Positions 1-64,000 of a stretch of 64,000 nt of DNA are shown piece after piece (positions within the stretch are counted from its first letter, which is position 1; the number at the start of each line of letters is the position of its first letter). The translations under genes and the position numbers were made by a program. Under the pieces are notes generated by a model, which saw only the letters and a program-made list of their open reading frames with translations, was not told where the DNA came from and ran no database searches. The stretch is taken from NCBI GenBank assembly GCA_009377755.1, contig WHTM01000001.1, positions 62,001 through 126,000 of the forward strand, given 5' to 3'. This DNA comes from Hyphomicrobiales bacterium (lineage in GTDB: Bacteria > Pseudomonadota > Alphaproteobacteria > Rhizobiales > Xanthobacteraceae).

Positions 1-69
1 AGCGCTCACCACAATAGACTGGCGATGAACCGCGCCGCCACCGCGTACCGCATGGGCGCCACGGCCTGA
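1..69 (+). CDS. 3' end of an unidentified gene cut by the window edge
   Basis: The first frame is open from the window edge to a TGA at 67-69. It reads as a short tail rich in Ala, Arg and Asn, ending in the residues RMGATA. Nothing in these 22 residues identifies a family, and so short an open frame could be chance. It is listed because the following gene begins 89 bases later on the same strand. Confidence 0.25.
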   Translation, partial: SAHHNRLAMNRAATAYRMGATA

Positions 70-158
70 GCTATGCGCTCGCGTCGACGCTGCCAACGCA
101 ACAGGCAGGAACTCCGACCTCGCCGCTTGAGTTTATCCCCCCAGCAAAGGAGGTCACC

Positions 159-416
159 ATGACCTATGATCCGATCGACCCAAATCGCATACGCGACGTG
201 AACAACCCTTATGGCCGTGCGTATGACGGCCCGCATTGGGGCTGGTATGCAGGACTCGTCGCTCTCCTCATCCTCGGCATGGTTGCGTTCATCGGCAGCA
301 ATAGCGACAGCACGCGCACTGCGGTGAACGATGGCCGCCTGAGCACCTCGGCTCCAGCCACAACAGGCGCCGCGCCGGAGACGCCGTCGCCGATAAACCG
401 CAACGGTGTACGCTAA
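159..416 (+). CDS. Small single-pass membrane protein, function unknown
   Basis: This 85-residue protein has about 28 polar N-terminal residues, one hydrophobic segment (roughly residues 29-46, WYAGLVALLILGMVAFIG) and a Ser/Thr/Ala/Pro-rich tail of about 40 residues. That pattern suggests an inner-membrane protein with a disordered, probably periplasmic, C-terminus. The start is well supported by a near-ideal ribosome binding site, AAAGGAGG, six bases before the ATG. It runs convergently towards dusA, with a GC-rich hairpin between the two genes. I recognise no domain and assign no function. Short proteins of this form are common in Hyphomicrobiales. Confidence 0.7.
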   Translation: MTYDPIDPNRIRDVNNPYGRAYDGPHWGWYAGLVALLILGMVAFIGSNSDSTRTAVNDGRLSTSAPATTGAAPETPSPINRNGVR

Positions 417-442
417 CGCGCAAATGTTTTCACAGAGACCCG

Positions 443-460
443 CCGGCCCTTAACGGCCGG
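443..460. terminator. GC-rich hairpin between convergent genes
   Basis: Six-base arms CCGGCC and GGCCGG (443-448 and 455-460) flank the loop CTTAAC. The hairpin sits between the stop of the small membrane protein and the stop of dusA, a typical place for a bidirectional terminator. No T-run follows on either strand, so the terminator role is only likely. Confidence 0.4.
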
Positions 461-491
461 AGGGGCTTGCGACCTGCGTACCGCCGGCTGA

Positions 492-1496
492 TCACGCCGC
501 AGCTACTGCGGAGAGCGCGTGCCCGGCCTTGGGCATCAGGGCCAGAGCATCGATGAGCACCTGCGCATCCGCGCCCGGCTTGACCGCCGCGGTTGCGAGG
601 TGGCGGCGGAACGCCCGCGCGCCGGGCACGCCCTGGAACAGGCCGATGACGTGGCGCGTGATGGCGTGCGGCCGCACGCCGCGCGCCACTTCCTGCTCGA
701 TATAGGGAATGAGTGCCTCCGCCGCAGCCCTCGCCGATTCCACCGGCGGCTGCTCGCCGAAGAACACCGGATCGACCGCCAGGAGGAGCCACGGATCCTG
801 GTAGGCCGCGCGGCCCAGCATCATCCCGTCAAGCTCTCCCAAAATCGATCGCGCCTGCTCGATGCTGCCGACGCCGCCGTTGAGTACAATCGTCAGATCG
901 GGATGCGCGGCCTTCAGCCGATGAACCCGGTCGTAGTCGAGCGGCGGGACGTCACGGTTCTCTCGTGGCGACAAGCCTTGCAGCCAGGCCTTGCGGGCAT
1001 GCACGATCACGGCGTCCACGCGTGCAGCCGCAACGGCGCCGGTGAGCGCATCGAGCGCCTCCTCCGGGTCCTGGTCGTCGACGCCGATCCGACATTTCAC
1101 CGTCACAGGAACGGAGACCGAAGCCTTCATTGCCGCAATGCAGTCGCCGACGTGTTCCGGCTCAGCCATCAGGCAGGCGCCGAAGCGCCCCTCCTGCACG
1201 CGATCGGACGGGCAGCCGACATTCAGATTGATCTCGTCGTAGCCGAAATCCTCGCCGATCCGGGCGCATGCGGCGAGCGCCTGCGGCGCTGATCCGCCGA
1301 GCTGCAGGGCCACCGGATGCTCCGCCGGCGAGAAGCCCATCAGGCGTGCGCGGTCGCCGTGGATCACGGCGCCGGTGGTCAGCATCTCGGTGTAGAGCAG
1401 CGCACGCCGCGTCAGCAGCCGATGGAAGAACCGGCAATGCCGATCCGTCCAGTCCATCATCGGCGCGATGGAGAAACGATTTGCTTTGTATTTCAA
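492..1496 (-). CDS. dusA: tRNA-dihydrouridine(20/20a) synthase DusA
   Basis: An FMN- and NADPH-dependent enzyme that reduces uridine to dihydrouridine in the D-loop of tRNA. The 334-residue product has the DusA signatures: SIAPMMDWTDRHCR near the N-terminus (residues 9-22), the catalytic cysteine (Cys95) in LNVGCPSDRVQ, and the HARKAWLQGLSP and ITRHVIGLFQG motifs. The length is normal for the family. The only start in frame before the conserved core is a TTG at 1496, and the frame is closed by TAG at 1506-1508. The ATG codons at residues 13-14 lie inside the conserved motif and are too late. The 5' end abuts a divergent, broken integrase gene, which suggests that an element inserted here and rebuilt the dusA start. 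Confidence 0.95.
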   Translation of the reverse strand: MKYKANRFSIAPMMDWTDRHCRFFHRLLTRRALLYTEMLTTGAVIHGDRARLMGFSPAEHPVALQLGGSAPQALAACARIGEDFGYDEINLNVGCPSDRVQEGRFGACLMAEPEHVGDCIAAMKASVSVPVTVKCRIGVDDQDPEEALDALTGAVAAARVDAVIVHARKAWLQGLSPRENRDVPPLDYDRVHRLKAAHPDLTIVLNGGVGSIEQARSILGELDGMMLGRAAYQDPWLLLAVDPVFFGEQPPVESARAAAEALIPYIEQEVARGVRPHAITRHVIGLFQGVPGARAFRRHLATAAVKPGADAQVLIDALALMPKAGHALSAVAAA

Positions 1497-1535
1497 TGGT
1501 TTGTGCTATCCTCTCAATGGGGTAGATCGCGAACA

Positions 1536-1625
1536 TGTGCACTCCAAACTAGCCAAAATTGCACACGTTTGTACCTGTTTTGATCTCCCGGTGCACACGT
1601 AGCGCACGACGAGGTGGAGTGCACA
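1536..1625. other. Repeats between dusA and the integrase remnant: candidate attachment-site arms
   Basis: The 130 bases between the dusA start and the integrase start carry the motif TGCAC(A/T)C four times. TGTGCACTCCA (1536-1546) is mirrored exactly by TGGAGTGCACA (1615-1625), and further copies of GCACACG lie at 1561-1567 and 1593-1599. Tyrosine recombinases bind arm-type repeats beside their core site, and integrases that target the 5' end of dusA are an established group. The arm-site role is inferred from position and repetition. Autoregulation of the integrase promoter is an alternative. Confidence 0.45.
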
Positions 1626-1628
1626 CGG

Positions 1629-2215
1629 ATGGCCACGTTCACGCAACTCGCCTCCGGCAATTGGCGTGCTCAGGTCCGCCGCAAGGGCCGTTATGTGGCC
1701 GAGACCTTCCGCCGGCGCAAGGACGCCGAGGAGTGGGCACTCGACACCGAACGCTGCATCGATCGCGGCGTCTCGGTCCGACCGCGCGTGCGCGAGAAAA
1801 TTCGCACGCTCGGCGACCTCATCAACCTTCATATCGAGGACATGAAGGATGTCAGGAAGCCCCCTCGCCGCCCCAAGGCCGCCGACATGGAAGCGCTCAA
1901 GGTTTCTCTGGGCGGTGTGAAGATTCCGGATCTTACCCGCGAACGCTTGATCGAGTACGGTAAACGACGAGCAAAGCAAGGCGCAGGGCCGACAACGCTC
2001 TCGATCGATTTCTCGTTTATCCGCACCATCCTCTCACACTGCGCGGCGGTCCACGGGATCGAGACGTCGGGAGAAGATGTTCGGTTAGCGCGTATTGCCC
2101 TCTCGCGTCTTGGCTTGATCGGAAAGGGATTCGAGCGAGACGTAGGCCAACTCAAGACGAGATCGACGAACTCATCGAGTATTTCGAGAGAAATCCGCGT
2201 CAGGTCATCCCCTAG
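1629..2215 (+). pseudogene. Tyrosine-type integrase, frameshifted and lacking the catalytic domain
   Basis: From ATG 1629 (AGGTGGAG upstream) the frame encodes an N-terminal SAM-like DNA-binding region typical of phage and island integrases: WRAQVRRKGRYVAETFRRRK, then IKLL-type helices ending in ARIALSRLGLIGKGFERD. Near 2141 the sense moves to another frame, which reads RRPTQDEIDELIEYFERNPR, the linker that leads into the catalytic domain, and then meets TAG at 2213-2215. A one-base deletion joins the two parts. The catalytic Arg, His-x-x-Arg and Tyr boxes are absent, so the recombinase is dead. Its position, divergent from and adjacent to dusA, matches the known dusA-targeting integrase family. 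Confidence 0.8.
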
Positions 2216-2231
2216 GTCCGGAGCCTGCCCG

Positions 2232-2467
2232 TCAATCATCTTTCAAGAGCTTCCATGCCTCAACGCCCAGGCCCCGGGCGATACGAGCAATATTGTCGCT
2301 TGAAACGTTTCGCTCGCTACGCTCGACGCCGCTCAGGTAGTTCGATTGATTCCGCACTCATGCGCAAGCGCCTCCTGGCTGAGACGACGCGCGGCGCACA
2401 GGCGGCGCATGTTCTTCGCCAAGATATCCGCAGAGGTCCTTTGTGCGTCCGTTTCACAGGCGCACAT
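2232..2467 (-). pseudogene. XRE-family helix-turn-helix regulator with a one-base frameshift
   Basis: From ATG at 2467 the minus strand reads a short leader and then MRRLCAARRLSQEALAHECG, which is helix 1 and 2 of an XRE domain, followed by INR. A one-base deletion near 2340 throws the frame onto a TGA. One frame over, the domain continues as YLSGVERSERNVSSDNIARI, then ARGLGVEAWKLLKDD and TGA at 2232-2234. The span of 236 bases is one short of 79 codons, as a single deletion predicts. Intact, it would be a 78-residue single-domain repressor of the kind that controls prophages and islands. It follows the integrase fragment tail to tail and was probably the regulator of the same element. Confidence 0.75.
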
Positions 2468-2585
2468 GGTGCGGATTGACGCCTTTAAGACGACCGCTTT
2501 TAAGATGGAGACGCTAATTCGCCCAGACGGCAGAGGCCTGTGACATCAATGGAGACTCGCCGCATTCTCTTGTTAGAGCCGTTCC

Positions 2586-2993
2586 TTGAGGCTTGCAGCG
2601 CTCCCCTCGGGGCCACCGGCCCGGTGTTCTATCGCGCCGGCTACAGATGCATGCAAACCGGTAGCGTCGTTTGCGTGGTCGAGCTGCCTGCTTGTCGAGG
2701 CCGTCGTGATAGGCGGCCTGACGATCTTGCCCGCAGCGACGCCAGACGGACAAATCGAATCATCGATAGAGGGTCTAGCAACTGCCCCGTCCAAGGCTTC
2801 ACCGCTGATGGTCGCTGAACCGATCGATGCACTCGTCGCTCGCACGCTTGCTAGTGACAACCTGTCTAGTGACAACCTGCGTCTTGAGCATGCCGGTGAA
2901 AAAGAACTGGCCCAGTTCCGTGACCGCTTCAAGCGATCGTTGGCGCTTGTGACAGAGCGGCTGCGTGAGATAGCGAGCGGTAGGCCCAAATAG
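2586..2993 (+). CDS. Hypothetical protein, possibly only its last 61 codons are real
   Basis: An open frame of 135 codons starts at a TTG. An internal ATG at 2808 would give 61 residues with good coding character (VAEPIDALVARTL ... RFKRSLALVTERLREIASG), predicted mainly helical and charged. The stretch ASDNL-SSDNL comes from a tandem duplication at 2851-2880. No domain was recognised. It lies among mobile-element debris and ends just before the convergent RES toxin gene. It may be an element gene or a fragment. The upstream part, 2468-2807, shows nothing else I can name. Confidence 0.3.
   Translation: MRLAALPSGPPARCSIAPATDACKPVASFAWSSCLLVEAVVIGGLTILPAATPDGQIESSIEGLATAPSKASPLMVAEPIDALVARTLASDNLSSDNLRLEHAGEKELAQFRDRFKRSLALVTERLREIASGRPK
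2851..2880. repeat. 15-base tandem duplication
   Basis: The unit CTAGTGACAACCTGT (2851-2865) is repeated at once as CTAGTGACAACCTGC (2866-2880), differing only in the last base. Because the unit is a multiple of three, it duplicates five codons and keeps the surrounding reading frame open. Confidence 0.85.
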
Positions 2994-2999
2994 CAATCG

Positions 3000-3677
3000 C
3001 TAGACCACAGAAACCTCAGACTCAGGTCTTCCCTTCCACATGAATCGATAAGTGCCGCCCTTCCGCACATTCATCACCAGCGCCGGCCGGAAGCATGCGA
3101 CACAGGTGCCCTTCTGACGGACGCTTGGATAAATCACGCCGAGCGACCCGGCGTCGAGCAATCGCTGCGCCAACTCCTGCGATGCCACGTAGCTGTCGGC
3201 GGCGAGACAATCGACGAATTGCCCATCTCGTCGGATGTCGTGGAACTCCGCGCTGAAATCCGCCAGATAGTCATCATAGGTGATCTCCTCCTCGAACCAG
3301 TTCACCTCCGCAAGCTCGACCGACTTGTGAAATGCGACCTCTGCCTGCACAGTCTTGAGCTCGAAGGCAGCGTACCATGCGCCGCGGTCAGGCCCATTGA
3401 ATCGGCTGCCGAGGGGATGCGCGTGGCAGAATGCGGCGTTGACGATTCGGTCGTACGGAACGCCGAACACGAGCTCGTGGATGCCAATTCCGGGAAGCAG
3501 GTCGTTCTCGGCGAGCAGTCGATCGTTCGTGGCGTTGTCAAGATCGAAGATGTCCTTTAGATTCTTGTCATCGTCGGCGATGCGCACGAGCACGCTCTCG
3601 CCGCCCTCGCTGTACTTCGAGGAGATCAGGCGACGCGTGTCGTTCTGACGGACGAGGCTCTTCCGCGGCAGCGTCAC
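3000..3677 (-). CDS. RES-domain toxin (NAD+-degrading) of a RES-Xre pair
   Basis: RES-family toxins deplete cellular NAD+ by phosphorolysis and are held in check by a co-encoded Xre antitoxin. This 225-residue product has the family pattern: an N-terminal Arg-containing strand (RRLISSKYSEGGES), HAHPLGSRFNGPDRGAWYAA in the middle, AEVAFHKSVELAE after it, and a C-terminal LLDAGSLGVIYPSVRQKG containing the characteristic Ser. The start is GTG at 3677, overlapping the antitoxin stop by four bases (GTGA), so the two are translationally coupled with the antitoxin first. It is at the long end for the family, with an N-terminal extension before the core. No frame damage is visible. Confidence 0.85.
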   Translation of the reverse strand: MTLPRKSLVRQNDTRRLISSKYSEGGESVLVRIADDDKNLKDIFDLDNATNDRLLAENDLLPGIGIHELVFGVPYDRIVNAAFCHAHPLGSRFNGPDRGAWYAAFELKTVQAEVAFHKSVELAEVNWFEEEITYDDYLADFSAEFHDIRRDGQFVDCLAADSYVASQELAQRLLDAGSLGVIYPSVRQKGTCVACFRPALVMNVRKGGTYRFMWKGRPESEVSVV

Positions 3678-4111
3678 ATACCGCCCCGCCGCGCGTCAAC
3701 GAGACGGCGGACCGTCTGCATCGCCGGCAGACCGCCCTTGATCATATAGGCGAGCGCCGTCTGGCCGCCGAAGATACGGTTGGCGTTCGGCCGTTGCACC
3801 CAAGCATCGGCAAGTTTCTCGGAGTACAGGATGTTGAGTGCCTTAAAGATGCCGACCAGGAAGGAGATCCGCGTCAGCGTGTCGGCATCGAGGATCCGGT
3901 CAGGCTTCTTCTTCATCTCATAGAACTGGCCGTTGGAAATGCCGCCAAGCAGCGCGCGGGCATCCTCGTCACGCACCTCCCATTTCTCCATGATGTTGAG
4001 GAAGACCTTGATGGCTGATGGGCTCAGACGCTCGCGTTCCGCCTTCGCCGATAGGTCGACCAACGGCGAGGGTTCGTATCGGGTGGCAGGGTATTGCGGG
4101 GCCAAAGCCAT
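3674..4111 (-). CDS. Xre antitoxin with C-terminal toxin-binding domain (MbcA/ParS type)
   Basis: The 145-residue product has an N-terminal helical DNA-binding part (LSPSAIKVFLNIMEKWEVRD, then ALLGGISNGQFYEMKKKP, roughly residues 30-70) and a C-terminal toxin-binding domain (DADTLTRISFLVGIFKALNI, then NRIFGGQTALAYMIKGGLPA). It neutralises the RES toxin encoded just downstream and should repress the shared promoter. The ATG at 4111 is chosen because the protein then begins with a normal leader (MALAPQYPATRYEP). The frame continues far upstream without other support. No Shine-Dalgarno sequence precedes the ATG, and a palindrome ends five bases before it, so translation may be leaderless. Confidence 0.85.
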   Translation of the reverse strand: MALAPQYPATRYEPSPLVDLSAKAERERLSPSAIKVFLNIMEKWEVRDEDARALLGGISNGQFYEMKKKPDRILDADTLTRISFLVGIFKALNILYSEKLADAWVQRPNANRIFGGQTALAYMIKGGLPAMQTVRRLVDARRGGM

Positions 4112-4115
4112 AGAT

Positions 4116-4128
4116 ATTATCCGATAAT
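4116..4128. promoter_or_regulatory. Palindromic operator upstream of the Xre-RES operon
   Basis: A perfect inverted repeat, ATTATC-C-GATAAT, lies 4-5 bases upstream of the antitoxin start. A related ATAATATA core inside GGAG...CTCC occurs at 4130-4145. Read on the minus strand, GATAAT also resembles a -10 hexamer, so a repressor bound here would cover the promoter. This matches the usual autoregulation of Xre antitoxins. Binding is inferred, not shown. Confidence 0.6.
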
Positions 4129-4179
4129 GGAGTATATTATCTCCAAAATCGGAAATTGCAAGGGCCGAAATCCGGCCGC

Positions 4180-4296
4180 CACCTGCGCGATCGTCATTCC
4201 CGGCAGGTCGGAGTTCACGCCGGTGACGAGGCACGCCGCAACGGTCGAGCCTGGCATGATCGTATAGGGCGACGGCGGCTCGGCGAGCGGGTGCCG
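4180..4296 (-). pseudogene. Fragment of conjugation gene trbI (VirB10 family)
   Basis: About 39 codons on the minus strand read NRHPLAEPPSPYTIMPG, then STVAACLVTGVNSDLPGMTI and AQV. This matches the start of the periplasmic domain of TrbI, the VirB10-like channel protein of Trb conjugation systems, where SPY-x-x-x-x-G and A-x-LVTG-x-NSDLPG-x-x-x-AQV are conserved. The rest of the gene is absent. The fragment begins two bases from the WYL gene and ends near the Xre operator. It indicates that a conjugative element once occupied this site. Confidence 0.7.
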
Positions 4297-4297
4297 A

Positions 4298-5095
4298 TTG
4301 AGCGTCTCCCGCTCCGACCTGGTGCGCCGCTTCGGCGTCTCCATGGGGCAGGCGTCCGCCGACATCGCGCGCTATCTCGCGCGCGATCCGCCCGGAATCG
4401 TGTACGACAAGTCGGCCAAGCGCTACGCCGCGGGACACGATTTCAAGCCGGTGCTCGCGCTGCCCGATTCCGGGCGGTTCCTCGGCGAGCTCCGCCTCGT
4501 CGATCTCGGCATCCTGCAGGCCGGCGACACCATGCTCGGCACCGTGCCGCCGTTCGACGCCACGCCGCTCCCGCAGCGGCCGATCGATCCCTTCGTGCTG
4601 CGTGCCGTCTGGCGCGCCATCCGGGAACGCTACGCGCTCGATATCCTCTACCAGTCGATGAGCCGGCCGGAGCCGGCGCGCCGGACGATCGAGCCTCATG
4701 CGCTCGCTCATGACGGATTTCGCTGGCACGCGCGCGCGTTCGACCGCGAGACCGGCGAATTCCGCGATTTCGTGCTCGGCCGGCTGTCGAAGCCAAAGCC
4801 GCGCGGCGAATCCGGCTCCGCGCCCGAGAATGATGCCGACTGGCGGACCTTCATCGAGCTCGTGATCGCACCGCATCCGGGCCTTACACCGGCGCAGGCC
4901 CGCGCGATCGCGCTCGACTACGGCATTCGCGGCCGCTCGACGTCGCTCAAGGTGCGCCGCGCGCTGCTGTTCTACGCGCTCAAGCGCCTCGGCCTCGATG
5001 TCGCGCCCGAGACGCGGCCGCCGAGCGAGCAGCACATCATCCTGGTCAACCGCAAGGATATCGAGGCTGCGCGCGTCCGGCGCGTCGAGACGTAA
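4298..5095 (+). CDS. WYL-domain transcriptional regulator, probably truncated at the N-terminus
   Basis: The 265-residue product has a partial winged helix-turn-helix (SRSDLVRRFGVSMGQASADI, residues 4-23), a linker, a WYL-like sensor domain (residues about 100-165, with RRTIEPHALAHDGFRWHARA) and a C-terminal WCX-like region. In this family (CapW/BrxR-like) the WYL domain senses a ligand and relieves repression, often beside defence or toxin genes. Homologues I recall carry about 20 more residues before the recognition helix. Here the frame is closed by TAG at 4265 and the only start is TTG 4298, directly against the trbI fragment. I therefore infer loss of the first helix by recombination. 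Function may be impaired. Confidence 0.75.
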   Translation: MSVSRSDLVRRFGVSMGQASADIARYLARDPPGIVYDKSAKRYAAGHDFKPVLALPDSGRFLGELRLVDLGILQAGDTMLGTVPPFDATPLPQRPIDPFVLRAVWRAIRERYALDILYQSMSRPEPARRTIEPHALAHDGFRWHARAFDRETGEFRDFVLGRLSKPKPRGESGSAPENDADWRTFIELVIAPHPGLTPAQARAIALDYGIRGRSTSLKVRRALLFYALKRLGLDVAPETRPPSEQHIILVNRKDIEAARVRRVET

Positions 5096-5311
5096 GAACG
5101 CGGGCATGGAAACGACACGGATCGTCACACGCGCCTGAACGGACAATCCTGACAACGCCGACATGACTGTCCGCAGCTCGAATCGCCGACCGCAGCCTCG
5201 GCCTCGCATCGCCTAAACTGCTGAGAGTGCGACATATTTTCCACATCATTTTGCTTTATTCTGCCTTCTTTGCGGGGTTATTAATCGGTCGTTGCGTCAG
5301 TAGGGGTGAGG

Positions 5312-7297
5312 ATGGCGGCTGTCGCGCGGCGAAAATTTTGGCAATTCGCCTCGCGGTGTATCGTCGGTGCGGCCTTGCTCTGGCCTTGCGGTGCGCTCGC
5401 CTTCGACTTCTTTGGGCTGTTCGGTGAGGAAAAGCCTCCTGCTGCCTCGCAGCAGGCGCTGCCATATTCGATCGCTTTCGATATCGCTGACGAATCGAGC
5501 AAGCTGAAAGAGGCACTGCAGGGAGCGTCAACTCTTTACAAATTGCGGCAGGATGCGCCGCCGGATGGCGAAACTTTGATGCGGCGAGCCGAAGGGGACC
5601 TCGCGCCTCTGCTCGACGCCCTGTGGGGGGCCGGCTACTACAACGCGACGCTCGTGATCGAGGTGGCTGGCGTACCCATACGCATCGGCCAGTCTCCGCC
5701 GTCGCGCGCCGCAGCCGCCGCGGAAGCCTACCGGGCGCGCGATGCGGTTCCCATTCACGTCAAGGTGGAGCCGGGACCGCTCTTTCGGCTGAGGGCGGTG
5801 CAGATTGTCGACGCGGGCACCGGACAACCCTTTTCACCCACCGTACTGCCACACCGAGCAATCAAGATTGCGCCGGGCGATCCTGCCCGCGCTGCCGACA
5901 TCCGGGCGGCACGTGCTGCTCTGATCGATCACTTTCGCGCACAATCGCACCCGCTGGCCAAGGTGACCGCGACCAAGCCGGTCGTCTATCATCGCCTGCA
6001 TGTGATGGATGTGGCCATTGCCGTCGAACCAGGTCCGAAGGCGCCGTTTGGCACCGTTACGGTCGCCGGCAAGTCGAATGTCGATCCTGCCGTCGTACGC
6101 TCGCACATCTATATTGAACCGGGCGACCCATACTCCCCGACAGCCGTTGCCGGCGCGCGGAAATCCGTTCTGAAGCTTCCCGCGATCAGTTCCGTCCGCA
6201 TCCGCGAGGCGCAGCAACTCGACGCGGGCGGCCGGTTGCCGACTACCGCCGAGGTGACCGACCGAAAGCCGCGCGTCATCGGTTTCTCCGCTCGATACTC
6301 CACCTTGGACGGACCCGCGGTGCGCACCTACTGGCAGCATCGCAATCTGTTTGGCGGGGCCGAGAGCCTGCGGCTGGAAGGCGAAATGTTCATTCCACCG
6401 CGATTCAACAGTTCGTTCCTCGATACTGTGGACAACTTTCGTTGGTCGGATCTCGGCGGACGGCTCAAGGCAAACTTCGTCAAGCCGGGGCTTGAGGGCA
6501 CCCGCAACGACCTGTTGCTTGACGCGATGATCGAGAAGGATCGCACCGGCGGCGATGTATTCGGGGGATATACCAGCAAGCGTGGAGAGGTCATCGCGTC
6601 GATCCGGCACCGGTTCAGCGATACGTTCTCGGCCCAAATCGGGCTGGCAGCGGAAAAGGGCGAGACCAGCGACACGCTCGGCACTGTCGACTACCAATTG
6701 TTCGGTATCCCCGCCTCGGTGACTTACGATTCAACCGACCGACCACTCGATCCAACCAAAGGCGTGCGGGTAACGGCCTCGATGACGCCCTATCCGTCGT
6801 TCCTTGGCTCCTCGGTCGGGCTGCTGGAGAGCAAAGTCAGGGCTTCGGCCTATTATGCGCTCGACGAGGAAGCCCGCATCGTGCTGGCGGGGCGCGTCGC
6901 ACTCGGCTCGATTACCGGCGATAGCCTCGGCGCGATCCCCGCCAATCACCGCTTCTATGCCGGCGGCGGCGGCTCGGTTCGCGGCTACCGCTATCGCAGC
7001 CTCAGCCCGCTCAGTCCGGCCGGTCAGGTCATCGGCGGCCGCAGCCTATTCGAGACATCGTTCGAAACGCGCATCAAGCTCACCGACACAATCGGCCTGG
7101 TGCCGTTCTTCGACATGGGCAACGCGTTCCAGTCCAGTTATCCAGACTTCAAGGATGAGCTGCGCTACGCCGCTGGCGTCGGGTTGCGCTACTACACAGC
7201 AGTCGGTCCCATTCGACTGGACGCCGCGTTCCCCCTCAACCCCCGCAACGGCGATAATTCACTCGCAATCTACATCGGTATCGGGCAGGCATTCTAA
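5312..7297 (+). CDS. tamA: Outer-membrane translocation assembly protein TamA (Omp85 family)
   Basis: TamA sits in the outer membrane and works with TamB in lipid transport and outer-membrane protein assembly. The product (about 661 residues) has a signal peptide with a hydrophobic core (FASRCIVGAALLWPCGALAF), POTRA-type repeats to about residue 290 (VHVKVEPGP and AVEPGPKAPFGTV strands) and a C-terminal 16-strand-type barrel containing the Omp85 hallmark GGGGSVRGYRY. It ends in a terminal phenylalanine, as outer-membrane barrels do. ATG 5312 is chosen because AGGGGTGAGG lies just before it. GTG 5306 is an alternative. tamB starts two bases after its stop, so they form an operon. Confidence 0.92.
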   Translation: MAAVARRKFWQFASRCIVGAALLWPCGALAFDFFGLFGEEKPPAASQQALPYSIAFDIADESSKLKEALQGASTLYKLRQDAPPDGETLMRRAEGDLAPLLDALWGAGYYNATLVIEVAGVPIRIGQSPPSRAAAAAEAYRARDAVPIHVKVEPGPLFRLRAVQIVDAGTGQPFSPTVLPHRAIKIAPGDPARAADIRAARAALIDHFRAQSHPLAKVTATKPVVYHRLHVMDVAIAVEPGPKAPFGTVTVAGKSNVDPAVVRSHIYIEPGDPYSPTAVAGARKSVLKLPAISSVRIREAQQLDAGGRLPTTAEVTDRKPRVIGFSARYSTLDGPAVRTYWQHRNLFGGAESLRLEGEMFIPPRFNSSFLDTVDNFRWSDLGGRLKANFVKPGLEGTRNDLLLDAMIEKDRTGGDVFGGYTSKRGEVIASIRHRFSDTFSAQIGLAAEKGETSDTLGTVDYQLFGIPASVTYDSTDRPLDPTKGVRVTASMTPYPSFLGSSVGLLESKVRASAYYALDEEARIVLAGRVALGSITGDSLGAIPANHRFYAGGGGSVRGYRYRSLSPLSPAGQVIGGRSLFETSFETRIKLTDTIGLVPFFDMGNAFQSSYPDFKDELRYAAGVGLRYYTAVGPIRLDAAFPLNPRNGDNSLAIYIGIGQAF

Positions 7298-7298
7298 C

Positions 7299-10200
7299 AT
7301 GCAGGCACCACGCAGATCGGCGCTGAGCAGCGTTGTGACGATCCTGGTCATCGGCCTGATGCTGGTGCTCGGCTCCGCATTGGTAAGCCGCAGCGCCGAT
7401 GAGGACAAAGGCATCCTCGCGAATCTGCTCTCGCGGGTTCTCTCAACACCGACGACACGTGTCTCGATCGGCTCGGTCGAGGGCGCGCTGTCCTCGGATG
7501 CGACGATCCACGACATCACGATTGCCGATCGCGACGGCGTGTGGCTCCAGCTGGATCAGGTCCGGCTCGTCTGGCGACGCACGGCATTGCTGCTGCGCCG
7601 GCTCGAGGTGGATCGGCTGGAAGTCGGTACGTTGAGAATTTTGCGCAAGCCGCTTCCCGCGCTGGAAACGGTGCCGACGCCAGATACGCCGATCCTACCG
7701 GAGTTGCCGGTCAAGGTGGAAATCAAGAACTTCAGCCTGCGCGAGCTTGTGCTCGGTGCGCCTGTCGTGGGCGTTGCGGCCCGTGTTGCGGCGACCGGTG
7801 CTGCGACGCTCGGCAATCCGTCCGAGGGCTTGAACCTGCGGTTCGACGCCAGGCGCCTGGACGCGCCCGGCACTCTGACTGCCCGTCTCGGGCTGGTGCC
7901 GCAGACGGAGCGGCTCGATCTGACGCTTGCCGTGCAAGAACCCAGCAGCGGGATTCTTGTCCACGCCTTGAACGTGCCGGGCTTGCCGCCGGTCACGCTC
8001 GATCTCAACGGTTCCGGGACACTTGATGCCTTTACCGCGCGGCTGGCATTCGACGCCGGAGACAGCATCGGCGCCACCGGATCGGCGCAGTTACGCCGCG
8101 AGGCGGCCGCGCGCCGGCTGAACCTCGACCTCGCGGCACGCATCGAGGGGCTGTTGCCGGCGCTGGCTGCACCGGTGTTCGCCGGTACGACGCAGCTCAA
8201 TGGCAGCATCGTTTTCTCCGACAGCGGCGCGATCACCATCGCGCCATTGTCGGTCGCGTCGCAAACCGCCCGCCTCGACATACAGGGCGGGCTGTCGGTG
8301 GACCGCATCGCCAATCTGAAAATCTCCGCCCGCACCGTTCCCAATGCCGGCAACACGACGTCGGCGGAAGGCGCGGAGATCGGCAAGCTGGTGTTCGACG
8401 CAACGGTCTCCGGTCCTTGGATGGGTCCGCGGATCGACGCGACGCTGGACGCACAGGATATCGCCTCACCGCAGGGGCGCGTGGAAAAGCTCGCGGCCAG
8501 GTTCAACGCCTCGCCGCGCGGCACCCTGCTCGACGAGTCGACGTCGATCCCGTTCACAGCCGACGCGCAGGTGAGCGGCTTAGCCCCGTCCGATCCTGCG
8601 CTGGCTCGCGCGCTTGGAGGCTCGATGTCGCTGGCGCTTGCCGGCGGCGTACGCAACGGCATTGCCAATCTGCAGACGGCGCGACTGCAGACGCCCACAT
8701 CGGATATCCGCTTCACCGGACAGGTCGGCAGATCGGTGCTGCAAGGCCGCCTGATGGTGGGCGCACCCGACCTGGCACGCTTCGGCGATCTCGCCTCGCT
8801 GAAGCTGCACGGTGTACTCGGCGTTACTGCCGAACTCAGCGGCGCGCCAAAGGATGGACGTATCGAAGCGAAAATCGATGGCCGCGCCACCCGATTCGCG
8901 ACCGGCATCGCCGCCGTCGACGGGCTTGCTGGCGGTCGGCTCGACCTCAACGGCACAATCCGCAAGCTTCCGCGCGGCGGCTACGGGTTCGGCGATCTGC
9001 GCCTCGCCGGGGCGCATGTATCGGCGCGGGTCGACGGTGAAGCCACCGTCGCGCAGGCGAATATCGATGCTCGCCTGACGATCCCGGATCTCAAGCGCGC
9101 CGATGAGCGCTTGTCCGGCCGCGCCGAGGTCACCGCCAAGCTGAGCGGAACGGTCGAGCATCCGGATGCCACTGCGACCATCGCGGTGACCGACGCACGG
9201 GCGCGCGGCCGGCCGATTCCTCGTCTGACGTTGGAAACGGTCGCATCCGATGTGACCGGCATGCTCGATGCGCGTGCAACGCTCTCTGGCACGGTGGACG
9301 GTAAACCGGTGCAAGGCGCGCTGCACATCGCCAAGCAATCAGCCGGGGGCTGGCGCCTTGATGGCCTTGATCTACGAATCGGGTCGGTGACCGCTCAGGG
9401 CGGCGTCACCCTGGATGCCGGGAATCTCGCGGATGGGCGCATGGCGATCGACGCGCGCGATCTCGACGATCTCTCGCCGTTCGTCCTCACCAAACTGTCG
9501 GGGCAACTGCGCGCCGATGCCACACTGACGGTGGCCGACGGCGGCCAGAACGGGGCGCTGTCCGCCCAAGCCCGCAGTGTGAAAGTCGGGGAGGCGGCTC
9601 TCGATCGGCTCACCGCGCAAGCGCAGGTCACGGATGCCTATCGGCGTCCGGTGCTCGATGCCGATGTCGCCATCGACCGGGCGCATATCGGCGGCGACGC
9701 GATCTCGCAGATTCGCCTCGTCGCGAAAGGAGCACCCGACGCCAGTGCGATCACGCTCACCGCGCGGGCGCGTGGTTTTGCAATTGACGCCCGCGGGCGG
9801 CTGGTGCCGGCCGATCAAATCCGGTTCGAGCTTTCGACACTGACCGCCCGCCGCGGCCAGCATCGGCTGGTCTTGCAGCAGCCGGCCAGCCTCACCCTCA
9901 GAGATCAGGGCGTCGGCATTCGGGCGCTGACGCTCGCGCTCGATCGCGGGCGTCTTAGCGTCAACGGCCGTGTTGGTGCGACGCTCGATCTCACAGTCAT
10001 GGCACAATCGGTGCCGCTCTCGATTTCCGAAGTCGTTGTGCCGAACCTTGGATTGTCCGGTACACTGAACGCCGAGGCGAAGATCACCGGCCCGGCCGCA
10101 GCGCCGACCGGAACCTGGCGCCTGCGTATTGAAAAGCTGGCGGCGCCACAGATGCGAGACGCGGGTGTGCCGCCGCTCGACGTCACCGCGTCGGGGCGCC

Positions 10201-11600
10201 TCGCCGATCGCCGCTCGACGATTGAAGCAGCCATCCGCGCCGCCGGCGCCGGGACGTTGAGCATGACCGGCACCGTTCCGTTGCAGGGACAGGGGCTCGA
10301 CCTCAGAGTCAACGGCCAATTCGACATTGGCGTGGCAAATCAATTGCTGTCGGCGGCAGGACGCCGCATGACCGGCAAGGCCGACATCGACCTGCGGATT
10401 GCCGGAACGTGGACGGCGCCAAGTGTCAACGGTCACGCGAGCATCGCCGGCGGCAGTTACGCCGATGCGGCGCTCGGCATCCGCTATACCGGCATTGCCG
10501 GTCGGCTCACCGCACGCGGGACTGAGATGACGATCGAGCGCCTGACGGCACAAACGCCGAACGGGGGCACGATCACCGCGCAGGGCAGCGTGCGCGTCGA
10601 CCCTGGCGCGGGATTTCCCGGCACCATCCGGATTTCCGCCCAGCGCGCTCAGCTCATCGCCAACGACATCGTCAGTGCGGTCGCCAGCCTCTCACTGAGC
10701 CTGTCGGGCCCGCTGGCGCGCAGTCCGCAAATCTCCGGACGCGTCGATGTCGTTTCGCTGGATGTGACCATCCCCGAACGCCTGCCGATGACGTTGCGCC
10801 CAGTCGAAGGCGCACGCCACGTTGCCCCGCCGCCGACGGCGGCCGCCCGGCTTGCTGCGGAAGCGCGGGCGCGAGCTCGTGCGGGCCGGGCACCGGCATT
10901 TGATGTGGCCCTTGATCTGGTGGTCAGTGCCCCGAATCGCGTGTTCGTGCGCGGGCGTGGCATCGATGCGGAGCTTGGAGGCGACGTCCGTCTGCGCGGC
11001 CGCCTTTCTGATCCCGTGACGATCGGCGCCTTTGATCTGCGACGCGGCCGCATGACGGTGGCGGGAACACGTCTCGACTTTACCCGCGGCCGGATCGCCT
11101 TCACCGGTAATCTGACGCCGGATCTCGATTTCGTCGCGCAGACGCGCGCGGGTGATATCACGGCAATAATCAGCATCACCGGTCAGGCAACGCAGCCGAG
11201 CTTTATGTTCAGTTCCGAGCCGGACCTGCCGCAGGACGAGATCCTCTCGCGCATCCTGTTTTCAAGGGCGAGCGGCGGGCTGTCGCCGATCCAGGCATTG
11301 CAACTGGCGCAGGTTGCCGCTCAATTCTCCGGGGACGGCGGTACCGACGTCTTCGAACGTCTGCGCCGCTCGCTCGGTGTCGACAGCCTCGACATTTCCA
11401 CCAGCGCCAAAGGCAATCCGACGGTCGGCATTTCCCGCGCGATCAATCGCCGGATCAGCATCGGCGTGAAGGCGGGAGCGGAGGCGAAGGACAGTGCGGT
11501 CTCCGTCGATGTCGACGTGACACGAAATCTGCGTCTTCAAGGTGAAGTCAACCACAATGGCGGAACCGCAGTCGGAATCGGGATGGAATGGGAGTACTGA
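7299..11600 (+). CDS. tamB: Inner-membrane-anchored translocation protein TamB (DUF490/AsmA-like)
   Basis: The 1433-residue product has a single N-terminal membrane anchor (residues about 8-29, LSSVVTILVIGLMLVLGSAL), then a very long run of repetitive beta strands forming the periplasm-spanning groove, and a conserved C-terminal TamB domain (from about residue 1080; motifs DLRRGRMTVAGTRLDFTRG and PQDEILSRILFSR). It partners TamA, encoded immediately upstream, and is now seen as a lipid conduit across the periplasm. The ATG at 7299 is separated from the tamA stop by one base, which implies translational coupling. Length and order match the usual alphaproteobacterial tamAB pair. Confidence 0.93.
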   Translation: MQAPRRSALSSVVTILVIGLMLVLGSALVSRSADEDKGILANLLSRVLSTPTTRVSIGSVEGALSSDATIHDITIADRDGVWLQLDQVRLVWRRTALLLRRLEVDRLEVGTLRILRKPLPALETVPTPDTPILPELPVKVEIKNFSLRELVLGAPVVGVAARVAATGAATLGNPSEGLNLRFDARRLDAPGTLTARLGLVPQTERLDLTLAVQEPSSGILVHALNVPGLPPVTLDLNGSGTLDAFTARLAFDAGDSIGATGSAQLRREAAARRLNLDLAARIEGLLPALAAPVFAGTTQLNGSIVFSDSGAITIAPLSVASQTARLDIQGGLSVDRIANLKISARTVPNAGNTTSAEGAEIGKLVFDATVSGPWMGPRIDATLDAQDIASPQGRVEKLAARFNASPRGTLLDESTSIPFTADAQVSGLAPSDPALARALGGSMSLALAGGVRNGIANLQTARLQTPTSDIRFTGQVGRSVLQGRLMVGAPDLARFGDLASLKLHGVLGVTAELSGAPKDGRIEAKIDGRATRFATGIAAVDGLAGGRLDLNGTIRKLPRGGYGFGDLRLAGAHVSARVDGEATVAQANIDARLTIPDLKRADERLSGRAEVTAKLSGTVEHPDATATIAVTDARARGRPIPRLTLETVASDVTGMLDARATLSGTVDGKPVQGALHIAKQSAGGWRLDGLDLRIGSVTAQGGVTLDAGNLADGRMAIDARDLDDLSPFVLTKLSGQLRADATLTVADGGQNGALSAQARSVKVGEAALDRLTAQAQVTDAYRRPVLDADVAIDRAHIGGDAISQIRLVAKGAPDASAITLTARARGFAIDARGRLVPADQIRFELSTLTARRGQHRLVLQQPASLTLRDQGVGIRALTLALDRGRLSVNGRVGATLDLTVMAQSVPLSISEVVVPNLGLSGTLNAEAKITGPAAAPTGTWRLRIEKLAAPQMRDAGVPPLDVTASGRLADRRSTIEAAIRAAGAGTLSMTGTVPLQGQGLDLRVNGQFDIGVANQLLSAAGRRMTGKADIDLRIAGTWTAPSVNGHASIAGGSYADAALGIRYTGIAGRLTARGTEMTIERLTAQTPNGGTITAQGSVRVDPGAGFPGTIRISAQRAQLIANDIVSAVASLSLSLSGPLARSPQISGRVDVVSLDVTIPERLPMTLRPVEGARHVAPPPTAAARLAAEARARARAGRAPAFDVALDLVVSAPNRVFVRGRGIDAELGGDVRLRGRLSDPVTIGAFDLRRGRMTVAGTRLDFTRGRIAFTGNLTPDLDFVAQTRAGDITAIISITGQATQPSFMFSSEPDLPQDEILSRILFSRASGGLSPIQALQLAQVAAQFSGDGGTDVFERLRRSLGVDSLDISTSAKGNPTVGISRAINRRISIGVKAGAEAKDSAVSVDVDVTRNLRLQGEVNHNGGTAVGIGMEWEY

Positions 11601-11650
11601 CAAGGTGTTTGGTCCCGGATGAGATGACGCGGATTGATGATGAAGACTTT

Positions 11651-11782
11651 ACCGTTGTCGTCGCAGATACGATCGAAGATGTGGACTCCGAGGTATCGCC
11701 GCGTGGCTCCATTCCTGTTCTTCGGCAGATCGACGAATGCCATGCCATTATCGGTTAGTACCGTGTGGATTTTTTTTTTTGA
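11651..11782 (-). mobile_element. IS481-family transposase fragment
   Basis: On the minus strand about 43 codons read KIHTVLTDNGMAFVDLPKNR, then NGATRRYLGVHIFDRICDDN. This is the part of the IS481 DDE integrase core around the second catalytic Asp (LTDNG). Both ends of the gene are missing and no terminal inverted repeats were found. A run of about 13 T at its 5' edge disturbs the reading frame. The fragment lies just behind tamB. The remaining gap to the next gene (11,783-12,072) shows nothing I recognise. Confidence 0.7.
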
Positions 11783-12072
11783 TGCAAGCGTAATTACCGG
11801 GTTCAATATCTACAGCTCTGTCGCGATCATCCATCAGTGTTGATGACCTACTATAAACAAGCTGAACAGTATCTCCCAGCACGGTGCTCATTCAATTTTC
11901 CGAAGATTTGCGCCACATGATCAAGGTCGAGCAAGGGATATCGCTCGAATCGTTTGGTTGATTCGAATTCGGCGTTGGGAGAGCGAGGCATACCTGTTTC
12001 ACTGCAGGACGCATAAGAGTGTTCCATCGAGGGACGCATGCTCCGGGAGCAAGCCAGCGCGAGTGTCCACAG

Positions 12073-13392
12073 ATGGATCAGTTGCATCCTCGAGACGACC
12101 GGCGAAAAGAGGGGGTCATAGCGTCCATATTCAGCGGATGGTCGTGGAAGACCGTCTCCAGTGCGATCGCCAACGTGCTGGAGTGGTACGACTTCGCCAT
12201 TTACGGAATTTTGGCGGTCACCATCGCTCCGCTGTTTTTTCCGACGAACGATCCGGTCACGGGCCTGCTCGCGACATTTGGCGTGTTCGCGGCCGGCTTC
12301 ATGATGCGTCCCCTTGGCGGGCTTGTGCTCGGCCATGTGGCCGACAAGCTGGGACGTTCGACGGCGTTGACGCTTTCGGTGGCGTTGATGGCGGTACCGA
12401 CCACCCTGATCGCCATCTTGCCGACCTATGCGACGATCGGCATAGCCGCACCGCTTGTGTTGACGCTAACGCGGCTGCTTCAGGGGCTTTCGGTCGGCGG
12501 CGCCTATACCGGCTCGGTGACCTATCTGGTGGAGAATGCGCCGAAGGGCCAGCGCGGTCTTAGCGGTTGCTGGAGCTTGGTGGGATCGATCGTTGGCCTC
12601 TTGCTGGGATCGATGGTCGCAGCCCTTGTCACCTCGTTGCTGACGCCGGAACAACTGACGTCGTGGGGTTGGCGTCTGCCGTTCGCCGCGGGAATCCTTC
12701 TCGCCTTTCTGGGTGTCTATCTGCGCCGGCACTCGGAGGGAGCAGAGGTGGAATGGGAGGAGCCCCACACTCCGGAAGAGCCCGATATACCGATCGTCGA
12801 CGCCGTCACGAATCATGGATACGACATGCTGCGCGTGGTCGGGGTCAATATCCTCAACGGGGTCGGCTTCTATATTCCGTTCGTTTACCTCACCACCTAT
12901 CTCGTTGAATATAACGAGCTGCCGCAGCGCTATGCGCTGGATATCAATACCGGTACGTTGGTCGTCTTGATTTTCCTGATTCCGGTCTTCGCTCATCTGT
13001 CCGACCGCTACGGGCGGCGTCCGATCATGCTGATCGGTGCCGCTGGCATGGTGCTCCTGTCCTATCCCCTCTTCTGGCTGCTGCATCACCCGAGCTATAC
13101 GATGGTCATTCTCGGCCAGCTCGGCTTCGCGGTCGTCATGGCCTGCTTCCTCGGCGGACTGCCGGCCGCCATGGCGGAAATGTTTCCGCGAAACGTGCGG
13201 ATGACCGCCTATTCAGTGGCGTTCAACATTCCGATAGCGCTCTTCGGGGGGACGACGCCGCTCGTGGCAACCTATCTGATCGGCTATACGCACTACGATC
13301 TGGCGCCGGCCTTCTACGCAATGGCGGCTGCGTTGGTGGCGTTCGGCACCATCCTGACCATGCGCGAAACTTTCCGCAGGCCGTTGCGATAG
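12073..13392 (+). CDS. MFS transporter, metabolite:H+ symporter (MHS) type
   Basis: About 439 residues with 12 predicted membrane segments. MHS-subfamily marks include an early WYDFAIYG motif in TM1, the loop 2-3 motif HVADKLGRS, LQGLSVGGAYTGSVTYLVE in TM4 and SDRYGRRPIML between the two halves. Relatives import small carboxylates, betaines or dicarboxylates with protons (ProP, KgtP, ShiA). The substrate cannot be told from sequence. ATG 12073 gives a normal N-terminus. The frame extends 18 codons further but without a better ribosome site. It stands alone between the IS481 fragment and a convergent small gene. Confidence 0.85.
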   Translation: MDQLHPRDDRRKEGVIASIFSGWSWKTVSSAIANVLEWYDFAIYGILAVTIAPLFFPTNDPVTGLLATFGVFAAGFMMRPLGGLVLGHVADKLGRSTALTLSVALMAVPTTLIAILPTYATIGIAAPLVLTLTRLLQGLSVGGAYTGSVTYLVENAPKGQRGLSGCWSLVGSIVGLLLGSMVAALVTSLLTPEQLTSWGWRLPFAAGILLAFLGVYLRRHSEGAEVEWEEPHTPEEPDIPIVDAVTNHGYDMLRVVGVNILNGVGFYIPFVYLTTYLVEYNELPQRYALDINTGTLVVLIFLIPVFAHLSDRYGRRPIMLIGAAGMVLLSYPLFWLLHHPSYTMVILGQLGFAVVMACFLGGLPAAMAEMFPRNVRMTAYSVAFNIPIALFGGTTPLVATYLIGYTHYDLAPAFYAMAAALVAFGTILTMRETFRRPLR

Positions 13393-13630
13393 CCGGATTG
13401 GGGATCGCCTTTCGCCCGCGCCGACCTCGTTCACGCTGATGGCGCAGCCTTTGATGGTTCCGGCCTTCGATGCGGCCAGTGCGCCGCCGCCGGCACGATC
13501 CCTTTCATAGCGTGCGCCGCGCGTGGGAAAGTAGCGAGGCTATATCGTGATGACGGCTCAATCCGATTGCAGCTTGGCTCGATAAAGGGCTCCTAAGCTT
13601 CGTTATGCGCTTGGCACACTTTTTTGGCCG

Positions 13631-13981
13631 TTAGCGCTTGTCATCGAGATCGGCATTGAAGGTATGCAGGAGGCGGTGCGCCCAAGGTGCCGCCAATATG
13701 CCGGCCGTGCCCATAAAAACGATGACGGCGAACAACGCATAGAAGCTCGCGAACAGCTTGCCGGCCGCGATCTCGATGCGGTCAACCGGACCCATACCAG
13801 ACAGGATCATGGCCGCATTGAACATCGCGTCTTGCCAATCGAGTCCGGCCAGGAAACGTAAGCCTAGCGCGCCGATTCCCAGTGACAGCGCGACGAGCGC
13901 ACCTGCAAAAGCCGCTGAATATGCAACCCGTCGACGCCAGCGGGCGAGCGACAGAACTGGCTGTGATTTGTGCTCGAACAT
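13631..13981 (-). CDS. Small two-TM protein resembling a K+-channel pore module with a degenerate filter
   Basis: About 116 residues. Two hydrophobic helices (VAYSAAFAGALVALSLGI and SFYALFAVIVFMGTAGIL) flank an amphipathic loop, WQDAMFNAAMILSGMGPVD. The layout TM1, pore-helix-like loop, then GKLFASFYALFAV leading into TM2 is that of 2-TM ion-channel domains, where the loop normally carries T-V-G-Y-G. Here the matching place reads L-S-G-M-G, so potassium selectivity is doubtful. A basic N-terminus and an acidic-basic tail lie outside the membrane. ATG 13981 is preferred, and GTG 13987 also fits. The upstream gap (13,393-13,630) shows no gene. The channel analogy is my reading of the pattern. 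Confidence 0.6.
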   Translation of the reverse strand: MFEHKSQPVLSLARWRRRVAYSAAFAGALVALSLGIGALGLRFLAGLDWQDAMFNAAMILSGMGPVDRIEIAAGKLFASFYALFAVIVFMGTAGILAAPWAHRLLHTFNADLDDKR

Positions 13982-14146
13982 CGCCACTCTATTCTCGTTC
14001 TAATCGCTCCCAATTTGGATTGAGAACGAAACGTTTGCGTGAAGGCTTTCTCGGCGCAGTTCGACCGGCGTTGAGGGCGGAATCGCCGTTGAGCCCTGCC
14101 GCGCAATAGAAATCCGTTTAATCGGACGGGAGGCTGAATGGTAGGT

Positions 14147-14177
14147 AGCCGTCATGATCAAAGACATCATGACGGCT
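14147..14177. repeat. Perfect 12-base inverted repeat
   Basis: Arms AGCCGTCATGAT (14147-14158) and ATCATGACGGCT (14166-14177) are exact complements around a 7-base loop. The repeat lies downstream of the secreted-protein gene and upstream of the channel-like gene, both on the minus strand. No T-run follows on either side, so it may be a terminator of unusual form or a protein-binding site. Confidence 0.6.
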
Positions 14178-14251
14178 CCCCATTTGCTTTCGGCATCTAG
14201 TGCGCGGTGAACATGTGCGCACCCTTCGTTCGAACTACCGGTTGGCGCTGG

Positions 14252-14707
14252 CTATTTGCTGCTGCCGGAATCCGAATTGGAAGAGCCAACCCCGGTGGTG
14301 CTACCGCTCGCAGAGATGACGCCGACCACCTGCCGAGTGATTGGATCCACGATCAAAATTGTCTGATCGTCAGCCTTAACGACGTGATGATCCTTGGCCT
14401 GAGGTACAGCCTCCGCAGCTGCAGGGGGCATCGGATGCGTTTTCACGTCCTGGGGAACCGAGTCGCCAACTGTGGGCTTGGGGCCAGGTAAAGATTGTGT
14501 GAAGAAGCCTTCGAGACTTTTGACGAACGCTTGTACTTGGTCGGAGGTCGGGTTGATCTGGCTCTGCGACATACCCGGAGTTGTCATAGCACCACCCGGC
14601 ATAGCAGGGTCGGGCGCTTGGCTTCCTGTCTGGGCGGCTGCGCTGGTAGCAGCCAAGGCAACGCCACAGATAAGCGCCAGCGCCGCAGCTCGTGTTTTAT
14701 TCCGCAT
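14252..14707 (-). CDS. Secreted or periplasmic protein of unknown function
   Basis: The 151-residue product begins with a clear signal peptide (RNKTRAAALALICGVALAA, cleavage probably after ATSAAA or AQT). The mature part is rich in Pro, Gly, Met and Gln, followed by a short folded segment, VKADDQTILIVDPITRQVVG, and a Gly/Ser tail. The segment resembles the 'value-in-DPRTR-VV' strand seen in small rhizobial periplasmic proteins such as DUF1236 relatives. That likeness is weak. ATG 14707 has AGGAGAA upstream. No partner gene is evident. Confidence 0.7.
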   Translation of the reverse strand: MRNKTRAAALALICGVALAATSAAAQTGSQAPDPAMPGGAMTTPGMSQSQINPTSDQVQAFVKSLEGFFTQSLPGPKPTVGDSVPQDVKTHPMPPAAAEAVPQAKDHHVVKADDQTILIVDPITRQVVGVISASGSTTGVGSSNSDSGSSK

Positions 14708-15160
14708 TGAAGTTCTCCTGTTGTGAGCACCCCAAACGTTCCACGGCAAGCCGTGAAACGCCCCTCCGAAACTTTCGCCCACGATTGCTGAACCGTCGTT
14801 TGTCGCCGTTGCTTGCATTTGTGGCAGTTCCTACGCAACTTTTCATAGGGCGAGTCCGGGTAACGACCTCACCGTCGGTCAGAGTAGGCAAAAAACTCAC
14901 CGAGCAATGGCGGACGTCGCGCGGCGGTGGCATGCCGTTTAGCACCGGCAGTTCCCTAATAAATGTTGAGCACTACTCCTTCGCCGCTCTTGTTCACGAT
15001 CGATAAAGTTTACATCAGGAAGTCGGGCTCAATTGAATTAGCTTTCCAAGCTGAACGTAACTCGCGACAAGCAATATCTGCTCGCTCTATCTGTTCTTAT
15101 GTCGACTGGACGACCATTGTAGCGGTTGCGCTTGTTGCGATCCTTGAAGAGAGATTTTCA
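14708..15160. other. 453-base gap before hupE; no gene recognised
   Basis: The stretch is lower in GC than its neighbours. A frame in phase with hupE extends upstream to 14,963, but its residues look random and the signal peptide of HupE begins only at 15,161. I see no clear promoter boxes, riboswitch or tRNA. The promoters of the secreted-protein gene (leftward) and of hupE (rightward) must lie here. Confidence 0.5.
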
Positions 15161-15766
15161 ATGACATTGAGATCCTTGGCCATCCCACCGTTTGTTGCAG
15201 CCATTGCAATTCTCTTTCCGGAAATTGCTTTCGCCCACCCTGGAACAGGGACGGCCGCAGACTTCGTTCATGGCTTCCTGCACCCCATCACGGGAATCGA
15301 TCATATTCTGGCGATGGTAGCGGTGGGCATTTTCGCTTACCAGATTGGCGGACGAGCACTCTGGCTCGTTCCAGCGATCTTCATTTTGGGCATGGTCTTT
15401 GGCGGAACCCTCGGCATCTCCGGTGTCAATGTTCCGTTTATCGAATTGGGCATCACTCTTTCGATCATCGTCCTAGGGACGGTTGTCTGTTTGGGTGTGA
15501 AGGCACCGATTGCCGCTGCCATGGGCGTCGTTGGCTTTTTTGCAATCTTCCACGGTCACGCTCATGGTACGGAAATTCCCGAGAATATAAGTGGCATCGC
15601 CTACGCAATGGGCTTCGTGGGGACGACAGGGCTCCTGCACCTCGGTGGCATCGGTATCGGTTTCCTGATTGGCCATGTCTGCAAAACTCATGAATCTGCC
15701 TTGGTCCGCATCGCGGGCGGCCTGATGACGGTTGCGGGTATCGGCATTCTCGCAGGAGCAATCTGA
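15161..15766 (+). CDS. hupE: HupE/UreJ family nickel permease
   Basis: The 201-residue protein has a signal-peptide-like first helix (LAIPPFVAAIAILFPEIAFA) followed by the family motif HPGTGTAADFVHGFLHPITG-IDH, whose histidines bind metal, and five more membrane helices. HupE/UreJ proteins bring nickel (or cobalt) into the cytoplasm and often flank hydrogenase or urease genes. Here it precedes ureA by 142 bases on the same strand, so supply of nickel to the urease is the natural reading. ATG 15161 follows GAAGAGAG at fair spacing. Whether it shares the urease transcript is not clear from sequence. Confidence 0.87.
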   Translation: MTLRSLAIPPFVAAIAILFPEIAFAHPGTGTAADFVHGFLHPITGIDHILAMVAVGIFAYQIGGRALWLVPAIFILGMVFGGTLGISGVNVPFIELGITLSIIVLGTVVCLGVKAPIAAAMGVVGFFAIFHGHAHGTEIPENISGIAYAMGFVGTTGLLHLGGIGIGFLIGHVCKTHESALVRIAGGLMTVAGIGILAGAI

Positions 15767-15908
15767 TACCCGATGCAGGTTCCATCACATCCACTCAAGA
15801 GATTTTCCGATCAGGATGATCGAGTGGGAGCCGAAGTGACGGCACAGATGTGCCTGCCTGAATCCTAGATGTTCCTTCACTCACGGAAAGCCTTCAACGA
15901 GGTCCGCC

Positions 15909-16211
15909 ATGCATCTCACCCCGAGAGAGCTCGACAAACTCCTAACTTACTCGATGGCGGAGATAGCGCTGAAGCGGAAGGCTAAGGGCCTCAAGCTCAA
16001 TCACCCTGAGTCCGTGGCGGTGCTGTCGGCCTATGTTCTCGACAGTGCGCGCGAAGGATATTCCGTCGAGGATGTCATGAGCGGGGCCCGTAGCGTGTTG
16101 ACGAGTGATGATGTCATGCCCGGCGTTACCGACCTGATTCCGATAATTCAAATCGAAGCTGTATTCACCGATGGCAGCCGGCTGGTAACGCTGCATAAGC
16201 CGATTCAGTAG
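15909..16211 (+). CDS. ureA: Urease gamma subunit
   Basis: The 100-residue product matches the gamma subunit along its whole length: start [20 protein letters not shown], then [15 protein letters not shown] and the end segment [12 protein letters not shown]. It packs with the beta and alpha subunits in the nickel urease that splits urea into ammonia and carbamate in the cytoplasm. It is the first structural gene of the operon. The 142-base upstream gap (15,767-15,908) should hold the promoter, though I cannot point to one. ACGAGG lies before the ATG. ureB follows after 14 bases. Confidence 0.95.
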
Positions 16212-16225
16212 GGAGGATTGGAGCA

Positions 16226-16717
16226 ATGGCAAAATCTCAAACCCGCGCACGCCCCCCGGCGCGATCTAAGCCAGCATCAAAACCTCCTGTCGCCGCCCGC
16301 CCGGCTGCCGCCAAAGAGACCAAGGGAAGCCCGGCGATTGGCGGCTACCAGCTCGCTGATGCGCCGATCGAATTGAATGCGGGGCGCCCGCGGGTTGTGC
16401 TGAAGGTCCGCAATACCGGCGACCGCCCAATTCAGGTCGGCTCCCATTTCCATTTCTTTGAGACCAACCGCTACCTTTCCTTCGACCGCGCCGCGGCATT
16501 CGGAATGCGGCTCGACATCCCCGCCAATACGGCTGTTCGTTTCGAACCGGGCGACCAAAAGGACGTGACGTTGGTGCCCTTTGGCGGCAAGCGGTTCGCA
16601 TATGGATTCAACAACCTTGTCGACGGCTGGACCGGCGAGGGACCGACGCCGGGCTACCGACCGAATTTCGAAGCCGCCGTGCGACTTTCGCGCGAGCGAG
16701 GATTCAAAACGCGTTAG
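16226..16717 (+). CDS. ureB: Urease beta subunit with a long N-terminal extension
   Basis: The C-terminal 110 residues are a standard urease beta subunit ([20 protein letters not shown], then [30 protein letters not shown] and [15 protein letters not shown]). In front lies an extension of about 45-50 residues rich in Ala, Pro, Lys and Arg ([19 protein letters not shown]), probably disordered. At 163 residues it is clearly longer than the usual 100-110. The start is supported by GGAGG at good spacing. The extension might affect assembly of the oligomer. The stop codon lies inside the left arm of a strong hairpin that separates ureB from ureC. Confidence 0.95.
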
Positions 16718-16745
16718 TAAGTTTCGGCAGGTCGAAACTTACTAA
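16714..16745 (+). promoter_or_regulatory. Strong intercistronic hairpin between ureB and ureC
   Basis: Perfect 13-base arms TTAGTAAGTTTCG (16714-16726) and CGAAACTTACTAA (16733-16745) flank the loop GCAGGT. The ureB stop codon is in the left arm and ureC starts 44 bases after the right arm. No T-run follows, so full termination is unlikely. An RNA-processing, stability or partial-attenuation role within the urease mRNA is more probable. Confidence 0.7.
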
Positions 16746-16788
16746 TCGCCTTGCGTCTTTGCGCCGGGCAATTCGAAGGAAACGGGCA

Positions 16789-18510
16789 ATGACGCAGATA
16801 TCCCGCCGCCAATACGCCGATCTGTACGGCCCGACGCTTGGCGACAAGATTCGTCTGGGCGACACCGATCTCTACGTAGAGATCGAGAAAGACCTGCGCG
16901 CCGTCTACGGCGACGAGCTGCAATATGGCGGCGGCAAGACTCTGCGCGACGGCATGGGCTCCGACAGCTTGCTGACGCAGGAGGCGGGCTGCCTCGACCT
17001 CGTCATCACCAACGTAACGATCCTCGATCCCATACTTGGCGTGGTGAAAGCCGATGTTGGCCTGAGGAACGGAAAGATCGCCGGAATCGGCAAAGCCGGC
17101 AATCCGAGCACCATGGACGGCGTCTCGCCCGGCCTCGCGACAGGAGGGGCCACTGATGCAATATCAGGCGAGCATCTGATCCTGACTGCGGGCGGCATGG
17201 ACACCCACGTCCATTTCATTTCACCGCAACAGACGTATGCCGCGCTGAGCAACGGCATCACAACGATTTGGGGCGGCGGCATCGGTCCGGCCGACGGTAC
17301 CAACGGCGTGACCACGGTCAACGGCCCCTGGAACATGGAAATGATGCTGCGGGCGATCGAGGGCATTCCAATCAATGTCGGCTTTTGCGGCAAGGGCAAC
17401 TCGACTGGAATAGCACCGCTCGTCGAGCAGTTGAAGGCAGGCGCGGCCGGTTTCAAGATTCATGAGGATTACGGCACCACGCCGGCCGCCATCCGTTCCT
17501 GCCTATCGGTCGCCGATGAATACGACGTCTCGGTCGCCATTCACACCGACACGCTGAACGAGTCCGGCTATGTCGAGGATACGATAGCTGCCTTCGACGG
17601 GCGGACCATCCACACGTTCCACAGTGAAGGCGCCGGCGGCGGCCATGCGCCGGATCTCCTCAAAGTTGTCGGCCAGAGGAACGTGTTGCCGAGCTCGACT
17701 AATCCGACGCTGCCCGCCGGCGTCAATTCCGTCGCCGAGCTGTTCGACATGATCATGGTCTGCCACAACCTCAACCCGAAGATTCCCTCCGACGTGGCAT
17801 TCGCGGAGAGTCGGGTACGGGGCGAGACGATCGTCGCCGAAGGCGTTCTCCACGACATGGGGGCAATCTCGATCATCGGCAGCGACTCGCAGGCAATGGG
17901 CCGGATCGGCGAGAATTTTCTCCGCGCCTTCCAGACGGCCGACGCGATGAAGCAGGCACGCGGCAAGCTGCCGGAGGATGCCCCCGGCAACGACAATTCT
18001 CGGGTGCTGCGCTATCTCGCAAAAGTCACGATTAACCCGGCTATCGCGGCCGGGCTGTCGCACGTGATCGGTTCGATCGAACCCGGAAAGATTGCCGACC
18101 TGGTGTTGTGGTCACCGGCTTTTTTCGGTGCCAAGCCGAAAATGGTGATCAAGGGCGGCATGATCGTCTGGGCCAATATGGGCGATCCGAACGCCTCGCT
18201 GCCCACTCCCCAGCCGATGTACTATCGCCCGATGTATGGCGCGTTCGGGACGGCCTTGCCGAAGACCTGCATAAGCTTCGTCTCACGCGCCGCGTACGAT
18301 GGCGGCGTCAAGGAGAGATACGGGCTCAACCGGATTGTCACGCCGGTGAAGCGCACTCGGGTTCTCGGCAAGGAGCATATGGTGCGCAATTCCTACCTGC
18401 CGAAGATCAAGGTCAACCCGCAGACCTTTGCCGTCACCGTCGATGGCGTCCACGCGACGGTAAAGCCGCCAAAAACCATCGCACTCAATCAATTGTATTT
18501 CTTCAGCTGA
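16789..18510 (+). CDS. ureC: Urease alpha (catalytic) subunit
   Basis: The 573-residue product carries the complete dinuclear nickel site: His140 and His142 in GGMDTHVHF, the carbamylated lysine (Lys223) in GFKIHEDYG, His252 in [10 protein letters not shown], His278 in [15 protein letters not shown] and Asp366 in GSDSQAMGR. The mobile flap has the Cys-His pair (Cys325, His326) in VCHNLNP. The residue after the flap His is Asn, where classical ureases often have a second His. Length is normal. ATG 16789 is chosen because the protein then begins [20 protein letters not shown], as in the family. Confidence 0.97.
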
Positions 18511-18521
18511 CCGGGTGATGA

Positions 18522-19100
18522 ATGATCCTGATCGGGACTGTTCTCGGTAATTCGCAGGAGGCTATCTGGAAGGAGCGGCTGGACGCGTCCCGCATCGACT
18601 GGCTTGTCCTCGACCAATGGGAGGCGCAGAAGAACCGCTTCCGCAAGCACACTGCTGACGATGTAGAGATCGCGGTCGCGCTCGAGCGCAACACCCACCT
18701 CCATGACGGCGACATTCTGCTATGGGACGCGGAGACCCGCCGCGCGGTGGTTGTCAAGACCGAGCTGAAGGCGGTGATGGTGATCGACCTCAGTGCGGCC
18801 ATGTCACAGTCGCCGGAACTATCCCTCCGAACTTGCGTGGAGCTCGGTCACGCGCTCGGGAATCAACACTGGCCTGCTGTAGTAAAGAACAGCAAGGTCT
18901 TCGTGCCACTGACCCTCGACCAAAAAGTGATGGACTCGGTCATGCGGACTTACGCTTTTCCGGGAGTTTCCTTCGATTTTGTACCGGGAGCCGAAGTCAT
19001 TCCCTATCTCGCACCACACGAGGCGCGCCGGCTGTTCGGGGGTGCGGACTCGACGCCTAACTCCCATGACCATCACACGCACGCCCACAGCCACGGTTAG
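18522..19100 (+). CDS. ureE: Urease accessory protein UreE, nickel metallochaperone
   Basis: UreE binds nickel and hands it to the UreG-UreF-UreD complex on apo-urease. The 192-residue product has the UreE N-terminal beta domain, the C-terminal metal-binding domain around ELGHALGNQHWPAVV (with the conserved histidine), and a His-rich tail, SHDHHTHAHSHG, that can hold extra nickel. It starts 11 bases after ureC. The tail ends in a TAG, with ureF beginning one base later, which points to coupled translation. Confidence 0.92.
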   Translation: MILIGTVLGNSQEAIWKERLDASRIDWLVLDQWEAQKNRFRKHTADDVEIAVALERNTHLHDGDILLWDAETRRAVVVKTELKAVMVIDLSAAMSQSPELSLRTCVELGHALGNQHWPAVVKNSKVFVPLTLDQKVMDSVMRTYAFPGVSFDFVPGAEVIPYLAPHEARRLFGGADSTPNSHDHHTHAHSHG

Positions 19101-19101
19101 C

Positions 19102-19803
19102 ATGGCGGGGACTATGTGCGGCGTAACCGAGTTGCTCCGGGTTCTTCAGTTCGCTGACTCAGCCTTGCCGGTTGGTGCCTTTTCCTTTTCGAACGGGCTG
19201 GAATCGGCGGTTCAGAACGGCATCGTCCATGACCACGACTCGCTCAAGGAAATGGTCCTCACGGCGACGCGGCAGGCGGCCACGCTTGACGGCATTGCTC
19301 TGCTGGTGGCGCATCGGGCGGCGCTGAACGCGGATATGGATACGATCATCGCGGCCGATCAGGCGGCTTACCAGCGCAAACTCAGCGAGGAGATGCGAAC
19401 GATGACGGTTCGCATGGGACGTAAGCTCGGCGAGCTTGGCGAGCATGTCGTCCGGACGACGTTGCTGGCCGAGTGGGTCGGGGCGATCAAGAGCGGGGCA
19501 ACGCCCGGCACATTTCCAATTGGGCTCGCGCTCGTCACAAGCGGCCTTGGTATCGACGCGGGCGCCGCCTTCGCGGCCCAGCAATATGGAGTCGCATCGA
19601 TGATGCTCGGCGCGGCGCTCCGGCTGATGCGGATCTCCTTTCTTGAGACTCAATCGATCCTGATGGAGGTCAACGGGACTGCCGAAGATATGTATCAACG
19701 GGTTCGGACAGACGCGCTCGACGATATGAGAAGCTTTGCGCCTTTAGCCGACATTATGGCTGCCGTGCACGTGAAAGCGCACGTCCGTATGTTCATGAAC
19801 TGA
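19102..19803 (+). CDS. ureF: Urease accessory protein UreF
   Basis: UreF is an all-helical protein that binds UreD on the apo-urease and gates UreG activity. The 233-residue product shows the family start LLRVLQFADSALPVGAFSFS, the middle motif QYGVASMMLGAALRLMRIS and the end SFAPLADIMAAVHVKAHVRM. ATG 19102 lies one base behind the ureE stop. The open frame reaches upstream into ureE but without family likeness. ureG follows 12 bases later. Confidence 0.93.
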   Translation: MAGTMCGVTELLRVLQFADSALPVGAFSFSNGLESAVQNGIVHDHDSLKEMVLTATRQAATLDGIALLVAHRAALNADMDTIIAADQAAYQRKLSEEMRTMTVRMGRKLGELGEHVVRTTLLAEWVGAIKSGATPGTFPIGLALVTSGLGIDAGAAFAAQQYGVASMMLGAALRLMRISFLETQSILMEVNGTAEDMYQRVRTDALDDMRSFAPLADIMAAVHVKAHVRMFMN

Positions 19804-19815
19804 CGAGAGAGGATA

Positions 19816-20448
19816 ATGAAGAAGATCACACGCATCGGCGTCGGTGGGCCGGTCGGCTCCGGAAAGACCGCGATCGTCGAAGCGATCACGCCTCTTCTCA
19901 TCACAATGGGCATCAAGATCCTCGTCGTCACGAACGACGTGGTGACGACCGAGGACGCCAAACATGTGCAGCGCACGTTAAAGGGCATCCTCCTCGAGGA
20001 CCGTATCATCGGGGTTGAGACTGGCGGCTGCCCCCACACGGCGGTGCGCGAGGATCCGAGCATGAATCTGGCCGCCGTCGAAGAGATGGAGGCGCGCTTC
20101 CCCGACACCGATCTGGTGTTGATCGAGAGTGGCGGCGACAATCTGACCTTGACCTTCAGCCCGGCGCTAATCGACTACTTTATCTACGTTATCGATGTGG
20201 CCGCCGGCGACAAGATCCCGCGCAAGAACGGGCCTGGCATCACGCAGTCGGACATCCTGGTCATCAACAAGATCGATTTGGCACCGTATGTTGGCGCCAG
20301 CCTGAAGGTGATGGATCAGGACTCGCGGCTGATGCGCGGCAAAAAGCCGTTCATCTTCACCAACTGCAAGACCGGCGAGGGCATTCCAGAGCTGGTTCAT
20401 CTGATCCGGGAGAATGTGCTGTTCGACCTGGTAGTGCCGGCAGGATAG
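19816..20448 (+). CDS. ureG: Urease accessory GTPase UreG
   Basis: UreG is the SIMIBI-class GTPase that drives nickel insertion. The 210-residue product has the P-loop GGPVGSGKT (residues 10-18), the Cys-Pro-His nickel site in [13 protein letters not shown], the switch motif [13 protein letters not shown] and the guanine-specificity motif [10 protein letters not shown]. It is full length. GAGAGGA precedes the ATG. ureD starts two bases after the stop. Confidence 0.95.
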
Positions 20449-20450
20449 GT

Positions 20451-21365
20451 GTGGTGTCGTTTCTCCTTGCCCCCGAACTGCTGCGCTACCGCGATGAGCC
20501 AAAGCAACTGCCGAGCGGTGGGCTGGGCAAGGATGCGTTCCTGAGACTGGGCTTCAAGCGCCGAGGACACCGGACGGCGCTGATTGAGCTCAAGCGCCGC
20601 GCCCCTCTGCTCGCGCAACAAGCGCTTTACTGGGACGATGAGATGCCGATGCTGCCCTGCGTCTCCATCATCAGCAACTCTGGCGGCATTCTCCAAGGCG
20701 ACCGCTACACCATCGAGATCGATCTGGCGGATGGAACAGAAGCCCACATAACAACCCAGGCGGCCACCAAGATCCACGAGATGGACGCCAATTTTGCCAC
20801 TCAGACGCAGGACATCGCGCTCGCGACCGGTTCTTACCTCGAGTATCTGCCGCATCCCGTCATTCCCCATAGGCACGCTCGCTTCGCCAGTCGCACGCGC
20901 ATCGTGATCGAACAAAGCGCGACGCTCCTGTATTCCGAAATCCTCATGCCGGGCCGCAAATACTATGGGGATGGGGAGGTCTTCGCCTACGACCTCTTTT
21001 CTTCGTCGATCCGCGCCGAACGGCCCGACGGCAAGGCGTTGTTCGCCGAGAGGTTCATTGTCGAGCCACAGATTTCGGACGTCGGCAATGTCGCTGTCAT
21101 GGGCAGATTCGATGTCTTTGCCAATGTACTGCTCCTGACGCCGAAAACCCATACCGACCGTATCTTTGAGCAAGTCGCGCCTGTCATCGACGTGGAGCGC
21201 GGGTGGGCGGCGGGGCTCGGCCGGCTGCCCGGCGAGGCCGGACTCATTTACAAGGTGCTCGGCATGGAGTCGCAACTGGTGCGCGCCAAAGTTCGCGAAT
21301 TTTGGTCGCTCGTGCGGACTGAAGTGAAGGGTGCCCGCGTCCCCGGAGAGTTCCTTTGGGGCTAG
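20451..21365 (+). CDS. ureD: Urease accessory protein UreD (UreH)
   Basis: UreD is the scaffold that binds apo-urease first and receives UreF and UreG. The 304-residue product has the hallmarks LGFKRRGHRTALIELKRRAP, ISNSGGILQGDRYTIEIDL, then HITTQAATKIHEM and YLEYLPHPVIPHRHARF. The start is GTG 20451, two bases behind ureG, with no strong ribosome site of its own, so it is probably coupled to ureG. Placing ureD after ureG, rather than first in the operon, matches the ure2-type operons known from Brucella. Confidence 0.93.
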   Translation: MVSFLLAPELLRYRDEPKQLPSGGLGKDAFLRLGFKRRGHRTALIELKRRAPLLAQQALYWDDEMPMLPCVSIISNSGGILQGDRYTIEIDLADGTEAHITTQAATKIHEMDANFATQTQDIALATGSYLEYLPHPVIPHRHARFASRTRIVIEQSATLLYSEILMPGRKYYGDGEVFAYDLFSSSIRAERPDGKALFAERFIVEPQISDVGNVAVMGRFDVFANVLLLTPKTHTDRIFEQVAPVIDVERGWAAGLGRLPGEAGLIYKVLGMESQLVRAKVREFWSLVRTEVKGARVPGEFLWG

Positions 21366-21374
21366 GAGGACGAT

Positions 21375-22394
21375 ATGGCCAGGCTTCTAGAATCGTGGAA
21401 CGACATGGTCGGGCGGAGCCGGGTGCTGCGACTGCTCGATATCCATCTGCGGGGCGCCGGGCAGGTAATGCTGCAGAACAATCCGCTGACTGGTCTGCTG
21501 TTCATCCTTGGCATCGTCTGGGGAGCTGTGGCCGCCGGCAACCTCGCCGTCACTGTTGGCGCCATTGTCGGGCTCGTGGTCGCAACCGCGACGGCAATTC
21601 TGCTTCACTCCGACGAGGTGTCGCTTGGTCAGGGCCTGTTTGGATTCAACGGCATCCTTGTTGGCGTGGCGGTGCCGACATTTCTCGTGATGGGCCCGGC
21701 GACATGGTTTCTGCTCGTCGTCGGTGCGGCGGTTTCCACGGTGGCCATGCTCGCCATCAGCCACGTGACGAAGACGTGGGGTGTGCCGGCCCTGACGTTC
21801 CCGTTCGTACTGACGACCTGGTTTCTGGTGCTTGCCGCCTATTCGTTCGGTCATCTGCCGATTCGCGGCATGGGACCGCCCGCGCTACCGGCGCCGGTCG
21901 GAGCAGCGGCCGCAGGTCTTGAACTCTCCGCCGGTTTTCTCCTCAACGCCTGGATCAAGGGTGTCTCCCAGGTCTTTCTGATCAACAATCTCATCACAGG
22001 CGCCATTTTCATTGTGGCGCTGCTGGTGAGCTCGGTCTGGGCTGCCGCGTTCGCTGTCGCCGGCTCGATCGTGAGCGTTGTCGTCGCACTGCTCCTGGGC
22101 GCCAGCGCGGCCGAAATCGACGCCGGGCTTTACAGCTTCAGTCCTGTTCTGACCTCGATCGCGCTCGGATGCGTCTTCTTCAAGCCGTCCTGGCGCGTGG
22201 CGCTATTCGCGCTGCTCGGCACTGTTTTCACGGTGATCGCGCAAGGTGCGCTCGATGCGGCGGTTGCCCCGGCCGGCGTTCCGACCTTCACGGCGGCATT
22301 CGTCTTTGTCACCTGGCTGTTCCTATTGCCGAAAGTGAATCTCGAGCCGCATCGCCACGAGCCGCTCAAGGACGGCATTCTCACCGAGAAGTAA
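21375..22394 (+). CDS. Urea transporter (UT family)
   Basis: The 339-residue integral membrane protein shows the two-fold repeat of urea channels: LRGAGQVMLQNNPLTGLLFI in the first half and WIKGVSQVFLINNLITGAIF in the second, each followed by a pore helix (FGFNGILVGVA and YSFSPVLTSIALG). It lets urea cross the inner membrane down its gradient to the urease. It starts nine bases after ureD and ends the operon. In Brucella the homologous last gene of ure2 is called ureT. It is listed without a symbol because naming varies. Confidence 0.92.
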   Translation: MARLLESWNDMVGRSRVLRLLDIHLRGAGQVMLQNNPLTGLLFILGIVWGAVAAGNLAVTVGAIVGLVVATATAILLHSDEVSLGQGLFGFNGILVGVAVPTFLVMGPATWFLLVVGAAVSTVAMLAISHVTKTWGVPALTFPFVLTTWFLVLAAYSFGHLPIRGMGPPALPAPVGAAAAGLELSAGFLLNAWIKGVSQVFLINNLITGAIFIVALLVSSVWAAAFAVAGSIVSVVVALLLGASAAEIDAGLYSFSPVLTSIALGCVFFKPSWRVALFALLGTVFTVIAQGALDAAVAPAGVPTFTAAFVFVTWLFLLPKVNLEPHRHEPLKDGILTEK

Positions 22395-22533
22395 TCACGA
22401 GAAAGCAGTGTTCGTTCGCTGTGCTTGGAAAAGGATATACCTCTGAGAACCGACTTGTTCGCTTACGAAATAGACCCTCATTTGCTCGTCCTACATCGGC
22501 GCGCGTCCGTTGTGGCTACGAATGTGCAGCCTC

Positions 22534-23475
22534 TCACTGTTGGTTGACTTCGATGACGGGGTGAAAGAGAGCGAGGTCGCGCGGCAGGCGTGCCTTAATC
22601 TCGGCGGGCGTGACAGGGCGGCTCGCGACGAGCGCTGCAACAAGCGCGTAGCGGCCAGGTGCGATTGGCCAGATGTGCAGGTCCGTGACCTCGCTCGTAC
22701 CGTCGGCTTCGATCGCCCGCTCAACAGCATGGCGGGTGCTGAGTGGAGCCTCGCGGTCAAGCAGCACGGCACTCGACTCTCGAGCAAGTCCGTACGACCA
22801 CCGGAGGACGACGGCTGCGCCAACGAAGGCGACGAGCGGGTCGAGCCAAACGGCGCCGGCCGTAGCGGCGGCAACAAGGGCGAGTATGGCCAGCACGGAG
22901 GTAAGTGAGTCGGCGATGACGTGAAAATAGGCCGCCCGAAGATTCAGATCATGCGAGTGACCATGATGATGGTTCCCGCCACTATGGGAATCGCCGTGAT
23001 GATTGTGCGGGTGCTCACGTCCACCGTACGCGAGTAGCCAGGCACTCGCAAGGTTGACGGCGAGTCCCATGACGGCGACGACGAGCGCCTCACCCGCACG
23101 GATGGGCTGGGGGGCTACGAGCCGTTCGACGGCCTCGACCACCATGCCAAGCGCCGCGAGTGCGAGCAAAACCGTGCTGCCAAAGGCGGCCAGCGCCTCG
23201 ACCTTGCCTGTGCCGAAGGAGAAGCTCACGTCGGCCGCGTGGCGGCGGGCGAAAGTGTGTGCGAGATAGGCCCCGCCGATTGCCGCTGCGTGGGTGCCCA
23301 TGTGAATACCATCGGCGAGCAATGCGACGGAACCCGACAGCCAGCCGGCACCGATCTCGATTACCATGGTGACGAGTGTGAGGCCGGTTACGAGGAACAT
23401 GCGCAGACTGGTCGAGGCAGCGCTTGTCGGAACAAGGAGATGACGGTCGGGACAGGGGATCGCATGGTGGCTCAT
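22534..23475 (-). CDS. dmeF: Cation diffusion facilitator, DmeF-like (Co2+/Ni2+ exporter)
   Basis: The 313-residue protein has six membrane helices, the metal-site motif LLADGIHMGTHAAAIGGAYL in TM2 (with the DmeF-type His where zinc exporters have Asp), the matching site HVIADSLTSVLAI in TM5, and a cytoplasmic loop very rich in histidine (HPHNHHGDSHSGGNHHHGHS). CDF proteins expel divalent cations by proton exchange, and the DmeF group favours cobalt and nickel. Standing opposite the end of the urease operon, it may guard against nickel overload. A good GGAGG lies before the ATG. The 129 bases to the next gene hold only a short coupled frame of doubtful reality. Confidence 0.88.
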   Translation of the reverse strand: MSHHAIPCPDRHLLVPTSAASTSLRMFLVTGLTLVTMVIEIGAGWLSGSVALLADGIHMGTHAAAIGGAYLAHTFARRHAADVSFSFGTGKVEALAAFGSTVLLALAALGMVVEAVERLVAPQPIRAGEALVVAVMGLAVNLASAWLLAYGGREHPHNHHGDSHSGGNHHHGHSHDLNLRAAYFHVIADSLTSVLAILALVAAATAGAVWLDPLVAFVGAAVVLRWSYGLARESSAVLLDREAPLSTRHAVERAIEADGTSEVTDLHIWPIAPGRYALVAALVASRPVTPAEIKARLPRDLALFHPVIEVNQQ

Positions 23476-23604
23476 CGCTTACCTCCCTCCGGCAGGTCGT
23501 GCGCAGCCGGTTCCTGCTGCGCGAATCTCTTGCGTAACGTCTTGATCGAACGGTTCAGTCGAGAGGAACTCGGCCGGGACATTCTCAGCTTTTGCCGGCA
23601 CCGC

Positions 23605-24813
23605 TCACCTCGACTTTTCCGGCTCTGCCAATTGATCTTGTGCATCGCTGAGGTTTGACGCCAGAATTTCCGATTCAAGCGAACGGCGAAAGTACCGGGC
23701 AAGCATCCGACTCGGCATATTGCGGAGCGCAAAATTCCGAAGATGAAAGCCGATTACGCTGTGCGGCACGAACCAGCGCGCAATGTTACGGCTCCGATTT
23801 TGCAGCCTGCCTATCGGACCACGCATTCTCGCTTCGTAGGCGATCAGCGCCTGACGAACGTTTTCATTCCTTCCTATCTCGTCGGCCAGAACGGCCGCTC
23901 CGGTCATCGCCATCCCGGCGCCCTGCCCGGAAATCAAGGTTATGCAATGAGCGGCGTCTCCCGTGAGCACCACGCGGCCACGCGACCAGACCGGCGCCTC
24001 GACCAGCATCATATCATCGATAAGTAGCGGCCGTTCCTCGCGGGAGCCTGCGGCGATGATGTTCCGCACATTCAAATGATCATCACGGAAGACGTCCGCC
24101 AGTTCATCAAACGCAGATGGCGGCCCCTGACGAGTCGGTGACGGGCGCGACCAGACGTGTAACGCTGCAAGACGCCCTTTGGACAGTTTGTAAAACTCGC
24201 TGATCCGACCGGGAGCGGCGTAAGAGAGAAAATCGGCATTTGGTGCAAGCGTGTCGGGAACATCATAGGCGGCAAACCGGTAGCCGAGCGGCTTCATGAC
24301 ATCCGAGTCCGCGGCAATCATCTCACGGCGAACTGTCGAGCTGACCCCGTCTGCGGCGATCACCAGGTCGGCTTCAATCGCGCTACCATCCGACAGCGTG
24401 ACACCAACCCTGTCGCCCCAGAGTTCGGTGCGAGCGACTTCCGTAGACAACCGGAGATCGCAATCCGCCCGTGTCATCTCGGCCAGCGCCTTCACCAGAT
24501 CGCCGCGCCGTAGGACGAGATACGAAAACTCCTTGAGGAACTCCCGGTGCCGCAGGCGTAACAGCTCGCGACCGTGCTTGTCGAAATAGATACTCTCGCT
24601 GCTGCGGTGACGGACTTGCTGGAGGCGTTCCATCAGCCCCATTCGACGCGCCACCTCGTATCCCGGGCCGGAAAGGCTCATCATGTAGCCGCCCGCCCGT
24701 AAGTTTGCAGCACGCTCGATAATGAGCGATTGCCAGCCGATCCTGTTCAGCCACCACGCAGCCGAAAGACCCGCGACGCCGGCTCCAACGATGACCGCCA
24801 ACGGCTGTCTCAT
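23605..24813 (-). CDS. FAD-dependent monooxygenase, PHBH-fold
   Basis: The 402-residue product begins with the dinucleotide-binding motif VIVGAGVAGLSAAWWLNR, has the mid-chain LVIAADGVSSTVRREM (DG motif binding FAD and NADPH) and the late RVVLTGDAAHCITLISGQG (GD motif). These three define the aromatic-hydroxylase class of flavoprotein monooxygenases. Its start overlaps the stop of the upstream permease by four bases (ATGA), so it is the last gene of the receptor-permease operon. It might modify an imported siderophore to release iron. That is inference from context, and the substrate is unknown. Confidence 0.85.
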   Translation of the reverse strand: MRQPLAVIVGAGVAGLSAAWWLNRIGWQSLIIERAANLRAGGYMMSLSGPGYEVARRMGLMERLQQVRHRSSESIYFDKHGRELLRLRHREFLKEFSYLVLRRGDLVKALAEMTRADCDLRLSTEVARTELWGDRVGVTLSDGSAIEADLVIAADGVSSTVRREMIAADSDVMKPLGYRFAAYDVPDTLAPNADFLSYAAPGRISEFYKLSKGRLAALHVWSRPSPTRQGPPSAFDELADVFRDDHLNVRNIIAAGSREERPLLIDDMMLVEAPVWSRGRVVLTGDAAHCITLISGQGAGMAMTGAAVLADEIGRNENVRQALIAYEARMRGPIGRLQNRSRNIARWFVPHSVIGFHLRNFALRNMPSRMLARYFRRSLESEILASNLSDAQDQLAEPEKSR

Positions 24814-26087
24814 GGACAGGCCCTCAGCGTTGCACGATCGCTCGCGCTGCGGATCAGCCGAGGCATAGCCAGACAGGCAGCCAATCCGAATGTGGCTGCG
24901 AGCCCAAAACACACAGGATATCCCAGGCGATGTGCAATGATGCCACTTGCGAGCCCCGCCAGTCCGGCAACGAAAGCGTCGGCGCATTGAAAAAGAGTAA
25001 AATCAACGCCGGCCTGCCGCGGCGAGGAGAAGCCCATGAGCAGCGAGTAGAGAGACACAAAGCCGAAAGCCATGACGACGGACTTGGCCACCGTGATTGC
25101 TCCGAGAAGCCACAAGGGCGCAGCCGTCGTCGCGCTGGCGGCAAAGAGCGCGAGAAGCGCCCCTGCTTGAATGACGACCCCCGCAATTACGCATTTCTGC
25201 GCTCCCCACAGACGCACCGCCACGCCACCCACCAACGTGCCCGCGATGCCAGAGACGACCGCCCCCGACCCTTTCAGAATGCCCAAATTGACGAGGTCGA
25301 ATCCGCGGTCGATCAGAAACGGTGCGTTCATGCTCTGAACAAGACGAACACCCAATTCGAAGGCCACCGCGATCAGAAGCCCATATCGGACTTCGCGCCG
25401 GGAAAGGGCGAAGCGCAGCGACGGCGTATGGCGCCCGGCATCCCGGTCGCCGGGTTGAGGCTCAGGCGTCGTCAGAAAAGGTATTGTGAAGAGAACGAGA
25501 AGACAGCACATGGCGAGGCCCGCTGCCATCCATCCGTACCAGCCGAGAATGATCAGGAACAGACCGCCGCCGAATACGATTCCAAGATAGCCGCCGCCGA
25601 CCTGCGCCGTGTTACCCCAACCGCGGTTCTCCTGAGTCAGTTGCTGAATGGCATAACCGTCGCACGCAATATCGGCCGTTGCGGCCGCGAACGCCAAAAC
25701 GCAGAGCAACACGAGCAGAACCCATGCGGACTGTGGGCCGGCGAAGACGATTGCCAGGAAGCAAACCGCACCCAGAGCTTGCGCAATCGCGACGACTTGC
25801 CTCGAACGACGCGGACCGCCGAAAGGAAGTCGATAACGCTCGATCGCTGGAGCCCAAAGGAATTTGAGCGCCCAAGGCACGATAACCAGCGAGAACAGCC
25901 CGATTAGTTCGAGCGAGGCGCCGCTCGCCCGCAATGCGGCGGGAATACCCTGGAACGTGAAGCCGCCGATCAGGCTCTGAACGAGATAGATCCCGGTGAT
26001 TGCCGTGAGGATACGGCGGAGCGGAAGATGGGCCTCCGCTAGCGCCACCGGCCGTGGCGGCCCCTGAACATCAGTCGAGAACAGCAT
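24810..26087 (-). CDS. MFS permease of the RhtX/FptX (AmpG-like) siderophore-import type
   Basis: A 425-residue, 12-helix transporter of the AmpG-related branch: an early segment SLIGGFTFQGIPAALRASG, then SLVIVPWALKFLWAPAIERY and AATADIACDGYAIQQL. RhtX and FptX, the best-known bacterial members beside AmpG, carry rhizobactin and pyochelin across the inner membrane as single proteins. The gene starts two bases after the TonB-dependent receptor and overlaps the monooxygenase. The context argues for siderophore uptake rather than muropeptide import (AmpG). The family call is firm and the substrate is not known. Confidence 0.8.
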   Translation of the reverse strand: MLFSTDVQGPPRPVALAEAHLPLRRILTAITGIYLVQSLIGGFTFQGIPAALRASGASLELIGLFSLVIVPWALKFLWAPAIERYRLPFGGPRRSRQVVAIAQALGAVCFLAIVFAGPQSAWVLLVLLCVLAFAAATADIACDGYAIQQLTQENRGWGNTAQVGGGYLGIVFGGGLFLIILGWYGWMAAGLAMCCLLVLFTIPFLTTPEPQPGDRDAGRHTPSLRFALSRREVRYGLLIAVAFELGVRLVQSMNAPFLIDRGFDLVNLGILKGSGAVVSGIAGTLVGGVAVRLWGAQKCVIAGVVIQAGALLALFAASATTAAPLWLLGAITVAKSVVMAFGFVSLYSLLMGFSSPRQAGVDFTLFQCADAFVAGLAGLASGIIAHRLGYPVCFGLAATFGLAACLAMPRLIRSASDRATLRACP

Positions 26088-26089
26088 TG

Positions 26090-28057
26090 CTAGAGGGTGG
26101 CGCGCAGCGCCGCGCCGACGATGCGTCCTTGCCCGATATTGCTAAAGATGTTGGGACCCGCCCGATAGCTGTATGTTCGATAGATCTCGTTGCCGATGTT
26201 TGTGCCGAACACCTTGAAGGTCACGCCTTTCCGTAACTCCGCCTCGAGACCCAAATCGAACATCGTGTAGGCGGGCTGACCTAATGTGTTCGCTTCGTCA
26301 AAATAGGTCTTCCCGAAGTAGTGCAAGGCGCCCGTAACCGCCAGTTCGCCGGCCCACCACGTCTGCGGAATGACCTGGCGAAATGACAGATGCACGGTCA
26401 TATCAGGCGCGTAAGGCACCCTGTTGCCGCTGTAATCGAGCAGCGTCGTCGGGTCGATGAACCGATCGAAGCGCGATACACCGTAGGTCATCGATCCATT
26501 CAGCGTGAGCAGGTCGGTCGGCCGTAGCGTTGCCTCCAACTCCACTCCGGTGCTGCTGGCCTCACCAACATTGCGGATCACCATGTTCGGCACGACACCG
26601 ACATAGATCTGCTTGTCCTTGGAGTCGATGTGATACACGGCGCCGGAAAACAGTAAGCGGCCGTTCCAGAACGAACTTCGCGCTCCCACTTCATAGTTCG
26701 TCGCCGTTTCCGGAAGGTACGGATCGGCATCAGCGATCGTCGAGACTGCATGGTTGAATCCGCCAGCCTTATAGCCACGCGACACCAGCCCATACACCCG
26801 CGTCTGATCGGTGACCTGGTAACCGAGCGATATCTTCGGCTGGAAACCTGTGAAGCTTGCCGAGTTATCGAAACTGAATGCACCGCGGTACCGGATATCG
26901 GCCTCATCCCGCGAAACGCGCCCGCCCGCGGTCACGGCGAGCCGGTCGGTCAAGGCATAGCTGAACTCTCCGAACGCAGCAGCTGCGCGGCTGTCGACCT
27001 CGCTCCGCCGGTGAAGTCCGGTCAGTTGGCTCCGGCTAAAGCCGGTGTCTTGATAGTAGAGGCCAGCAACGCCCGTGAGCGGACCATCCGCGTCGTATGT
27101 CACCCGCACTTCTTGCGACCATGACTTGGTCGTTTCCGGATTGTGGCTTCCGAAAAGGCGACGATCGAGGTCCACGTCCTGATAGGACGTGATGCTGGAG
27201 AGCTTGAAGGGTCCGAAGGCATAGTTCCAGGACAGCGCACTCGACAGCGTGTCCCGATCCAGCAGCGGATACGGGACCCCGACCGGATAGAGCCGTTGAT
27301 TGATCTGACTGTCGAGGACATAGATTTCTTCTCGGGACTCCATCCGCTCCTTGGCGACATAGAAGGTTGCATCGAACGGGCCGTTGAACGGCGCATAGCG
27401 CCACTGCGCCTTTCCACTCCACGTCTTGACGGTATCGACCTTGTTGCCGGTCGTCGGATCGGTGATCTGTCCGCGGTCGTCAAAGCCACGGACGGCAAGA
27501 TCCATGAACCACGCATCCCTGTATGTACCGGTGGCGTAAAGGTGGCCGGACAGAGTCCGGTTCGTTGCCGTTAGACCGCCCAAAACTCTGTTCGCGCGCG
27601 GACGGCGCGTAATGATGTTGATGACACCGCTATAGGCGTTACGCCCGTAAAGCGTCCCTTGCGGCCCGCGAAGGAACTCGACTCGCTCGACGTCAACCAG
27701 CTCTTGCGTGAGAAACGCATCGCTTTGCGGGACGCCGTCGACATAGACCTGAACCGTGGGATTGTAGAAGTCAGGCGACGACATTCCGCGTACGGTAAAA
27801 GTCGAATAGGCGCGGTTTCCTCTTTGCCGGATGACCAAGCCAGGAAAGACTTTCTCCAGATCCGCAACATTCTTGACTTCTGCCCGTTGCAAGTCGTCGG
27901 CGGTTTGCACCGAAACCGCACCGTCAACGCGGCCCAGCTCCTGGTCGCGCTTGTTGGCCGTGACACGAACTTCATCAAGCTGAATCGTCTGTGCGAATGC
28001 AGCTCCAGAATGAAGCACAAGGGCCGTCACGATCCACGCATATCTTATTGAGAACAT
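26090..28057 (-). CDS. TonB-dependent outer-membrane receptor (siderophore type)
   Basis: The 655-residue product has a signal peptide (FSIRYAWIVTALVLHSGAAF, then AQ), a TonB box near DEVRVTA, a plug domain (FPGLVIRQRGNRAYSTFTVR, then VDVERVEFLRGPQGTLYGRN with INIITRRP) and a 22-strand-type barrel ending in a short hydrophobic strand. It would take a ferric siderophore or similar ligand through the outer membrane using TonB energy. The track start at 28063 is a TTG. ATG 28057 is preferred because the signal peptide begins there. It heads the operon with the permease and monooxygenase and is divergent from a PchR-like regulator. Confidence 0.9.
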   Translation of the reverse strand: MFSIRYAWIVTALVLHSGAAFAQTIQLDEVRVTANKRDQELGRVDGAVSVQTADDLQRAEVKNVADLEKVFPGLVIRQRGNRAYSTFTVRGMSSPDFYNPTVQVYVDGVPQSDAFLTQELVDVERVEFLRGPQGTLYGRNAYSGVINIITRRPRANRVLGGLTATNRTLSGHLYATGTYRDAWFMDLAVRGFDDRGQITDPTTGNKVDTVKTWSGKAQWRYAPFNGPFDATFYVAKERMESREEIYVLDSQINQRLYPVGVPYPLLDRDTLSSALSWNYAFGPFKLSSITSYQDVDLDRRLFGSHNPETTKSWSQEVRVTYDADGPLTGVAGLYYQDTGFSRSQLTGLHRRSEVDSRAAAAFGEFSYALTDRLAVTAGGRVSRDEADIRYRGAFSFDNSASFTGFQPKISLGYQVTDQTRVYGLVSRGYKAGGFNHAVSTIADADPYLPETATNYEVGARSSFWNGRLLFSGAVYHIDSKDKQIYVGVVPNMVIRNVGEASSTGVELEATLRPTDLLTLNGSMTYGVSRFDRFIDPTTLLDYSGNRVPYAPDMTVHLSFRQVIPQTWWAGELAVTGALHYFGKTYFDEANTLGQPAYTMFDLGLEAELRKGVTFKVFGTNIGNEIYRTYSYRAGPNIFSNIGQGRIVGAALRATL

Positions 28058-28064
28058 TTCCAAA

Positions 28065-28129
28065 TTAGCCCCCGTCCCTTTCTATGTCGAAGCCTGTGCG
28101 TTATTCTGCACTTCGACGATCGGGGCTAA
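28065..28129. promoter_or_regulatory. Nested inverted repeats in the divergent receptor/regulator promoter
   Basis: An outer pair TTAGCCCC / GGGGCTAA (28065-28072 and 28122-28129) encloses an inner pair GTCGAAG / CTTCGAC (28086-28092 and 28111-28117). The left outer arm lies eight bases before the receptor ATG, over its ribosome-binding region. The 141-base interval must hold both promoters. AraC-type and iron-responsive regulators bind such repeats, so this is a candidate operator for the adjacent regulator. Confidence 0.55.
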
Positions 28130-28198
28130 CGTTTTCAGGACGCAAGTTGACGGAATCAGTGCGGAGCGCCGCAGCGGGGAGTGATTGGAGTAACGCCG

Positions 28199-29170
28199 AT
28201 GCGCGTAGCTGAATCGACGTCCGCGACCCTGGACGGCGAGGCTTCGGCCAAAGCGGTTTGGGCGAGCGCGGTTGCCAAGATCGATCGACACTTGGGCGAC
28301 GCCAATGCAAGGCGGAAGTACGACGAGCTTGGCCAAGTGTCAGTCGGCAGCACGGATCTTTGGCTGGATCAGAACTTTTCTATTTCGGTAAGCGGGCCGG
28401 CCACGTTCTCATTGTCGATCATTCTGGACGGAGAATTCACCAGCTGTCTCGACGGAGGCTCGCCGCTTGTAATTACGTCCGGATCGGCGGTCGTTTTCGC
28501 CAGTCAGGGGATGATCTCAGGTACGAATTCGCTGCGCGGCGGGCAGCATATCCGCTTGGTCGACATCCGATTCAGCAAGTCACTTCTCGAGAATGCGGGA
28601 GGCCTGCCGCTTTCGCGGTTTGCGCGAGAACTTTTTGTTGATCGCAGCGTTCCGGAAAGCGGTACGATCTTCATTGCGTTCCCCGCTCAAGCCAGTTTGA
28701 TCACCGTCGGCACACAGATGATCAACTGCAACTTTGATGATGAGGGTGCAAGAAAGCTCTTTCTTCAGGCAAAATCGCTCGAAGCGCTAGCTCTGACGAT
28801 TGCAATTTTGGGCCGCACCCAGCCGCGGGTCCATCATCTGACTGCCAGCGACCGCGAAAAGCTTGCGCTCGCGAGGCAACTTCTGCACCATCGTTTCGAC
28901 GAGAACTGGACGATCTCGTCGCTCGCGCGGGCCATCGGCATTGGTGAAAGAAAACTGAAAGAAGGTTTTCGGGTCACCGTAGGAAATTCCGTCCACGCTT
29001 ACTTGAAGCACGTCAGGCTCAGCGCAGCAGCTTCAATGCTGAGCGAAGGGAGGTCGGTTACGGACGTTGCCTTAAGCGTCGGCTTCGAGAATCTGAGCCA
29101 CTTCAGCAAGAGCTTTCGTGAGCTGCACGGCATCAATCCGAGCAGCTACTCGCGGAATTCGAGTCGATAG
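28199..29170 (+). CDS. AraC-family regulator, PchR-like
   Basis: The 323-residue product has an N-terminal ligand-binding region (GPATFSLSIILDGEFTSCL, then RLVDIRFSKSLLENAGG) and a C-terminal pair of helix-turn-helix motifs: NWTISSLARAIGIGERKLKE and VTDVALSVGFENLSHFSKSF, followed by RELHGINPSSY. The layout is that of PchR, which senses a ferric siderophore and switches on its own receptor gene. Here it is divergent from a TonB receptor, exactly as expected. ATG 28199 has GGAG nine bases before it. GTG 28181 is the alternative. It ends convergently with the hydrolase pair. Confidence 0.82.
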   Translation: MRVAESTSATLDGEASAKAVWASAVAKIDRHLGDANARRKYDELGQVSVGSTDLWLDQNFSISVSGPATFSLSIILDGEFTSCLDGGSPLVITSGSAVVFASQGMISGTNSLRGGQHIRLVDIRFSKSLLENAGGLPLSRFARELFVDRSVPESGTIFIAFPAQASLITVGTQMINCNFDDEGARKLFLQAKSLEALALTIAILGRTQPRVHHLTASDREKLALARQLLHHRFDENWTISSLARAIGIGERKLKEGFRVTVGNSVHAYLKHVRLSAAASMLSEGRSVTDVALSVGFENLSHFSKSFRELHGINPSSYSRNSSR

Positions 29171-29205
29171 CTGCCATCGACAGCTTTAATGAAGGTGAAG
29201 CAGAC

Positions 29206-30000
29206 CTATGCCGTGGCAACCAGCCGCAAATCCTGGCCGGTAGACACGGGTTGCCGCGCGGGAAGATCGGGAAACAGATTATCGGCCTGCGCCATGACAT
29301 GTTTCACAATCTCAGCGGTCGGCATCACATCCGCATATTTCGCATGCATGTCGCACAGATTGATGGCGTGGCTCGCCTGCGAGCGATCGAAGCAGGCGTC
29401 CTCGGCAATGGCGATGCGGTAATTAAGACTGAAGGCGTCGATCACGGTTGCGCGAACGCAGCCTGACGTCGTCGTGCCGGTCACGATCACGCTATCGGCG
29501 CCAAGCAGCGTGAGATAGCTCGCGAGATTTGAGCCGAAGAACCCGGACGGCTTCTGCTTCAGGACTACCAGGTCGTGTGGCATCGGGGCGATCGCAGGAA
29601 CGATCTCGTTGGCATCGAGATTTTGCGCCGGATGCGCAACGGTCTCGTCGGTGCGACTGTTTTTCCATGCCCAACTGCCGATATCCCAGCCATCGGGACG
29701 GGTCACGCCGGTGGTGTAGATCACCGGCATTTTGCGATCGTGAAAGGCATCGATCAGCAGCTTGATTTTGGCGATCGCATCCCAGCTTTCCGCGCCGCAG
29801 GAATTGCTCCATCGCTTGATGGAATCGAGGATCGGCTCAGGCTTGTCGCCGGCGAATCCGTAGCTGACATCGATGATGAGCAGCGCCGGGCGCTTGCCGA
29901 AACCGCCTGTTGCGCCGAAGCCAGACGCCTTGAAAACCTGCTTGTCTCGTTCGGTAAGGTAGCGGTCCCAGATTCTGGGACCTTCCTGGCGGTCCTGCAC
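29206..30000 (-). CDS. Isochorismatase-fold hydrolase (cysteine amidohydrolase type), copy 1
   Basis: The 264-residue product has the triad expected in this family: Asp44 in LLIIDVSYGF, Lys150 in VLKQKPSGFFGSN and Cys181 in TGTTTSGCVRATV. The T-S-G-C-V-R-A-T form is that of N-carbamoylsarcosine amidase-like members, which hydrolyse C-N bonds, rather than of isochorismate hydrolases proper. GTG 30000 is chosen because it lies beyond the stop of the previous gene and follows GAGG. The longer reading starting at 30033 overlaps that gene. It is a close tandem paralogue of the gene at 30011-30775. It ends the ABC-importer operon. Confidence 0.85.
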   Translation of the reverse strand: MQDRQEGPRIWDRYLTERDKQVFKASGFGATGGFGKRPALLIIDVSYGFAGDKPEPILDSIKRWSNSCGAESWDAIAKIKLLIDAFHDRKMPVIYTTGVTRPDGWDIGSWAWKNSRTDETVAHPAQNLDANEIVPAIAPMPHDLVVLKQKPSGFFGSNLASYLTLLGADSVIVTGTTTSGCVRATVIDAFSLNYRIAIAEDACFDRSQASHAINLCDMHAKYADVMPTAEIVKHVMAQADNLFPDLPARQPVSTGQDLRLVATA

Positions 30001-30010
30001 TGTTCTGTCC

Positions 30011-30775
30011 TCAATAATTGGCGGCGGCGGCAAGTTGTGGGGGAGCCCCCTTAGGCAGCTCGAACATGCCCGCGGGCAGCGCGTCGAAGAAGGCCAGCAC
30101 TTCGCCGGCTTTCACTACATCCGCATATTTCGCATTCATGTCGCAAAGATTGATCGCATGGCTCGCCTGCGAGCGATCGAAGCAGCCTTCCTCCGCCAAC
30201 GCGACCCGGAAGTTCAGACTGAAAGCATCAAGCACCGTGGCACGGACACATCCGGACGTCGTGGTCCCTGTCACGATGACGCTGTCGCATCCGAGCAGAG
30301 TGAGGTAGCTGCTCATATTGGTGCCGAAGAAGCCGGATGGCTTCTGCTTGTAGACTACAATGTCCTGCGGCGCCGGCGCGATCTCGTCGACGATCTGGTT
30401 GCCGTCGATGTTGCTCGTTGGCACCTTGGGCCGTTCATTACCGCGGCTATTCTTCCAACTCCACGAGCCGGAATCCCAGTTGTCCTCGCGCCGCACGCCG
30501 GTCGTGTAGATGACCGGGATGCCTTTCTCATGCGCCTTGTCGATCAGCGACCTGATCGCCGCGACGGCCGGCCAGCTCTCCTCGCCGCAGGAATTGCGCC
30601 AGCGCTTGATCGATTCGAGAATCGGCTCCGGCTTGTCGCCGCAGAACGCATAGTTCACATCGATCACAAGCAGCGCCGGACGCTTGCCGAAACCGCCGCG
30701 GGTCCCGTAGCCGGAGGCCGCAAAGACCGCCTTATCCCGCTCGGTGAGAAATTCATTCCAAACTGGTTCTGACAT
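30011..30775 (-). CDS. Isochorismatase-fold hydrolase (cysteine amidohydrolase type), copy 2
   Basis: This 254-residue paralogue of the preceding entry matches it along its whole length, with the shared stretches GGFGKRPALL-x-IDV, GDKPEPIL-SIKRW and SQASHAINLCDM. The triad is Asp39, Lys145 and Cys176. A conserved N-terminal block, FLTERDKAVFAASGYGTRGG, precedes the fold. The two copies probably act on related substrates or form a mixed oligomer. GGGGAGA precedes the ATG. It follows the binding-protein gene by 42 bases, which ties hydrolysis to import. Confidence 0.87.
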   Translation of the reverse strand: MSEPVWNEFLTERDKAVFAASGYGTRGGFGKRPALLVIDVNYAFCGDKPEPILESIKRWRNSCGEESWPAVAAIRSLIDKAHEKGIPVIYTTGVRREDNWDSGSWSWKNSRGNERPKVPTSNIDGNQIVDEIAPAPQDIVVYKQKPSGFFGTNMSSYLTLLGCDSVIVTGTTTSGCVRATVLDAFSLNFRVALAEEGCFDRSQASHAINLCDMNAKYADVVKAGEVLAFFDALPAGMFELPKGAPPQLAAAANY

Positions 30776-30817
30776 TGCCGCTCTCCCCTTTCATTCATCA
30801 TTCCGCAGACGGGCTGT

Positions 30818-31834
30818 CTATTTCTTCATCGCAAGCGTCGCCTTAACGAATTGCATGTCAATGATCTCGTCGTAGGCGACGTCCTTTTTGAGAATCCCGG
30901 CATTGCGGACAACCATGCCGCCGGTCTTCCAGGATTCGGGAGAAACCATACCGTCCTTGCTCCACAGTTCGTCTGCAAAGGAGCGATCGAGCGTCGCCTT
31001 GAGATCGGTGGTCGACATGGTCGGGAATTCCTTCTTGGCGACGGCGACCGCCTTGTCCCGCTCAGCATAGGTGAACTTCAGGCCCTTGACGACGCCCTTG
31101 ACGAAGGCGGCGACCAATTCCGGCTCTTCCTTGATGGAGGCCAGCCGGACGTTAAGGGTTGAATAGGCATAGGGACCGAGCTCCTTCGGCACGTTGTAGA
31201 TCGGCTCACCCCAGATTCGCTGCACGATGCCGCGCGTCAGAATCGGTTCGGTCGTCACGCCGATGTCGGCGTTGCCGGTCTTGACCACGGCAAGCACCGC
31301 GCCGTTCGACATCTCTTTGATCACAACATCCTTCTTGGCGTCGAGGCTCCACTTCGACAGCAGATAGCGGGTGATGGAGTTTGGCGTGCCGCCGTAGAAA
31401 CTGACCGCAATCGCCTTACCCTTGAAGAAGCCGGCCATTGACTCACCAGGTTTTAGCACTAGGCCGGTCTTCGCGACATAATAGACGTTGCCGCGATCGA
31501 CCACATTCGCGACCGCGCGCAGCTCAGCGCCCTTGATCTTGGCGAAGGCGTTGTGCTCGGGACCGCCAATGAATGCAAAGGCCTGTTTTGTAAGGACGGC
31601 GTTAGTATGCGCGCCGCCGCCTTCCACTGTGATGACTTTCACATCGAGATTATCGGCCGCAAAGTATCCGTTGTGAATCGCCACATATAGCGGCAGATAG
31701 CCCGTGCTGTGCACCGGCTCCGCGACGACGAGGGTCCTCCTTTCGGCGGCTTGCGCAGCGGGCGACGTGAACAGCCCGGCGAGCCCTGCCAGGACGGCGA
31801 GCATTGCTGCATTTTTTCTGATGATTGCTTTCAT
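30818..31834 (-). CDS. ABC importer substrate-binding protein (NMT1/SsuA family), system A
   Basis: A periplasmic binding protein of 338 residues with a signal peptide (LAVLAGLAGLFTSPAAQAAE) and the SsuA/ThiY-like fold: VHSTGYLPLYVAIHNGYFAA near the N-terminus, GKAIAVSFYGGTPNSITRYL in the hinge region and EPELVAAFVKGVVKGLKF in lobe 2. Members bind small organic molecules such as sulfonates, taurine, nitrate or pyrimidines. The ligand here is unknown. GGAG lies nine bases before the ATG. It stands between its permease and two hydrolases, so the cargo is probably their substrate. Confidence 0.88.
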   Translation of the reverse strand: MKAIIRKNAAMLAVLAGLAGLFTSPAAQAAERRTLVVAEPVHSTGYLPLYVAIHNGYFAADNLDVKVITVEGGGAHTNAVLTKQAFAFIGGPEHNAFAKIKGAELRAVANVVDRGNVYYVAKTGLVLKPGESMAGFFKGKAIAVSFYGGTPNSITRYLLSKWSLDAKKDVVIKEMSNGAVLAVVKTGNADIGVTTEPILTRGIVQRIWGEPIYNVPKELGPYAYSTLNVRLASIKEEPELVAAFVKGVVKGLKFTYAERDKAVAVAKKEFPTMSTTDLKATLDRSFADELWSKDGMVSPESWKTGGMVVRNAGILKKDVAYDEIIDMQFVKATLAMKK

Positions 31835-31879
31835 GTGAGGTCTCCTTGCTGGTTCGGCACCGTCGAAAAAAGAAGGAAG

Positions 31880-32755
31880 TCAGTGGACGACTCCCTTGCG
31901 AAGAACTTTCTCCAGCCATGCGACGGTGACGTACATCACCATCGAAAGCGCAGAGAGGATCAGGACCGCGACCCATACCAGCGAGATCTCGTAGGTCGAG
32001 CCTGCATAGAGAATCGTGCGCCCCAAGCCGTGCTGGGATGAGACGAATTCCCCGACGATCGATCCGGTAAGGGCCAGGCCGATATTCACGCGTAGGATCG
32101 AGACGATCCATGGAATACAGGACGGCACGACGAGCTTCTTGAACACCTGCCAGCGGCTGGCGCCGAGCGAATAGAACAGCCGCTCCTGATCCCTATCGAC
32201 CGCCTGCACGCCGGCGTATGCCGTAAGCGTCGAGACCACCACCGTCAGCGCAGTGGCGGTCGCAACCTTTGACGACAATCCCATACCGAAGACCAAGACG
32301 ATGAGCGGCGCCAGCGCGAGCTTCGGAATTGATTCGAGGCAGATGATGTAGGGCTGCACGATCTGCGCATAGTTGCGCGACCACCAGAAAGACATGCCGA
32401 GCACCGCACCGCCAGTGGTTCCGATGATGAAGCCGAAGATGGTCGAACGAAACGTGAAAGCGATGTCGGTAAAGGCGTCACCCTGCGTCAGGAAGATGAC
32501 GAGCGTCGACCAGATCGAGCTCGGCTGTGACCAGAAGAACGGATCGATGATCTTGAATTCCGCAGCGACCTCCCAGAGAACGACAAAGCCCACCAGAACA
32601 GCAAGTTGAAGGGCAACGAGCGCGGTCGTGCTCCAGATTTTCTGAACAGGCAATTTGCGTGCGATTTTGCGCTGTGTCGTGGCTCCTTTTGCTCCATCAC
32701 TCAATCGCGCGACACCCAAAATGCGGCCAGGCAAACCGAGAGCCTTTGCATTCAT
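31880..32755 (-). CDS. ABC importer permease, system A
   Basis: The 291-residue inner-membrane protein has about six helices and the BPD-transp-1 coupling motif SLGASRWQVFKKLVVPSCIP (residues about 200-220), which contacts the ATPase. The preceding segment LALAPLIVLVFGMGLSSKVA is typical of SsuC/TauC permeases. A 40-residue basic N-terminus precedes the first helix. GGAGAAAAAGCCAC comes before the ATG. It lies 35 bases after its ATPase gene and 45 before its binding protein. Confidence 0.9.
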   Translation of the reverse strand: MNAKALGLPGRILGVARLSDGAKGATTQRKIARKLPVQKIWSTTALVALQLAVLVGFVVLWEVAAEFKIIDPFFWSQPSSIWSTLVIFLTQGDAFTDIAFTFRSTIFGFIIGTTGGAVLGMSFWWSRNYAQIVQPYIICLESIPKLALAPLIVLVFGMGLSSKVATATALTVVVSTLTAYAGVQAVDRDQERLFYSLGASRWQVFKKLVVPSCIPWIVSILRVNIGLALTGSIVGEFVSSQHGLGRTILYAGSTYEISLVWVAVLILSALSMVMYVTVAWLEKVLRKGVVH

Positions 32756-32790
32756 GTGGCTTTTTCTCCGGTCTAAACGCCCATTTCGAG

Positions 32791-33585
32791 CTACGCAGCA
32801 GCCGCTTGCGGCGGCTGGCCTGCGGCTGTGCGAAGCAGATCGAGGCAGTATTGTTTCATCGCGACGAAACGAGGCGAGCTGACGACGGAGCGCTCGCGCG
32901 GACGCGGCAAATCGATCGACATTTTGTCGATGATTCGCCCTGGCCGGCTTGCCATGACGTAAATGTCATCGGACAGGAAAATCGCTTCCTCGACGTCGTG
33001 GGTGACGAAGATCACTGTGCGGCCGAAGTCGCGGAATAACTGTAGAAGCCATTCCTGCATCTGCGACTTGGTTTGCGCATCTAGCGCGCCGAACGGCTCA
33101 TCGAGCAGGATGACGTCGACGTCAATCAGCAAGGTGCGCAGTAGCGCAGCGCGCTGGCGCATCCCGCCAGACAGCGCGGAAGGATAGCGTTTCTCAAACC
33201 CACCAAGACCATAGCGCTGCAGCAACGGAAGCGCGCGCTCGCGCGCCTCAGCCATCGGAACGCCGCGGATTTCCATGCCAAGCGCAACGTTGTCGAGAAC
33301 AGTGCGCCACGGCAGCAACAGGTCTTTCTGCAGCATGTAGCCGACCTGACCGATCGTTCCCGTCGCGTCCTCGCCATCGATCATGACCCTGCCGGTCGTC
33401 GGTGGTTGCAGTCCTGCCGTGATGTTGAAGATTGTGCTCTTGCCGCAACCCGAAGGCCCGATCAGCGATACGAATTTTCCGGCCGGCACTTCGAAGTCGA
33501 TAGGGGCGAGCGCGGTAAAATTGAGGTCTTCGGACCTGAACACCATTGAGACATGTTCGAGCACGAGCTGAGGCTGAACGTTCAT
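32791..33585 (-). CDS. ABC importer ATPase, system A (SsuB/TauB type)
   Basis: The 264-residue product has Walker A (GPSGCGKST), the signature SALSGGMRQRAALLRTL, Walker B with the catalytic Glu (VDVILLDEPFGALDAQT) and the switch His (FVTHDVEEA). ATG 33585 is chosen because GGAG stands six bases before it and the product then begins NVQPQLVLEHVSMVF. The open frame runs on to 33702, but that part lies over a palindromic repeat and has no family likeness. It is the first gene of the five-gene operon ATPase, permease, binding protein, two hydrolases. Confidence 0.92.
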   Translation of the reverse strand: MNVQPQLVLEHVSMVFRSEDLNFTALAPIDFEVPAGKFVSLIGPSGCGKSTIFNITAGLQPPTTGRVMIDGEDATGTIGQVGYMLQKDLLLPWRTVLDNVALGMEIRGVPMAEARERALPLLQRYGLGGFEKRYPSALSGGMRQRAALLRTLLIDVDVILLDEPFGALDAQTKSQMQEWLLQLFRDFGRTVIFVTHDVEEAIFLSDDIYVMASRPGRIIDKMSIDLPRPRERSVVSSPRFVAMKQYCLDLLRTAAGQPPQAAAA

Positions 33586-33652
33586 GTGGCACTCCATGAT
33601 GGCCGATGGCCGCGCCATCAGACCGAACGGATCGCATGCAACTTCCAGACCG

Positions 33653-33725
33653 CTAGTGCCCCGCTTCCGAAGTTCGTGATCCATTGCAGCACCCTCTGAC
33701 ACGAACTTCGGAAGCGGGGCACTAG
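33653..33725. repeat. Long inverted repeat 1 between the two importer operons
   Basis: Two perfectly complementary 26-base arms (33653-33678 and 33700-33725) begin and end with CTAG and contain CCGCTTCCGAAGTTCGTG. They flank a 21-base loop. The hairpin lies between the end of importer B and the start of importer A. Palindromes of this form, with CTAG termini, recur in intergenic DNA of Bradyrhizobium relatives as far as I recall. It may act as a terminator or RNA-stability element. Confidence 0.8.
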
Positions 33726-33738
33726 CAAGGCTATGATT

Positions 33739-33815
33739 CTAGTGCCGCTTTCGATTTGAAGTTCCTGAATGAGCTTGCCGCAAGTGGTGCAGGAACTTCA
33801 AATCGGCGGCGCTAG
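33739..33815. repeat. Long inverted repeat 2, overlapping the stop of the system B permease
   Basis: A second CTAG-ended palindrome has a left arm at 33739-33767 (core GATTTGAAGTTCCTG) and a right arm at 33790-33815 (core CAGGAACTTCAAATC), with a few mismatches near the ends. The right arm contains the TAG stop of the system B permease. It lies only 13 bases from inverted repeat 1. Two such elements side by side suggest repeated insertion at one site or a double terminator. Confidence 0.8.
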
Positions 33816-34696
33816 TTCCCACCGCCGACGCCGCCATGACGGCGCAGCACCGTTGATTCCAGCGCTTGAATGCCTATGAACAAAAGTGAAGAGATCACGG
33901 CAAGAACGACGATTGCCGTCATCACCAGATTCATCTGGAAAATCTGGCTGCCATAGGTGATCAGATACCCAAGCCCAGCCTTTGCCGCCTGGAACTCACC
34001 AACGACGACGCCGACCAGAGCGAGTCCCACGTTGACCTTCAAAGCCGCAATCATCGTCGGAACGCTGCCTGGCAGCACAACCTTGGTCAGCACCTTGAGG
34101 CGCGAGGCGCCAAACAGCCGGACAAGCTTGATCTTGTCCTCATCGACCGCCTGGAAGCCGGTGTACAGCATCAGGATCGTCACGAACACGCTGATCGCGA
34201 TCGCCATGGCGTAGATCGAGGCGATGTCGCCGAGCCAGATGTAGAAGATCGGCACCAGCGCGATTTTCGGGATGGCATTGAGCACGACGATGAACGGATC
34301 GAGGACGCGATAAACATAGGACGACCACCAGAGAACGACGGCGCAGAAGGTGCCGAGCAGCATGCCGCCGACGAATCCAACCACGGTCTCGGACAGGGTC
34401 ACCAGCGTGTGGGTGGTCAGGCTCCCATCCTGCAACATCCTCGTGAATGTCCGCGCTATAGCGCTCGGATAGCTCGTCAGCATCGGATTGATCCAGCCGG
34501 CGCGCGGCGCCACTTCCCACACCACCAGCAGCGCGGCGACGAGGCCGATCTGCCAGAGCTGGATCGACAATGCCCGGCGCTTCAGCGACCGCAGATAGGC
34601 CGCATAGGCGGCACTCGGCGCCGACGCCGGCGCACTACCGGACCGTGGCGCAAACCGCACGAAGTGAGACAGGGCCGCCTTTGTGCTGGTCATCAT
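33812..34696 (-). CDS. ABC importer permease, system B
   Basis: The roughly 294-residue protein has the same layout as the system A permease: a basic N-terminus, helices from IQLWQIGLVAALLVVWEV onward, LNAIPKIALVPIFYIWLGDI and the ATPase-coupling motif LFGASRLKVLTKVVLPGSVP. Two adjacent ATGs (34696 and 34693) are possible starts. Both fit closely behind the ATPase stop at 34711. The stop codon falls within an inverted repeat. It is the last gene of the system B operon. Confidence 0.9.
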   Translation of the reverse strand: MMTSTKAALSHFVRFAPRSGSAPASAPSAAYAAYLRSLKRRALSIQLWQIGLVAALLVVWEVAPRAGWINPMLTSYPSAIARTFTRMLQDGSLTTHTLVTLSETVVGFVGGMLLGTFCAVVLWWSSYVYRVLDPFIVVLNAIPKIALVPIFYIWLGDIASIYAMAIAISVFVTILMLYTGFQAVDEDKIKLVRLFGASRLKVLTKVVLPGSVPTMIAALKVNVGLALVGVVVGEFQAAKAGLGYLITYGSQIFQMNLVMTAIVVLAVISSLLFIGIQALESTVLRRHGGVGGGN

Positions 34697-34710
34697 CGGT
34701 TGCTGATCTC

Positions 34711-35520
<810 letters not shown>

Positions 35521-35539
35521 CGTTGGTATTTCCTGCTGC

Positions 35540-36559
35540 CTATTTGCTGGCGAGTTTCTTGGTGGCGCTTTCGCCGTAGGAGGTATCGACGATCTTGTCG
35601 TAGGCGACTTCCTTGCCGACCGGCAGCACATCGCCCACCACCATGATCTCCTGCGCCTTCGCAGGGCCGCCCTTGTCGACGACCGTGCTGGTCGCCCAGA
35701 TCGGCACACCGACGGTGCGGTAGCGATTGACCACGGCGATGTTGTCGTCGATCGTCAGCCCCGGGAAAAACGGCGCGATCGCTTCCGCAATCTCGCGCTC
35801 GCTGGCCGTCTGCACCCAGACCTGGGCGCGCGCGATTGCGTTGGTCCACTTCTGTGCGATGGCCTGGTTTTTCTCGAGCCAGCCCTTCTTGGCGAAGAAC
35901 ACGGTGTAGTCGGCGCGGCCAACTTCCTTGCCGATCGAGGTGATGAGATGGGCATGCCCCGCTCCGACGAGCTTGGTCAGATTCGGCTCATTGAAGATGG
36001 CGAAGTCGCCGACGCCGGAGATCCAGGCCCCGTCGCGAGCGGCATGGCCGACATTGGTGATGATGCCGTTTACCGTCGCGGCAGCCACCTTGTGCTGCTT
36101 GAGCACATATTCGAGATAGAGTTCCGGTGTGCTGCCCGGGCGCCAGCCGAGCACCTTCTTGCCGTCGATCATCGACCACTTGAAATTGTCGATCTTCCTG
36201 CGCGAGGCAAGGAACAGTCCGTCGGTCGCCGTCAGCGCGCAAAAGATGACCGGCTTGTCGGGCGATTCGCCATTGTAGATGTAGATCGGCACTTCTGGAC
36301 CGGCGAGCGCGAAATCGGCTTGGCCGGACAGGATCATCGCACCAGCGCGGTCGCCGCCGTTGGTGGTGATGAGCGAAACGTCGAGCCCTTCGCTCTTCAC
36401 GAAACCTTTGCTGAGCGCAACATACATCGGCACATAGAACTGCGACCTCACGACCTCGGCCATTTTGACCTTGATGAGATCCGCGGCATTTGCCGCCGAA
36501 AGGGTCAAGACTGCGGCAACAGCAGACCATGCAACGCGGCTGACGATCCTCTTGAGCAT
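35540..36559 (-). CDS. ABC importer substrate-binding protein (NMT1 family), system B
   Basis: The 339-residue protein has a signal peptide (KRIVSRVAWSAVAAVLTLSA, then ANAA) and an NMT1-like fold: VRSQFYVPMYVALSKGFVKS, then GGDRAGAMILSGQADFALAG and EVPIYIYNGESPDKPVIFC. It differs clearly from the system A binding protein, so the two importers should have different ligands. AAAGGACC lies before ATG 36559. It heads its operon and is divergent from a third hydrolase gene, with a palindrome in the shared promoter region. Confidence 0.88.
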   Translation of the reverse strand: MLKRIVSRVAWSAVAAVLTLSAANAADLIKVKMAEVVRSQFYVPMYVALSKGFVKSEGLDVSLITTNGGDRAGAMILSGQADFALAGPEVPIYIYNGESPDKPVIFCALTATDGLFLASRRKIDNFKWSMIDGKKVLGWRPGSTPELYLEYVLKQHKVAAATVNGIITNVGHAARDGAWISGVGDFAIFNEPNLTKLVGAGHAHLITSIGKEVGRADYTVFFAKKGWLEKNQAIAQKWTNAIARAQVWVQTASEREIAEAIAPFFPGLTIDDNIAVVNRYRTVGVPIWATSTVVDKGGPAKAQEIMVVGDVLPVGKEVAYDKIVDTSYGESATKKLASK

Positions 36560-36589
36560 CGGTGGTCCTTTCGTCATCGAGAGCTGCAT

Positions 36590-36602
36590 GTTGCACTGCA
36601 AC
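36590..36602. promoter_or_regulatory. Palindrome in the divergent promoter of importer B and the third hydrolase
   Basis: GTTGCA-C-TGCAAC is a perfect 6-1-6 inverted repeat at 36590-36602, inside a wider GCATG...CATGC pair (36586-36610). It lies 31 bases before the importer start, within the 266-base divergent gap, and could be an operator for a regulator of both units. The rest of that gap shows no gene. Confidence 0.5.
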
Positions 36603-36825
36603 AGACATGCCAACATTCCAAGATGGGTCGATGATTGGAACCACAGGACTTTTTGCATCGATGCGCTGCTGCGCGCCCACGGCCTGTGCTGCGCTTCGCG
36701 GCAGGGCGCCTATGAAACAGACGGCGGCACGGTCAGGCGATGGCGTGCGGAGGCGGAAATTCCACGGCTCTTCTTCGGCATGCTATTTGCTGCGGTGTGT
36801 GCGCGAGTTCCTGAAGGAGATTCAG

Positions 36826-37524
36826 ATGCACAAGCTTTCAATCCCCACCGAACTGACCGAGCGCGTGACCCGGCGCGCCGGCCGTGCGCACCCGTTCGAT
36901 GTCCTGCAACCGTCGAAGACGGCATTCGTCGTCGTCGACATGCAGAATTACTTCATGCACCCCGACTATCAGGGCGAAGTGCCGATGGCACGGGAGATCG
37001 TTCCGGACGTCAACCGGCTCGCCGCCGCCATACGCGAGGCGGGAGGTCATGTCGTATGGGTGAAGAACGCGACCAACGATACCCGCGAAAGCTGGTCGGT
37101 ATTCCATGACTGGCTGATGACGCCGGACCGGCGCGACCGCCGCTATGCCACCATGGATACCGCACATGAGGGCCATGCATTATGGCCCCTGCTCGACGCT
37201 AAGCCGCAGGACGCCCAGATTGTGAAGAAGCGCTTCAGCGCTTTCATCCAGGGTTCGTCCGAGATCACCACCTATCTACGTAACCGCGGCATCGATACGA
37301 TTCTGATCGGGGGCACCGCCACCAACGTCTGCTGCGAAAGTTCCGCCCGCGACGCGATGATGCTGAATTTCAAGACGGTGATGGTGCACGACGCGCTTGC
37401 TACCTATACCGACGAGGAGCACAACGCCACGCTGAGAACGTTCTATTCGATCTTCGGCGACGTGCAAACAGTCGACGAGGCGATCGAATCGCTGAAGCGC
37501 GGTCTCGCCATGAAGGCAGCCTGA
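36826..37524 (+). CDS. Isochorismatase-fold amidohydrolase, RutB-like branch
   Basis: The 232-residue product belongs to the cysteine hydrolase superfamily, with Asp38 in VVVDMQNYF, Lys135 in IVKKRFSAF and Cys169 in GTATNVCCESSARDAM. The T-x-T-N-V-C-x-E-S-x-A-R-D-A form is typical of ureidoacrylate or biuret-type amidohydrolases (RutB and relatives), so it is not a close paralogue of the two hydrolases at 29-31 kb. GAAGGAGA stands before the ATG. It is divergent from importer B and precedes the nitrile hydratase locus. Its substrate is unknown; an amide or ureide is likely. Confidence 0.87.
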   Translation: MHKLSIPTELTERVTRRAGRAHPFDVLQPSKTAFVVVDMQNYFMHPDYQGEVPMAREIVPDVNRLAAAIREAGGHVVWVKNATNDTRESWSVFHDWLMTPDRRDRRYATMDTAHEGHALWPLLDAKPQDAQIVKKRFSAFIQGSSEITTYLRNRGIDTILIGGTATNVCCESSARDAMMLNFKTVMVHDALATYTDEEHNATLRTFYSIFGDVQTVDEAIESLKRGLAMKAA

Positions 37525-37901
37525 CGCGGCAGCCTCTCAACTCCATCAGGACCTACCATGTCGGAAATCGGGCTCTAACAGGAAATCGGGCTCTAACAAG
37601 TGACTTCGAATCACGTGTTGCTTCGCCCGATAGGTGTCCTGGCCTTCAAGCTGGCCGGCGGCTCGCCACCGAATGGATCGCCGACGCTTGGATGTATCAC
37701 CCAGCGCGTAATGCCTAACGAATAGGCATGAAGTGTCGCTTAGCAACTTTGGCCGAAATTGCCGTCCTGTTGTCCGAAAATGGCGCCCTCGTCGTCTTGT
37801 GCCGACCCCTATTGTTGCGCTGCAATGAAGGTGCCGGGCCCAATGGTTTCGTAAGTTCAGGAATGCGTCACGCACGTCATTTCTGACGGGGCGAACGGCC
37901 G
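37525..37901. other. 377-base gap before the nitrile hydratase locus
   Basis: Apart from an 18-base tandem duplication at its left end, the gap is GC-poorer than its surroundings and holds no convincing gene. A minus-strand frame of 122 codons covers most of it but has a composition unlike real proteins here. The promoter of the nitrile hydratase run should lie here. I could not identify its boxes with confidence. Confidence 0.5.
37563..37598. repeat. Perfect 18-base tandem duplication
   Basis: The unit GGAAATCGGGCTCTAACA occurs at 37563-37580 and again, without change, at 37581-37598. It begins about 40 bases after the hydrolase stop. An exact tandem copy suggests a recent slip or a duplicated binding site. 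Confidence 0.9.
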
Positions 37902-38888
37902 ATGGAATCTGCAACGCGGTCGATCCGGACCACAGTCCTGACAGGTTTTCTCGGGGCTGGAAAGACGACCCTGCTGAATCACATTCTCTCGCGTCAAGGC
38001 ACGCAGCGGGTTGCTGTCATCGTCAATGAGTTCGGGGAAGTCGGCATCGACGGTCAGCTCGTCATCAGCGCCGAGGAGAACATCCTTGAGCTCAACAACG
38101 GGTGCATTTGCTGCACGGTTCGCGGTGATCTGACGCGTGCCGTGGCCAACCTGCTCGCGAGCGGCCGCGCGATCGACCACATCCTGATCGAGACCACCGG
38201 GCTCGCCGATCCGGCTCCCGTCATCCAATCGTTCGTCCTGGATGAGACGTTGCGATCCAATACGGAGCTCGACGCGATTGTTACCGTAGTTGACGCGCAA
38301 TACGTAGTCGAGCAGATGCAAAACGAACAGGCCCGCGAGCAGGTTGTGTTCGCCGATGTGATCCTGATCAACAAGGCCGACCTCGTATCCGAACGCAGCC
38401 TTGAGGATCTCGATCGCCTGCTTAGATCCCTCAATCCGCTCGCCAGAATTCATCGCACGACGAACTGCGAGATCGATCTTGGTCACGTGCTCGGCGTGTA
38501 CGCCTTCGACCTCAAAAACGCGCTGAAGCTCGACCCGCAGCTGTTGGCCGACAGCACGCATGAGCACACTGCGGATATTTCCTGTGTCGCCATCCGCGAG
38601 CCGGGTGCAGTCGATGCCACGCTGTTGACGCGCTGGCTTAACCAGCTGGTTCAAGAGCAGGGCAAGGACCTGCTGCGGATCAAGGGGATCATCGACCTCG
38701 ATGGCGAAAGCAGGCGGTTCGTCTTCCACGGCGTTCACATGACGCTCGACGGCCGTCCAGGACGGCCGTGGAAGCCGGCGGAGCCGCGGATCAACGAGCT
38801 GGTGTTCATCGGCCGGAATCTCGACCCGCTCGCGTTGCGTAAGGGATTCGCCGGCTGCGGAGTCGCCGCCTTGGCTCTGATCTCGTGA
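37902..38888 (+). CDS. CobW/P47K-family GTPase, putative nitrile hydratase metal activator
   Basis: The 328-residue product is a G3E GTPase with Walker A GFLGAGKTT (residues 15-23), the metal-binding GCICC motif (residues 67-71), the ETTGLADPAPV switch and the NKADLVSE specificity motif, followed by a CobW C-terminal domain. Proteins of this family insert or deliver cobalt, zinc or iron. In several nitrile hydratase operons a P47K/CobW-like gene is needed for activity. Position at the head of the run, 39 bases before the beta subunit, supports a cobalt role for that enzyme. Confidence 0.87.
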   Translation: MESATRSIRTTVLTGFLGAGKTTLLNHILSRQGTQRVAVIVNEFGEVGIDGQLVISAEENILELNNGCICCTVRGDLTRAVANLLASGRAIDHILIETTGLADPAPVIQSFVLDETLRSNTELDAIVTVVDAQYVVEQMQNEQAREQVVFADVILINKADLVSERSLEDLDRLLRSLNPLARIHRTTNCEIDLGHVLGVYAFDLKNALKLDPQLLADSTHEHTADISCVAIREPGAVDATLLTRWLNQLVQEQGKDLLRIKGIIDLDGESRRFVFHGVHMTLDGRPGRPWKPAEPRINELVFIGRNLDPLALRKGFAGCGVAALALIS

Positions 38889-38927
38889 AACCGGAACATG
38901 TTCAATACTGATCGAGGAGACCCTTCC

Positions 38928-39646
38928 ATGAAGCTGCAGCATTACCTCGGAGGTCTTGAAGACCTGGGACCCGTGGCATTCGAGAGGCGGGTGTTCGTCG
39001 AGCCATGGGAGAAGCGCATCTTCGGCATTCACGTGGCGATGATGGCGCTGAGCACGCAATTGCCGCTACCGCAGACGCCGAGCGGCTTCAAGACCTCTGG
39101 ACCTGGGCGGATTTGCGCAAAGGCGCGGAGTCGCTCAATCCGTTCGACTATTTCAAATACCGCTACTACGAGAAGTGGCTGGGCGGCATCTCCGGCTACT
39201 TCGTTGACAACGGCTACATCACCGAAGCCGAGCTCGAGGCGCGCACGCAGCAGATCCTGAAAAACCCCGGTACTCCGCCGAAAATGGGCGGCGATTCGGC
39301 GATCGACAAGCGCGTTGTCACCTACCTGGTCGAAGGCGACTCCCCAAAGCGCGACACCAACATGAAGCCGCGCTTCAGCGCCAGCGAAAAGGTGCTGGTC
39401 AAGAACGTGCCGACCATCGAGCACACGCGTCTCCCCGGCTACTTGCGCAACAGGACCGGCGTCATCGATACGGTCTATCCCGGGACCTACACCTACCTCA
39501 CCTCGACGGGACCCGACGGAGTCGGGGAGGCGATGCCGGTCTACTGTGTGCGCTTCGACCCGGAAGCGATCTGGCCGGGTAACACGGAAAAGAACGTGAC
39601 GATCTATGCCGATCTCTACGAGGCCTATCTCGACAAGCTCAACTGA
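38928..39646 (+). pseudogene. nthB: Nitrile hydratase beta subunit with a -1 frameshift
   Basis: From ATG 38928 (GAGGAG upstream) the first frame reads the family start MKLQHYLGGLEDLGPVAFER and EPWEKRIFGIHVAMMALSTQ, up to TPSGFKT. The expected continuation, LWTWADLRKGAESLNPFDYF, then YEKWLGGISGYFVDNGYI, lies in the neighbouring frame and runs to TGA at 39644-39646. Restoring one C in GACCTC near 39,100 joins them into about 239 residues, a normal beta subunit with the C-terminal SH3-like barrel (IDTVYPGTYTYL, EAIWPG). As written, the first frame ends at 39,260 after unrelated residues. The cause is either a real inactivating deletion or a sequencing error. No slippery heptamer is seen. Confidence 0.88.
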
Positions 39647-39694
39647 TACTCGCGCGCTGGCTGGCGAGTGCGACCCGGCGGTCACGGCGCGGTC

Positions 39695-39808
39695 ATGCGG
39701 GAGTTGGGAGAGGGCGCGAACGGCGGCGCCGCTCCCGATGTCGGGCCGAACGATTTCCCGCCGGACGACGCGCATCTGATCGCGATGAATGAAAGGACCA
39801 AGCCATGA
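39695..39808 (+). CDS. Possible 37-residue ORF coupled to the alpha subunit
   Basis: Between the beta and alpha genes an ATG opens a 37-codon frame rich in Gly, Asp and Pro (NDFPPDDAHLIAMNERTKP at its end). Its TGA overlaps the alpha-subunit ATG by four bases (ATGA). It lies in the same frame as the end of the beta gene, beyond its TGA. No ribosome site is obvious. It could be a tiny coupled protein, a leader that couples translation, or chance. Confidence 0.25.
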   Translation: MRELGEGANGGAAPDVGPNDFPPDDAHLIAMNERTKP

Positions 39809-40575
39809 GCACGCATCCAGAGAATTCACTTCAGGACTCCGTGAACATCACCAAGGACGACGCCATCACTCGTCTCTCTCGGCGCAAGCTGCTGCTGGCG
39901 AGCTCGGCCGCCGCCGTGGCTCCGGCGATCGGCGGCGGCTTGGTCAAAACCGCCAACGCGCAGCAGCAACCGCAGCGCTTCGAATATCCAGTCGACCGGG
40001 AAGCCCGCAGCGCCGCACGGGCGCTCGCGCTCGAAGCGCTTTTGATCGAGAAGGGGGTCATCACCGGCGATACGGTCGACACCGTGCTATCGTTCTTCGA
40101 GACGCAGATGGGACCGTTCAACGGCGCCAAGGTCGTCGCCCGTGCCTGGGTCGATCCCGCGTTCAAGCAGGAGCTGGTCAAAGACACGCCGGCAGCAATC
40201 GCGAAGCTCGATCTGCCCAAGGGCATGGCCGGCGCCGAAGGGGAACACATGCGTGCCGTCGCGAACTCGCCGACGGTCCACAATCTCATCATCTGCACCT
40301 TATGCTCCTGTTATCCGTGGCCGGTGCTGGGCCTGCCGCCCTATTGGTACAAAGATCCGACCTTCCGCGCGCGGGCTGCGCGCGAGCCGCGTGCGGTGCT
40401 CAACGAGTTCGGACTCAACATCGCTCCCTCGGTCGAGATCAAGACCTGGGACAGCAGCGCGCAGATCCGGTGGTTCGTGATCCCCGAGCGGCCGTCCGGC
40501 ACCGATGGCATAAGCGAAGCCGAACTCGCGAAGCTGGTCACGCCTGAGGGCATGATGGGCGTTGCGCGGGCCTAG
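39805..40575 (+). CDS. nthA: Cobalt-type nitrile hydratase alpha subunit with a Tat-like signal peptide
   Basis: Nitrile hydratase adds water to nitriles to give amides. The 256-residue product has the metal claw Cys164-Thr-Leu-Cys167-Ser-Cys169 (CTLCSC); Thr in the second place marks the cobalt type. The region around it, SPTVHNLIICTLCSCYPWPV, and EHMRAVANSP are family standard. Residues 1-52 are foreign to ordinary alpha subunits: a polar stretch, then SRRKLLLASSAAAVAPAIGG and a likely cleavage site after KTANA. That is a twin-arginine signal layout. AAAGGA precedes the ATG. Thiocyanate hydrolase gamma is a related alternative. The separate beta gene and accessory gene favour nitrile hydratase. 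Confidence 0.9.
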   Translation: MSTHPENSLQDSVNITKDDAITRLSRRKLLLASSAAAVAPAIGGGLVKTANAQQQPQRFEYPVDREARSAARALALEALLIEKGVITGDTVDTVLSFFETQMGPFNGAKVVARAWVDPAFKQELVKDTPAAIAKLDLPKGMAGAEGEHMRAVANSPTVHNLIICTLCSCYPWPVLGLPPYWYKDPTFRARAAREPRAVLNEFGLNIAPSVEIKTWDSSAQIRWFVIPERPSGTDGISEAELAKLVTPEGMMGVARA

Positions 40576-40623
40576 AGACTGCCGTGCTGCGGCGACCTTC
40601 CGCGTGCCAAAGGACTGCAACCG

Positions 40624-41154
40624 ATGCAAACCCGGTTCGAGCACTTCGCGGTGACCAGCATGCTGGGGCAAAGCGGTTCCCCACCGCGCCTCGACGGCAA
40701 GCTCTGCTTCAGCGAGACCTGGGAGCGGCAGGCATTCGGCGTCGCGCTCGCTCTCTCCAAGAGCGGGCATTTCGACTGGGAGGATTTTAGGCAAAAGCTC
40801 ATCGCCGCGATCGGCGAGTGGGAGAGTTCGCATTCCCTCGACAACCCATCGTGGAGCTACTACGAGCGCTGGCTCACCGCGCTCGAACGGCTCGTCGTCG
40901 AGCAGCGGCTTGCGACGCCTGAGGAGCTCGCGGCGATCGAAGGCCTGGTCATCGACGCCCGGTGCTCGAGCGGCGAAGAGGCCGAGACAAGTGCTGCAAG
41001 CGTGCTGGCCGGCAGCGGCGAAGCCGCAGGTCTCGATTCGGCGGAGATAATGTCCGGAGATCCGGCGGGCGGCGCCCGATCCCAAAGTGCGGATGATGCA
41101 AGAACTGCAACGCGCCACCATGAGCGTTCAACACAGGAGTCTCACCATGACTGA
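40624..41154 (+). CDS. Nitrile hydratase accessory protein (beta-subunit-like N-domain)
   Basis: The first 110 residues resemble the N-terminal helical part of nitrile hydratase beta subunits: PPRLDGKLCFSETWERQAFG, then GHFDWEDFRQKLIAAIGEWE and WSYYERWLTALERLVVEQ. Such short beta-like proteins are known activators that bind the alpha subunit and help cobalt insertion. The C-terminal 60 residues are Ser/Ala/Glu rich with His pairs (RHHERSTQESHHD), possibly metal binding. AAAGGA precedes the ATG. The last codons overlap the cbtB start by eight bases, so translation is coupled. Confidence 0.85.
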   Translation: MQTRFEHFAVTSMLGQSGSPPRLDGKLCFSETWERQAFGVALALSKSGHFDWEDFRQKLIAAIGEWESSHSLDNPSWSYYERWLTALERLVVEQRLATPEELAAIEGLVIDARCSSGEEAETSAASVLAGSGEAAGLDSAEIMSGDPAGGARSQSADDARTATRHHERSTQESHHD

Positions 41155-41332
41155 CACGTCGCAATCGCTGCCGCTTGTGCGCGCAACCGCCGAACCGTCG
41201 ACGCTGTTCGCGATGCTCATCGCCTCCAGCCTGGGCGCCGCTCTGGTCTTTACCGTCGGCTTCGCCCATCCGGAACTCATCCACAACGCGGCGCACGACT
41301 GGCGCCACTCGATGAACTTTCCCTGCCACTGA
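41147..41332 (+). CDS. cbtB: Cobalt transporter subunit CbtB
   Basis: The 61-residue protein has one membrane helix (STLFAMLIASSLGAALVFTV) and the CbtB C-terminal motif FAHPELIHNAAHDWRHSMNF-PCH, whose histidines suit cobalt binding. CbtB and CbtA form a predicted cobalt uptake system, usually found near cobalamin genes under a B12 riboswitch. Here no riboswitch was seen, and the gene overlaps the nitrile hydratase accessory gene by eight bases. That ties cobalt uptake to this enzyme. Confidence 0.87.
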   Translation: MTDTSQSLPLVRATAEPSTLFAMLIASSLGAALVFTVGFAHPELIHNAAHDWRHSMNFPCH

Positions 41333-41342
41333 GGAACGCGCC

Positions 41343-42080
41343 GTGCTCCAGAGAATCCTGATGTGCGCGGGACTCGCGACCGGAACGCTACTGTCCGGCT
41401 TGCACGCGATGCTGACCGTACCGCTCATCCTGCGTGCCGAAATCTACGAGGCGCGGGCGAGTTCCGGTCCCGCCTCGACCAGCACGCATGAGCACAGCGA
41501 CGACGCGGCTGCGCATCACCATGACGACCACGCGAACGCGGATGATGATGCGGAGGGCTGGGCGCCGACGGGACTGCAACGCGTCGGACTGACTCTGCTG
41601 GCGACGATCTTGTCCACCGTCGGTTTCTCATTGATACTGGTCTCCGCCGCGGTCTATGGGCGCGGCGAGCTCACCATCTTAAGCGGCCTCGGGTTCGGGA
41701 TCGCCGGCTTTGCCGCGACCGGGCTCGCGACCAGTCTCGGCCTGGCGCCGGAGCTTCCGGGCAGCGCGGCGGCCGGCCTCGTCCTGCGACAGGCGTGGTG
41801 GTTCGGCACCGCGGTTTCGACCGCCGCGGGTCTCGCGGCGATCGTCTTCGGTCCTCGTCTTGCGTTCAAGATTCTCGGCCTCGTCCTCATCGTCGCGCCG
41901 CATGCGGTGGGGGCTCCTGGCGCCGAGATGGCCGGCAGCCCGGTGCCAGCGGAGCTTTCCGCGCTGTTCGCGGCGAGATCATTGGCTCTTCAGGGCCTGA
42001 TGTGGGTCCTGCTGGGCCTGATCTGCGGCTGGATCTGGGAGCGGCAGGCCCGGCGGCTCGGCGATCCCGTTCCCACATAA
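41343..42080 (+). CDS. cbtA: Cobalt transporter subunit CbtA
   Basis: The 245-residue membrane protein has about five helices, beginning with RILMCAGLATGTLLSGLHAM. A His/Asp-rich periplasmic or cytoplasmic loop (THEHSDDAAAHHHDDHANAD) precedes the second helix, and the family motif HAVGAPGAEMAGSPVPAEL lies in the third quarter. It starts at a GTG ten bases after cbtB. The pair should import Co2+ for the cobalt centre of the nitrile hydratase. It closes the run of tightly spaced genes. Confidence 0.87.
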   Translation: MLQRILMCAGLATGTLLSGLHAMLTVPLILRAEIYEARASSGPASTSTHEHSDDAAAHHHDDHANADDDAEGWAPTGLQRVGLTLLATILSTVGFSLILVSAAVYGRGELTILSGLGFGIAGFAATGLATSLGLAPELPGSAAAGLVLRQAWWFGTAVSTAAGLAAIVFGPRLAFKILGLVLIVAPHAVGAPGAEMAGSPVPAELSALFAARSLALQGLMWVLLGLICGWIWERQARRLGDPVPT

Positions 42081-42161
42081 CCAACGATGGCACGAGTCCT
42101 GCACCGTGATCCGGCAATGTGTCCGGGGGCTGGCGTCCAAGATATTTGAAGGGCCGGGATC

Positions 42162-43154
42162 ATGCGGATCGCGCTTCTCGCCCCCCCGGGTGTCCAGGCG
42201 CTCGATGTGGTTGGACCTGCGGAGGTATTTTGGGAGGCGGCGCGCCGCCTCGGTGATCCAACCGCCTATGAAGTGCAGGTGGTGGGAACGAAGGAGGGGC
42301 CGGTTTGCGGCACCGGAAGCCTGCGTTTCGTGGCGGACCGAACCATCTATGATTCGGATACGCCCATCGACACGTTGCTCGTCGCCGGCGATCCGTCCTT
42401 TGACGAAATCGATCCGGCGGTGATCGCCTGGCTCAAGCGCCGCGTGCCTTCGGTCCGGCGCTACGGTTCGGTCTGCACCGGTGTGTTCCTGCTCGCCGCG
42501 ACGGGACTGCTCGATGGCCGGCGTGTGACCACACACCGGGAATGGGCCGCCAAACTCACACGCGAGTATCCGAACCTGGTCGTCGATCCGGACCAGATTT
42601 TCATCTACGACGGTGCGCTGTGCACGACGGCAGGCGTCACCGCCGGAATGGACCTGGCGCTCGCGCTGGTGGAAGAGGATTTCGGGCGCGAGCTCGCCCT
42701 CATCGTGGCCCGCTACATGGTGATGTTCCTCAATCGGCCGGGCGGTGCGCATCTGGCGGCGCAGATGTCGAGCAAGACCAGCATCCAGCGATCGCAGGAA
42801 TATGTGCTTGAGAATCTGTCGGCCGATCTCTCCGTGGGTTCGCTGGCGCTGGGTGCCGGCATGAGCCCTCGCAACTTCGCGCGCGTCTTCCGCCGCGAGA
42901 TGAAGGTGACGCCGGCCGAATTCGTCGAGGCGGCGCGCCTCGACGCCGCGCGGCGCTTGCTCGTGGACACAACGGCGCCGCTGCAGCGCATCGCGCACAC
43001 CTGCGGCTTCGGCAACGTGGACGGAATGCGGCGTACCTTCGTTCGCAATATCGGCATCAGTCCGCTCGATTATCGGAAGAGATTCCGCACCTCATGGTCG
43101 GGCATTCGTGAGCCTGTCGAGGCGAATACGGCCCGGAGACTGCAGATCCTTTGA
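42162..43154 (+). CDS. GlxA-family AraC-type regulator (DJ-1/PfpI plus helix-turn-helix)
   Basis: The 330-residue product has an N-terminal DJ-1/PfpI-like domain (PPGVQALDVVGPAEVFWEAA; elbow Cys in YGSVCTGVFLLAATGLLDGR) and a C-terminal AraC DNA-binding domain (LSVGSLALGAGMSPRNFARV and RIAHTCGFGNVDGMRRTF). AraC-type regulators govern several nitrile-degrading operons. This one lies 81 bases after cbtA on the same strand and probably controls the nitrile hydratase run, the hydrolases or the importers. Its ligand is unknown. No clear ribosome site except GGGCCGGG near the ATG. Confidence 0.87.
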   Translation: MRIALLAPPGVQALDVVGPAEVFWEAARRLGDPTAYEVQVVGTKEGPVCGTGSLRFVADRTIYDSDTPIDTLLVAGDPSFDEIDPAVIAWLKRRVPSVRRYGSVCTGVFLLAATGLLDGRRVTTHREWAAKLTREYPNLVVDPDQIFIYDGALCTTAGVTAGMDLALALVEEDFGRELALIVARYMVMFLNRPGGAHLAAQMSSKTSIQRSQEYVLENLSADLSVGSLALGAGMSPRNFARVFRREMKVTPAEFVEAARLDAARRLLVDTTAPLQRIAHTCGFGNVDGMRRTFVRNIGISPLDYRKRFRTSWSGIREPVEANTARRLQIL

Positions 43155-43279
43155 TTTTAAGAAGCTTGATCTGAGTTGGCCTACCGGCGTGCTGGCACGC
43201 AGGGGTCACGACGAACGTTGACGGCGTGGGCGCGGCTGAGATCTGGCGCTCAGCGCCGCAATCTTGCACAACTGCGCGG

Positions 43280-44443
43280 TTACGCCACCTGCGGCATCAC
43301 ATGCGGGCGGCGCAAGCCGGCCTGCTCCATCAGCGGCACGACCGTCGTGTGCATCCGGCTCAGCATCAGTTCCGGCTCGAGCGCCGTCATCAGCATTCCG
43401 TTGAGGCCGGCGCGGGAGAGTTTCGTCATCTTGTCCACGATCATCCCCGGCGTACCCACCAGGCTCTGCCCACCGCCGGCCGCCCAGTTGCGCGACATAT
43501 GCACGAGCTGATCGGGCCGCAACGTGGGGGCGTTCTCGCCGAGCTCGGCGATCCAAGCGTCGACCCAGCGCTTGTCGGCATGCCGCTCCGCATAGTAGCT
43601 CAGGTAGTCGTTCGCTTCGGCTTCGGTGTCGCCGACCACGACATAGCCATGGGTCCAGACCTGCACCGGGCGTTGGTATTCGCCGGCCGCCAGCATCTTG
43701 TAGGCGGCAATGATCTCGCGCCACTCGTCTTCGCCGCCGCGCAGATGGGTGAGTGCAATGTCGGCATGGCGCGCGGCAAACCGCCGGCCCCGCTCCGACA
43801 CACCGGCATTGATGATCGCCGGGTGCGGACTCTGGATCGGCTTCGGTTCCGAAATGCCGTGGCGGACTTTCATGAAGCGTCCGTCGAAATCAAACTCCTC
43901 TTCGGCAGACCAGAATTTCTTCATCACCGCGAGGAACTCGTCGCTGTGCTCGTAGCGGGTGTCGTGATCCTCGATGGTCTGGCCGAATTGGGCAAAAGCC
44001 AGCCGGCTCGAGCCTGCGACGACATTGAGCCCGGCACGCCCTCCGGTGATGTGGTCGATGGTGCTGGCGGCCTTCGCCACAAAGGCCGGATGGGTCAATT
44101 GCGCATGAAAGGTGCCGATGATCGCCGGATATTTCGAGACGGCGGCCATCGCCGCCGCCCAGGTGAACGGCTCATACTCTCGGTGCGAGCAGTGCTTTGG
44201 ATCATCCGGATAGGCACCGCGCCATCCGGCAAACGACACGATCACTTCGAGACCGATCGTGTCCACGAGCCGGGCGATCTCCAGCGACCGCGGCCAGGTC
44301 GGAGAGTACTTTTCCGGCGCCGTCGACATCTGGATAACCGAGGCATTGTGGCAGAAGAGCCCGAGCTTGAACGGGTTGTCGTTGAATATCGGATTGGTCG
44401 CCGCGCGGCTGTCAGTGGAGGGCTGGTCGAGGCGCGCGCTCAT
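43280..44443 (-). CDS. LLM-class flavin-dependent monooxygenase (SsuD/NtaA-like)
   Basis: The 387-residue product is a bacterial-luciferase-like TIM barrel: FKLGLFCHNASVIQ at the first strand, AAMAAVSKYPAIIGTFHAQL, then TGGRAGLNVVAGSS and EFDFDGRFMKVRHGIS, a pattern of the alkanesulfonate, sulfone and nitrilotriacetate oxygenases. These use FMNH2 from a separate reductase, and no reductase gene is seen nearby. ATG 44443 is chosen since the upstream residues are unlike the family. It ends convergently with the GlxA-like regulator. With SsuA-type importers close by, an organosulfur substrate is possible but not shown. Confidence 0.85.
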   Translation of the reverse strand: MSARLDQPSTDSRAATNPIFNDNPFKLGLFCHNASVIQMSTAPEKYSPTWPRSLEIARLVDTIGLEVIVSFAGWRGAYPDDPKHCSHREYEPFTWAAAMAAVSKYPAIIGTFHAQLTHPAFVAKAASTIDHITGGRAGLNVVAGSSRLAFAQFGQTIEDHDTRYEHSDEFLAVMKKFWSAEEEFDFDGRFMKVRHGISEPKPIQSPHPAIINAGVSERGRRFAARHADIALTHLRGGEDEWREIIAAYKMLAAGEYQRPVQVWTHGYVVVGDTEAEANDYLSYYAERHADKRWVDAWIAELGENAPTLRPDQLVHMSRNWAAGGGQSLVGTPGMIVDKMTKLSRAGLNGMLMTALEPELMLSRMHTTVVPLMEQAGLRRPHVMPQVA

Positions 44444-44599
44444 GAGATGACCTGTCGGGAGGATGCCGAGGCCCGGATGGGCACCGCTGCGGGGATCGGG
44501 CGTCATGTTAATTGACGGCATGTGCCGCCGCCAGCGCCCGCAAGGTGTCATTCGCCGCGGATTCCGCTAAACGAGTGCTGACTAACGCGATGGACCCCG

Positions 44600-45967
44600 A
44601 TGCAGGACGAGAAGGAAAAAGTCGCGCTCTCCTCGATCGTCGCTTCCGCCTGTCTCACCGCGGCAAAGGGCGCGGTCGGGATATCCACCGGTTCGCTGGC
44701 GATCCTGTCGGAGGCGGCGCATTCGCTGCTCGACCTGGCTGCCACGGTGATGACCTATTTCGCCGTGCGCATCGCCGGCAAGCCGGCCGACGAGGAGCAT
44801 CACTACGGCCACGGCAAGGTCGAGAGCGTGACGGCGCTGGCGGCGACCGCGCTGTTGTTCCTGCTGGCGGGTGTCGTTGCCTGGGAGGCCGTCCACCGGC
44901 TCGCCGACGCCGCCGCGCATACGGTGGAGGCGACCCCTATTGCCTTTGCGGTCATTGCGGGCTCGATCGTCATCGACTTTTTTCGCGCGCGTGTGTTGTA
45001 TCGGGTCGCAGACGAAACCTCGAGCCAAGCGCTCGAGGCCGACGCACTGCATTTTTCCTCCGACATGTGGTCCTCGCTCGCGGTACTGATCGGACTTGCC
45101 GGTATTGCGCTCGGCTATCCATGGGCGGACTCGGCGGCGGCCCTGGTGGTCGCCATCTTCATCTGTATCGCGGGCTGGCGGCTGGGCAAGCGGACCATCG
45201 AGACGCTGACCGACACCGCCCCCGCCGGCATCGCGCCGCGCATCGCACGGATCGCGGCGGACATCGGCGGCGTGGTCGTCGTGGATCGGGTGCGCGTGCG
45301 GCCGGTGGGCGGCGAGATGTTCATTGAGCTCACCGTCGGCGTAAGCCGCACGCTGCCGCTCGACCGCGTCGCCGCCATCAAGCAGGCGGTGGCTCAGGCC
45401 ATCGCCGCGGACATTGCGGGCGCGGAAGTCACGGTGATGACCGAGCCGCACGCGCTCGACGACGAGACCGTGCTCGAGCGCATCATGGTGATCGCCCGCA
45501 ATCGTGCGCTGGCGATCCACCACGTGACAGTCCACACCGTCGCCGGCCAGCTCCTCGTCGCGGTCGACCTCGAGGTCGACGGCCGTCTCACCCTCCAGGC
45601 GGCGCATGACGTCGCCGATGCGTTCGAGGCGAAGGTCCGCGACGAGCTCGGCCCGGACGTGGAGGTCGAGACCCACATCGAGCCGCTGCAAACCTCCGAT
45701 GCCACCGGACGTGATGCCAGCCCAGAGCGGGTGCGTGAGGTTTCCGACGTCTTGATCGAGGTGGTCCGGCAGCTTGGTACCTTGCGCGACGTGCATGACG
45801 TGCGCGTACGGGAAACCGGCGACGGCGAGATCGTCAACTTTCACTGCCGCGTCGATCCTGCCCTTCCGGTGCAAACCGTGCACGAATTGGTCGATGAGGC
45901 CGAGTACGGATTGCGCCGGCGGCTACCGCAGATCACGCGCGTCATCGGCCACGCCGAGCCGCAGTAA
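44600..45967 (+). CDS. Cation diffusion facilitator with an unusually long C-terminal region
   Basis: The N-terminal 200 residues form a standard CDF transporter: site motifs SEAAHSLLDLAATVMTYF in TM2 and ALHFSSDMWSSLAVLIG in TM5, and the HHYGHGKVES cytoplasmic motif. The remaining 250 residues are much longer than the usual 80-90 residue dimerisation domain. They seem to contain about three related beta-alpha domains, the first at VVVDRVRVRPVGGEMFIELT, the second at IHHVTVHTVAGQLLVAVDLE and the third at LRDVHDVRVRETGDGEIVNF. The substrate is probably Zn2+, Fe2+, Co2+ or Ni2+. It is divergent from the monooxygenase. Confidence 0.87.
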   Translation: MQDEKEKVALSSIVASACLTAAKGAVGISTGSLAILSEAAHSLLDLAATVMTYFAVRIAGKPADEEHHYGHGKVESVTALAATALLFLLAGVVAWEAVHRLADAAAHTVEATPIAFAVIAGSIVIDFFRARVLYRVADETSSQALEADALHFSSDMWSSLAVLIGLAGIALGYPWADSAAALVVAIFICIAGWRLGKRTIETLTDTAPAGIAPRIARIAADIGGVVVVDRVRVRPVGGEMFIELTVGVSRTLPLDRVAAIKQAVAQAIAADIAGAEVTVMTEPHALDDETVLERIMVIARNRALAIHHVTVHTVAGQLLVAVDLEVDGRLTLQAAHDVADAFEAKVRDELGPDVEVETHIEPLQTSDATGRDASPERVREVSDVLIEVVRQLGTLRDVHDVRVRETGDGEIVNFHCRVDPALPVQTVHELVDEAEYGLRRRLPQITRVIGHAEPQ

Positions 45968-45978
45968 TCATATGGGCC

Positions 45979-46188
45979 TCACACGGGCCTGTAATCAAAG
46001 GTTAGGCTCGGTGCCCCTACAATTATGGATCGGCGTGACAGTTTCCGCGCCGGGATTTGTCCATCTAACGCCGTCAGCTCCGCACGGAGCCTGCGGTTCC
46101 GCCGGAGGTAACCGCGGGGCAGCGACTCGGTCCGGCGCAGCTCAAGATCAACGTCCAACCCGGACCGCTCGGACCATAACGATTGCAT
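45979..46188 (-). CDS. Possible small basic protein, unidentified
   Basis: This 69-codon frame fills the gap between the convergent CDF and alcohol dehydrogenase genes. The product is rich in Arg and Leu (RGYLRRNRRLRAELTALDGQ) with plausible codon use, but no domain or ribosome site was recognised. It may be a remnant or a chance frame. Confidence 0.25.
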   Translation of the reverse strand: MQSLWSERSGLDVDLELRRTESLPRGYLRRNRRLRAELTALDGQIPARKLSRRSIIVGAPSLTFDYRPV

Positions 46189-46200
46189 CCGTGACGCTGC

Positions 46201-47184
46201 TCACGGAATCAGCACTGCCGCACCCTTCAGCCGCCCCGAGCGGAGATCGGCCAGCGCGTCGTTCGCCTGCTCCAGCGGATAGCGCACCACCGTCGTCTTG
46301 ATTCCCGCCTCAGGCACGATGGCGAAGAATTCCTGCGCGTCCTGGCGCGTTAGGTTTGCGACCGACACCACCTGGCGCTCCTCCCACAGCAGCCGGTAGG
46401 AGAAACTCGGAATATCCGACATGTGGATGCCGGCGCAGACGACGCGGCCGCCCTTCCTCACCGCCTTGAGCGCCGCCGGCACCAGCGCACCGACCGGTGC
46501 GAACAGGATCGCGGCATCGAGCGGCTCCGGCGGCATCTCGTCGGAGCCGCCGGCCCAGACGGCGCCGAGCGAACGGGCAAACTGTTGCGCATCCCTATCG
46601 CCGCTGCGCGTGAAGGCATGCACACGCCGTCCCTCCCACACCACCACCTGGACGATGATGTGAGCGGCCGCACCGAAGCCGTAAAGGCCAAGCGAGTCGC
46701 CCTCGCCTGCCATGCGGTAGCTCCGCCAGCCGATCAGGCCGGCGCACAGCAGCGGCGCGGTGTCGGCATCGTCGCCGCCGTCCGGCAACGGAAAGCAGAA
46801 TGCCGCATCGGCGATTGTGTACGTCGCGTAGCCGCCGTCGCGGGTGTAGCCGGTGAACAGCGGCTCATCGCAGAGATTTTCCCGCCCGCTCCGGCAGTAA
46901 GGACAGACGCCGCAAGTATGGCCAAGCCACGGCACACCCACGCGTTGGCAGAGCTCGAAGCCGGAGACGTTCACGCCGATTGCCGCCACGCGCCCAACGA
47001 TTTCATGCCCGGGCACGATCGGCAGCTTCGGATGCGGCAGTTCGCCGTCGACCACATGCAGGTCGGTACGGCAAACGCCACAGGCCGCGATCTCGACCAG
47101 GATCTCGTTGGCGCCGGGCGTCGGCACCGGCCGCTCGCGCATGACGAGCGGGGTGGCGGGGGTTTCGAGGACCATGGCGCGCAT
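46201..47184 (-). CDS. Zinc-dependent alcohol dehydrogenase (MDR family)
   Basis: The 327-residue product has the catalytic zinc ligands (Cys in ACGVCRTDLHVVDG, the GHE motif in VPGHEIVGRV), the four-cysteine structural zinc lobe (CGVCPYCRSGRENLC) and a nucleotide-binding region (DSLGLYGFGAAAHIIVQV). It belongs to the AdhP-like branch of medium-chain dehydrogenases and would oxidise alcohols or reduce aldehydes with NAD(H). The glycine-rich loop reads GFGAAA, within normal variation. It stands alone, 150 bases after the Bug protein gene, with a repeat hairpin between. Confidence 0.88.
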   Translation of the reverse strand: MRAMVLETPATPLVMRERPVPTPGANEILVEIAACGVCRTDLHVVDGELPHPKLPIVPGHEIVGRVAAIGVNVSGFELCQRVGVPWLGHTCGVCPYCRSGRENLCDEPLFTGYTRDGGYATYTIADAAFCFPLPDGGDDADTAPLLCAGLIGWRSYRMAGEGDSLGLYGFGAAAHIIVQVVVWEGRRVHAFTRSGDRDAQQFARSLGAVWAGGSDEMPPEPLDAAILFAPVGALVPAALKAVRKGGRVVCAGIHMSDIPSFSYRLLWEERQVVSVANLTRQDAQEFFAIVPEAGIKTTVVRYPLEQANDALADLRSGRLKGAAVLIP

Positions 47185-47269
47185 CTCAACGTTCCCCGCA
47201 CGCGGCGCAGCACGAAGTGGTGCACCGCAGATGCGGGGTCCCGGTTAGGCACACAACAAAGCAACCGGG

Positions 47270-47314
47270 TCCCGGGTCTGCAGCGCATCATTTCATGCTG
47301 CGCTGCGCCCGGGA
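47270..47314. repeat. GC-rich hairpin repeat between binding-protein and dehydrogenase genes
   Basis: Imperfect arms around TCCCGGG...GCAGCGCA and TGCGCTGCGCCCGGGA fold over a short AT-rich loop (ATCATTTCATG). It resembles the 'GGTCCCGG ... CCGGGACA' palindromes that recur between rhizobial genes. It lies on the transcribed side after the Bug gene and may end its transcript. Confidence 0.6.
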
Positions 47315-47334
47315 CACAATCATTTCAACGGCCA

Positions 47335-48315
47335 TTACTTCGCGCCGAGACCGGCAGCGCGCAGGATCGTGCCGTACCGCTCGGTATCGCTCTTGACAAT
47401 CGCGTTGAACTCCGACGGCGTATTCGGCGCTGGGATGGACCCCTGGGCGATCAGTTTCGCGCTTACGTCGGGCATCTTCAGCGTCGTGGCGATGTCCTGG
47501 CTGACCTTGGCGAGGATCGCCGGCGGCGTCCCAGCGGGCGCCAGCACACCGAACCAGGATTCATACTTGTAGCCCGGCACCGCGGCCTCGGCGATGGTCG
47601 GGACGTCAGGGAGTTGCGGAACGCGCTTGTCGGAATTGATGGCGAGCGGACGGACCTTGCCGCTGGCGCCCAATTGCTGCGCCGACGGGATCGGCGCGAA
47701 GTACATCTGCGCGTCGCCGCGGACCACCGCCGTCACCGCTTCCGGTGCACCTTTGTAGGGCACGTGGACGAGATTGATGTTGGCGCTCTGGCGGAAGATT
47801 TCGGCCGACAAGAATGATGTGCTGGCGACACCTGCCGACGAGAAATTGAGCTGGCCGGGCTTCTCCTTCGCCAGCGCAACGAACTCCTTCAGCGTCTTGG
47901 CCGGAAGGTCAGGCGGAACGATCGCCACGAGAGGCACGGACGCGACGCGGCTCACGCCTGCGAAATCCTTCACCGGATCGAACTGGATGTTCTTGTTGAG
48001 CACGCCGGCGATGGTGTGTCCGTTGGATGTCAGCATCAGCGTGTAGCCGTCGGGTGCGCTTTTCGCCACCGCCGTGGTCCCGGGCAGGCCGGGCCGGTTC
48101 TCGACGATCACCTGCTGCTTCCACAGCCCGGTCAGCTTGTCGGCGAGGATGCGGGCGAGGCCGTCGGTAATGCTGCCGGCGGAGAACGGAACGACGATCC
48201 GCACCAGTTGGTTTGGATAGGCTTGTGCCGAGGCCGACGATGTCTGCCCAATGACACCCATGCTGGCTGCGGCAACCGCCGCGATGCCAAGCGACAGCTT
48301 TCGGAATTGTTTCAT
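47335..48315 (-). CDS. Bug-family (TctC-like) periplasmic binding protein, orphan
   Basis: The 326-residue protein has a signal peptide (FRKLSLGIAAVAAASMGVIG, cleavage near ASA-QA) and the Bug fold marks: YPNQLVRIVVPFSAGSITD, VENRPGLPGTTAVAKSAPDG and HVPYKGAPEAVTAVVRGDAQ. Such proteins bind carboxylates or related small molecules for tripartite tricarboxylate transporters. No tctA or tctB gene is nearby, which is usual for the large Bug families of environmental proteobacteria. The ligand is unknown. Confidence 0.9.
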   Translation of the reverse strand: MKQFRKLSLGIAAVAAASMGVIGQTSSASAQAYPNQLVRIVVPFSAGSITDGLARILADKLTGLWKQQVIVENRPGLPGTTAVAKSAPDGYTLMLTSNGHTIAGVLNKNIQFDPVKDFAGVSRVASVPLVAIVPPDLPAKTLKEFVALAKEKPGQLNFSSAGVASTSFLSAEIFRQSANINLVHVPYKGAPEAVTAVVRGDAQMYFAPIPSAQQLGASGKVRPLAINSDKRVPQLPDVPTIAEAAVPGYKYESWFGVLAPAGTPPAILAKVSQDIATTLKMPDVSAKLIAQGSIPAPNTPSEFNAIVKSDTERYGTILRAAGLGAK

Positions 48316-48430
48316 GACGCCCCTCCTTGATGTTCTACGTGACAGCCATGGCTATCGACGTGTTGTCATGGTAGCAGGCCCACGTTTCCGCACCAGATGG
48401 CGGTATCCCTAGGCTGGAGAGATTAACCGC

Positions 48431-51073
48431 ATGCGTACCGAACAGGCCCGCCCCGTCCGTCTGCAAGATTACCGCCCACCCGATTGGCTGGTCGAGACCG
48501 TCCATCTCGACGTGACGCTGCATCCCGCCGAGACCAAGGTGCGGGCGCGGCTACGGCTGAAGCCCAATCCGGCGGCGGAGGCGCCGGCGCCGCTGGTGCT
48601 CGATGGCGACGGGTTGACACTTACCGGCCTCGCGCTCGACGGGGCGCCGCTGCCGGCCGATCGCTTCGTTGCGACGCCGGACCGTCTCACCATCGCGCAG
48701 CCGCCGGCCGGGCCGTTCGAGCTCGAAATCGAGACCGCCATCGATCCGTCCGCCAATACCGCGCTGATGGGACTCTACCGATCCGGCAAGACCTATTGCA
48801 CCCAGTGCGAGGCGGAAGGCTTCCGCCGTATCACCTATTTTCCCGACCGGCCGGACGTCATGGCGGTCTACACCACGCGCATCGAGGCAGAGATGGCCGA
48901 TGCGCCGGTGCTGCTGGCCAACGGCAACCGAATCGATGCAGGCGAGCTCCCCGGCGGCCGGCACTTCGCCGTCTGGCACGATCCATTTCCGAAGCCGTCG
49001 TATCTGTTCGCGCTGGTCGGCGGCCACCTCGTCCATGTCGAGGACCGGTTCCGCACCATGTCGGGGCGCGAGGTGCTGCTGCAGATCTACGTCGAGCCCA
49101 GCAAGGCGGACCGCGCCGGCTACGCGCTCGATGCGCTCAAGCGAGCGATGCGTTGGGACGAGGAAAGATTCGGGCGTGAATACGACCTCGACATTTTCAT
49201 GATCGTCGCCGTATCGGACTTCAACATGGGAGCGATGGAGAACAAGGGACTCAACGTCTTCAACGACAAATACGTGCTCGCCTCGCCGGAGACCGCGACC
49301 GACGCCGATTTCGCCGGCATCGAGGCGGTGATCGCGCACGAGTATTTCCACAACTGGACCGGCAACCGCATCACCTGCCGCGACTGGTTCCAGCTCTGCC
49401 TGAAGGAAGGGCTGACCGTGTTCCGCGATCAGGAGTTCACCGCCGACCAGCGCTCGCGGCCGGTGGAGCGGATTTCAGACGTGCGCGCCTTGCGCGCCCT
49501 CCAATTCGTCGAGGACGCGGGGCCGCTGGCGCATCCGGTGCGCCCGGAGCTCTATCACGAGATCAACAACTTCTACACGGCGACCGTCTACGAGAAGGGC
49601 GCCGAGGTCGTGCGCATGCTCAGCGTTCTGCTTGGACCGGCGCGGTTTCGTGCGGGCATGGATTTTTATTTCGCACGCCACGACGGCGAGGCGGCGACCG
49701 TCGAGCAGTTCGTGCGGTGCTTTGCCGATGCATCGGGAACGGATCTCACCCAGTTCATGCGCTGGTACTCGCAGGCCGGCACCCCGGACGTCGTCGCCAC
49801 CGGCAGCTACGATGCGGCGCAGCGAAGCTACCGGCTTGACCTGACGCAGACCATCCCGCCGACGCCCAGCCAACCGGTCAAGCAGCCGATGGTGATCCCG
49901 CTGGCGATTGGGCTGGTCGGCCCCGATGGCAAGGACCTGCCGCTGAGGCTGTCGGACGGGCGGCACATCGAGCGCGGCGTGCTCGTCCTGACGCAGTCGA
50001 GCGAAAGCTTCACCTTCACGAACATCGCGCGCCGCCCTGTGCCGTCGCTCAACCGGGGCTTCTCGGCGCCGATCAAGCTCACCGCCAACCTGTCGGCGGA
50101 CGACCTGCAGTTCCTCGCCGCGCATGATCCGGATTCATTCAATCGCTGGCAGGCGATCCAGACGCTGGCCACCCGCCTGCTGGTGGCGCGCGCGACGTCC
50201 GCGGCGCCTCCCGGCGGCAACGACGCCGGACTGATCGCGGCGCTGGGCGCCACGCTCGCCGACCCAGCGCTGGAGCACGCGCTGATCGCGCAGGCCGTGA
50301 CCCTGCCGAGCGAAGCCGACATCGCCCGCGAGATCGGCCGCGACGTCGATCCCGACGCGATCTTCGCCGCGCGCCGCGGCTTACGCACTGCGGTCGGACA
50401 GCGACTCGGCGAAGCCCTTGCCGAAACCTATGCACGGCTCGCCGATCCCTCCCCTTACCGGCCGGATGCCGCCGGTGCTGGGCGGCGGGCGTTACGCAAT
50501 GCATGCCTTGATCTGCTGGCGGCCGCCGGCACCGTCGGCGGCATCGCGCGGGCAATGCGCCAATACCAGACCGCCGACAACATGACTGACCGGATAGCGG
50601 CGCTCACCACGCTCGCACAGCACGACCGGCCGGAGCGCACCGCCGCGATCGAGGACTTCTACCGCCGCCACGCGAGCGACCCGCTGATCGTTGACAAGTG
50701 GCTGTCGCTGCAGGCGATGATCCCTGAGCCTGGAACGCTCGACCGGGTGCGGGCGCTCACCGGGCATCCGGCGTTTTCGTTCGCCAACCCCAATCGCATT
50801 CGGGCGCTGATCGGCGCGTTCGCGCAGGCCAATCACACTCAGTTCAACCGCCCGGACGGGGCCGGCCACGGTTTCGTCGCCGATACGGTGCTGTCGCTCG
50901 ATGCCAAGAATCCGCAGGTCGCGGCGCGACTCCTCTCGGCGTTCAGGAGCTGGCGGGCGCTCGAGCCCATTCGCCGGCAGCGGGCGGAGGCGGCGTTGCG
51001 CCGGGTCGCGGCCGCAGGCGGGCTTTCGGCCGACGTCCAGGACATCGCCCGGCGGGCGCTTGGCGAAAGTTGA
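48431..51073 (+). CDS. pepN: Aminopeptidase N (M1 family)
   Basis: The 880-residue zinc aminopeptidase carries the exopeptidase motif GAMEN (about residue 267) and the zinc site HEYFHNWTGNRITCRD (HExxH, about residue 302, with the third ligand Glu downstream in LKEGLTVFRDQEF). N-terminal beta domain, catalytic domain, DUF3458 beta-sandwich and C-terminal helical array follow the usual order, as in E. coli PepN. It trims N-terminal residues from peptides in the cytoplasm. ATG 48431 has weak GGAGAG upstream. It is transcribed alone, followed after 288 bases by a sensor kinase. Confidence 0.95.
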   Translation: MRTEQARPVRLQDYRPPDWLVETVHLDVTLHPAETKVRARLRLKPNPAAEAPAPLVLDGDGLTLTGLALDGAPLPADRFVATPDRLTIAQPPAGPFELEIETAIDPSANTALMGLYRSGKTYCTQCEAEGFRRITYFPDRPDVMAVYTTRIEAEMADAPVLLANGNRIDAGELPGGRHFAVWHDPFPKPSYLFALVGGHLVHVEDRFRTMSGREVLLQIYVEPSKADRAGYALDALKRAMRWDEERFGREYDLDIFMIVAVSDFNMGAMENKGLNVFNDKYVLASPETATDADFAGIEAVIAHEYFHNWTGNRITCRDWFQLCLKEGLTVFRDQEFTADQRSRPVERISDVRALRALQFVEDAGPLAHPVRPELYHEINNFYTATVYEKGAEVVRMLSVLLGPARFRAGMDFYFARHDGEAATVEQFVRCFADASGTDLTQFMRWYSQAGTPDVVATGSYDAAQRSYRLDLTQTIPPTPSQPVKQPMVIPLAIGLVGPDGKDLPLRLSDGRHIERGVLVLTQSSESFTFTNIARRPVPSLNRGFSAPIKLTANLSADDLQFLAAHDPDSFNRWQAIQTLATRLLVARATSAAPPGGNDAGLIAALGATLADPALEHALIAQAVTLPSEADIAREIGRDVDPDAIFAARRGLRTAVGQRLGEALAETYARLADPSPYRPDAAGAGRRALRNACLDLLAAAGTVGGIARAMRQYQTADNMTDRIAALTTLAQHDRPERTAAIEDFYRRHASDPLIVDKWLSLQAMIPEPGTLDRVRALTGHPAFSFANPNRIRALIGAFAQANHTQFNRPDGAGHGFVADTVLSLDAKNPQVAARLLSAFRSWRALEPIRRQRAEAALRRVAAAGGLSADVQDIARRALGES

Positions 51074-51361
51074 GGGACCGCCCGCCAAGGCGCTCGCTGG
51101 GGTATGCAATTTCACGCTGCGCGACAGAGCGTCAGTCGGCGCTTGGCCCACGGGCTGCTACCGGCCGCCGGAGTCAGCGCATTGCAAAGACTCGGCAATT
51201 CGCGCCGCGTACACAGAGACTTGTGAGCGGCGTAAGAAAAATTATTGACTCGTGGACTCTCGACAAAGCGAACCGATTCGATTCTTATCGGCCGTGATTC
51301 GGGAAGGTGCGGCACATCGTCCCGAGCGAGGCGTTCAGCATCATCCAAGGCGGAGGTCGGC

Positions 51362-53749
51362 ATGGCGCGCGCCGCAGCGGCGAGTGCGTCTGCACGTTCG
51401 GATTCGATCAAAGGCCTGGCGCAATCGATCGCCAAGCCGGCGTACCGCCGACTTCTGTTCGCTGAGCCCGCGCTGCGCCGCGCCGTCCCTGCCCTGATCA
51501 TCGCGTTCCTCATCACCATCAGCATCGGCTCCTTTGTCGTCGTCCTCGATCAGCGCCGCCAGGCCCTGAGCGTCGCCGTCGGCGATCTCGAGGCGGTTGC
51601 CGATCTGGTGGCCGAACGTTTCCGCCGTCCGTCGCAAGCCAGAAAACCCAACGCCGCCGGCGATGGGGAGACGACGCTCGCGCAGGCGGTTCCATCCTGG
51701 GGCAAGGCGCTGGGCCGGCGGCTGCTGATCACCAACGAGCAAGGCATCGTCGTCGCATCGGCCCCACGCGACGCGAGCGCCAACGAACGCAGGCTTCTCG
51801 ACATCCTCGGTCCCACGCAACCGCTGACCACGTTCGGCGCGGCGGCCGGCGTGATGGAAATTACCGAGCCGGACGGCGCGCCGGTGCTTGCCACGGTTCG
51901 CGCCCTGCCTGCTCCATTCGGACAGATCGCCGTCATCCAGCCGCGCGCCGACGCACTCGCCGCCTGGCGCTCCGATACGACCCTCACGGTGACCCTGTCG
52001 GCGACCACGGGCTTCATCGTCCTGATCCTCGGCTTCGCCTTCCATTGGCAGGCGACGCGCGCCCGCGAAGCCGACCTGATCTACGACACCGTGCGCAGCC
52101 GCATCGACACCGCGCTCAACCGCGGCCGCTGCGGGCTGTGGGACTGGGACCTGGGCAGCGGCCGCATCTTCTGGTCCCAGTCAATGTTCGCCATCCTCGG
52201 ACTGCAACCGAAGAACGATCTTCTGACCTTCGGCGAGGTCAACGCCCTGGTGCATCCGCAGGACGTCAATCTCTATGAGATCGCTACGCGTCTCGCCGAC
52301 GAGCGTGCCCAGGCGTTCGATTACGCCTTTCGCATGCGGCATGCTGACGGGTCATGGATCTGGCTGCGCGCCCGTTGCGAATTGGTGCGCCAGCCGCGGG
52401 AGCCAGGGCTGCACCTGATCGGCATCGCCGTCGACATCACTGAACAGAAGAGCCTGGTCGAGCGGACCGCCGCCGCCGACATTCGGCTGCGCGACGCCAT
52501 CGAGACGATTCCCGAAGCCTTCGTGTTATGGGATTCGGAGAACCGGTTGGTCCTGTGCAATTCAAATTTCCAGGATCTGCACAATCTCGGCGATGACGCG
52601 ATCGCCGCCGGAACCTCCTACGAGGCGGTCGTCGCGGCCGGGCGCAAGCCGGTCGTGCACACCAAGGTCACCAGCGAAGGCAACGCGGCCGCCGGCGCGC
52701 GGACCTTCGAAGCGCTGCTCGATGACGGGCACTGGCTGCATATCAGCGAGCGGCGCACCAAGGACGGCGGCTTCGTCTCGGTCGGCACCGACATCACCAC
52801 GCTGAAGCTGCACGAGGAGCGCCTGATGAGCAGCGAGCACCGGCTGATGGCGACCGTCGCCGACCTGCGCAACTCGCAGCAAACGCTCAAGCACCAGGCC
52901 CGGCAGCTCGCGGAGCTGGCGGAGAAATACTCGACCGAGAAGAACCGCGCCGAGGAGGCCAACCAGGCCAAGTCCAAGTTCCTCGCCAACATGAGTCACG
53001 AGCTGCGCACGCCCCTCAACGCCATTATCGGCTTCTCGGAGATCATGGACTCCGGGATGTTTGGCCCGCTCGGCGCCGAAAAATATCATGAGTATTGCCG
53101 CGACATCCACGAAAGCGGCCAATACCTGCTCGACGTCATCAACGACATCCTGGACATGTCGAAGATCGAGGCCGGCCGCATCCGCCTCGATGCGGAGGAA
53201 ATCGAGCTCGACCGTCTGCTCGTCGAGTCGATGCGAATCGTATCGCAGCGCGCCGACGACAAGGGCCTCAAGCTGCAGGCCAAGATCGCGCCGGAAGTCC
53301 GCTTCTTCGGCGACCGCCGTTCGATGAAGCAGATCACCCTCAACCTGCTCTCCAACGCGGTCAAGTTCACGCCCGAGGGCGGCCGCGTCACCGTACGCGG
53401 CCGCGCCTCACGCGGCATCGTGACGGTCGCCATCGTCGACACCGGCATCGGTATCGCCAGGGAGGCGCTGGAACGGCTCGGACGCCCGTTCGAGCAGGTC
53501 GACGGACAGTTGACCAAGCGCCATGAAGGCTCGGGCCTCGGGCTCGCCATTGCCAAGTCGCTGATCCAGCTGCACGGCGGTTCGATGCGCATCCGCTCGA
53601 CGCTGGACAAGGGAACGACCGTGCTGGTGCGGTTGCCGGTCAGCCCGACGTTCCGGATGCCAAGCGAGGCGCAATCGGCCACTGCGCCCACGTCGTCGCG
53701 CAAGCCGCGCGGCAACGACGACCGGCAGGCGTCGCTGCCCGGGATTTGA
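51362..53749 (+). CDS. Membrane-bound PAS sensor histidine kinase
   Basis: The 795-residue product has an N-terminal helix (LRRAVPALIIAFLITISIGS), a periplasmic part of about 150 residues, a second helix (SATTGFIVLILGFAFHWQAT), a PAS domain (CGLWDWDLGSGRIFWSQSMF), a second PAS (IPEAFVLWDSENRLVLCNSN), a coiled-coil linker, then HisKA with FLANMSHELRTPLNAIIGFS (His about residue 545) and HATPase_c (NLLSNAVKFTPEGG, DTGIGI, GSGLGLAIAK). It lacks a receiver domain. The architecture recalls PleC/DivJ-like kinases of alphaproteobacteria. ATG 51362 is chosen; the frame extends upstream without merit. The 288-base gap before it shows no gene. Confidence 0.9.
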   Translation: MARAAAASASARSDSIKGLAQSIAKPAYRRLLFAEPALRRAVPALIIAFLITISIGSFVVVLDQRRQALSVAVGDLEAVADLVAERFRRPSQARKPNAAGDGETTLAQAVPSWGKALGRRLLITNEQGIVVASAPRDASANERRLLDILGPTQPLTTFGAAAGVMEITEPDGAPVLATVRALPAPFGQIAVIQPRADALAAWRSDTTLTVTLSATTGFIVLILGFAFHWQATRAREADLIYDTVRSRIDTALNRGRCGLWDWDLGSGRIFWSQSMFAILGLQPKNDLLTFGEVNALVHPQDVNLYEIATRLADERAQAFDYAFRMRHADGSWIWLRARCELVRQPREPGLHLIGIAVDITEQKSLVERTAAADIRLRDAIETIPEAFVLWDSENRLVLCNSNFQDLHNLGDDAIAAGTSYEAVVAAGRKPVVHTKVTSEGNAAAGARTFEALLDDGHWLHISERRTKDGGFVSVGTDITTLKLHEERLMSSEHRLMATVADLRNSQQTLKHQARQLAELAEKYSTEKNRAEEANQAKSKFLANMSHELRTPLNAIIGFSEIMDSGMFGPLGAEKYHEYCRDIHESGQYLLDVINDILDMSKIEAGRIRLDAEEIELDRLLVESMRIVSQRADDKGLKLQAKIAPEVRFFGDRRSMKQITLNLLSNAVKFTPEGGRVTVRGRASRGIVTVAIVDTGIGIAREALERLGRPFEQVDGQLTKRHEGSGLGLAIAKSLIQLHGGSMRIRSTLDKGTTVLVRLPVSPTFRMPSEAQSATAPTSSRKPRGNDDRQASLPGI

Positions 53750-53791
53750 TCCACAGGACTCTCCGCTTACCTCCCCCTGAAAGAGAACGCG

Positions 53792-53888
53792 GTAGGTGGG
53801 CAAAGGCGCGGACCGCGCCGTGCCCACGCGCCAGTTTCTGCGCGTCGCCGACGCCCGCGCGGGCTTCGCTTCGCTCAGCCCACCCTAC
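53792..53888. repeat. Intergenic repeat reaching into the 3' end of glnE
   Basis: GTAGGTGGGCA (53792-53802) is mirrored by a CCCACCCTAC segment (53879-53888), with GC-rich partial palindromes between. Elements of the type 'GTAGGGTGGGCAAAG ... GCCCACCCTAC' are frequent between rhizobial genes. The last codons of glnE (Ser-Arg-Val-Gly) and its TGA fall within the right arm. The element separates two convergent genes. Confidence 0.7.
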
Positions 53889-56856
53889 TTGTCCCCGAAA
53901 GAATACGGACAAAGCTCGCGCGCACCCGCTCCTGAGTATCGGTGAGATGCGCATCGAGCGCGGCGAAGTTGGGAACGTCGGCGGCGCGCGTGAGCAGCCC
54001 GAGCAACTCGGGGCGCGCCTGCTTCGGATCGAAATCCTCAGGCCAACAGACGCGCAGCACCTGCGTCAGGCTGTGATGGAGGCGCGCCGCGTAACGCAGG
54101 ATTTCCGCGTCCTCCGCCGCCAGCAAGCCGAGTTGCCAGGCCTTGTCGAGCGCACCGATGGTCGCGGTGTCGAGAATGCCCGGCATCTCCGCGGCATGCA
54201 CGAGCTGCAGGTACTGGGCGATGAACTCGATATCGACCAGTCCGCCGGCTGCATACCTCAGATTCCAGCGGTCGGAGTCGCCTTTCTCCGTAGCGATGGC
54301 TTGACGCATCTCCACCACGTCGCCCGCGATCAGGGTACGGTCACGCGGCCTGCATAACGCTTTGCGGATGACCTCTTCGATGCGTTTGGCGAAGCCGGGA
54401 GACGCCGACACGACACGCGCACGCGTGAGCGCGAGCTGTTCCCAGGTCCAGGCTTCATGAAGCTGATAGTTCTCGAAGCTCCGGAGCGCGGCTGCCACCG
54501 GGCCCGAACGGCCCGAAGGACGCAGGCGCATGTCCACCTGGTACAGCACACCGTAGTTGGTCTGCGCGGTCAGCGCGTTGATCAGGCGTTGCGTGAGCCG
54601 CGCGAAGTATTGGCTGCCATAGAGCGGGCGGCGGCCATCCGACTCCGGGTGCTCTTCGTCGAAATCGTAGACGATGATCAGGTCGAGGTCGGAGGTGGCG
54701 GTCATTTCCCGCCCGCCGAGCTTGCCCATCGCGAGCACAGCGGCCTCGCCGCCGCGGATGCGTCCATGCGCTTCGGCAAAAGATTCCTCAACGGCGCGAT
54801 GCAGGGCGCGGATCAGCACATCGGCTAGCCGCGCGAACGTGGCACCGGCCTGCGCCGCCGAGACCGTCCCGGAGAGGATGCGCGCGCCGATCAGGAACAT
54901 GTGTTCCTGTCCGAACAACCGCACGCGGTCGAGGAAGTCTTCCAGCGCCGATGCCTGGCGCAGCGACTCCTGCAGATCGGCCGTAAGCTTGTTCTCGTCG
55001 GGCAACGCGCCGAAGAAGCTCGGATCGATCAGCGTGTCCATGACCTGCGGCTGTTGCGCCAAGCTGTCGCCGAGTCGTGGCGCGGCACTCAGGATCAGCG
55101 CCAGGAACGCCACTACATCCGGATTCTGCCGCAACAGCGATAGCAGGCGGCCGCTGGCGCGGAGGCCTGATAGAAAACGGTCGAACCGCGCCAGAGCGTC
55201 GTCGGGATTATCGGTGCGCGACAGGTGTTCAAGCAGGAGCGGCACCAATTCGCGCAGCTGCTCGCGCGCAAACTCGCTCTGCAACGAGCGGTAGCCTCCG
55301 GCAAACCACGCGCGCACGGTCGCCGATGCTTCGAGCGGGCGTCGGAACCCCATGGCGCCGAGCGCATCAAGCGTCTCGCGGGAGTCCGTGTCCACCGGAA
55401 AGACGAGCGCGGCCTGCTCGGATTCCGCCGTGGCCGGCTGCTCGAACAACTGCGCGTAGTGCTGCTGCACCGCGCACAGGTGCGGGACGAGAACGTCAGC
55501 AAAGGCATCACGGTCATTGAAGCCGGCGAAGTTGGCGAAGCGGTCGAGGCTCTCACGGTCGTCCGGCAGTATATGGGTCTGCTCGTCGGCCACCATCTGC
55601 AGCCGGTGTTCGATGACGCGCAGAAACTGGTAGGCCTGAGTGAGCGAATCGCGCGCCTTGGCGTCGACCCAGCCGCCCTCGACCAGCTTGTCGAGCATGG
55701 CAAGCGTATCGCGCCCGCGCAGCTCCGGATGCCGGCCGCCGGCGATGAGCTGCTGGGTCTGCACGAAGAATTCGATCTCGCGGATGCCGCCGCGGCCAAG
55801 CTTGATGTTATGGCCCTCGATGGCGATCTCGCCGAAACCTTTGTAGGCATGAATCTGCCGCTTTATCGCCTGCACGTCTGCGACCGCGGCAAAGTCGAGA
55901 TACTTGCGCCAGACGAACGGCGACAGCTCCTTGAGCAGCGCCTCGCCGGCAGCGAAGTCACCGGCACACTGGCGCGCCTTGATCATCGCCTGGCGCTCCC
56001 AGTTCTGTCCGGTGGACTCGTAGTAGTTGATTGCCGCGGGCGTCGAGATGGCGATCTGCGTCGAGGCGGGATCGGGACGCAGGCGCAAGTCGACGCGGAA
56101 CACGTATCCGTCGGCGGTCCGCTCCTGCAAGAGCTTCACCAGGCCGCGGGTGACGCGCACGAACAGCGGCATCGGCTCCGCGTTCGGCGGCAACGGTGCC
56201 GCGTCCGGATCGAAGAAGACAATGAGGTCGATGTCGCTGGAGAAGTTGAGTTCGAACGCGCCCATCTTCCCCATGGCCAGCACGATATAGCCGGAGCCGG
56301 CCTCGGGATCGGCCGGATCGCGCGGACGCAGCGTGCCGCGCCGCGCCGCCTCCGCCAGCAGAAAGCGGACCGCGCTGCGGACCGCAGTGTCGGCAAGCTC
56401 GGTCAACGCCCGCGTCACCTGCGCCACCGGCCAGACGCCGCCGATATCGCAGAGCGCAATCATGAGGACGGCTTCCGCCTTCATCAGCCGCAGCAGCCGC
56501 ATCGCCTCGGCCTCGGCCTGCGTCTTGGTCATGGCCGCCGCGCTCTCGCCAAGCAGCCGTCGCAGCCGATCGTCGGGATCGGACAGCAGGACGCGGACCA
56601 GCCGGTCGGAATCCTCGCGCGCGAGCCCCCACAGATAAGGTGAGCCGTCGGCAAGTCCGGTCATGAGCCACACGACCTTCGGATTGTCCGACAGCAGCGC
56701 CTTCAGCGCCGCGTCGCCCGCATCAGCGCCGAGCGCGGACAGCCAGTCCCGCACCTGCTTGCGCGCGTCCTTGGGGGCGGCGAGCTCCGGCGCACTGGCG
56801 ATGCGCTGCGCCAGTGTCGTGGAGGCGGCTGGCCCCGGCTTGGTCCTGGCGCTCAT
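53875..56856 (-). CDS. glnE: Bifunctional glutamine synthetase adenylyltransferase/removase
   Basis: GlnE attaches AMP to or removes it from glutamine synthetase in response to PII and glutamine, so it sets nitrogen assimilation. The 993-residue product has two nucleotidyltransferase domains: the N-terminal removase with NFSSDIDLIVFFDPD (about residue 210) and the C-terminal transferase with TSDLDLIIVYDFDEEH (about residue 735) and YQVDMRLRPSGRSGP. Length is normal. The start overlaps the kinase stop by four bases (ATGA), so it is the third gene of the response regulator-kinase-glnE unit, an order known in Bradyrhizobium relatives. Confidence 0.96.
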   Translation of the reverse strand: MSARTKPGPAASTTLAQRIASAPELAAPKDARKQVRDWLSALGADAGDAALKALLSDNPKVVWLMTGLADGSPYLWGLAREDSDRLVRVLLSDPDDRLRRLLGESAAAMTKTQAEAEAMRLLRLMKAEAVLMIALCDIGGVWPVAQVTRALTELADTAVRSAVRFLLAEAARRGTLRPRDPADPEAGSGYIVLAMGKMGAFELNFSSDIDLIVFFDPDAAPLPPNAEPMPLFVRVTRGLVKLLQERTADGYVFRVDLRLRPDPASTQIAISTPAAINYYESTGQNWERQAMIKARQCAGDFAAGEALLKELSPFVWRKYLDFAAVADVQAIKRQIHAYKGFGEIAIEGHNIKLGRGGIREIEFFVQTQQLIAGGRHPELRGRDTLAMLDKLVEGGWVDAKARDSLTQAYQFLRVIEHRLQMVADEQTHILPDDRESLDRFANFAGFNDRDAFADVLVPHLCAVQQHYAQLFEQPATAESEQAALVFPVDTDSRETLDALGAMGFRRPLEASATVRAWFAGGYRSLQSEFAREQLRELVPLLLEHLSRTDNPDDALARFDRFLSGLRASGRLLSLLRQNPDVVAFLALILSAAPRLGDSLAQQPQVMDTLIDPSFFGALPDENKLTADLQESLRQASALEDFLDRVRLFGQEHMFLIGARILSGTVSAAQAGATFARLADVLIRALHRAVEESFAEAHGRIRGGEAAVLAMGKLGGREMTATSDLDLIIVYDFDEEHPESDGRRPLYGSQYFARLTQRLINALTAQTNYGVLYQVDMRLRPSGRSGPVAAALRSFENYQLHEAWTWEQLALTRARVVSASPGFAKRIEEVIRKALCRPRDRTLIAGDVVEMRQAIATEKGDSDRWNLRYAAGGLVDIEFIAQYLQLVHAAEMPGILDTATIGALDKAWQLGLLAAEDAEILRYAARLHHSLTQVLRVCWPEDFDPKQARPELLGLLTRAADVPNFAALDAHLTDTQERVRASFVRILSGTSRVG

Positions 56857-58289
56857 GCGTCGTTCCGGGGTGGCTCTGCCCGCGGCAGGGCGATGACGGC
56901 GTTGAGACCGGGATGATTGTCCTCAAGCCGCAGCTCGCCACCGTGCAGCCGTGCCACAGCGGCGGCGAGGCTTAGCCCCAGTCCGGATCCCGGCTCGGAG
57001 CGGCTCCGCTCCAGCCGCACGAACCGCTCGGTCGCACGGCCGCGGTCCGCCTCGGGAATGCCCGGCCCCCGATCGCCAACGGTCAGCAGGATGTGGTCGT
57101 TGTCGTTGAGCGCCTTCACCACGATGTCCGCCTCCGCGCCATTGACCACGTGTGGCCTTGATCCGACATATTTGATGGCGTTGTCGAGCAGATTGGCGAG
57201 TGCCTGGCTGACCAGCTCACGGTTTCCGTGGACCGGCGCAGCGGCCGAGGCGTCCACCGACAGCATCAACCCCTTCTCGTCGGCGAGCGGTTCGTAGAGT
57301 TCGGCGACGTCGCGGGTGATCTCAGCGGCATCGAAATTGCCCATGTCCTCGCGCGCCTGCCCCGACTCCGCCCGCGCGATCATCAACAGTGCGTTGAACG
57401 TGCGAATCAGCGCGTCGGATTCCTCGATCGTCGCCTCCAGCGCTGCCCGGTAGCCGGCCTCGTCGCGGCTCGTCCGTAACGCCTGCTCGCAACGATTGCG
57501 CAGCCGAGTCAGCGGCGTCTTGAGGTCATGGGCGATGTTGTCGGAGACCTCCTTGAGTCCGCGCATCAGCGCCTCGATCCGCTCGAGCATGGCGTTGAGA
57601 TTTTCCGCCAGCCGGTCGAGCTCGTCTCCGGTTCCTGCGATCGCCAGCCGTCCGGAGAAATTTCCCGCCATGATCGTGCGCGCCGTCTCCGTCATCGCAT
57701 CGACGCGCTTGAGCACGCGGCGCGTGACGAAGAAGCCGCCAGCGAGCCCGAGCACGACGATCAGCGCGATCGACCAGCGCCCGGCGGCGACGACGATATC
57801 GTAGAGCCGCTCGCGCTCCTCGAGGTCGCGCCCGACCAGCAGGCGGAATCCGCCCGGAAGCTGGAAGACCCGGACCAGCGCGCCGTGCCGCGAGCCTTCG
57901 GATTCGTCGAGCCGCCGGTATTCGGTCTCCGACCACCCGTCGGTATCGAGCACGCCATGCGCCAGCGAGCCGACATTGCCAGCGAGTCCTTGCCCGGCCG
58001 GCGTCGTGACCAGATAGAGGCTGAAGCCGGGCCGCCGGGTGCGGGCATCGATCACCAGGACCAGGCGGCGAATTCCGCCGAGCCGGTATTGCTCGGCGAG
58101 CCCGGTGATCTCGGCATCGACGGTCTGGTGGATCTGCTCGGTGATCAGGCGGCGAGTGTTCCAGGCGAAATAGCCGAGCAGGAACACCGCGAACACGGAG
58201 AAGATGACGAGATAAATCAGCGTCAGCTTGAACGCAGTGGTGCGGAAGAGCTTACCGAGCGCCGTCACGGATGATGTATCCTGCGCCAC
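56853..58289 (-). CDS. HAMP-domain sensor histidine kinase (OmpR-type partner)
   Basis: The 478-residue product has TM1 (LTLIYLVIFSVFAVFLLGYF), a periplasmic domain of about 125 residues, TM2 (SIALIVVLGLAGGFFVTRRV), HAMP, HisKA with SDNIAHDLKTPLTRLRNRCE (His254) and HATPase_c (ALANLLDNAIKYVG, DRGPGIPEADRG, SGLGLSLAAAVARLHGG). It overlaps the upstream response regulator by 38 bases; a start at residue 8 would shorten this. It should phosphorylate that regulator. The signal is unknown. Gene order next to degP suggests envelope sensing, an inference. Confidence 0.92.
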   Translation of the reverse strand: MAQDTSSVTALGKLFRTTAFKLTLIYLVIFSVFAVFLLGYFAWNTRRLITEQIHQTVDAEITGLAEQYRLGGIRRLVLVIDARTRRPGFSLYLVTTPAGQGLAGNVGSLAHGVLDTDGWSETEYRRLDESEGSRHGALVRVFQLPGGFRLLVGRDLEERERLYDIVVAAGRWSIALIVVLGLAGGFFVTRRVLKRVDAMTETARTIMAGNFSGRLAIAGTGDELDRLAENLNAMLERIEALMRGLKEVSDNIAHDLKTPLTRLRNRCEQALRTSRDEAGYRAALEATIEESDALIRTFNALLMIARAESGQAREDMGNFDAAEITRDVAELYEPLADEKGLMLSVDASAAAPVHGNRELVSQALANLLDNAIKYVGSRPHVVNGAEADIVVKALNDNDHILLTVGDRGPGIPEADRGRATERFVRLERSRSEPGSGLGLSLAAAVARLHGGELRLEDNHPGLNAVIALPRAEPPRNDA

Positions 58290-58941
58290 GGACCGTGTGC
58301 AGCAGCGGCTGCGCGAAACCCTTGTCGATCTTCCCGCGCAGCCGGGAAATATGCACGTCGATCACGTTGGTCTGCGGATCGAAATGATAGTCCCAAACGT
58401 TCTCCAAAAGCATGGTGCGCGTGACCACCTGCCCGGCATGCTTCATCAGGTATTCCAGCAGCCGGAATTCCCGCGGCTGCAGCACGATCTCCTCGCCGTT
58501 GCGGCTGACCCGGTGCGACAGGCGGTCGAGTTCGAGATCGCCGACCTTGTAGGCGGTCTCCTCCGTGCGCCCGCCGCGGCGGCGCGAGAGTACCTCCACG
58601 CGCGCGAGCAGTTCCGAGAACGCATACGGCTTCGGCAGATAGTCGTCGCCGCCGGCGCGCAGGCCCTTGACGCGGTCGTCGACCTGACCGAGCGCGGACA
58701 GGATCAGGATCGGCGTTTCATTGCCCTCCGTACGCAGGGCGGCGATGACCGACAGGCCATCACGCTTGGGCAGCATGCGGTCGACGATCAGCACGTCGTA
58801 CTGCCCGGCCTGGGCCAGACCGAGGCCATCCTCTCCATCGGTGGCAAGATCCGCCACATGCCCGACCTCGCGGAAAGCCTTCGCGAGGTATTCGGCCGCG
58901 TCGCGATCGTCCTCGATGATCAGAAGACGCATCGGAGCCAT
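58252..58941 (-). CDS. OmpR/PhoB-family response regulator
   Basis: The 229-residue product has a receiver domain with the acidic pair (IIEDDRD), phospho-acceptor Asp54 in VLIVDRMLPK, and the switch Lys in YLPKPYAFSE. A winged-helix output domain follows (VLQPREFRLLEYLMKHAGQV and DVHISRLRGKIDK). It is the first gene of the unit with the kinase and glnE. The ATG region shows GGGAATGGCTCC upstream, a modest ribosome site. Confidence 0.94.
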   Translation of the reverse strand: MAPMRLLIIEDDRDAAEYLAKAFREVGHVADLATDGEDGLGLAQAGQYDVLIVDRMLPKRDGLSVIAALRTEGNETPILILSALGQVDDRVKGLRAGGDDYLPKPYAFSELLARVEVLSRRRGGRTEETAYKVGDLELDRLSHRVSRNGEEIVLQPREFRLLEYLMKHAGQVVTRTMLLENVWDYHFDPQTNVIDVHISRLRGKIDKGFAQPLLHTVRGAGYIIRDGAR

Positions 58942-59115
58942 TCCCCGCCCCGTTGTCGGGGCACGCCGGCCACGCGGCCAATCCGCGCACCTGCGCCACT
59001 AATCTAGGGTGTTGCGACAGATTCGCACACGCTGTCCGATGGCTGTTCTTGACGCAGGCCCAGATGCACGAAGGGGCGGCAGGACGAACCCACCACCCCT
59101 TCGACCGACCTTGCC

Positions 59116-59216
59116 CCGGCGGGGGCGACGAATGCCGAGGCAAGACCGTATGGGAGGGGACGGGCTAGGAGCCCGCCCCCAGGGCTGCGTGCCGCCGGCG
59201 GGGGCGACGGATGCCG
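59116..59216. repeat. 22-base direct repeat in the degP-regulator gap
   Basis: CCGGCGGGGGCGACGAATGC plus CG at 59116-59137 recurs at 59195-59216 with one change (A to G). The copies lie 57 bases apart in the 297-base gap 58,942-59,238, which should contain the promoter of the response regulator. No gene was seen in the gap. The repeat may be a binding site or simple GC-rich duplication. Confidence 0.65.
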
Positions 59217-59238
59217 GCGTCACGCTCCCATTCCAAAA

Positions 59239-60780
59239 CTATGCCCGGCCGACCGGAAGCGCGACGAACCGCGTCGCTCCACCGGACTTGACCCGGATAA
59301 GGATTGACCGCTTGCCATCCTTGTGAGCGTCGGCAATCGCCTTGCTCACGTCGCTCGGGGCCGAAACCGATTTACCGCCGGCCTCGAGGATGACATCACC
59401 GGTCTTGAACCCACGGGTGGCCGCAGGCCCATCCGGATCAACAGCAGTCACCACGACGCCCTCGTCACCGCTGCCGGCGACCTCCTTGGCCGGCGCCAGC
59501 GTCAGACCGAGTCGCGGCACCGTAGCACTGCGCTCGCCGTCGTCGCGGGTCGACGCCTTGGCCAGTTGCTCCTTCGGCAACGTGCCGAGGGTAAGCGAGT
59601 AGGTTCTCGCGCTCCCCTTGCGTACGACCTTCAGCGTCACCGCCGAACCGGGGGCGATGGCACCGATCTTCTTGGCGAGGTCGCGGCCGTCCTTGATTGG
59701 CGCGCCGTTGACCTCGGTGATGACGTCACCCGCCTCAATGCCCGCCTTTGCCGCCGGCCCATCGGACTGCGGCTCGGCGACGAGCGCGCCCGTGGACTCC
59801 TTGAGACCAAGCGAATCGGCGATGTCCGCCGTTACGGGCTGTACTTTCACACCGATCCAGCCTCGCGTCACCGCGCCATATTCACGCAGTTGGGTCACGA
59901 CACTTTTCACAGTGTCAGCGGGAATCGCGAAGGCGATGCCCACGGAGCCGCCGGACGGCGAGAAAATCGCCGTATTGACGCCGATCACGTTGCCGTCGAC
60001 GTCGAAGGTCGGTCCGCCGGAATTGCCTTTGTTCACAGGTGCGTCAATTTGTATGAAGTCGTCGTAGGGCCCGGCACCGATGTCGCGCCCGCGCGCGGAG
60101 ACGATTCCGGCGGTAACGGTGCCGCCGAGGCCGAACGGATTGCCGACGGCGATCACCCAGTCGCCGATGCGCGGAGCGGTGTCGGCGAGCTTGACGTACG
60201 GATGGTTGTCGCCGTCCAGCTTGATGAGCGCCAGATCGGTGCGTGGATCGGTGCCGATCACCTTCGCTTTTTGGGTCTTGCCATTGTCGGTCACAACCTC
60301 GACGGTCTCGGCATCAGCGACGACGTGATTGTTGGTCACGGCGTAACCGTCCGCCGAGATCACGAAGCCGGAGCCCTGCCCGGTGACGAACTGCCGGCGC
60401 TGCGGACCACCCGGCGCGTTGCGGAAGAAATTGTCGGGCATGCCGAACTCGCGGAAGAAGCGCTCGAGCGGCGACCCTTGGGGAAACGGCATGCGCTGCC
60501 CGTTGAAGCTCCTGGTCGCGGGGCCGTTGCGCTTGACGCGGACGGAGATCACCGCCGGCTTCACCTTCTCGACAATGTCGGCAAACCCGACGGGCCTCGA
60601 CAATCGGTCAACCTGTTCGGTCAGATTCTGCGCCTGCGCGCCCGGTCCCGAGACGTCGGTGCCAAGATTCGGCGCGAACACAAACGCGGCGCCAAGCGCA
60701 ACGATCGTCGTAGCCAGCAACAACATCCGGCGCACGGCGAGGCTTCGCCGCGGTTGCTTGAGTGGAACCTCCGCTGTCAT
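59239..60780 (-). CDS. degP: Periplasmic serine endoprotease, DegP/Do family
   Basis: A protein quality-control protease of the periplasm. The 513-residue product has an N-terminal membrane anchor or signal (VRRMLLLATTIVALGAAFVF), the trypsin-like triad His152 (TNNHVVAD), Asp182 (RTDLALIKL) and Ser254 (GNSGGPTF), and two PDZ domains (PAAKAGIEAGDVITEVNG and PAATRGFKTGDVILEAGG). ATG 60780 is chosen because GGAGGGG stands just before it. The frame extends to 60813. It lies between ccmH and the two-component genes, as in related genomes. Confidence 0.95.
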   Translation of the reverse strand: MTAEVPLKQPRRSLAVRRMLLLATTIVALGAAFVFAPNLGTDVSGPGAQAQNLTEQVDRLSRPVGFADIVEKVKPAVISVRVKRNGPATRSFNGQRMPFPQGSPLERFFREFGMPDNFFRNAPGGPQRRQFVTGQGSGFVISADGYAVTNNHVVADAETVEVVTDNGKTQKAKVIGTDPRTDLALIKLDGDNHPYVKLADTAPRIGDWVIAVGNPFGLGGTVTAGIVSARGRDIGAGPYDDFIQIDAPVNKGNSGGPTFDVDGNVIGVNTAIFSPSGGSVGIAFAIPADTVKSVVTQLREYGAVTRGWIGVKVQPVTADIADSLGLKESTGALVAEPQSDGPAAKAGIEAGDVITEVNGAPIKDGRDLAKKIGAIAPGSAVTLKVVRKGSARTYSLTLGTLPKEQLAKASTRDDGERSATVPRLGLTLAPAKEVAGSGDEGVVVTAVDPDGPAATRGFKTGDVILEAGGKSVSAPSDVSKAIADAHKDGKRSILIRVKSGGATRFVALPVGRA

Positions 60781-60906
60781 TAGCCCCTCCATCAGGACCA
60801 GTACGTCGGGCACCGTTCGTCCAAGATGGGAGGCGCTGGATTACCGGCAAGTTGCGCCAGGATTAAATATCGGTAATGTTCCGGGAGACACAAAAATCAA
60901 ATATAA

Positions 60907-61416
60907 TCAACGTCTTGCCGCAGGGGATTGAGGCGGCTCCTCGGCAAGCAGTTCGCGCAGACGGCGGACCTCCGCATCGGTCAGAGGAGCCGCGGCCGGC
61001 GTCGCGCCAACGCCGCCGGGCGAGGCCACCGGCCGCCGCATCAGCCGGAACAGGCCGAACCCGGCCGCCAGCAGTACCAGCGGCCCGAGCAGCCACAGCA
61101 GCGCGGTATGCCGATTGAACGGCGGCCGCAGCAGGACGAACTCGCCGTAGCGCGCCACCAGGAAATCGAGCACCTGCCGGTCGCTGTCGCCCGCCGTGAG
61201 CCGCTCACGCACCAAGAGCCGCAGGTCGCGCGCGAGCGGTGCATCGGAATCGTCGATCGACTGATTCTGACAGACCATGCAACGCAGTTCCTTCGACAAG
61301 TCCCGCGCCCGCGCCTCAAGCACCGGATCGGCGAGGATTTCGTCGGGCTGCACGGCAAGCGCAGGCTGAGCGGCCAGCACGGCAAGAAGAACAATCGTCA
61401 GGCGTACAAGCTTCAT
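60907..61416 (-). CDS. ccmH: Cytochrome c maturation protein CcmH (CycL)
   Basis: CcmH is the thiol-redox subunit that reduces apocytochrome c before haem attachment by CcmF. The 169-residue product has a signal peptide (LTIVLLAVLAAQPALA), the active CxxC (Cys46, Cys49) in LRCMVCQNQSIDDSDAPLAR, and one transmembrane helix (TALLWLLGPLVLLAAGFGLF) followed by a Pro/Ala-rich tail. ATG 61416 fits the signal peptide; the frame beyond lies in a repeat. It follows ccmF with a 128-base repeat-filled gap. Confidence 0.94.
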   Translation of the reverse strand: MKLVRLTIVLLAVLAAQPALAVQPDEILADPVLEARARDLSKELRCMVCQNQSIDDSDAPLARDLRLLVRERLTAGDSDRQVLDFLVARYGEFVLLRPPFNRHTALLWLLGPLVLLAAGFGLFRLMRRPVASPGGVGATPAAAPLTDAEVRRLRELLAEEPPQSPAARR

Positions 61417-61430
61417 GTGGGGCCTGTGCG

Positions 61431-61536
61431 CCTCACCCTGAGGAGCTCGCGCAGCGAGCGTCTCGAAGGGCGAGGCGCCTTTGCTCGACGCCCTCATCCT
61501 TCGAGACGCCGCCTTCGGCGGCTCCTCAGGATGAGG
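61431..61536. repeat. Two inverted 45-base palindromic repeats between ccmF and ccmH
   Basis: Copy A (61431-61475) and copy B (61492-61536) are near-identical in opposite orientation, each shaped CCTCA-CCTGAGGAGC ... GTCTCGAAGG-GAGG with its own internal stem. Together they can form one large hairpin. 'CTCATCCTGAGGAGC' elements of this kind are widespread between rhizobial genes as I recall. They lie inside the ccm operon. Confidence 0.8.
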
Positions 61537-61544
61537 GAACAAAT

Positions 61545-63524
61545 TTATTCCGCCGGCGCCAGCGCCGGCTTGCGCGCCGGCTTCGGCGCGCCGATGCGCA
61601 GGCGGCGGTCCGACAGCGACAGGCCGCCGCCGATGAACATCAACACCGCCCCGAGCCAGACCAGCAGCACCAGCGGCTTGTGGTAGGCCCGCAACGCCAG
61701 CGAGCCGTCCGGTCCGGGATCGCCGAGCGACAGATAGAGCTGGCTCACGCCGCGAGTCAGCAGCGCCGCTTCGGTGGTGCTGCTTTGCCGCGCCGGGAAA
61801 GTGCGCTTCGAAGGCTCCATCACGGCAATGACGTTTCCACCCAGGCGGACCGTGAAGCGGCCCACCAGCTCACGGTAGTTGGGGCCTTGCCTTGGCAGCG
61901 CGCCATTGAATGTGAGTTCGTAGCCGCCAAGCGAAATCGTGTCGTTCGGTTTCATCGACGCGATGCGCTCGGTGCCCCACGCGGTAACCCCGACGATACC
62001 GAGCAACGATACGGCGATGCCGCCATGGGCGAGCGCGGCCCCCCAGGCCGAGCGCGGCAGGCCGGCCGTGCGGCGTGCAACGACGCTGAGCGGCAGCTTG
62101 AACAAACCGGTACGCTCGACGAGATCGGTGACGGCGCCGGCAATCACCCATAATGCAAGGCCGACACCGAACGGCGCCAGCACAGGCCCACCTGAGGTCA
62201 TGGCGAAGGTCACTGCGATGCCCAGGACCGCGATTCCACAGGCCGCGAGCAGGCGTTGCGCGACGCCGTAGAGGTCGCCGCGTTTCCACGCCATCAGCGG
62301 GCCGAACGGCATCGCCAGCAGGAGCGGAATGAACAGCGGCGCGAAGGTGAGATTGAAGAACGGCGCCCCGACGGAAATCTTCTCGCCGGTCAGCGCCTCG
62401 AGCGCCAGAGGATAGAGCGTTCCGACGAACACCGTCAGGCAGGCGGTGGTCAGGAACAGATTGTTGAACACCAGCGCGCCCTCGCGCGAGATCGGGGCAA
62501 AGATGCCGCCTTGCTTGAGCAGCGGCGCGCGCCAGGCGAACAGCGCAAGCCCGCCACCGATAAACAGCACCAGGATCATCAGGATGAATACGCCGCGCGT
62601 CGGATCGCTGGCGAAGGTGTGCACCGAAGTGAGCACGCCCGAGCGCACCAGGAAGGTGCCGATCAGCGACAGGGAGAAGGTCAGGATGGCAAGCAGGATG
62701 GTCCAGATCTTCAGCGCGTTGCGCTTCTCCATCACCAGCGCGGAATGCAACAGCGCCGTACCGGCGATCCATGGCATCAGCGAGGCATTCTCCACTGGGT
62801 CCCAGAACCAGAGACCGCCCCAGCCGAGCTCGTAATAGGCCCAATACGACCCCATGGCGATGCCGAGCGTGAGGCACATCCACGCAGCAAGCGTCCACGG
62901 CCGCACCCAGCGCGCCCAAGCGGCGTCGATGCGTCCCTCGATCAGCGCGGCGATCGCGAAGGCAAACGAGATCGAGAAGCCGACATAGCCGAGGTAGAGC
63001 AGCGGCGGATGGATCGCGAGGCCGAGATCTTGGAGAATGGGGTTGAGATCACGGCCCTCGACAGGGGCCTGCGGCAGGCGCAAGAACGGGTTCGAGGTGC
63101 CGAGGATGAAGAGATAGAAGGCGGCGGCGACCCACGACTGCACCGCCAGCACGTTGGCTTTCAGCGTCGCCGGAAGATTGCCGCCGAACAGCGCGACCAG
63201 CGCGCCGAACAGCGCGAGGATCAGCACCCATAGCACCATCGAGCCTTCGTGGTTTCCCCAGACGCCGGTGATCTTGTAGATGAGCGGTTTCAGCGAGTGC
63301 GAATTCTCGAACACGTTGACGACCGAGAAATCCGACGTGACGTAGCACCACGCCAGCGCGGCAAACGATCCGGCTACGAACACGAACTGCACCACCGCGG
63401 TGGTGCCGGCGACATCCATCAGCGTCGTGTCGCCCATGCGCGCCCCGAGCATCGGCACGACCGCCTGGATCAGCGCCAAGCCAAGCGCCAGCACCAGTGC
63501 ATAATGGCCGACCTCAGCGATCAT
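61545..63524 (-). CDS. ccmF: Cytochrome c haem lyase subunit CcmF (CycK)
   Basis: CcmF, with CcmH and CcmI, transfers haem from CcmE to apocytochrome c at the outer face of the inner membrane. The 659-residue product has about 15 membrane helices, the tryptophan-rich WWD haem motif in WGGLWFWDPVENASLMPWIA, and conserved His in TGVWGNHEGSMVLWVLI and LHSALVMEKR. Full length. The start at 63524 lies 142 bases after ccmE, with an inverted repeat in the gap. It is part of the ccmI-E-F-H operon. Confidence 0.96.
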   Translation of the reverse strand: MIAEVGHYALVLALGLALIQAVVPMLGARMGDTTLMDVAGTTAVVQFVFVAGSFAALAWCYVTSDFSVVNVFENSHSLKPLIYKITGVWGNHEGSMVLWVLILALFGALVALFGGNLPATLKANVLAVQSWVAAAFYLFILGTSNPFLRLPQAPVEGRDLNPILQDLGLAIHPPLLYLGYVGFSISFAFAIAALIEGRIDAAWARWVRPWTLAAWMCLTLGIAMGSYWAYYELGWGGLWFWDPVENASLMPWIAGTALLHSALVMEKRNALKIWTILLAILTFSLSLIGTFLVRSGVLTSVHTFASDPTRGVFILMILVLFIGGGLALFAWRAPLLKQGGIFAPISREGALVFNNLFLTTACLTVFVGTLYPLALEALTGEKISVGAPFFNLTFAPLFIPLLLAMPFGPLMAWKRGDLYGVAQRLLAACGIAVLGIAVTFAMTSGGPVLAPFGVGLALWVIAGAVTDLVERTGLFKLPLSVVARRTAGLPRSAWGAALAHGGIAVSLLGIVGVTAWGTERIASMKPNDTISLGGYELTFNGALPRQGPNYRELVGRFTVRLGGNVIAVMEPSKRTFPARQSSTTEAALLTRGVSQLYLSLGDPGPDGSLALRAYHKPLVLLVWLGAVLMFIGGGLSLSDRRLRIGAPKPARKPALAPAE

Positions 63525-63545
63525 GGCACGTCGCCGCTTGCGCGC

Positions 63546-63642
63546 TTACCCTCTCCCCTTGAGGGAGAGGGTGGCTGAGCGCCGTCAGGCGCGAAGCCGG
63601 GCTTCCCTCGGGACCACCCTCTCCCTCAAGGGGAGAGGGTAA
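63546..63642. repeat. Perfect 29-base inverted repeat between ccmE and ccmF
   Basis: The arms 63546-63574 (TTACCCTCTCCCCTTGAGGG then AGAGGGTGG) and 63614-63642 are exact complements around a 39-base centre. Each arm also contains a smaller palindrome, CCTCTCCC-CTTGAGGGAGAGG. Elements of this sort are common in intergenic DNA of Hyphomicrobiales. It lies within the ccm operon without a T-run, so an RNA-level effect is more likely than termination. Confidence 0.85.
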
Positions 63643-63665
63643 CCTGCGGCACCGCCCTGCCCCTA

Positions 63666-64000
63666 TCATTGCAGCTTCCCCTGCGGCGCGCCCGGCGCCT
63701 TTGCCTGCGTCGCCTCCCCCGCCTTCCAATGCCCCTGCTTCTTCAGCGCGTCGGCGACCTCTTTCGGCATGTAGTTCTCGTCGTGCTTGGCGAGGATGGT
63801 ATCGGCGCGGAAGCTGCCGCCCGGCTCGATCGTGCCCTCCGCCACCACCCCCTGCCCTTCGCGGAACAGATCCGGCAGCAGGCCCTGATAGGCGACGCGG
63901 ATGTCGCGATTGCCGTCGGTGACCGCAAAGCGCACCGCGAGCTGCTCGCCACGCTCGACGCTGCCGGGCTTGACCAGCCCGCCGAGGCGCACGCGCGTCC
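63666..64000 (-). CDS. ccmE: Cytochrome c maturation haem chaperone CcmE (partial)
   Basis: The C-terminal 111 codons of CcmE are present; the start and membrane anchor lie beyond the window. The segment shows the OB-fold motifs [15 protein letters not shown] and [19 protein letters not shown], and the covalent haem-binding His in [15 protein letters not shown] Gly/Ala/Lys-rich tail follows. CcmE receives haem from CcmABCD and passes it to CcmF, encoded next. The frame is open to the window edge. Confidence 0.95.

Follow-up and report, generated by a model that had tools for sequence, protein, structure and literature searches.

A Tat-type leader on the alpha subunit of a cobalt-type nitrile hydratase, and its predicted export

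Introduction

Enzymes that hydrolyse nitriles are stated to be intracellular (PMC13402890), and a search of the literature found no report of an exported nitrile hydratase (NHase). An intracellular location limits the use of NHase on polymers or on nitriles that permeate poorly. An earlier note on a 64,000-nucleotide stretch of a Hyphomicrobiales genome (contig WHTM01000001.1, positions 62,001 to 126,000; here called the window) described an NHase alpha subunit that begins with a twin-arginine (Tat)-type signal peptide, and proposed that the beta subunit could be carried along. Is this leader genuine, how did it come to stand on an NHase subunit, and could it take an active enzyme out of the cytoplasm?

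Results

The protein behind the leader is a cobalt-type NHase alpha subunit

The alpha gene (39805–40575) encodes 256 residues, of which residues 1–52 (MSTHPENSLQDSVNITKDDAITRLSRRKLLLASSAAAVAPAIGGGLVKTANA) form a leader ahead of a normal Co-type NHase alpha subunit; the translation of 39805–39963 is MSTHPENSLQDSVNITKDDAITRLSRRKLLLASSAAAVAPAIGGGLVKTANAQ. PF02979 matches residues 69–254 (E 9e-81), TIGR01323 gives 285 bits (cut-off 250), and the best PDB matches are Co NHases. With known Co-type NHases (PF02979/PF02211; PDB 1IRE, 2DPP, 3HHT) the protein has the alpha domain and the CTLCSC claw in common. The claw, C164-T165-L166-C167-S168-C169, is invariant or nearly so across 45 sequences, and the invariant residues of NHase alpha subunits, including C164, C167 and C169, are kept. 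The core is also homologous to the gamma subunit of thiocyanate hydrolase (TIGR03887), but the score lies below that profile's cut-off (168 versus 291 bits). Against the nearest relative, dN/dS of alpha is about 0.09, a rough value with synonymous sites near saturation. In a poorly resolved tree, the window alpha falls among cobW-linked alphaproteobacterial NHases, on an end branch of 0.25 compared with 0.085–0.15 in close alphaproteobacterial neighbours (L084, 0.12; L004, 0.085). The protein behind the leader is thus a Co-type NHase alpha subunit.

Table 1. Features of the NHase gene cluster in the window
Feature	Coordinates	Strand	Basis or remarks
CobW-family GTPase	37902–38888	+	Conserved neighbour of the cobW-linked NHase type
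NHase beta gene	38928–39646	+	PF21006 and PF02211, TIGR03888; frame broken at ~39093–39096; no signal peptide
Beta–alpha spacer, 158 nt	39647–39804	+	Part of ~280-nt insertion; carries 37-codon ORF and SD-like GAAAGGA
Tat-type signal peptide of NHase alpha, residues 1–52	39805–39960	+	Motif, profile and composition tests
Mature Co-type NHase alpha	39961–40575	+	PF02979, TIGR01323, claw C164-T-L-C-S-C169
NHase accessory/activator protein	40624–41154	+	TIGR03889
CbtB cobalt transporter subunit	41147–41332	+	Profile matches
CbtA cobalt transporter subunit	41343–42080	+	Profile matches
AraC-family regulator (DJ-1/PfpI + HTH)	42162–43154	+	Conserved neighbour

The leader has the anatomy of a Tat signal peptide

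The n-region (residues 1–28) includes S25-R26-R27-K28 and runs into L29-L30-L31. It is followed by an Ala-rich h-region (residues 29–47) of 19 uncharged residues with a mean Kyte-Doolittle value of 1.82, which is moderate hydrophobicity, and by a c-region that ends in TANA, where A50-N-A52|Q53 makes a good A-x-A site with predicted cleavage at A52|Q53. Lys48 places a basic residue in the c-region, as is typical of Tat signals. Residues 25–33 (S-R-R-K-L-L-L-A-S), the Ala-rich core and the A-x-A site are as the earlier note had described them. The S-R-R-x-hydrophobic-hydrophobic motif of the TatP-type regular expression is present in the n-region (S25-R-R-K-L-L), and 1.7% of 200,000 shuffled leaders satisfy the same expression. 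A fuller rule, RR.[FGAVML][LITMVF] plus core plus A-x-A, was met by only 0.27% of 200,000 shuffles, so the pattern is not a product of chance.

Profile searches gave scores under the curated cut-offs. TIGR01409 (TAT_signal_seq) aligned over its full length (1–29 of 29) at leader residues 24–52 with 13.5 bits (cut-off 16.7), and PF10518 scored 13.4 (cut-off 22.7); we do not class the protein among proven Tat substrates. As a yardstick for TIGR01409 we used six other RR N-termini from the host genome and its family; four of these scored (11.8, 13.2, 13.9 and 16.7) and two gave no match. Since other Tat-type N-termini score between 11.8 and 16.7 or not at all, the cut-off is not decisive here. 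No TIGR01409 match was obtained with a copy of the leader mutated from RR to KK, nor with a hand-scrambled copy.

The best look-alikes of the leader were sought in 297 genomes of the family, and each of the 17 that could be read carries RR close to the start of an ORF. The ones checked belong to secreted or cofactor proteins, among them arylsulfatase/sulfatases, molybdopterin oxidoreductase, amine oxidase, TolB, TctC, and solute-binding and sulfate-binding proteins. The Tat-type leaders of arylsulfatases and further exported proteins within this bacterial family follow a similar pattern (SRRNLLLAS...AQAQ) with about 40–55% identity over 30–40 residues, but the proteins that bear them have no homology to the window alpha beyond the leader. 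In an AlphaFold model the leader is a low-confidence tail (41–62) with one helix at residues 17–36, apart from a confident core (mostly 80–98). A Sec signal or a plain membrane anchor was considered and rejected, the RR pair, moderate hydrophobicity and c-region Lys all favouring Tat. Altogether, the RR motif, core, A-x-A site, Lys48 and full-length TIGR01409 alignment bear out a Tat-type extension on alpha, and very probably the leader could send a suitable cargo out through Tat.

The leader is confined to the window lineage among the alpha genes read

Alpha subunits were searched for in overlapping sets of 200 relatives, 392 family, 385 class and 398 phylum genomes, with 80 loci from species genomes and plasmids as further sources. 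N-termini were read for 184 distinct alpha genes among the matches listed, a large sample though not all NHases. Only the window alpha (1 of 184) combines an RR pair, a core and an A-x-A site in front of the domain; the 183 other alpha genes read among the matches listed yielded no second genome with the leader, which makes it a singleton. Relatives' loci in which the match extended into the leader (query starts at 22 or higher) were read and carried no RR leader, and 0 of the 149 plasmid records with a match cover 80% of alpha's first 150 residues. The nearest relatives (82–83% identical) start with MNNRFEYP, MSDRFQYP or similar, shortly past the beta stop. According to the earlier note, a missing Arg pair in close homologues would refute the Tat signal. 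The pair is indeed missing, together with the entire extension, from all of them. Since, however, the extension is a module of about 280 nt that was added, and not a shared N-terminus that has degraded, we take its absence elsewhere to mean a gain in this lineage and not to refute the signal.

The leader lies in an insertion within a conserved cluster

The order cobW-beta-alpha-activator-(cbtB-cbtA)-araC is conserved in relatives' clusters, and those of rhizobia, Azospirillum and Xanthobacter resemble the window in gene order, activator and cobalt uptake genes, with identity up to 83%. Compared with known Co-type NHases and these clusters, the window alone has the 52-residue Tat-type leader, about 280 extra nt between beta and alpha, and a frameshift in beta. 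In the relatives' loci printed, beta and alpha overlap by 4 nt at the closest and stand 63 nt apart at the widest. In the nearest same-family relative (L003/L084), alpha starts 15 nt past the beta stop, and the distance from beta LY(A/E)AY to alpha RFEYP is 63 nt in L003 versus 347 nt in the window, a gain of about 280 nt. The leader thus appears to have arrived with a lineage-specific insertion, and on sequence comparison spacer and leader together are such an insertion in an otherwise conserved cluster. With cleavage at the predicted site, mature alpha would start QQQPQRFEYP, nearly the N-terminus of its relatives.

DNA and protein searches in the host's own genome and in relatives named no donor for the insert, returning short generic Tat-leader or GC-rich matches. 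The stop of the 37-codon spacer ORF (39695–39808) overlaps the alpha start (ATGA). Its homologue search gave weak matches only (best E 0.001), and the spacer is mildly gene-like in GC by codon position when read in beta's frame. This ORF may be the tail or a fragment of a donor gene.

The host genome also encodes TatC. A second NHase set, in the order alpha-beta-activator, lies on contig 88 (L188, G000:C88:81000-91000; alpha 3866–4501, beta ~4500–5160, activator 5295–5684), and its alpha has a His-rich N-terminus and no leader. Multiple NHase genes were seen elsewhere: four matches to NHase alpha lie in the genome of G021, the nearest same-family relative (C187, C172, C274, C162), and two cyanobacterial contigs (L052, L060) hold two different alpha/beta sets inside about 5 kb. 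The window cluster is adjoined at 29206–36658 (minus strand) and 36673–37524 (plus strand) by genes for two NMT1-type solute-binding proteins, two ABC permeases, an ABC ATPase and three isochorismatase-family hydrolases, possibly a neighbourhood for nitrile/amide uptake and breakdown.

The beta reading frame is broken

Beta starts MKLQHYLGGL as in relatives and has no signal of its own. Its frame changes at ~39093–39096 through a 1-nt deletion relative to all relatives read: the window has AAGACCTCTGG where the nearest relative has AAGACGATCTGG, and full codons are kept in the other relatives read. Over a longer stretch, the window reads TTCAAGACCTCTGGACC and L003, with one base more, TTCAAGACGATCTGGACC. 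Programmed −1 frameshifting was rejected, as no slippery heptamer was found by eye and relatives encode beta without a shift. The suggestion that beta could travel with alpha therefore stands in part: beta lacks a signal and TatC is present, but beta is frameshifted in the assembly, which the earlier note had missed. A genuine deletion would mean a dead enzyme and make the question of hitchhiking moot; if it is a sequencing error, the operon is intact.

Alternative explanations

Translation of alpha might begin at an internal codon past the RR pair, in which case the protein would stay in the cytoplasm and the upstream frame would go unused. The alpha frame contains GTG 39841, GTG 39916 and TTG 39940, and the start in question would be TTG 39940 or GTG 39916. 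For TTG 39940, GGCGG runs offer some anti-SD pairing by computation, and the protein would be only about 8–9 residues longer than relatives' N-termini. However, GC by codon position in the leader (0.60/0.52/0.81) is gene-like and close to that of the alpha core (0.65/0.49/0.83), the Shine-Dalgarno-like GAAAGGA precedes ATG 39805 at a fitting distance, and shuffled or scrambled sequence does not give the full Tat profile match. We consider initiation downstream of the RR pair improbable. Less credence still is due to a misassembly that joined spacer and leader to alpha. The genome is a draft of 95 contigs with an unexplained frameshift nearby, but the fusion is exactly in frame within a conserved gene cluster, and the spacer-leader DNA occurs once in the host genome, with other matches short and partial, so there is no repeat to misjoin.

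More weight attaches to a decaying operon, in which the insertion and a Tat leader that works, as judged by sequence, are present, beta is truly frameshifted, no active NHase is made or exported, and the function falls to the second, conventional NHase, on contig 88. The missing base against full codons in relatives, the leaderless second set and the longer end branch of alpha all fit decay. Against it, the break is the sole disruption seen across beta, alpha, activator, cobW and cbtBA, and the two beta halves are otherwise well conserved (pairwise dN/dS ~0.10 and 0.23, rough values with synonymous sites near saturation), so that any break must be recent or an error; single-base indels are a common error of draft assemblies. 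On balance we regard decay as unlikely, though a serious competitor.

Discussion

What the data support directly are the leader, its fusion to alpha, its uniqueness in the sample, the conserved cluster and TatC. The best explanation, which we favour by a little, is that a cytoplasmically matured cobalt NHase has been retargeted to Tat with beta as a hitchhiker. An ordinary alphaproteobacterial cobW-beta-alpha-activator-cbtBA-araC operon would have gained the insertion in the window lineage only, and with it a Tat signal peptide in frame with alpha, along with a new ribosome-binding site and a start codon. CbtAB would import cobalt, CobW and the activator would aid loading, and alpha, still in the cytoplasm, would fold round its Co(III) Cys claw and pair with beta, a maturation order that we infer. 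The Tat translocase would then carry the folded complex out, and cleavage after ANA-52 would leave a near-ancestral N-terminus on alpha. Retargeting in this form presupposes that the beta frameshift is a sequencing error.

Co-transport of beta as a hitchhiker is the model that suggests itself, because the Tat features lie on alpha, TatC is in the genome and beta has no signal. Signal-less partner subunits pass Tat in E. coli HybOC and PaoABC (PMC4273604). Like the window NHase with its Tat-type leader, each of these enzymes has one subunit with a Tat signal; metal or cofactor assembly before export and a signal-less partner are also what we infer for the window NHase. They are unrelated to NHase, and for them export and partner dependence are experimentally shown. 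In both, the signal-bearing subunit stays in the cytoplasm without its partner (PMC4273604), which is why the beta frameshift matters for export. Given this frameshift and the lack of a second leader among the alpha genes read, we predict export of an active alpha-beta NHase with confidence at or barely above an even balance.

Chances are about equal that this is the first naturally exported (periplasmic) NHase, arisen by recent capture of a Tat signal onto an assembled, metal-loaded two-subunit enzyme. If so, passage through Tat and activity outside are possible for an enzyme with an oxidised Co-Cys claw. The locus would then illustrate clearly how, in nature, capture of a signal peptide can give an existing enzyme a new location, and the relatives that are not exported would serve as ready-made controls. 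For the organism, a periplasmic NHase would let the cell hydrate nitriles ahead of their entry into the cytoplasm.
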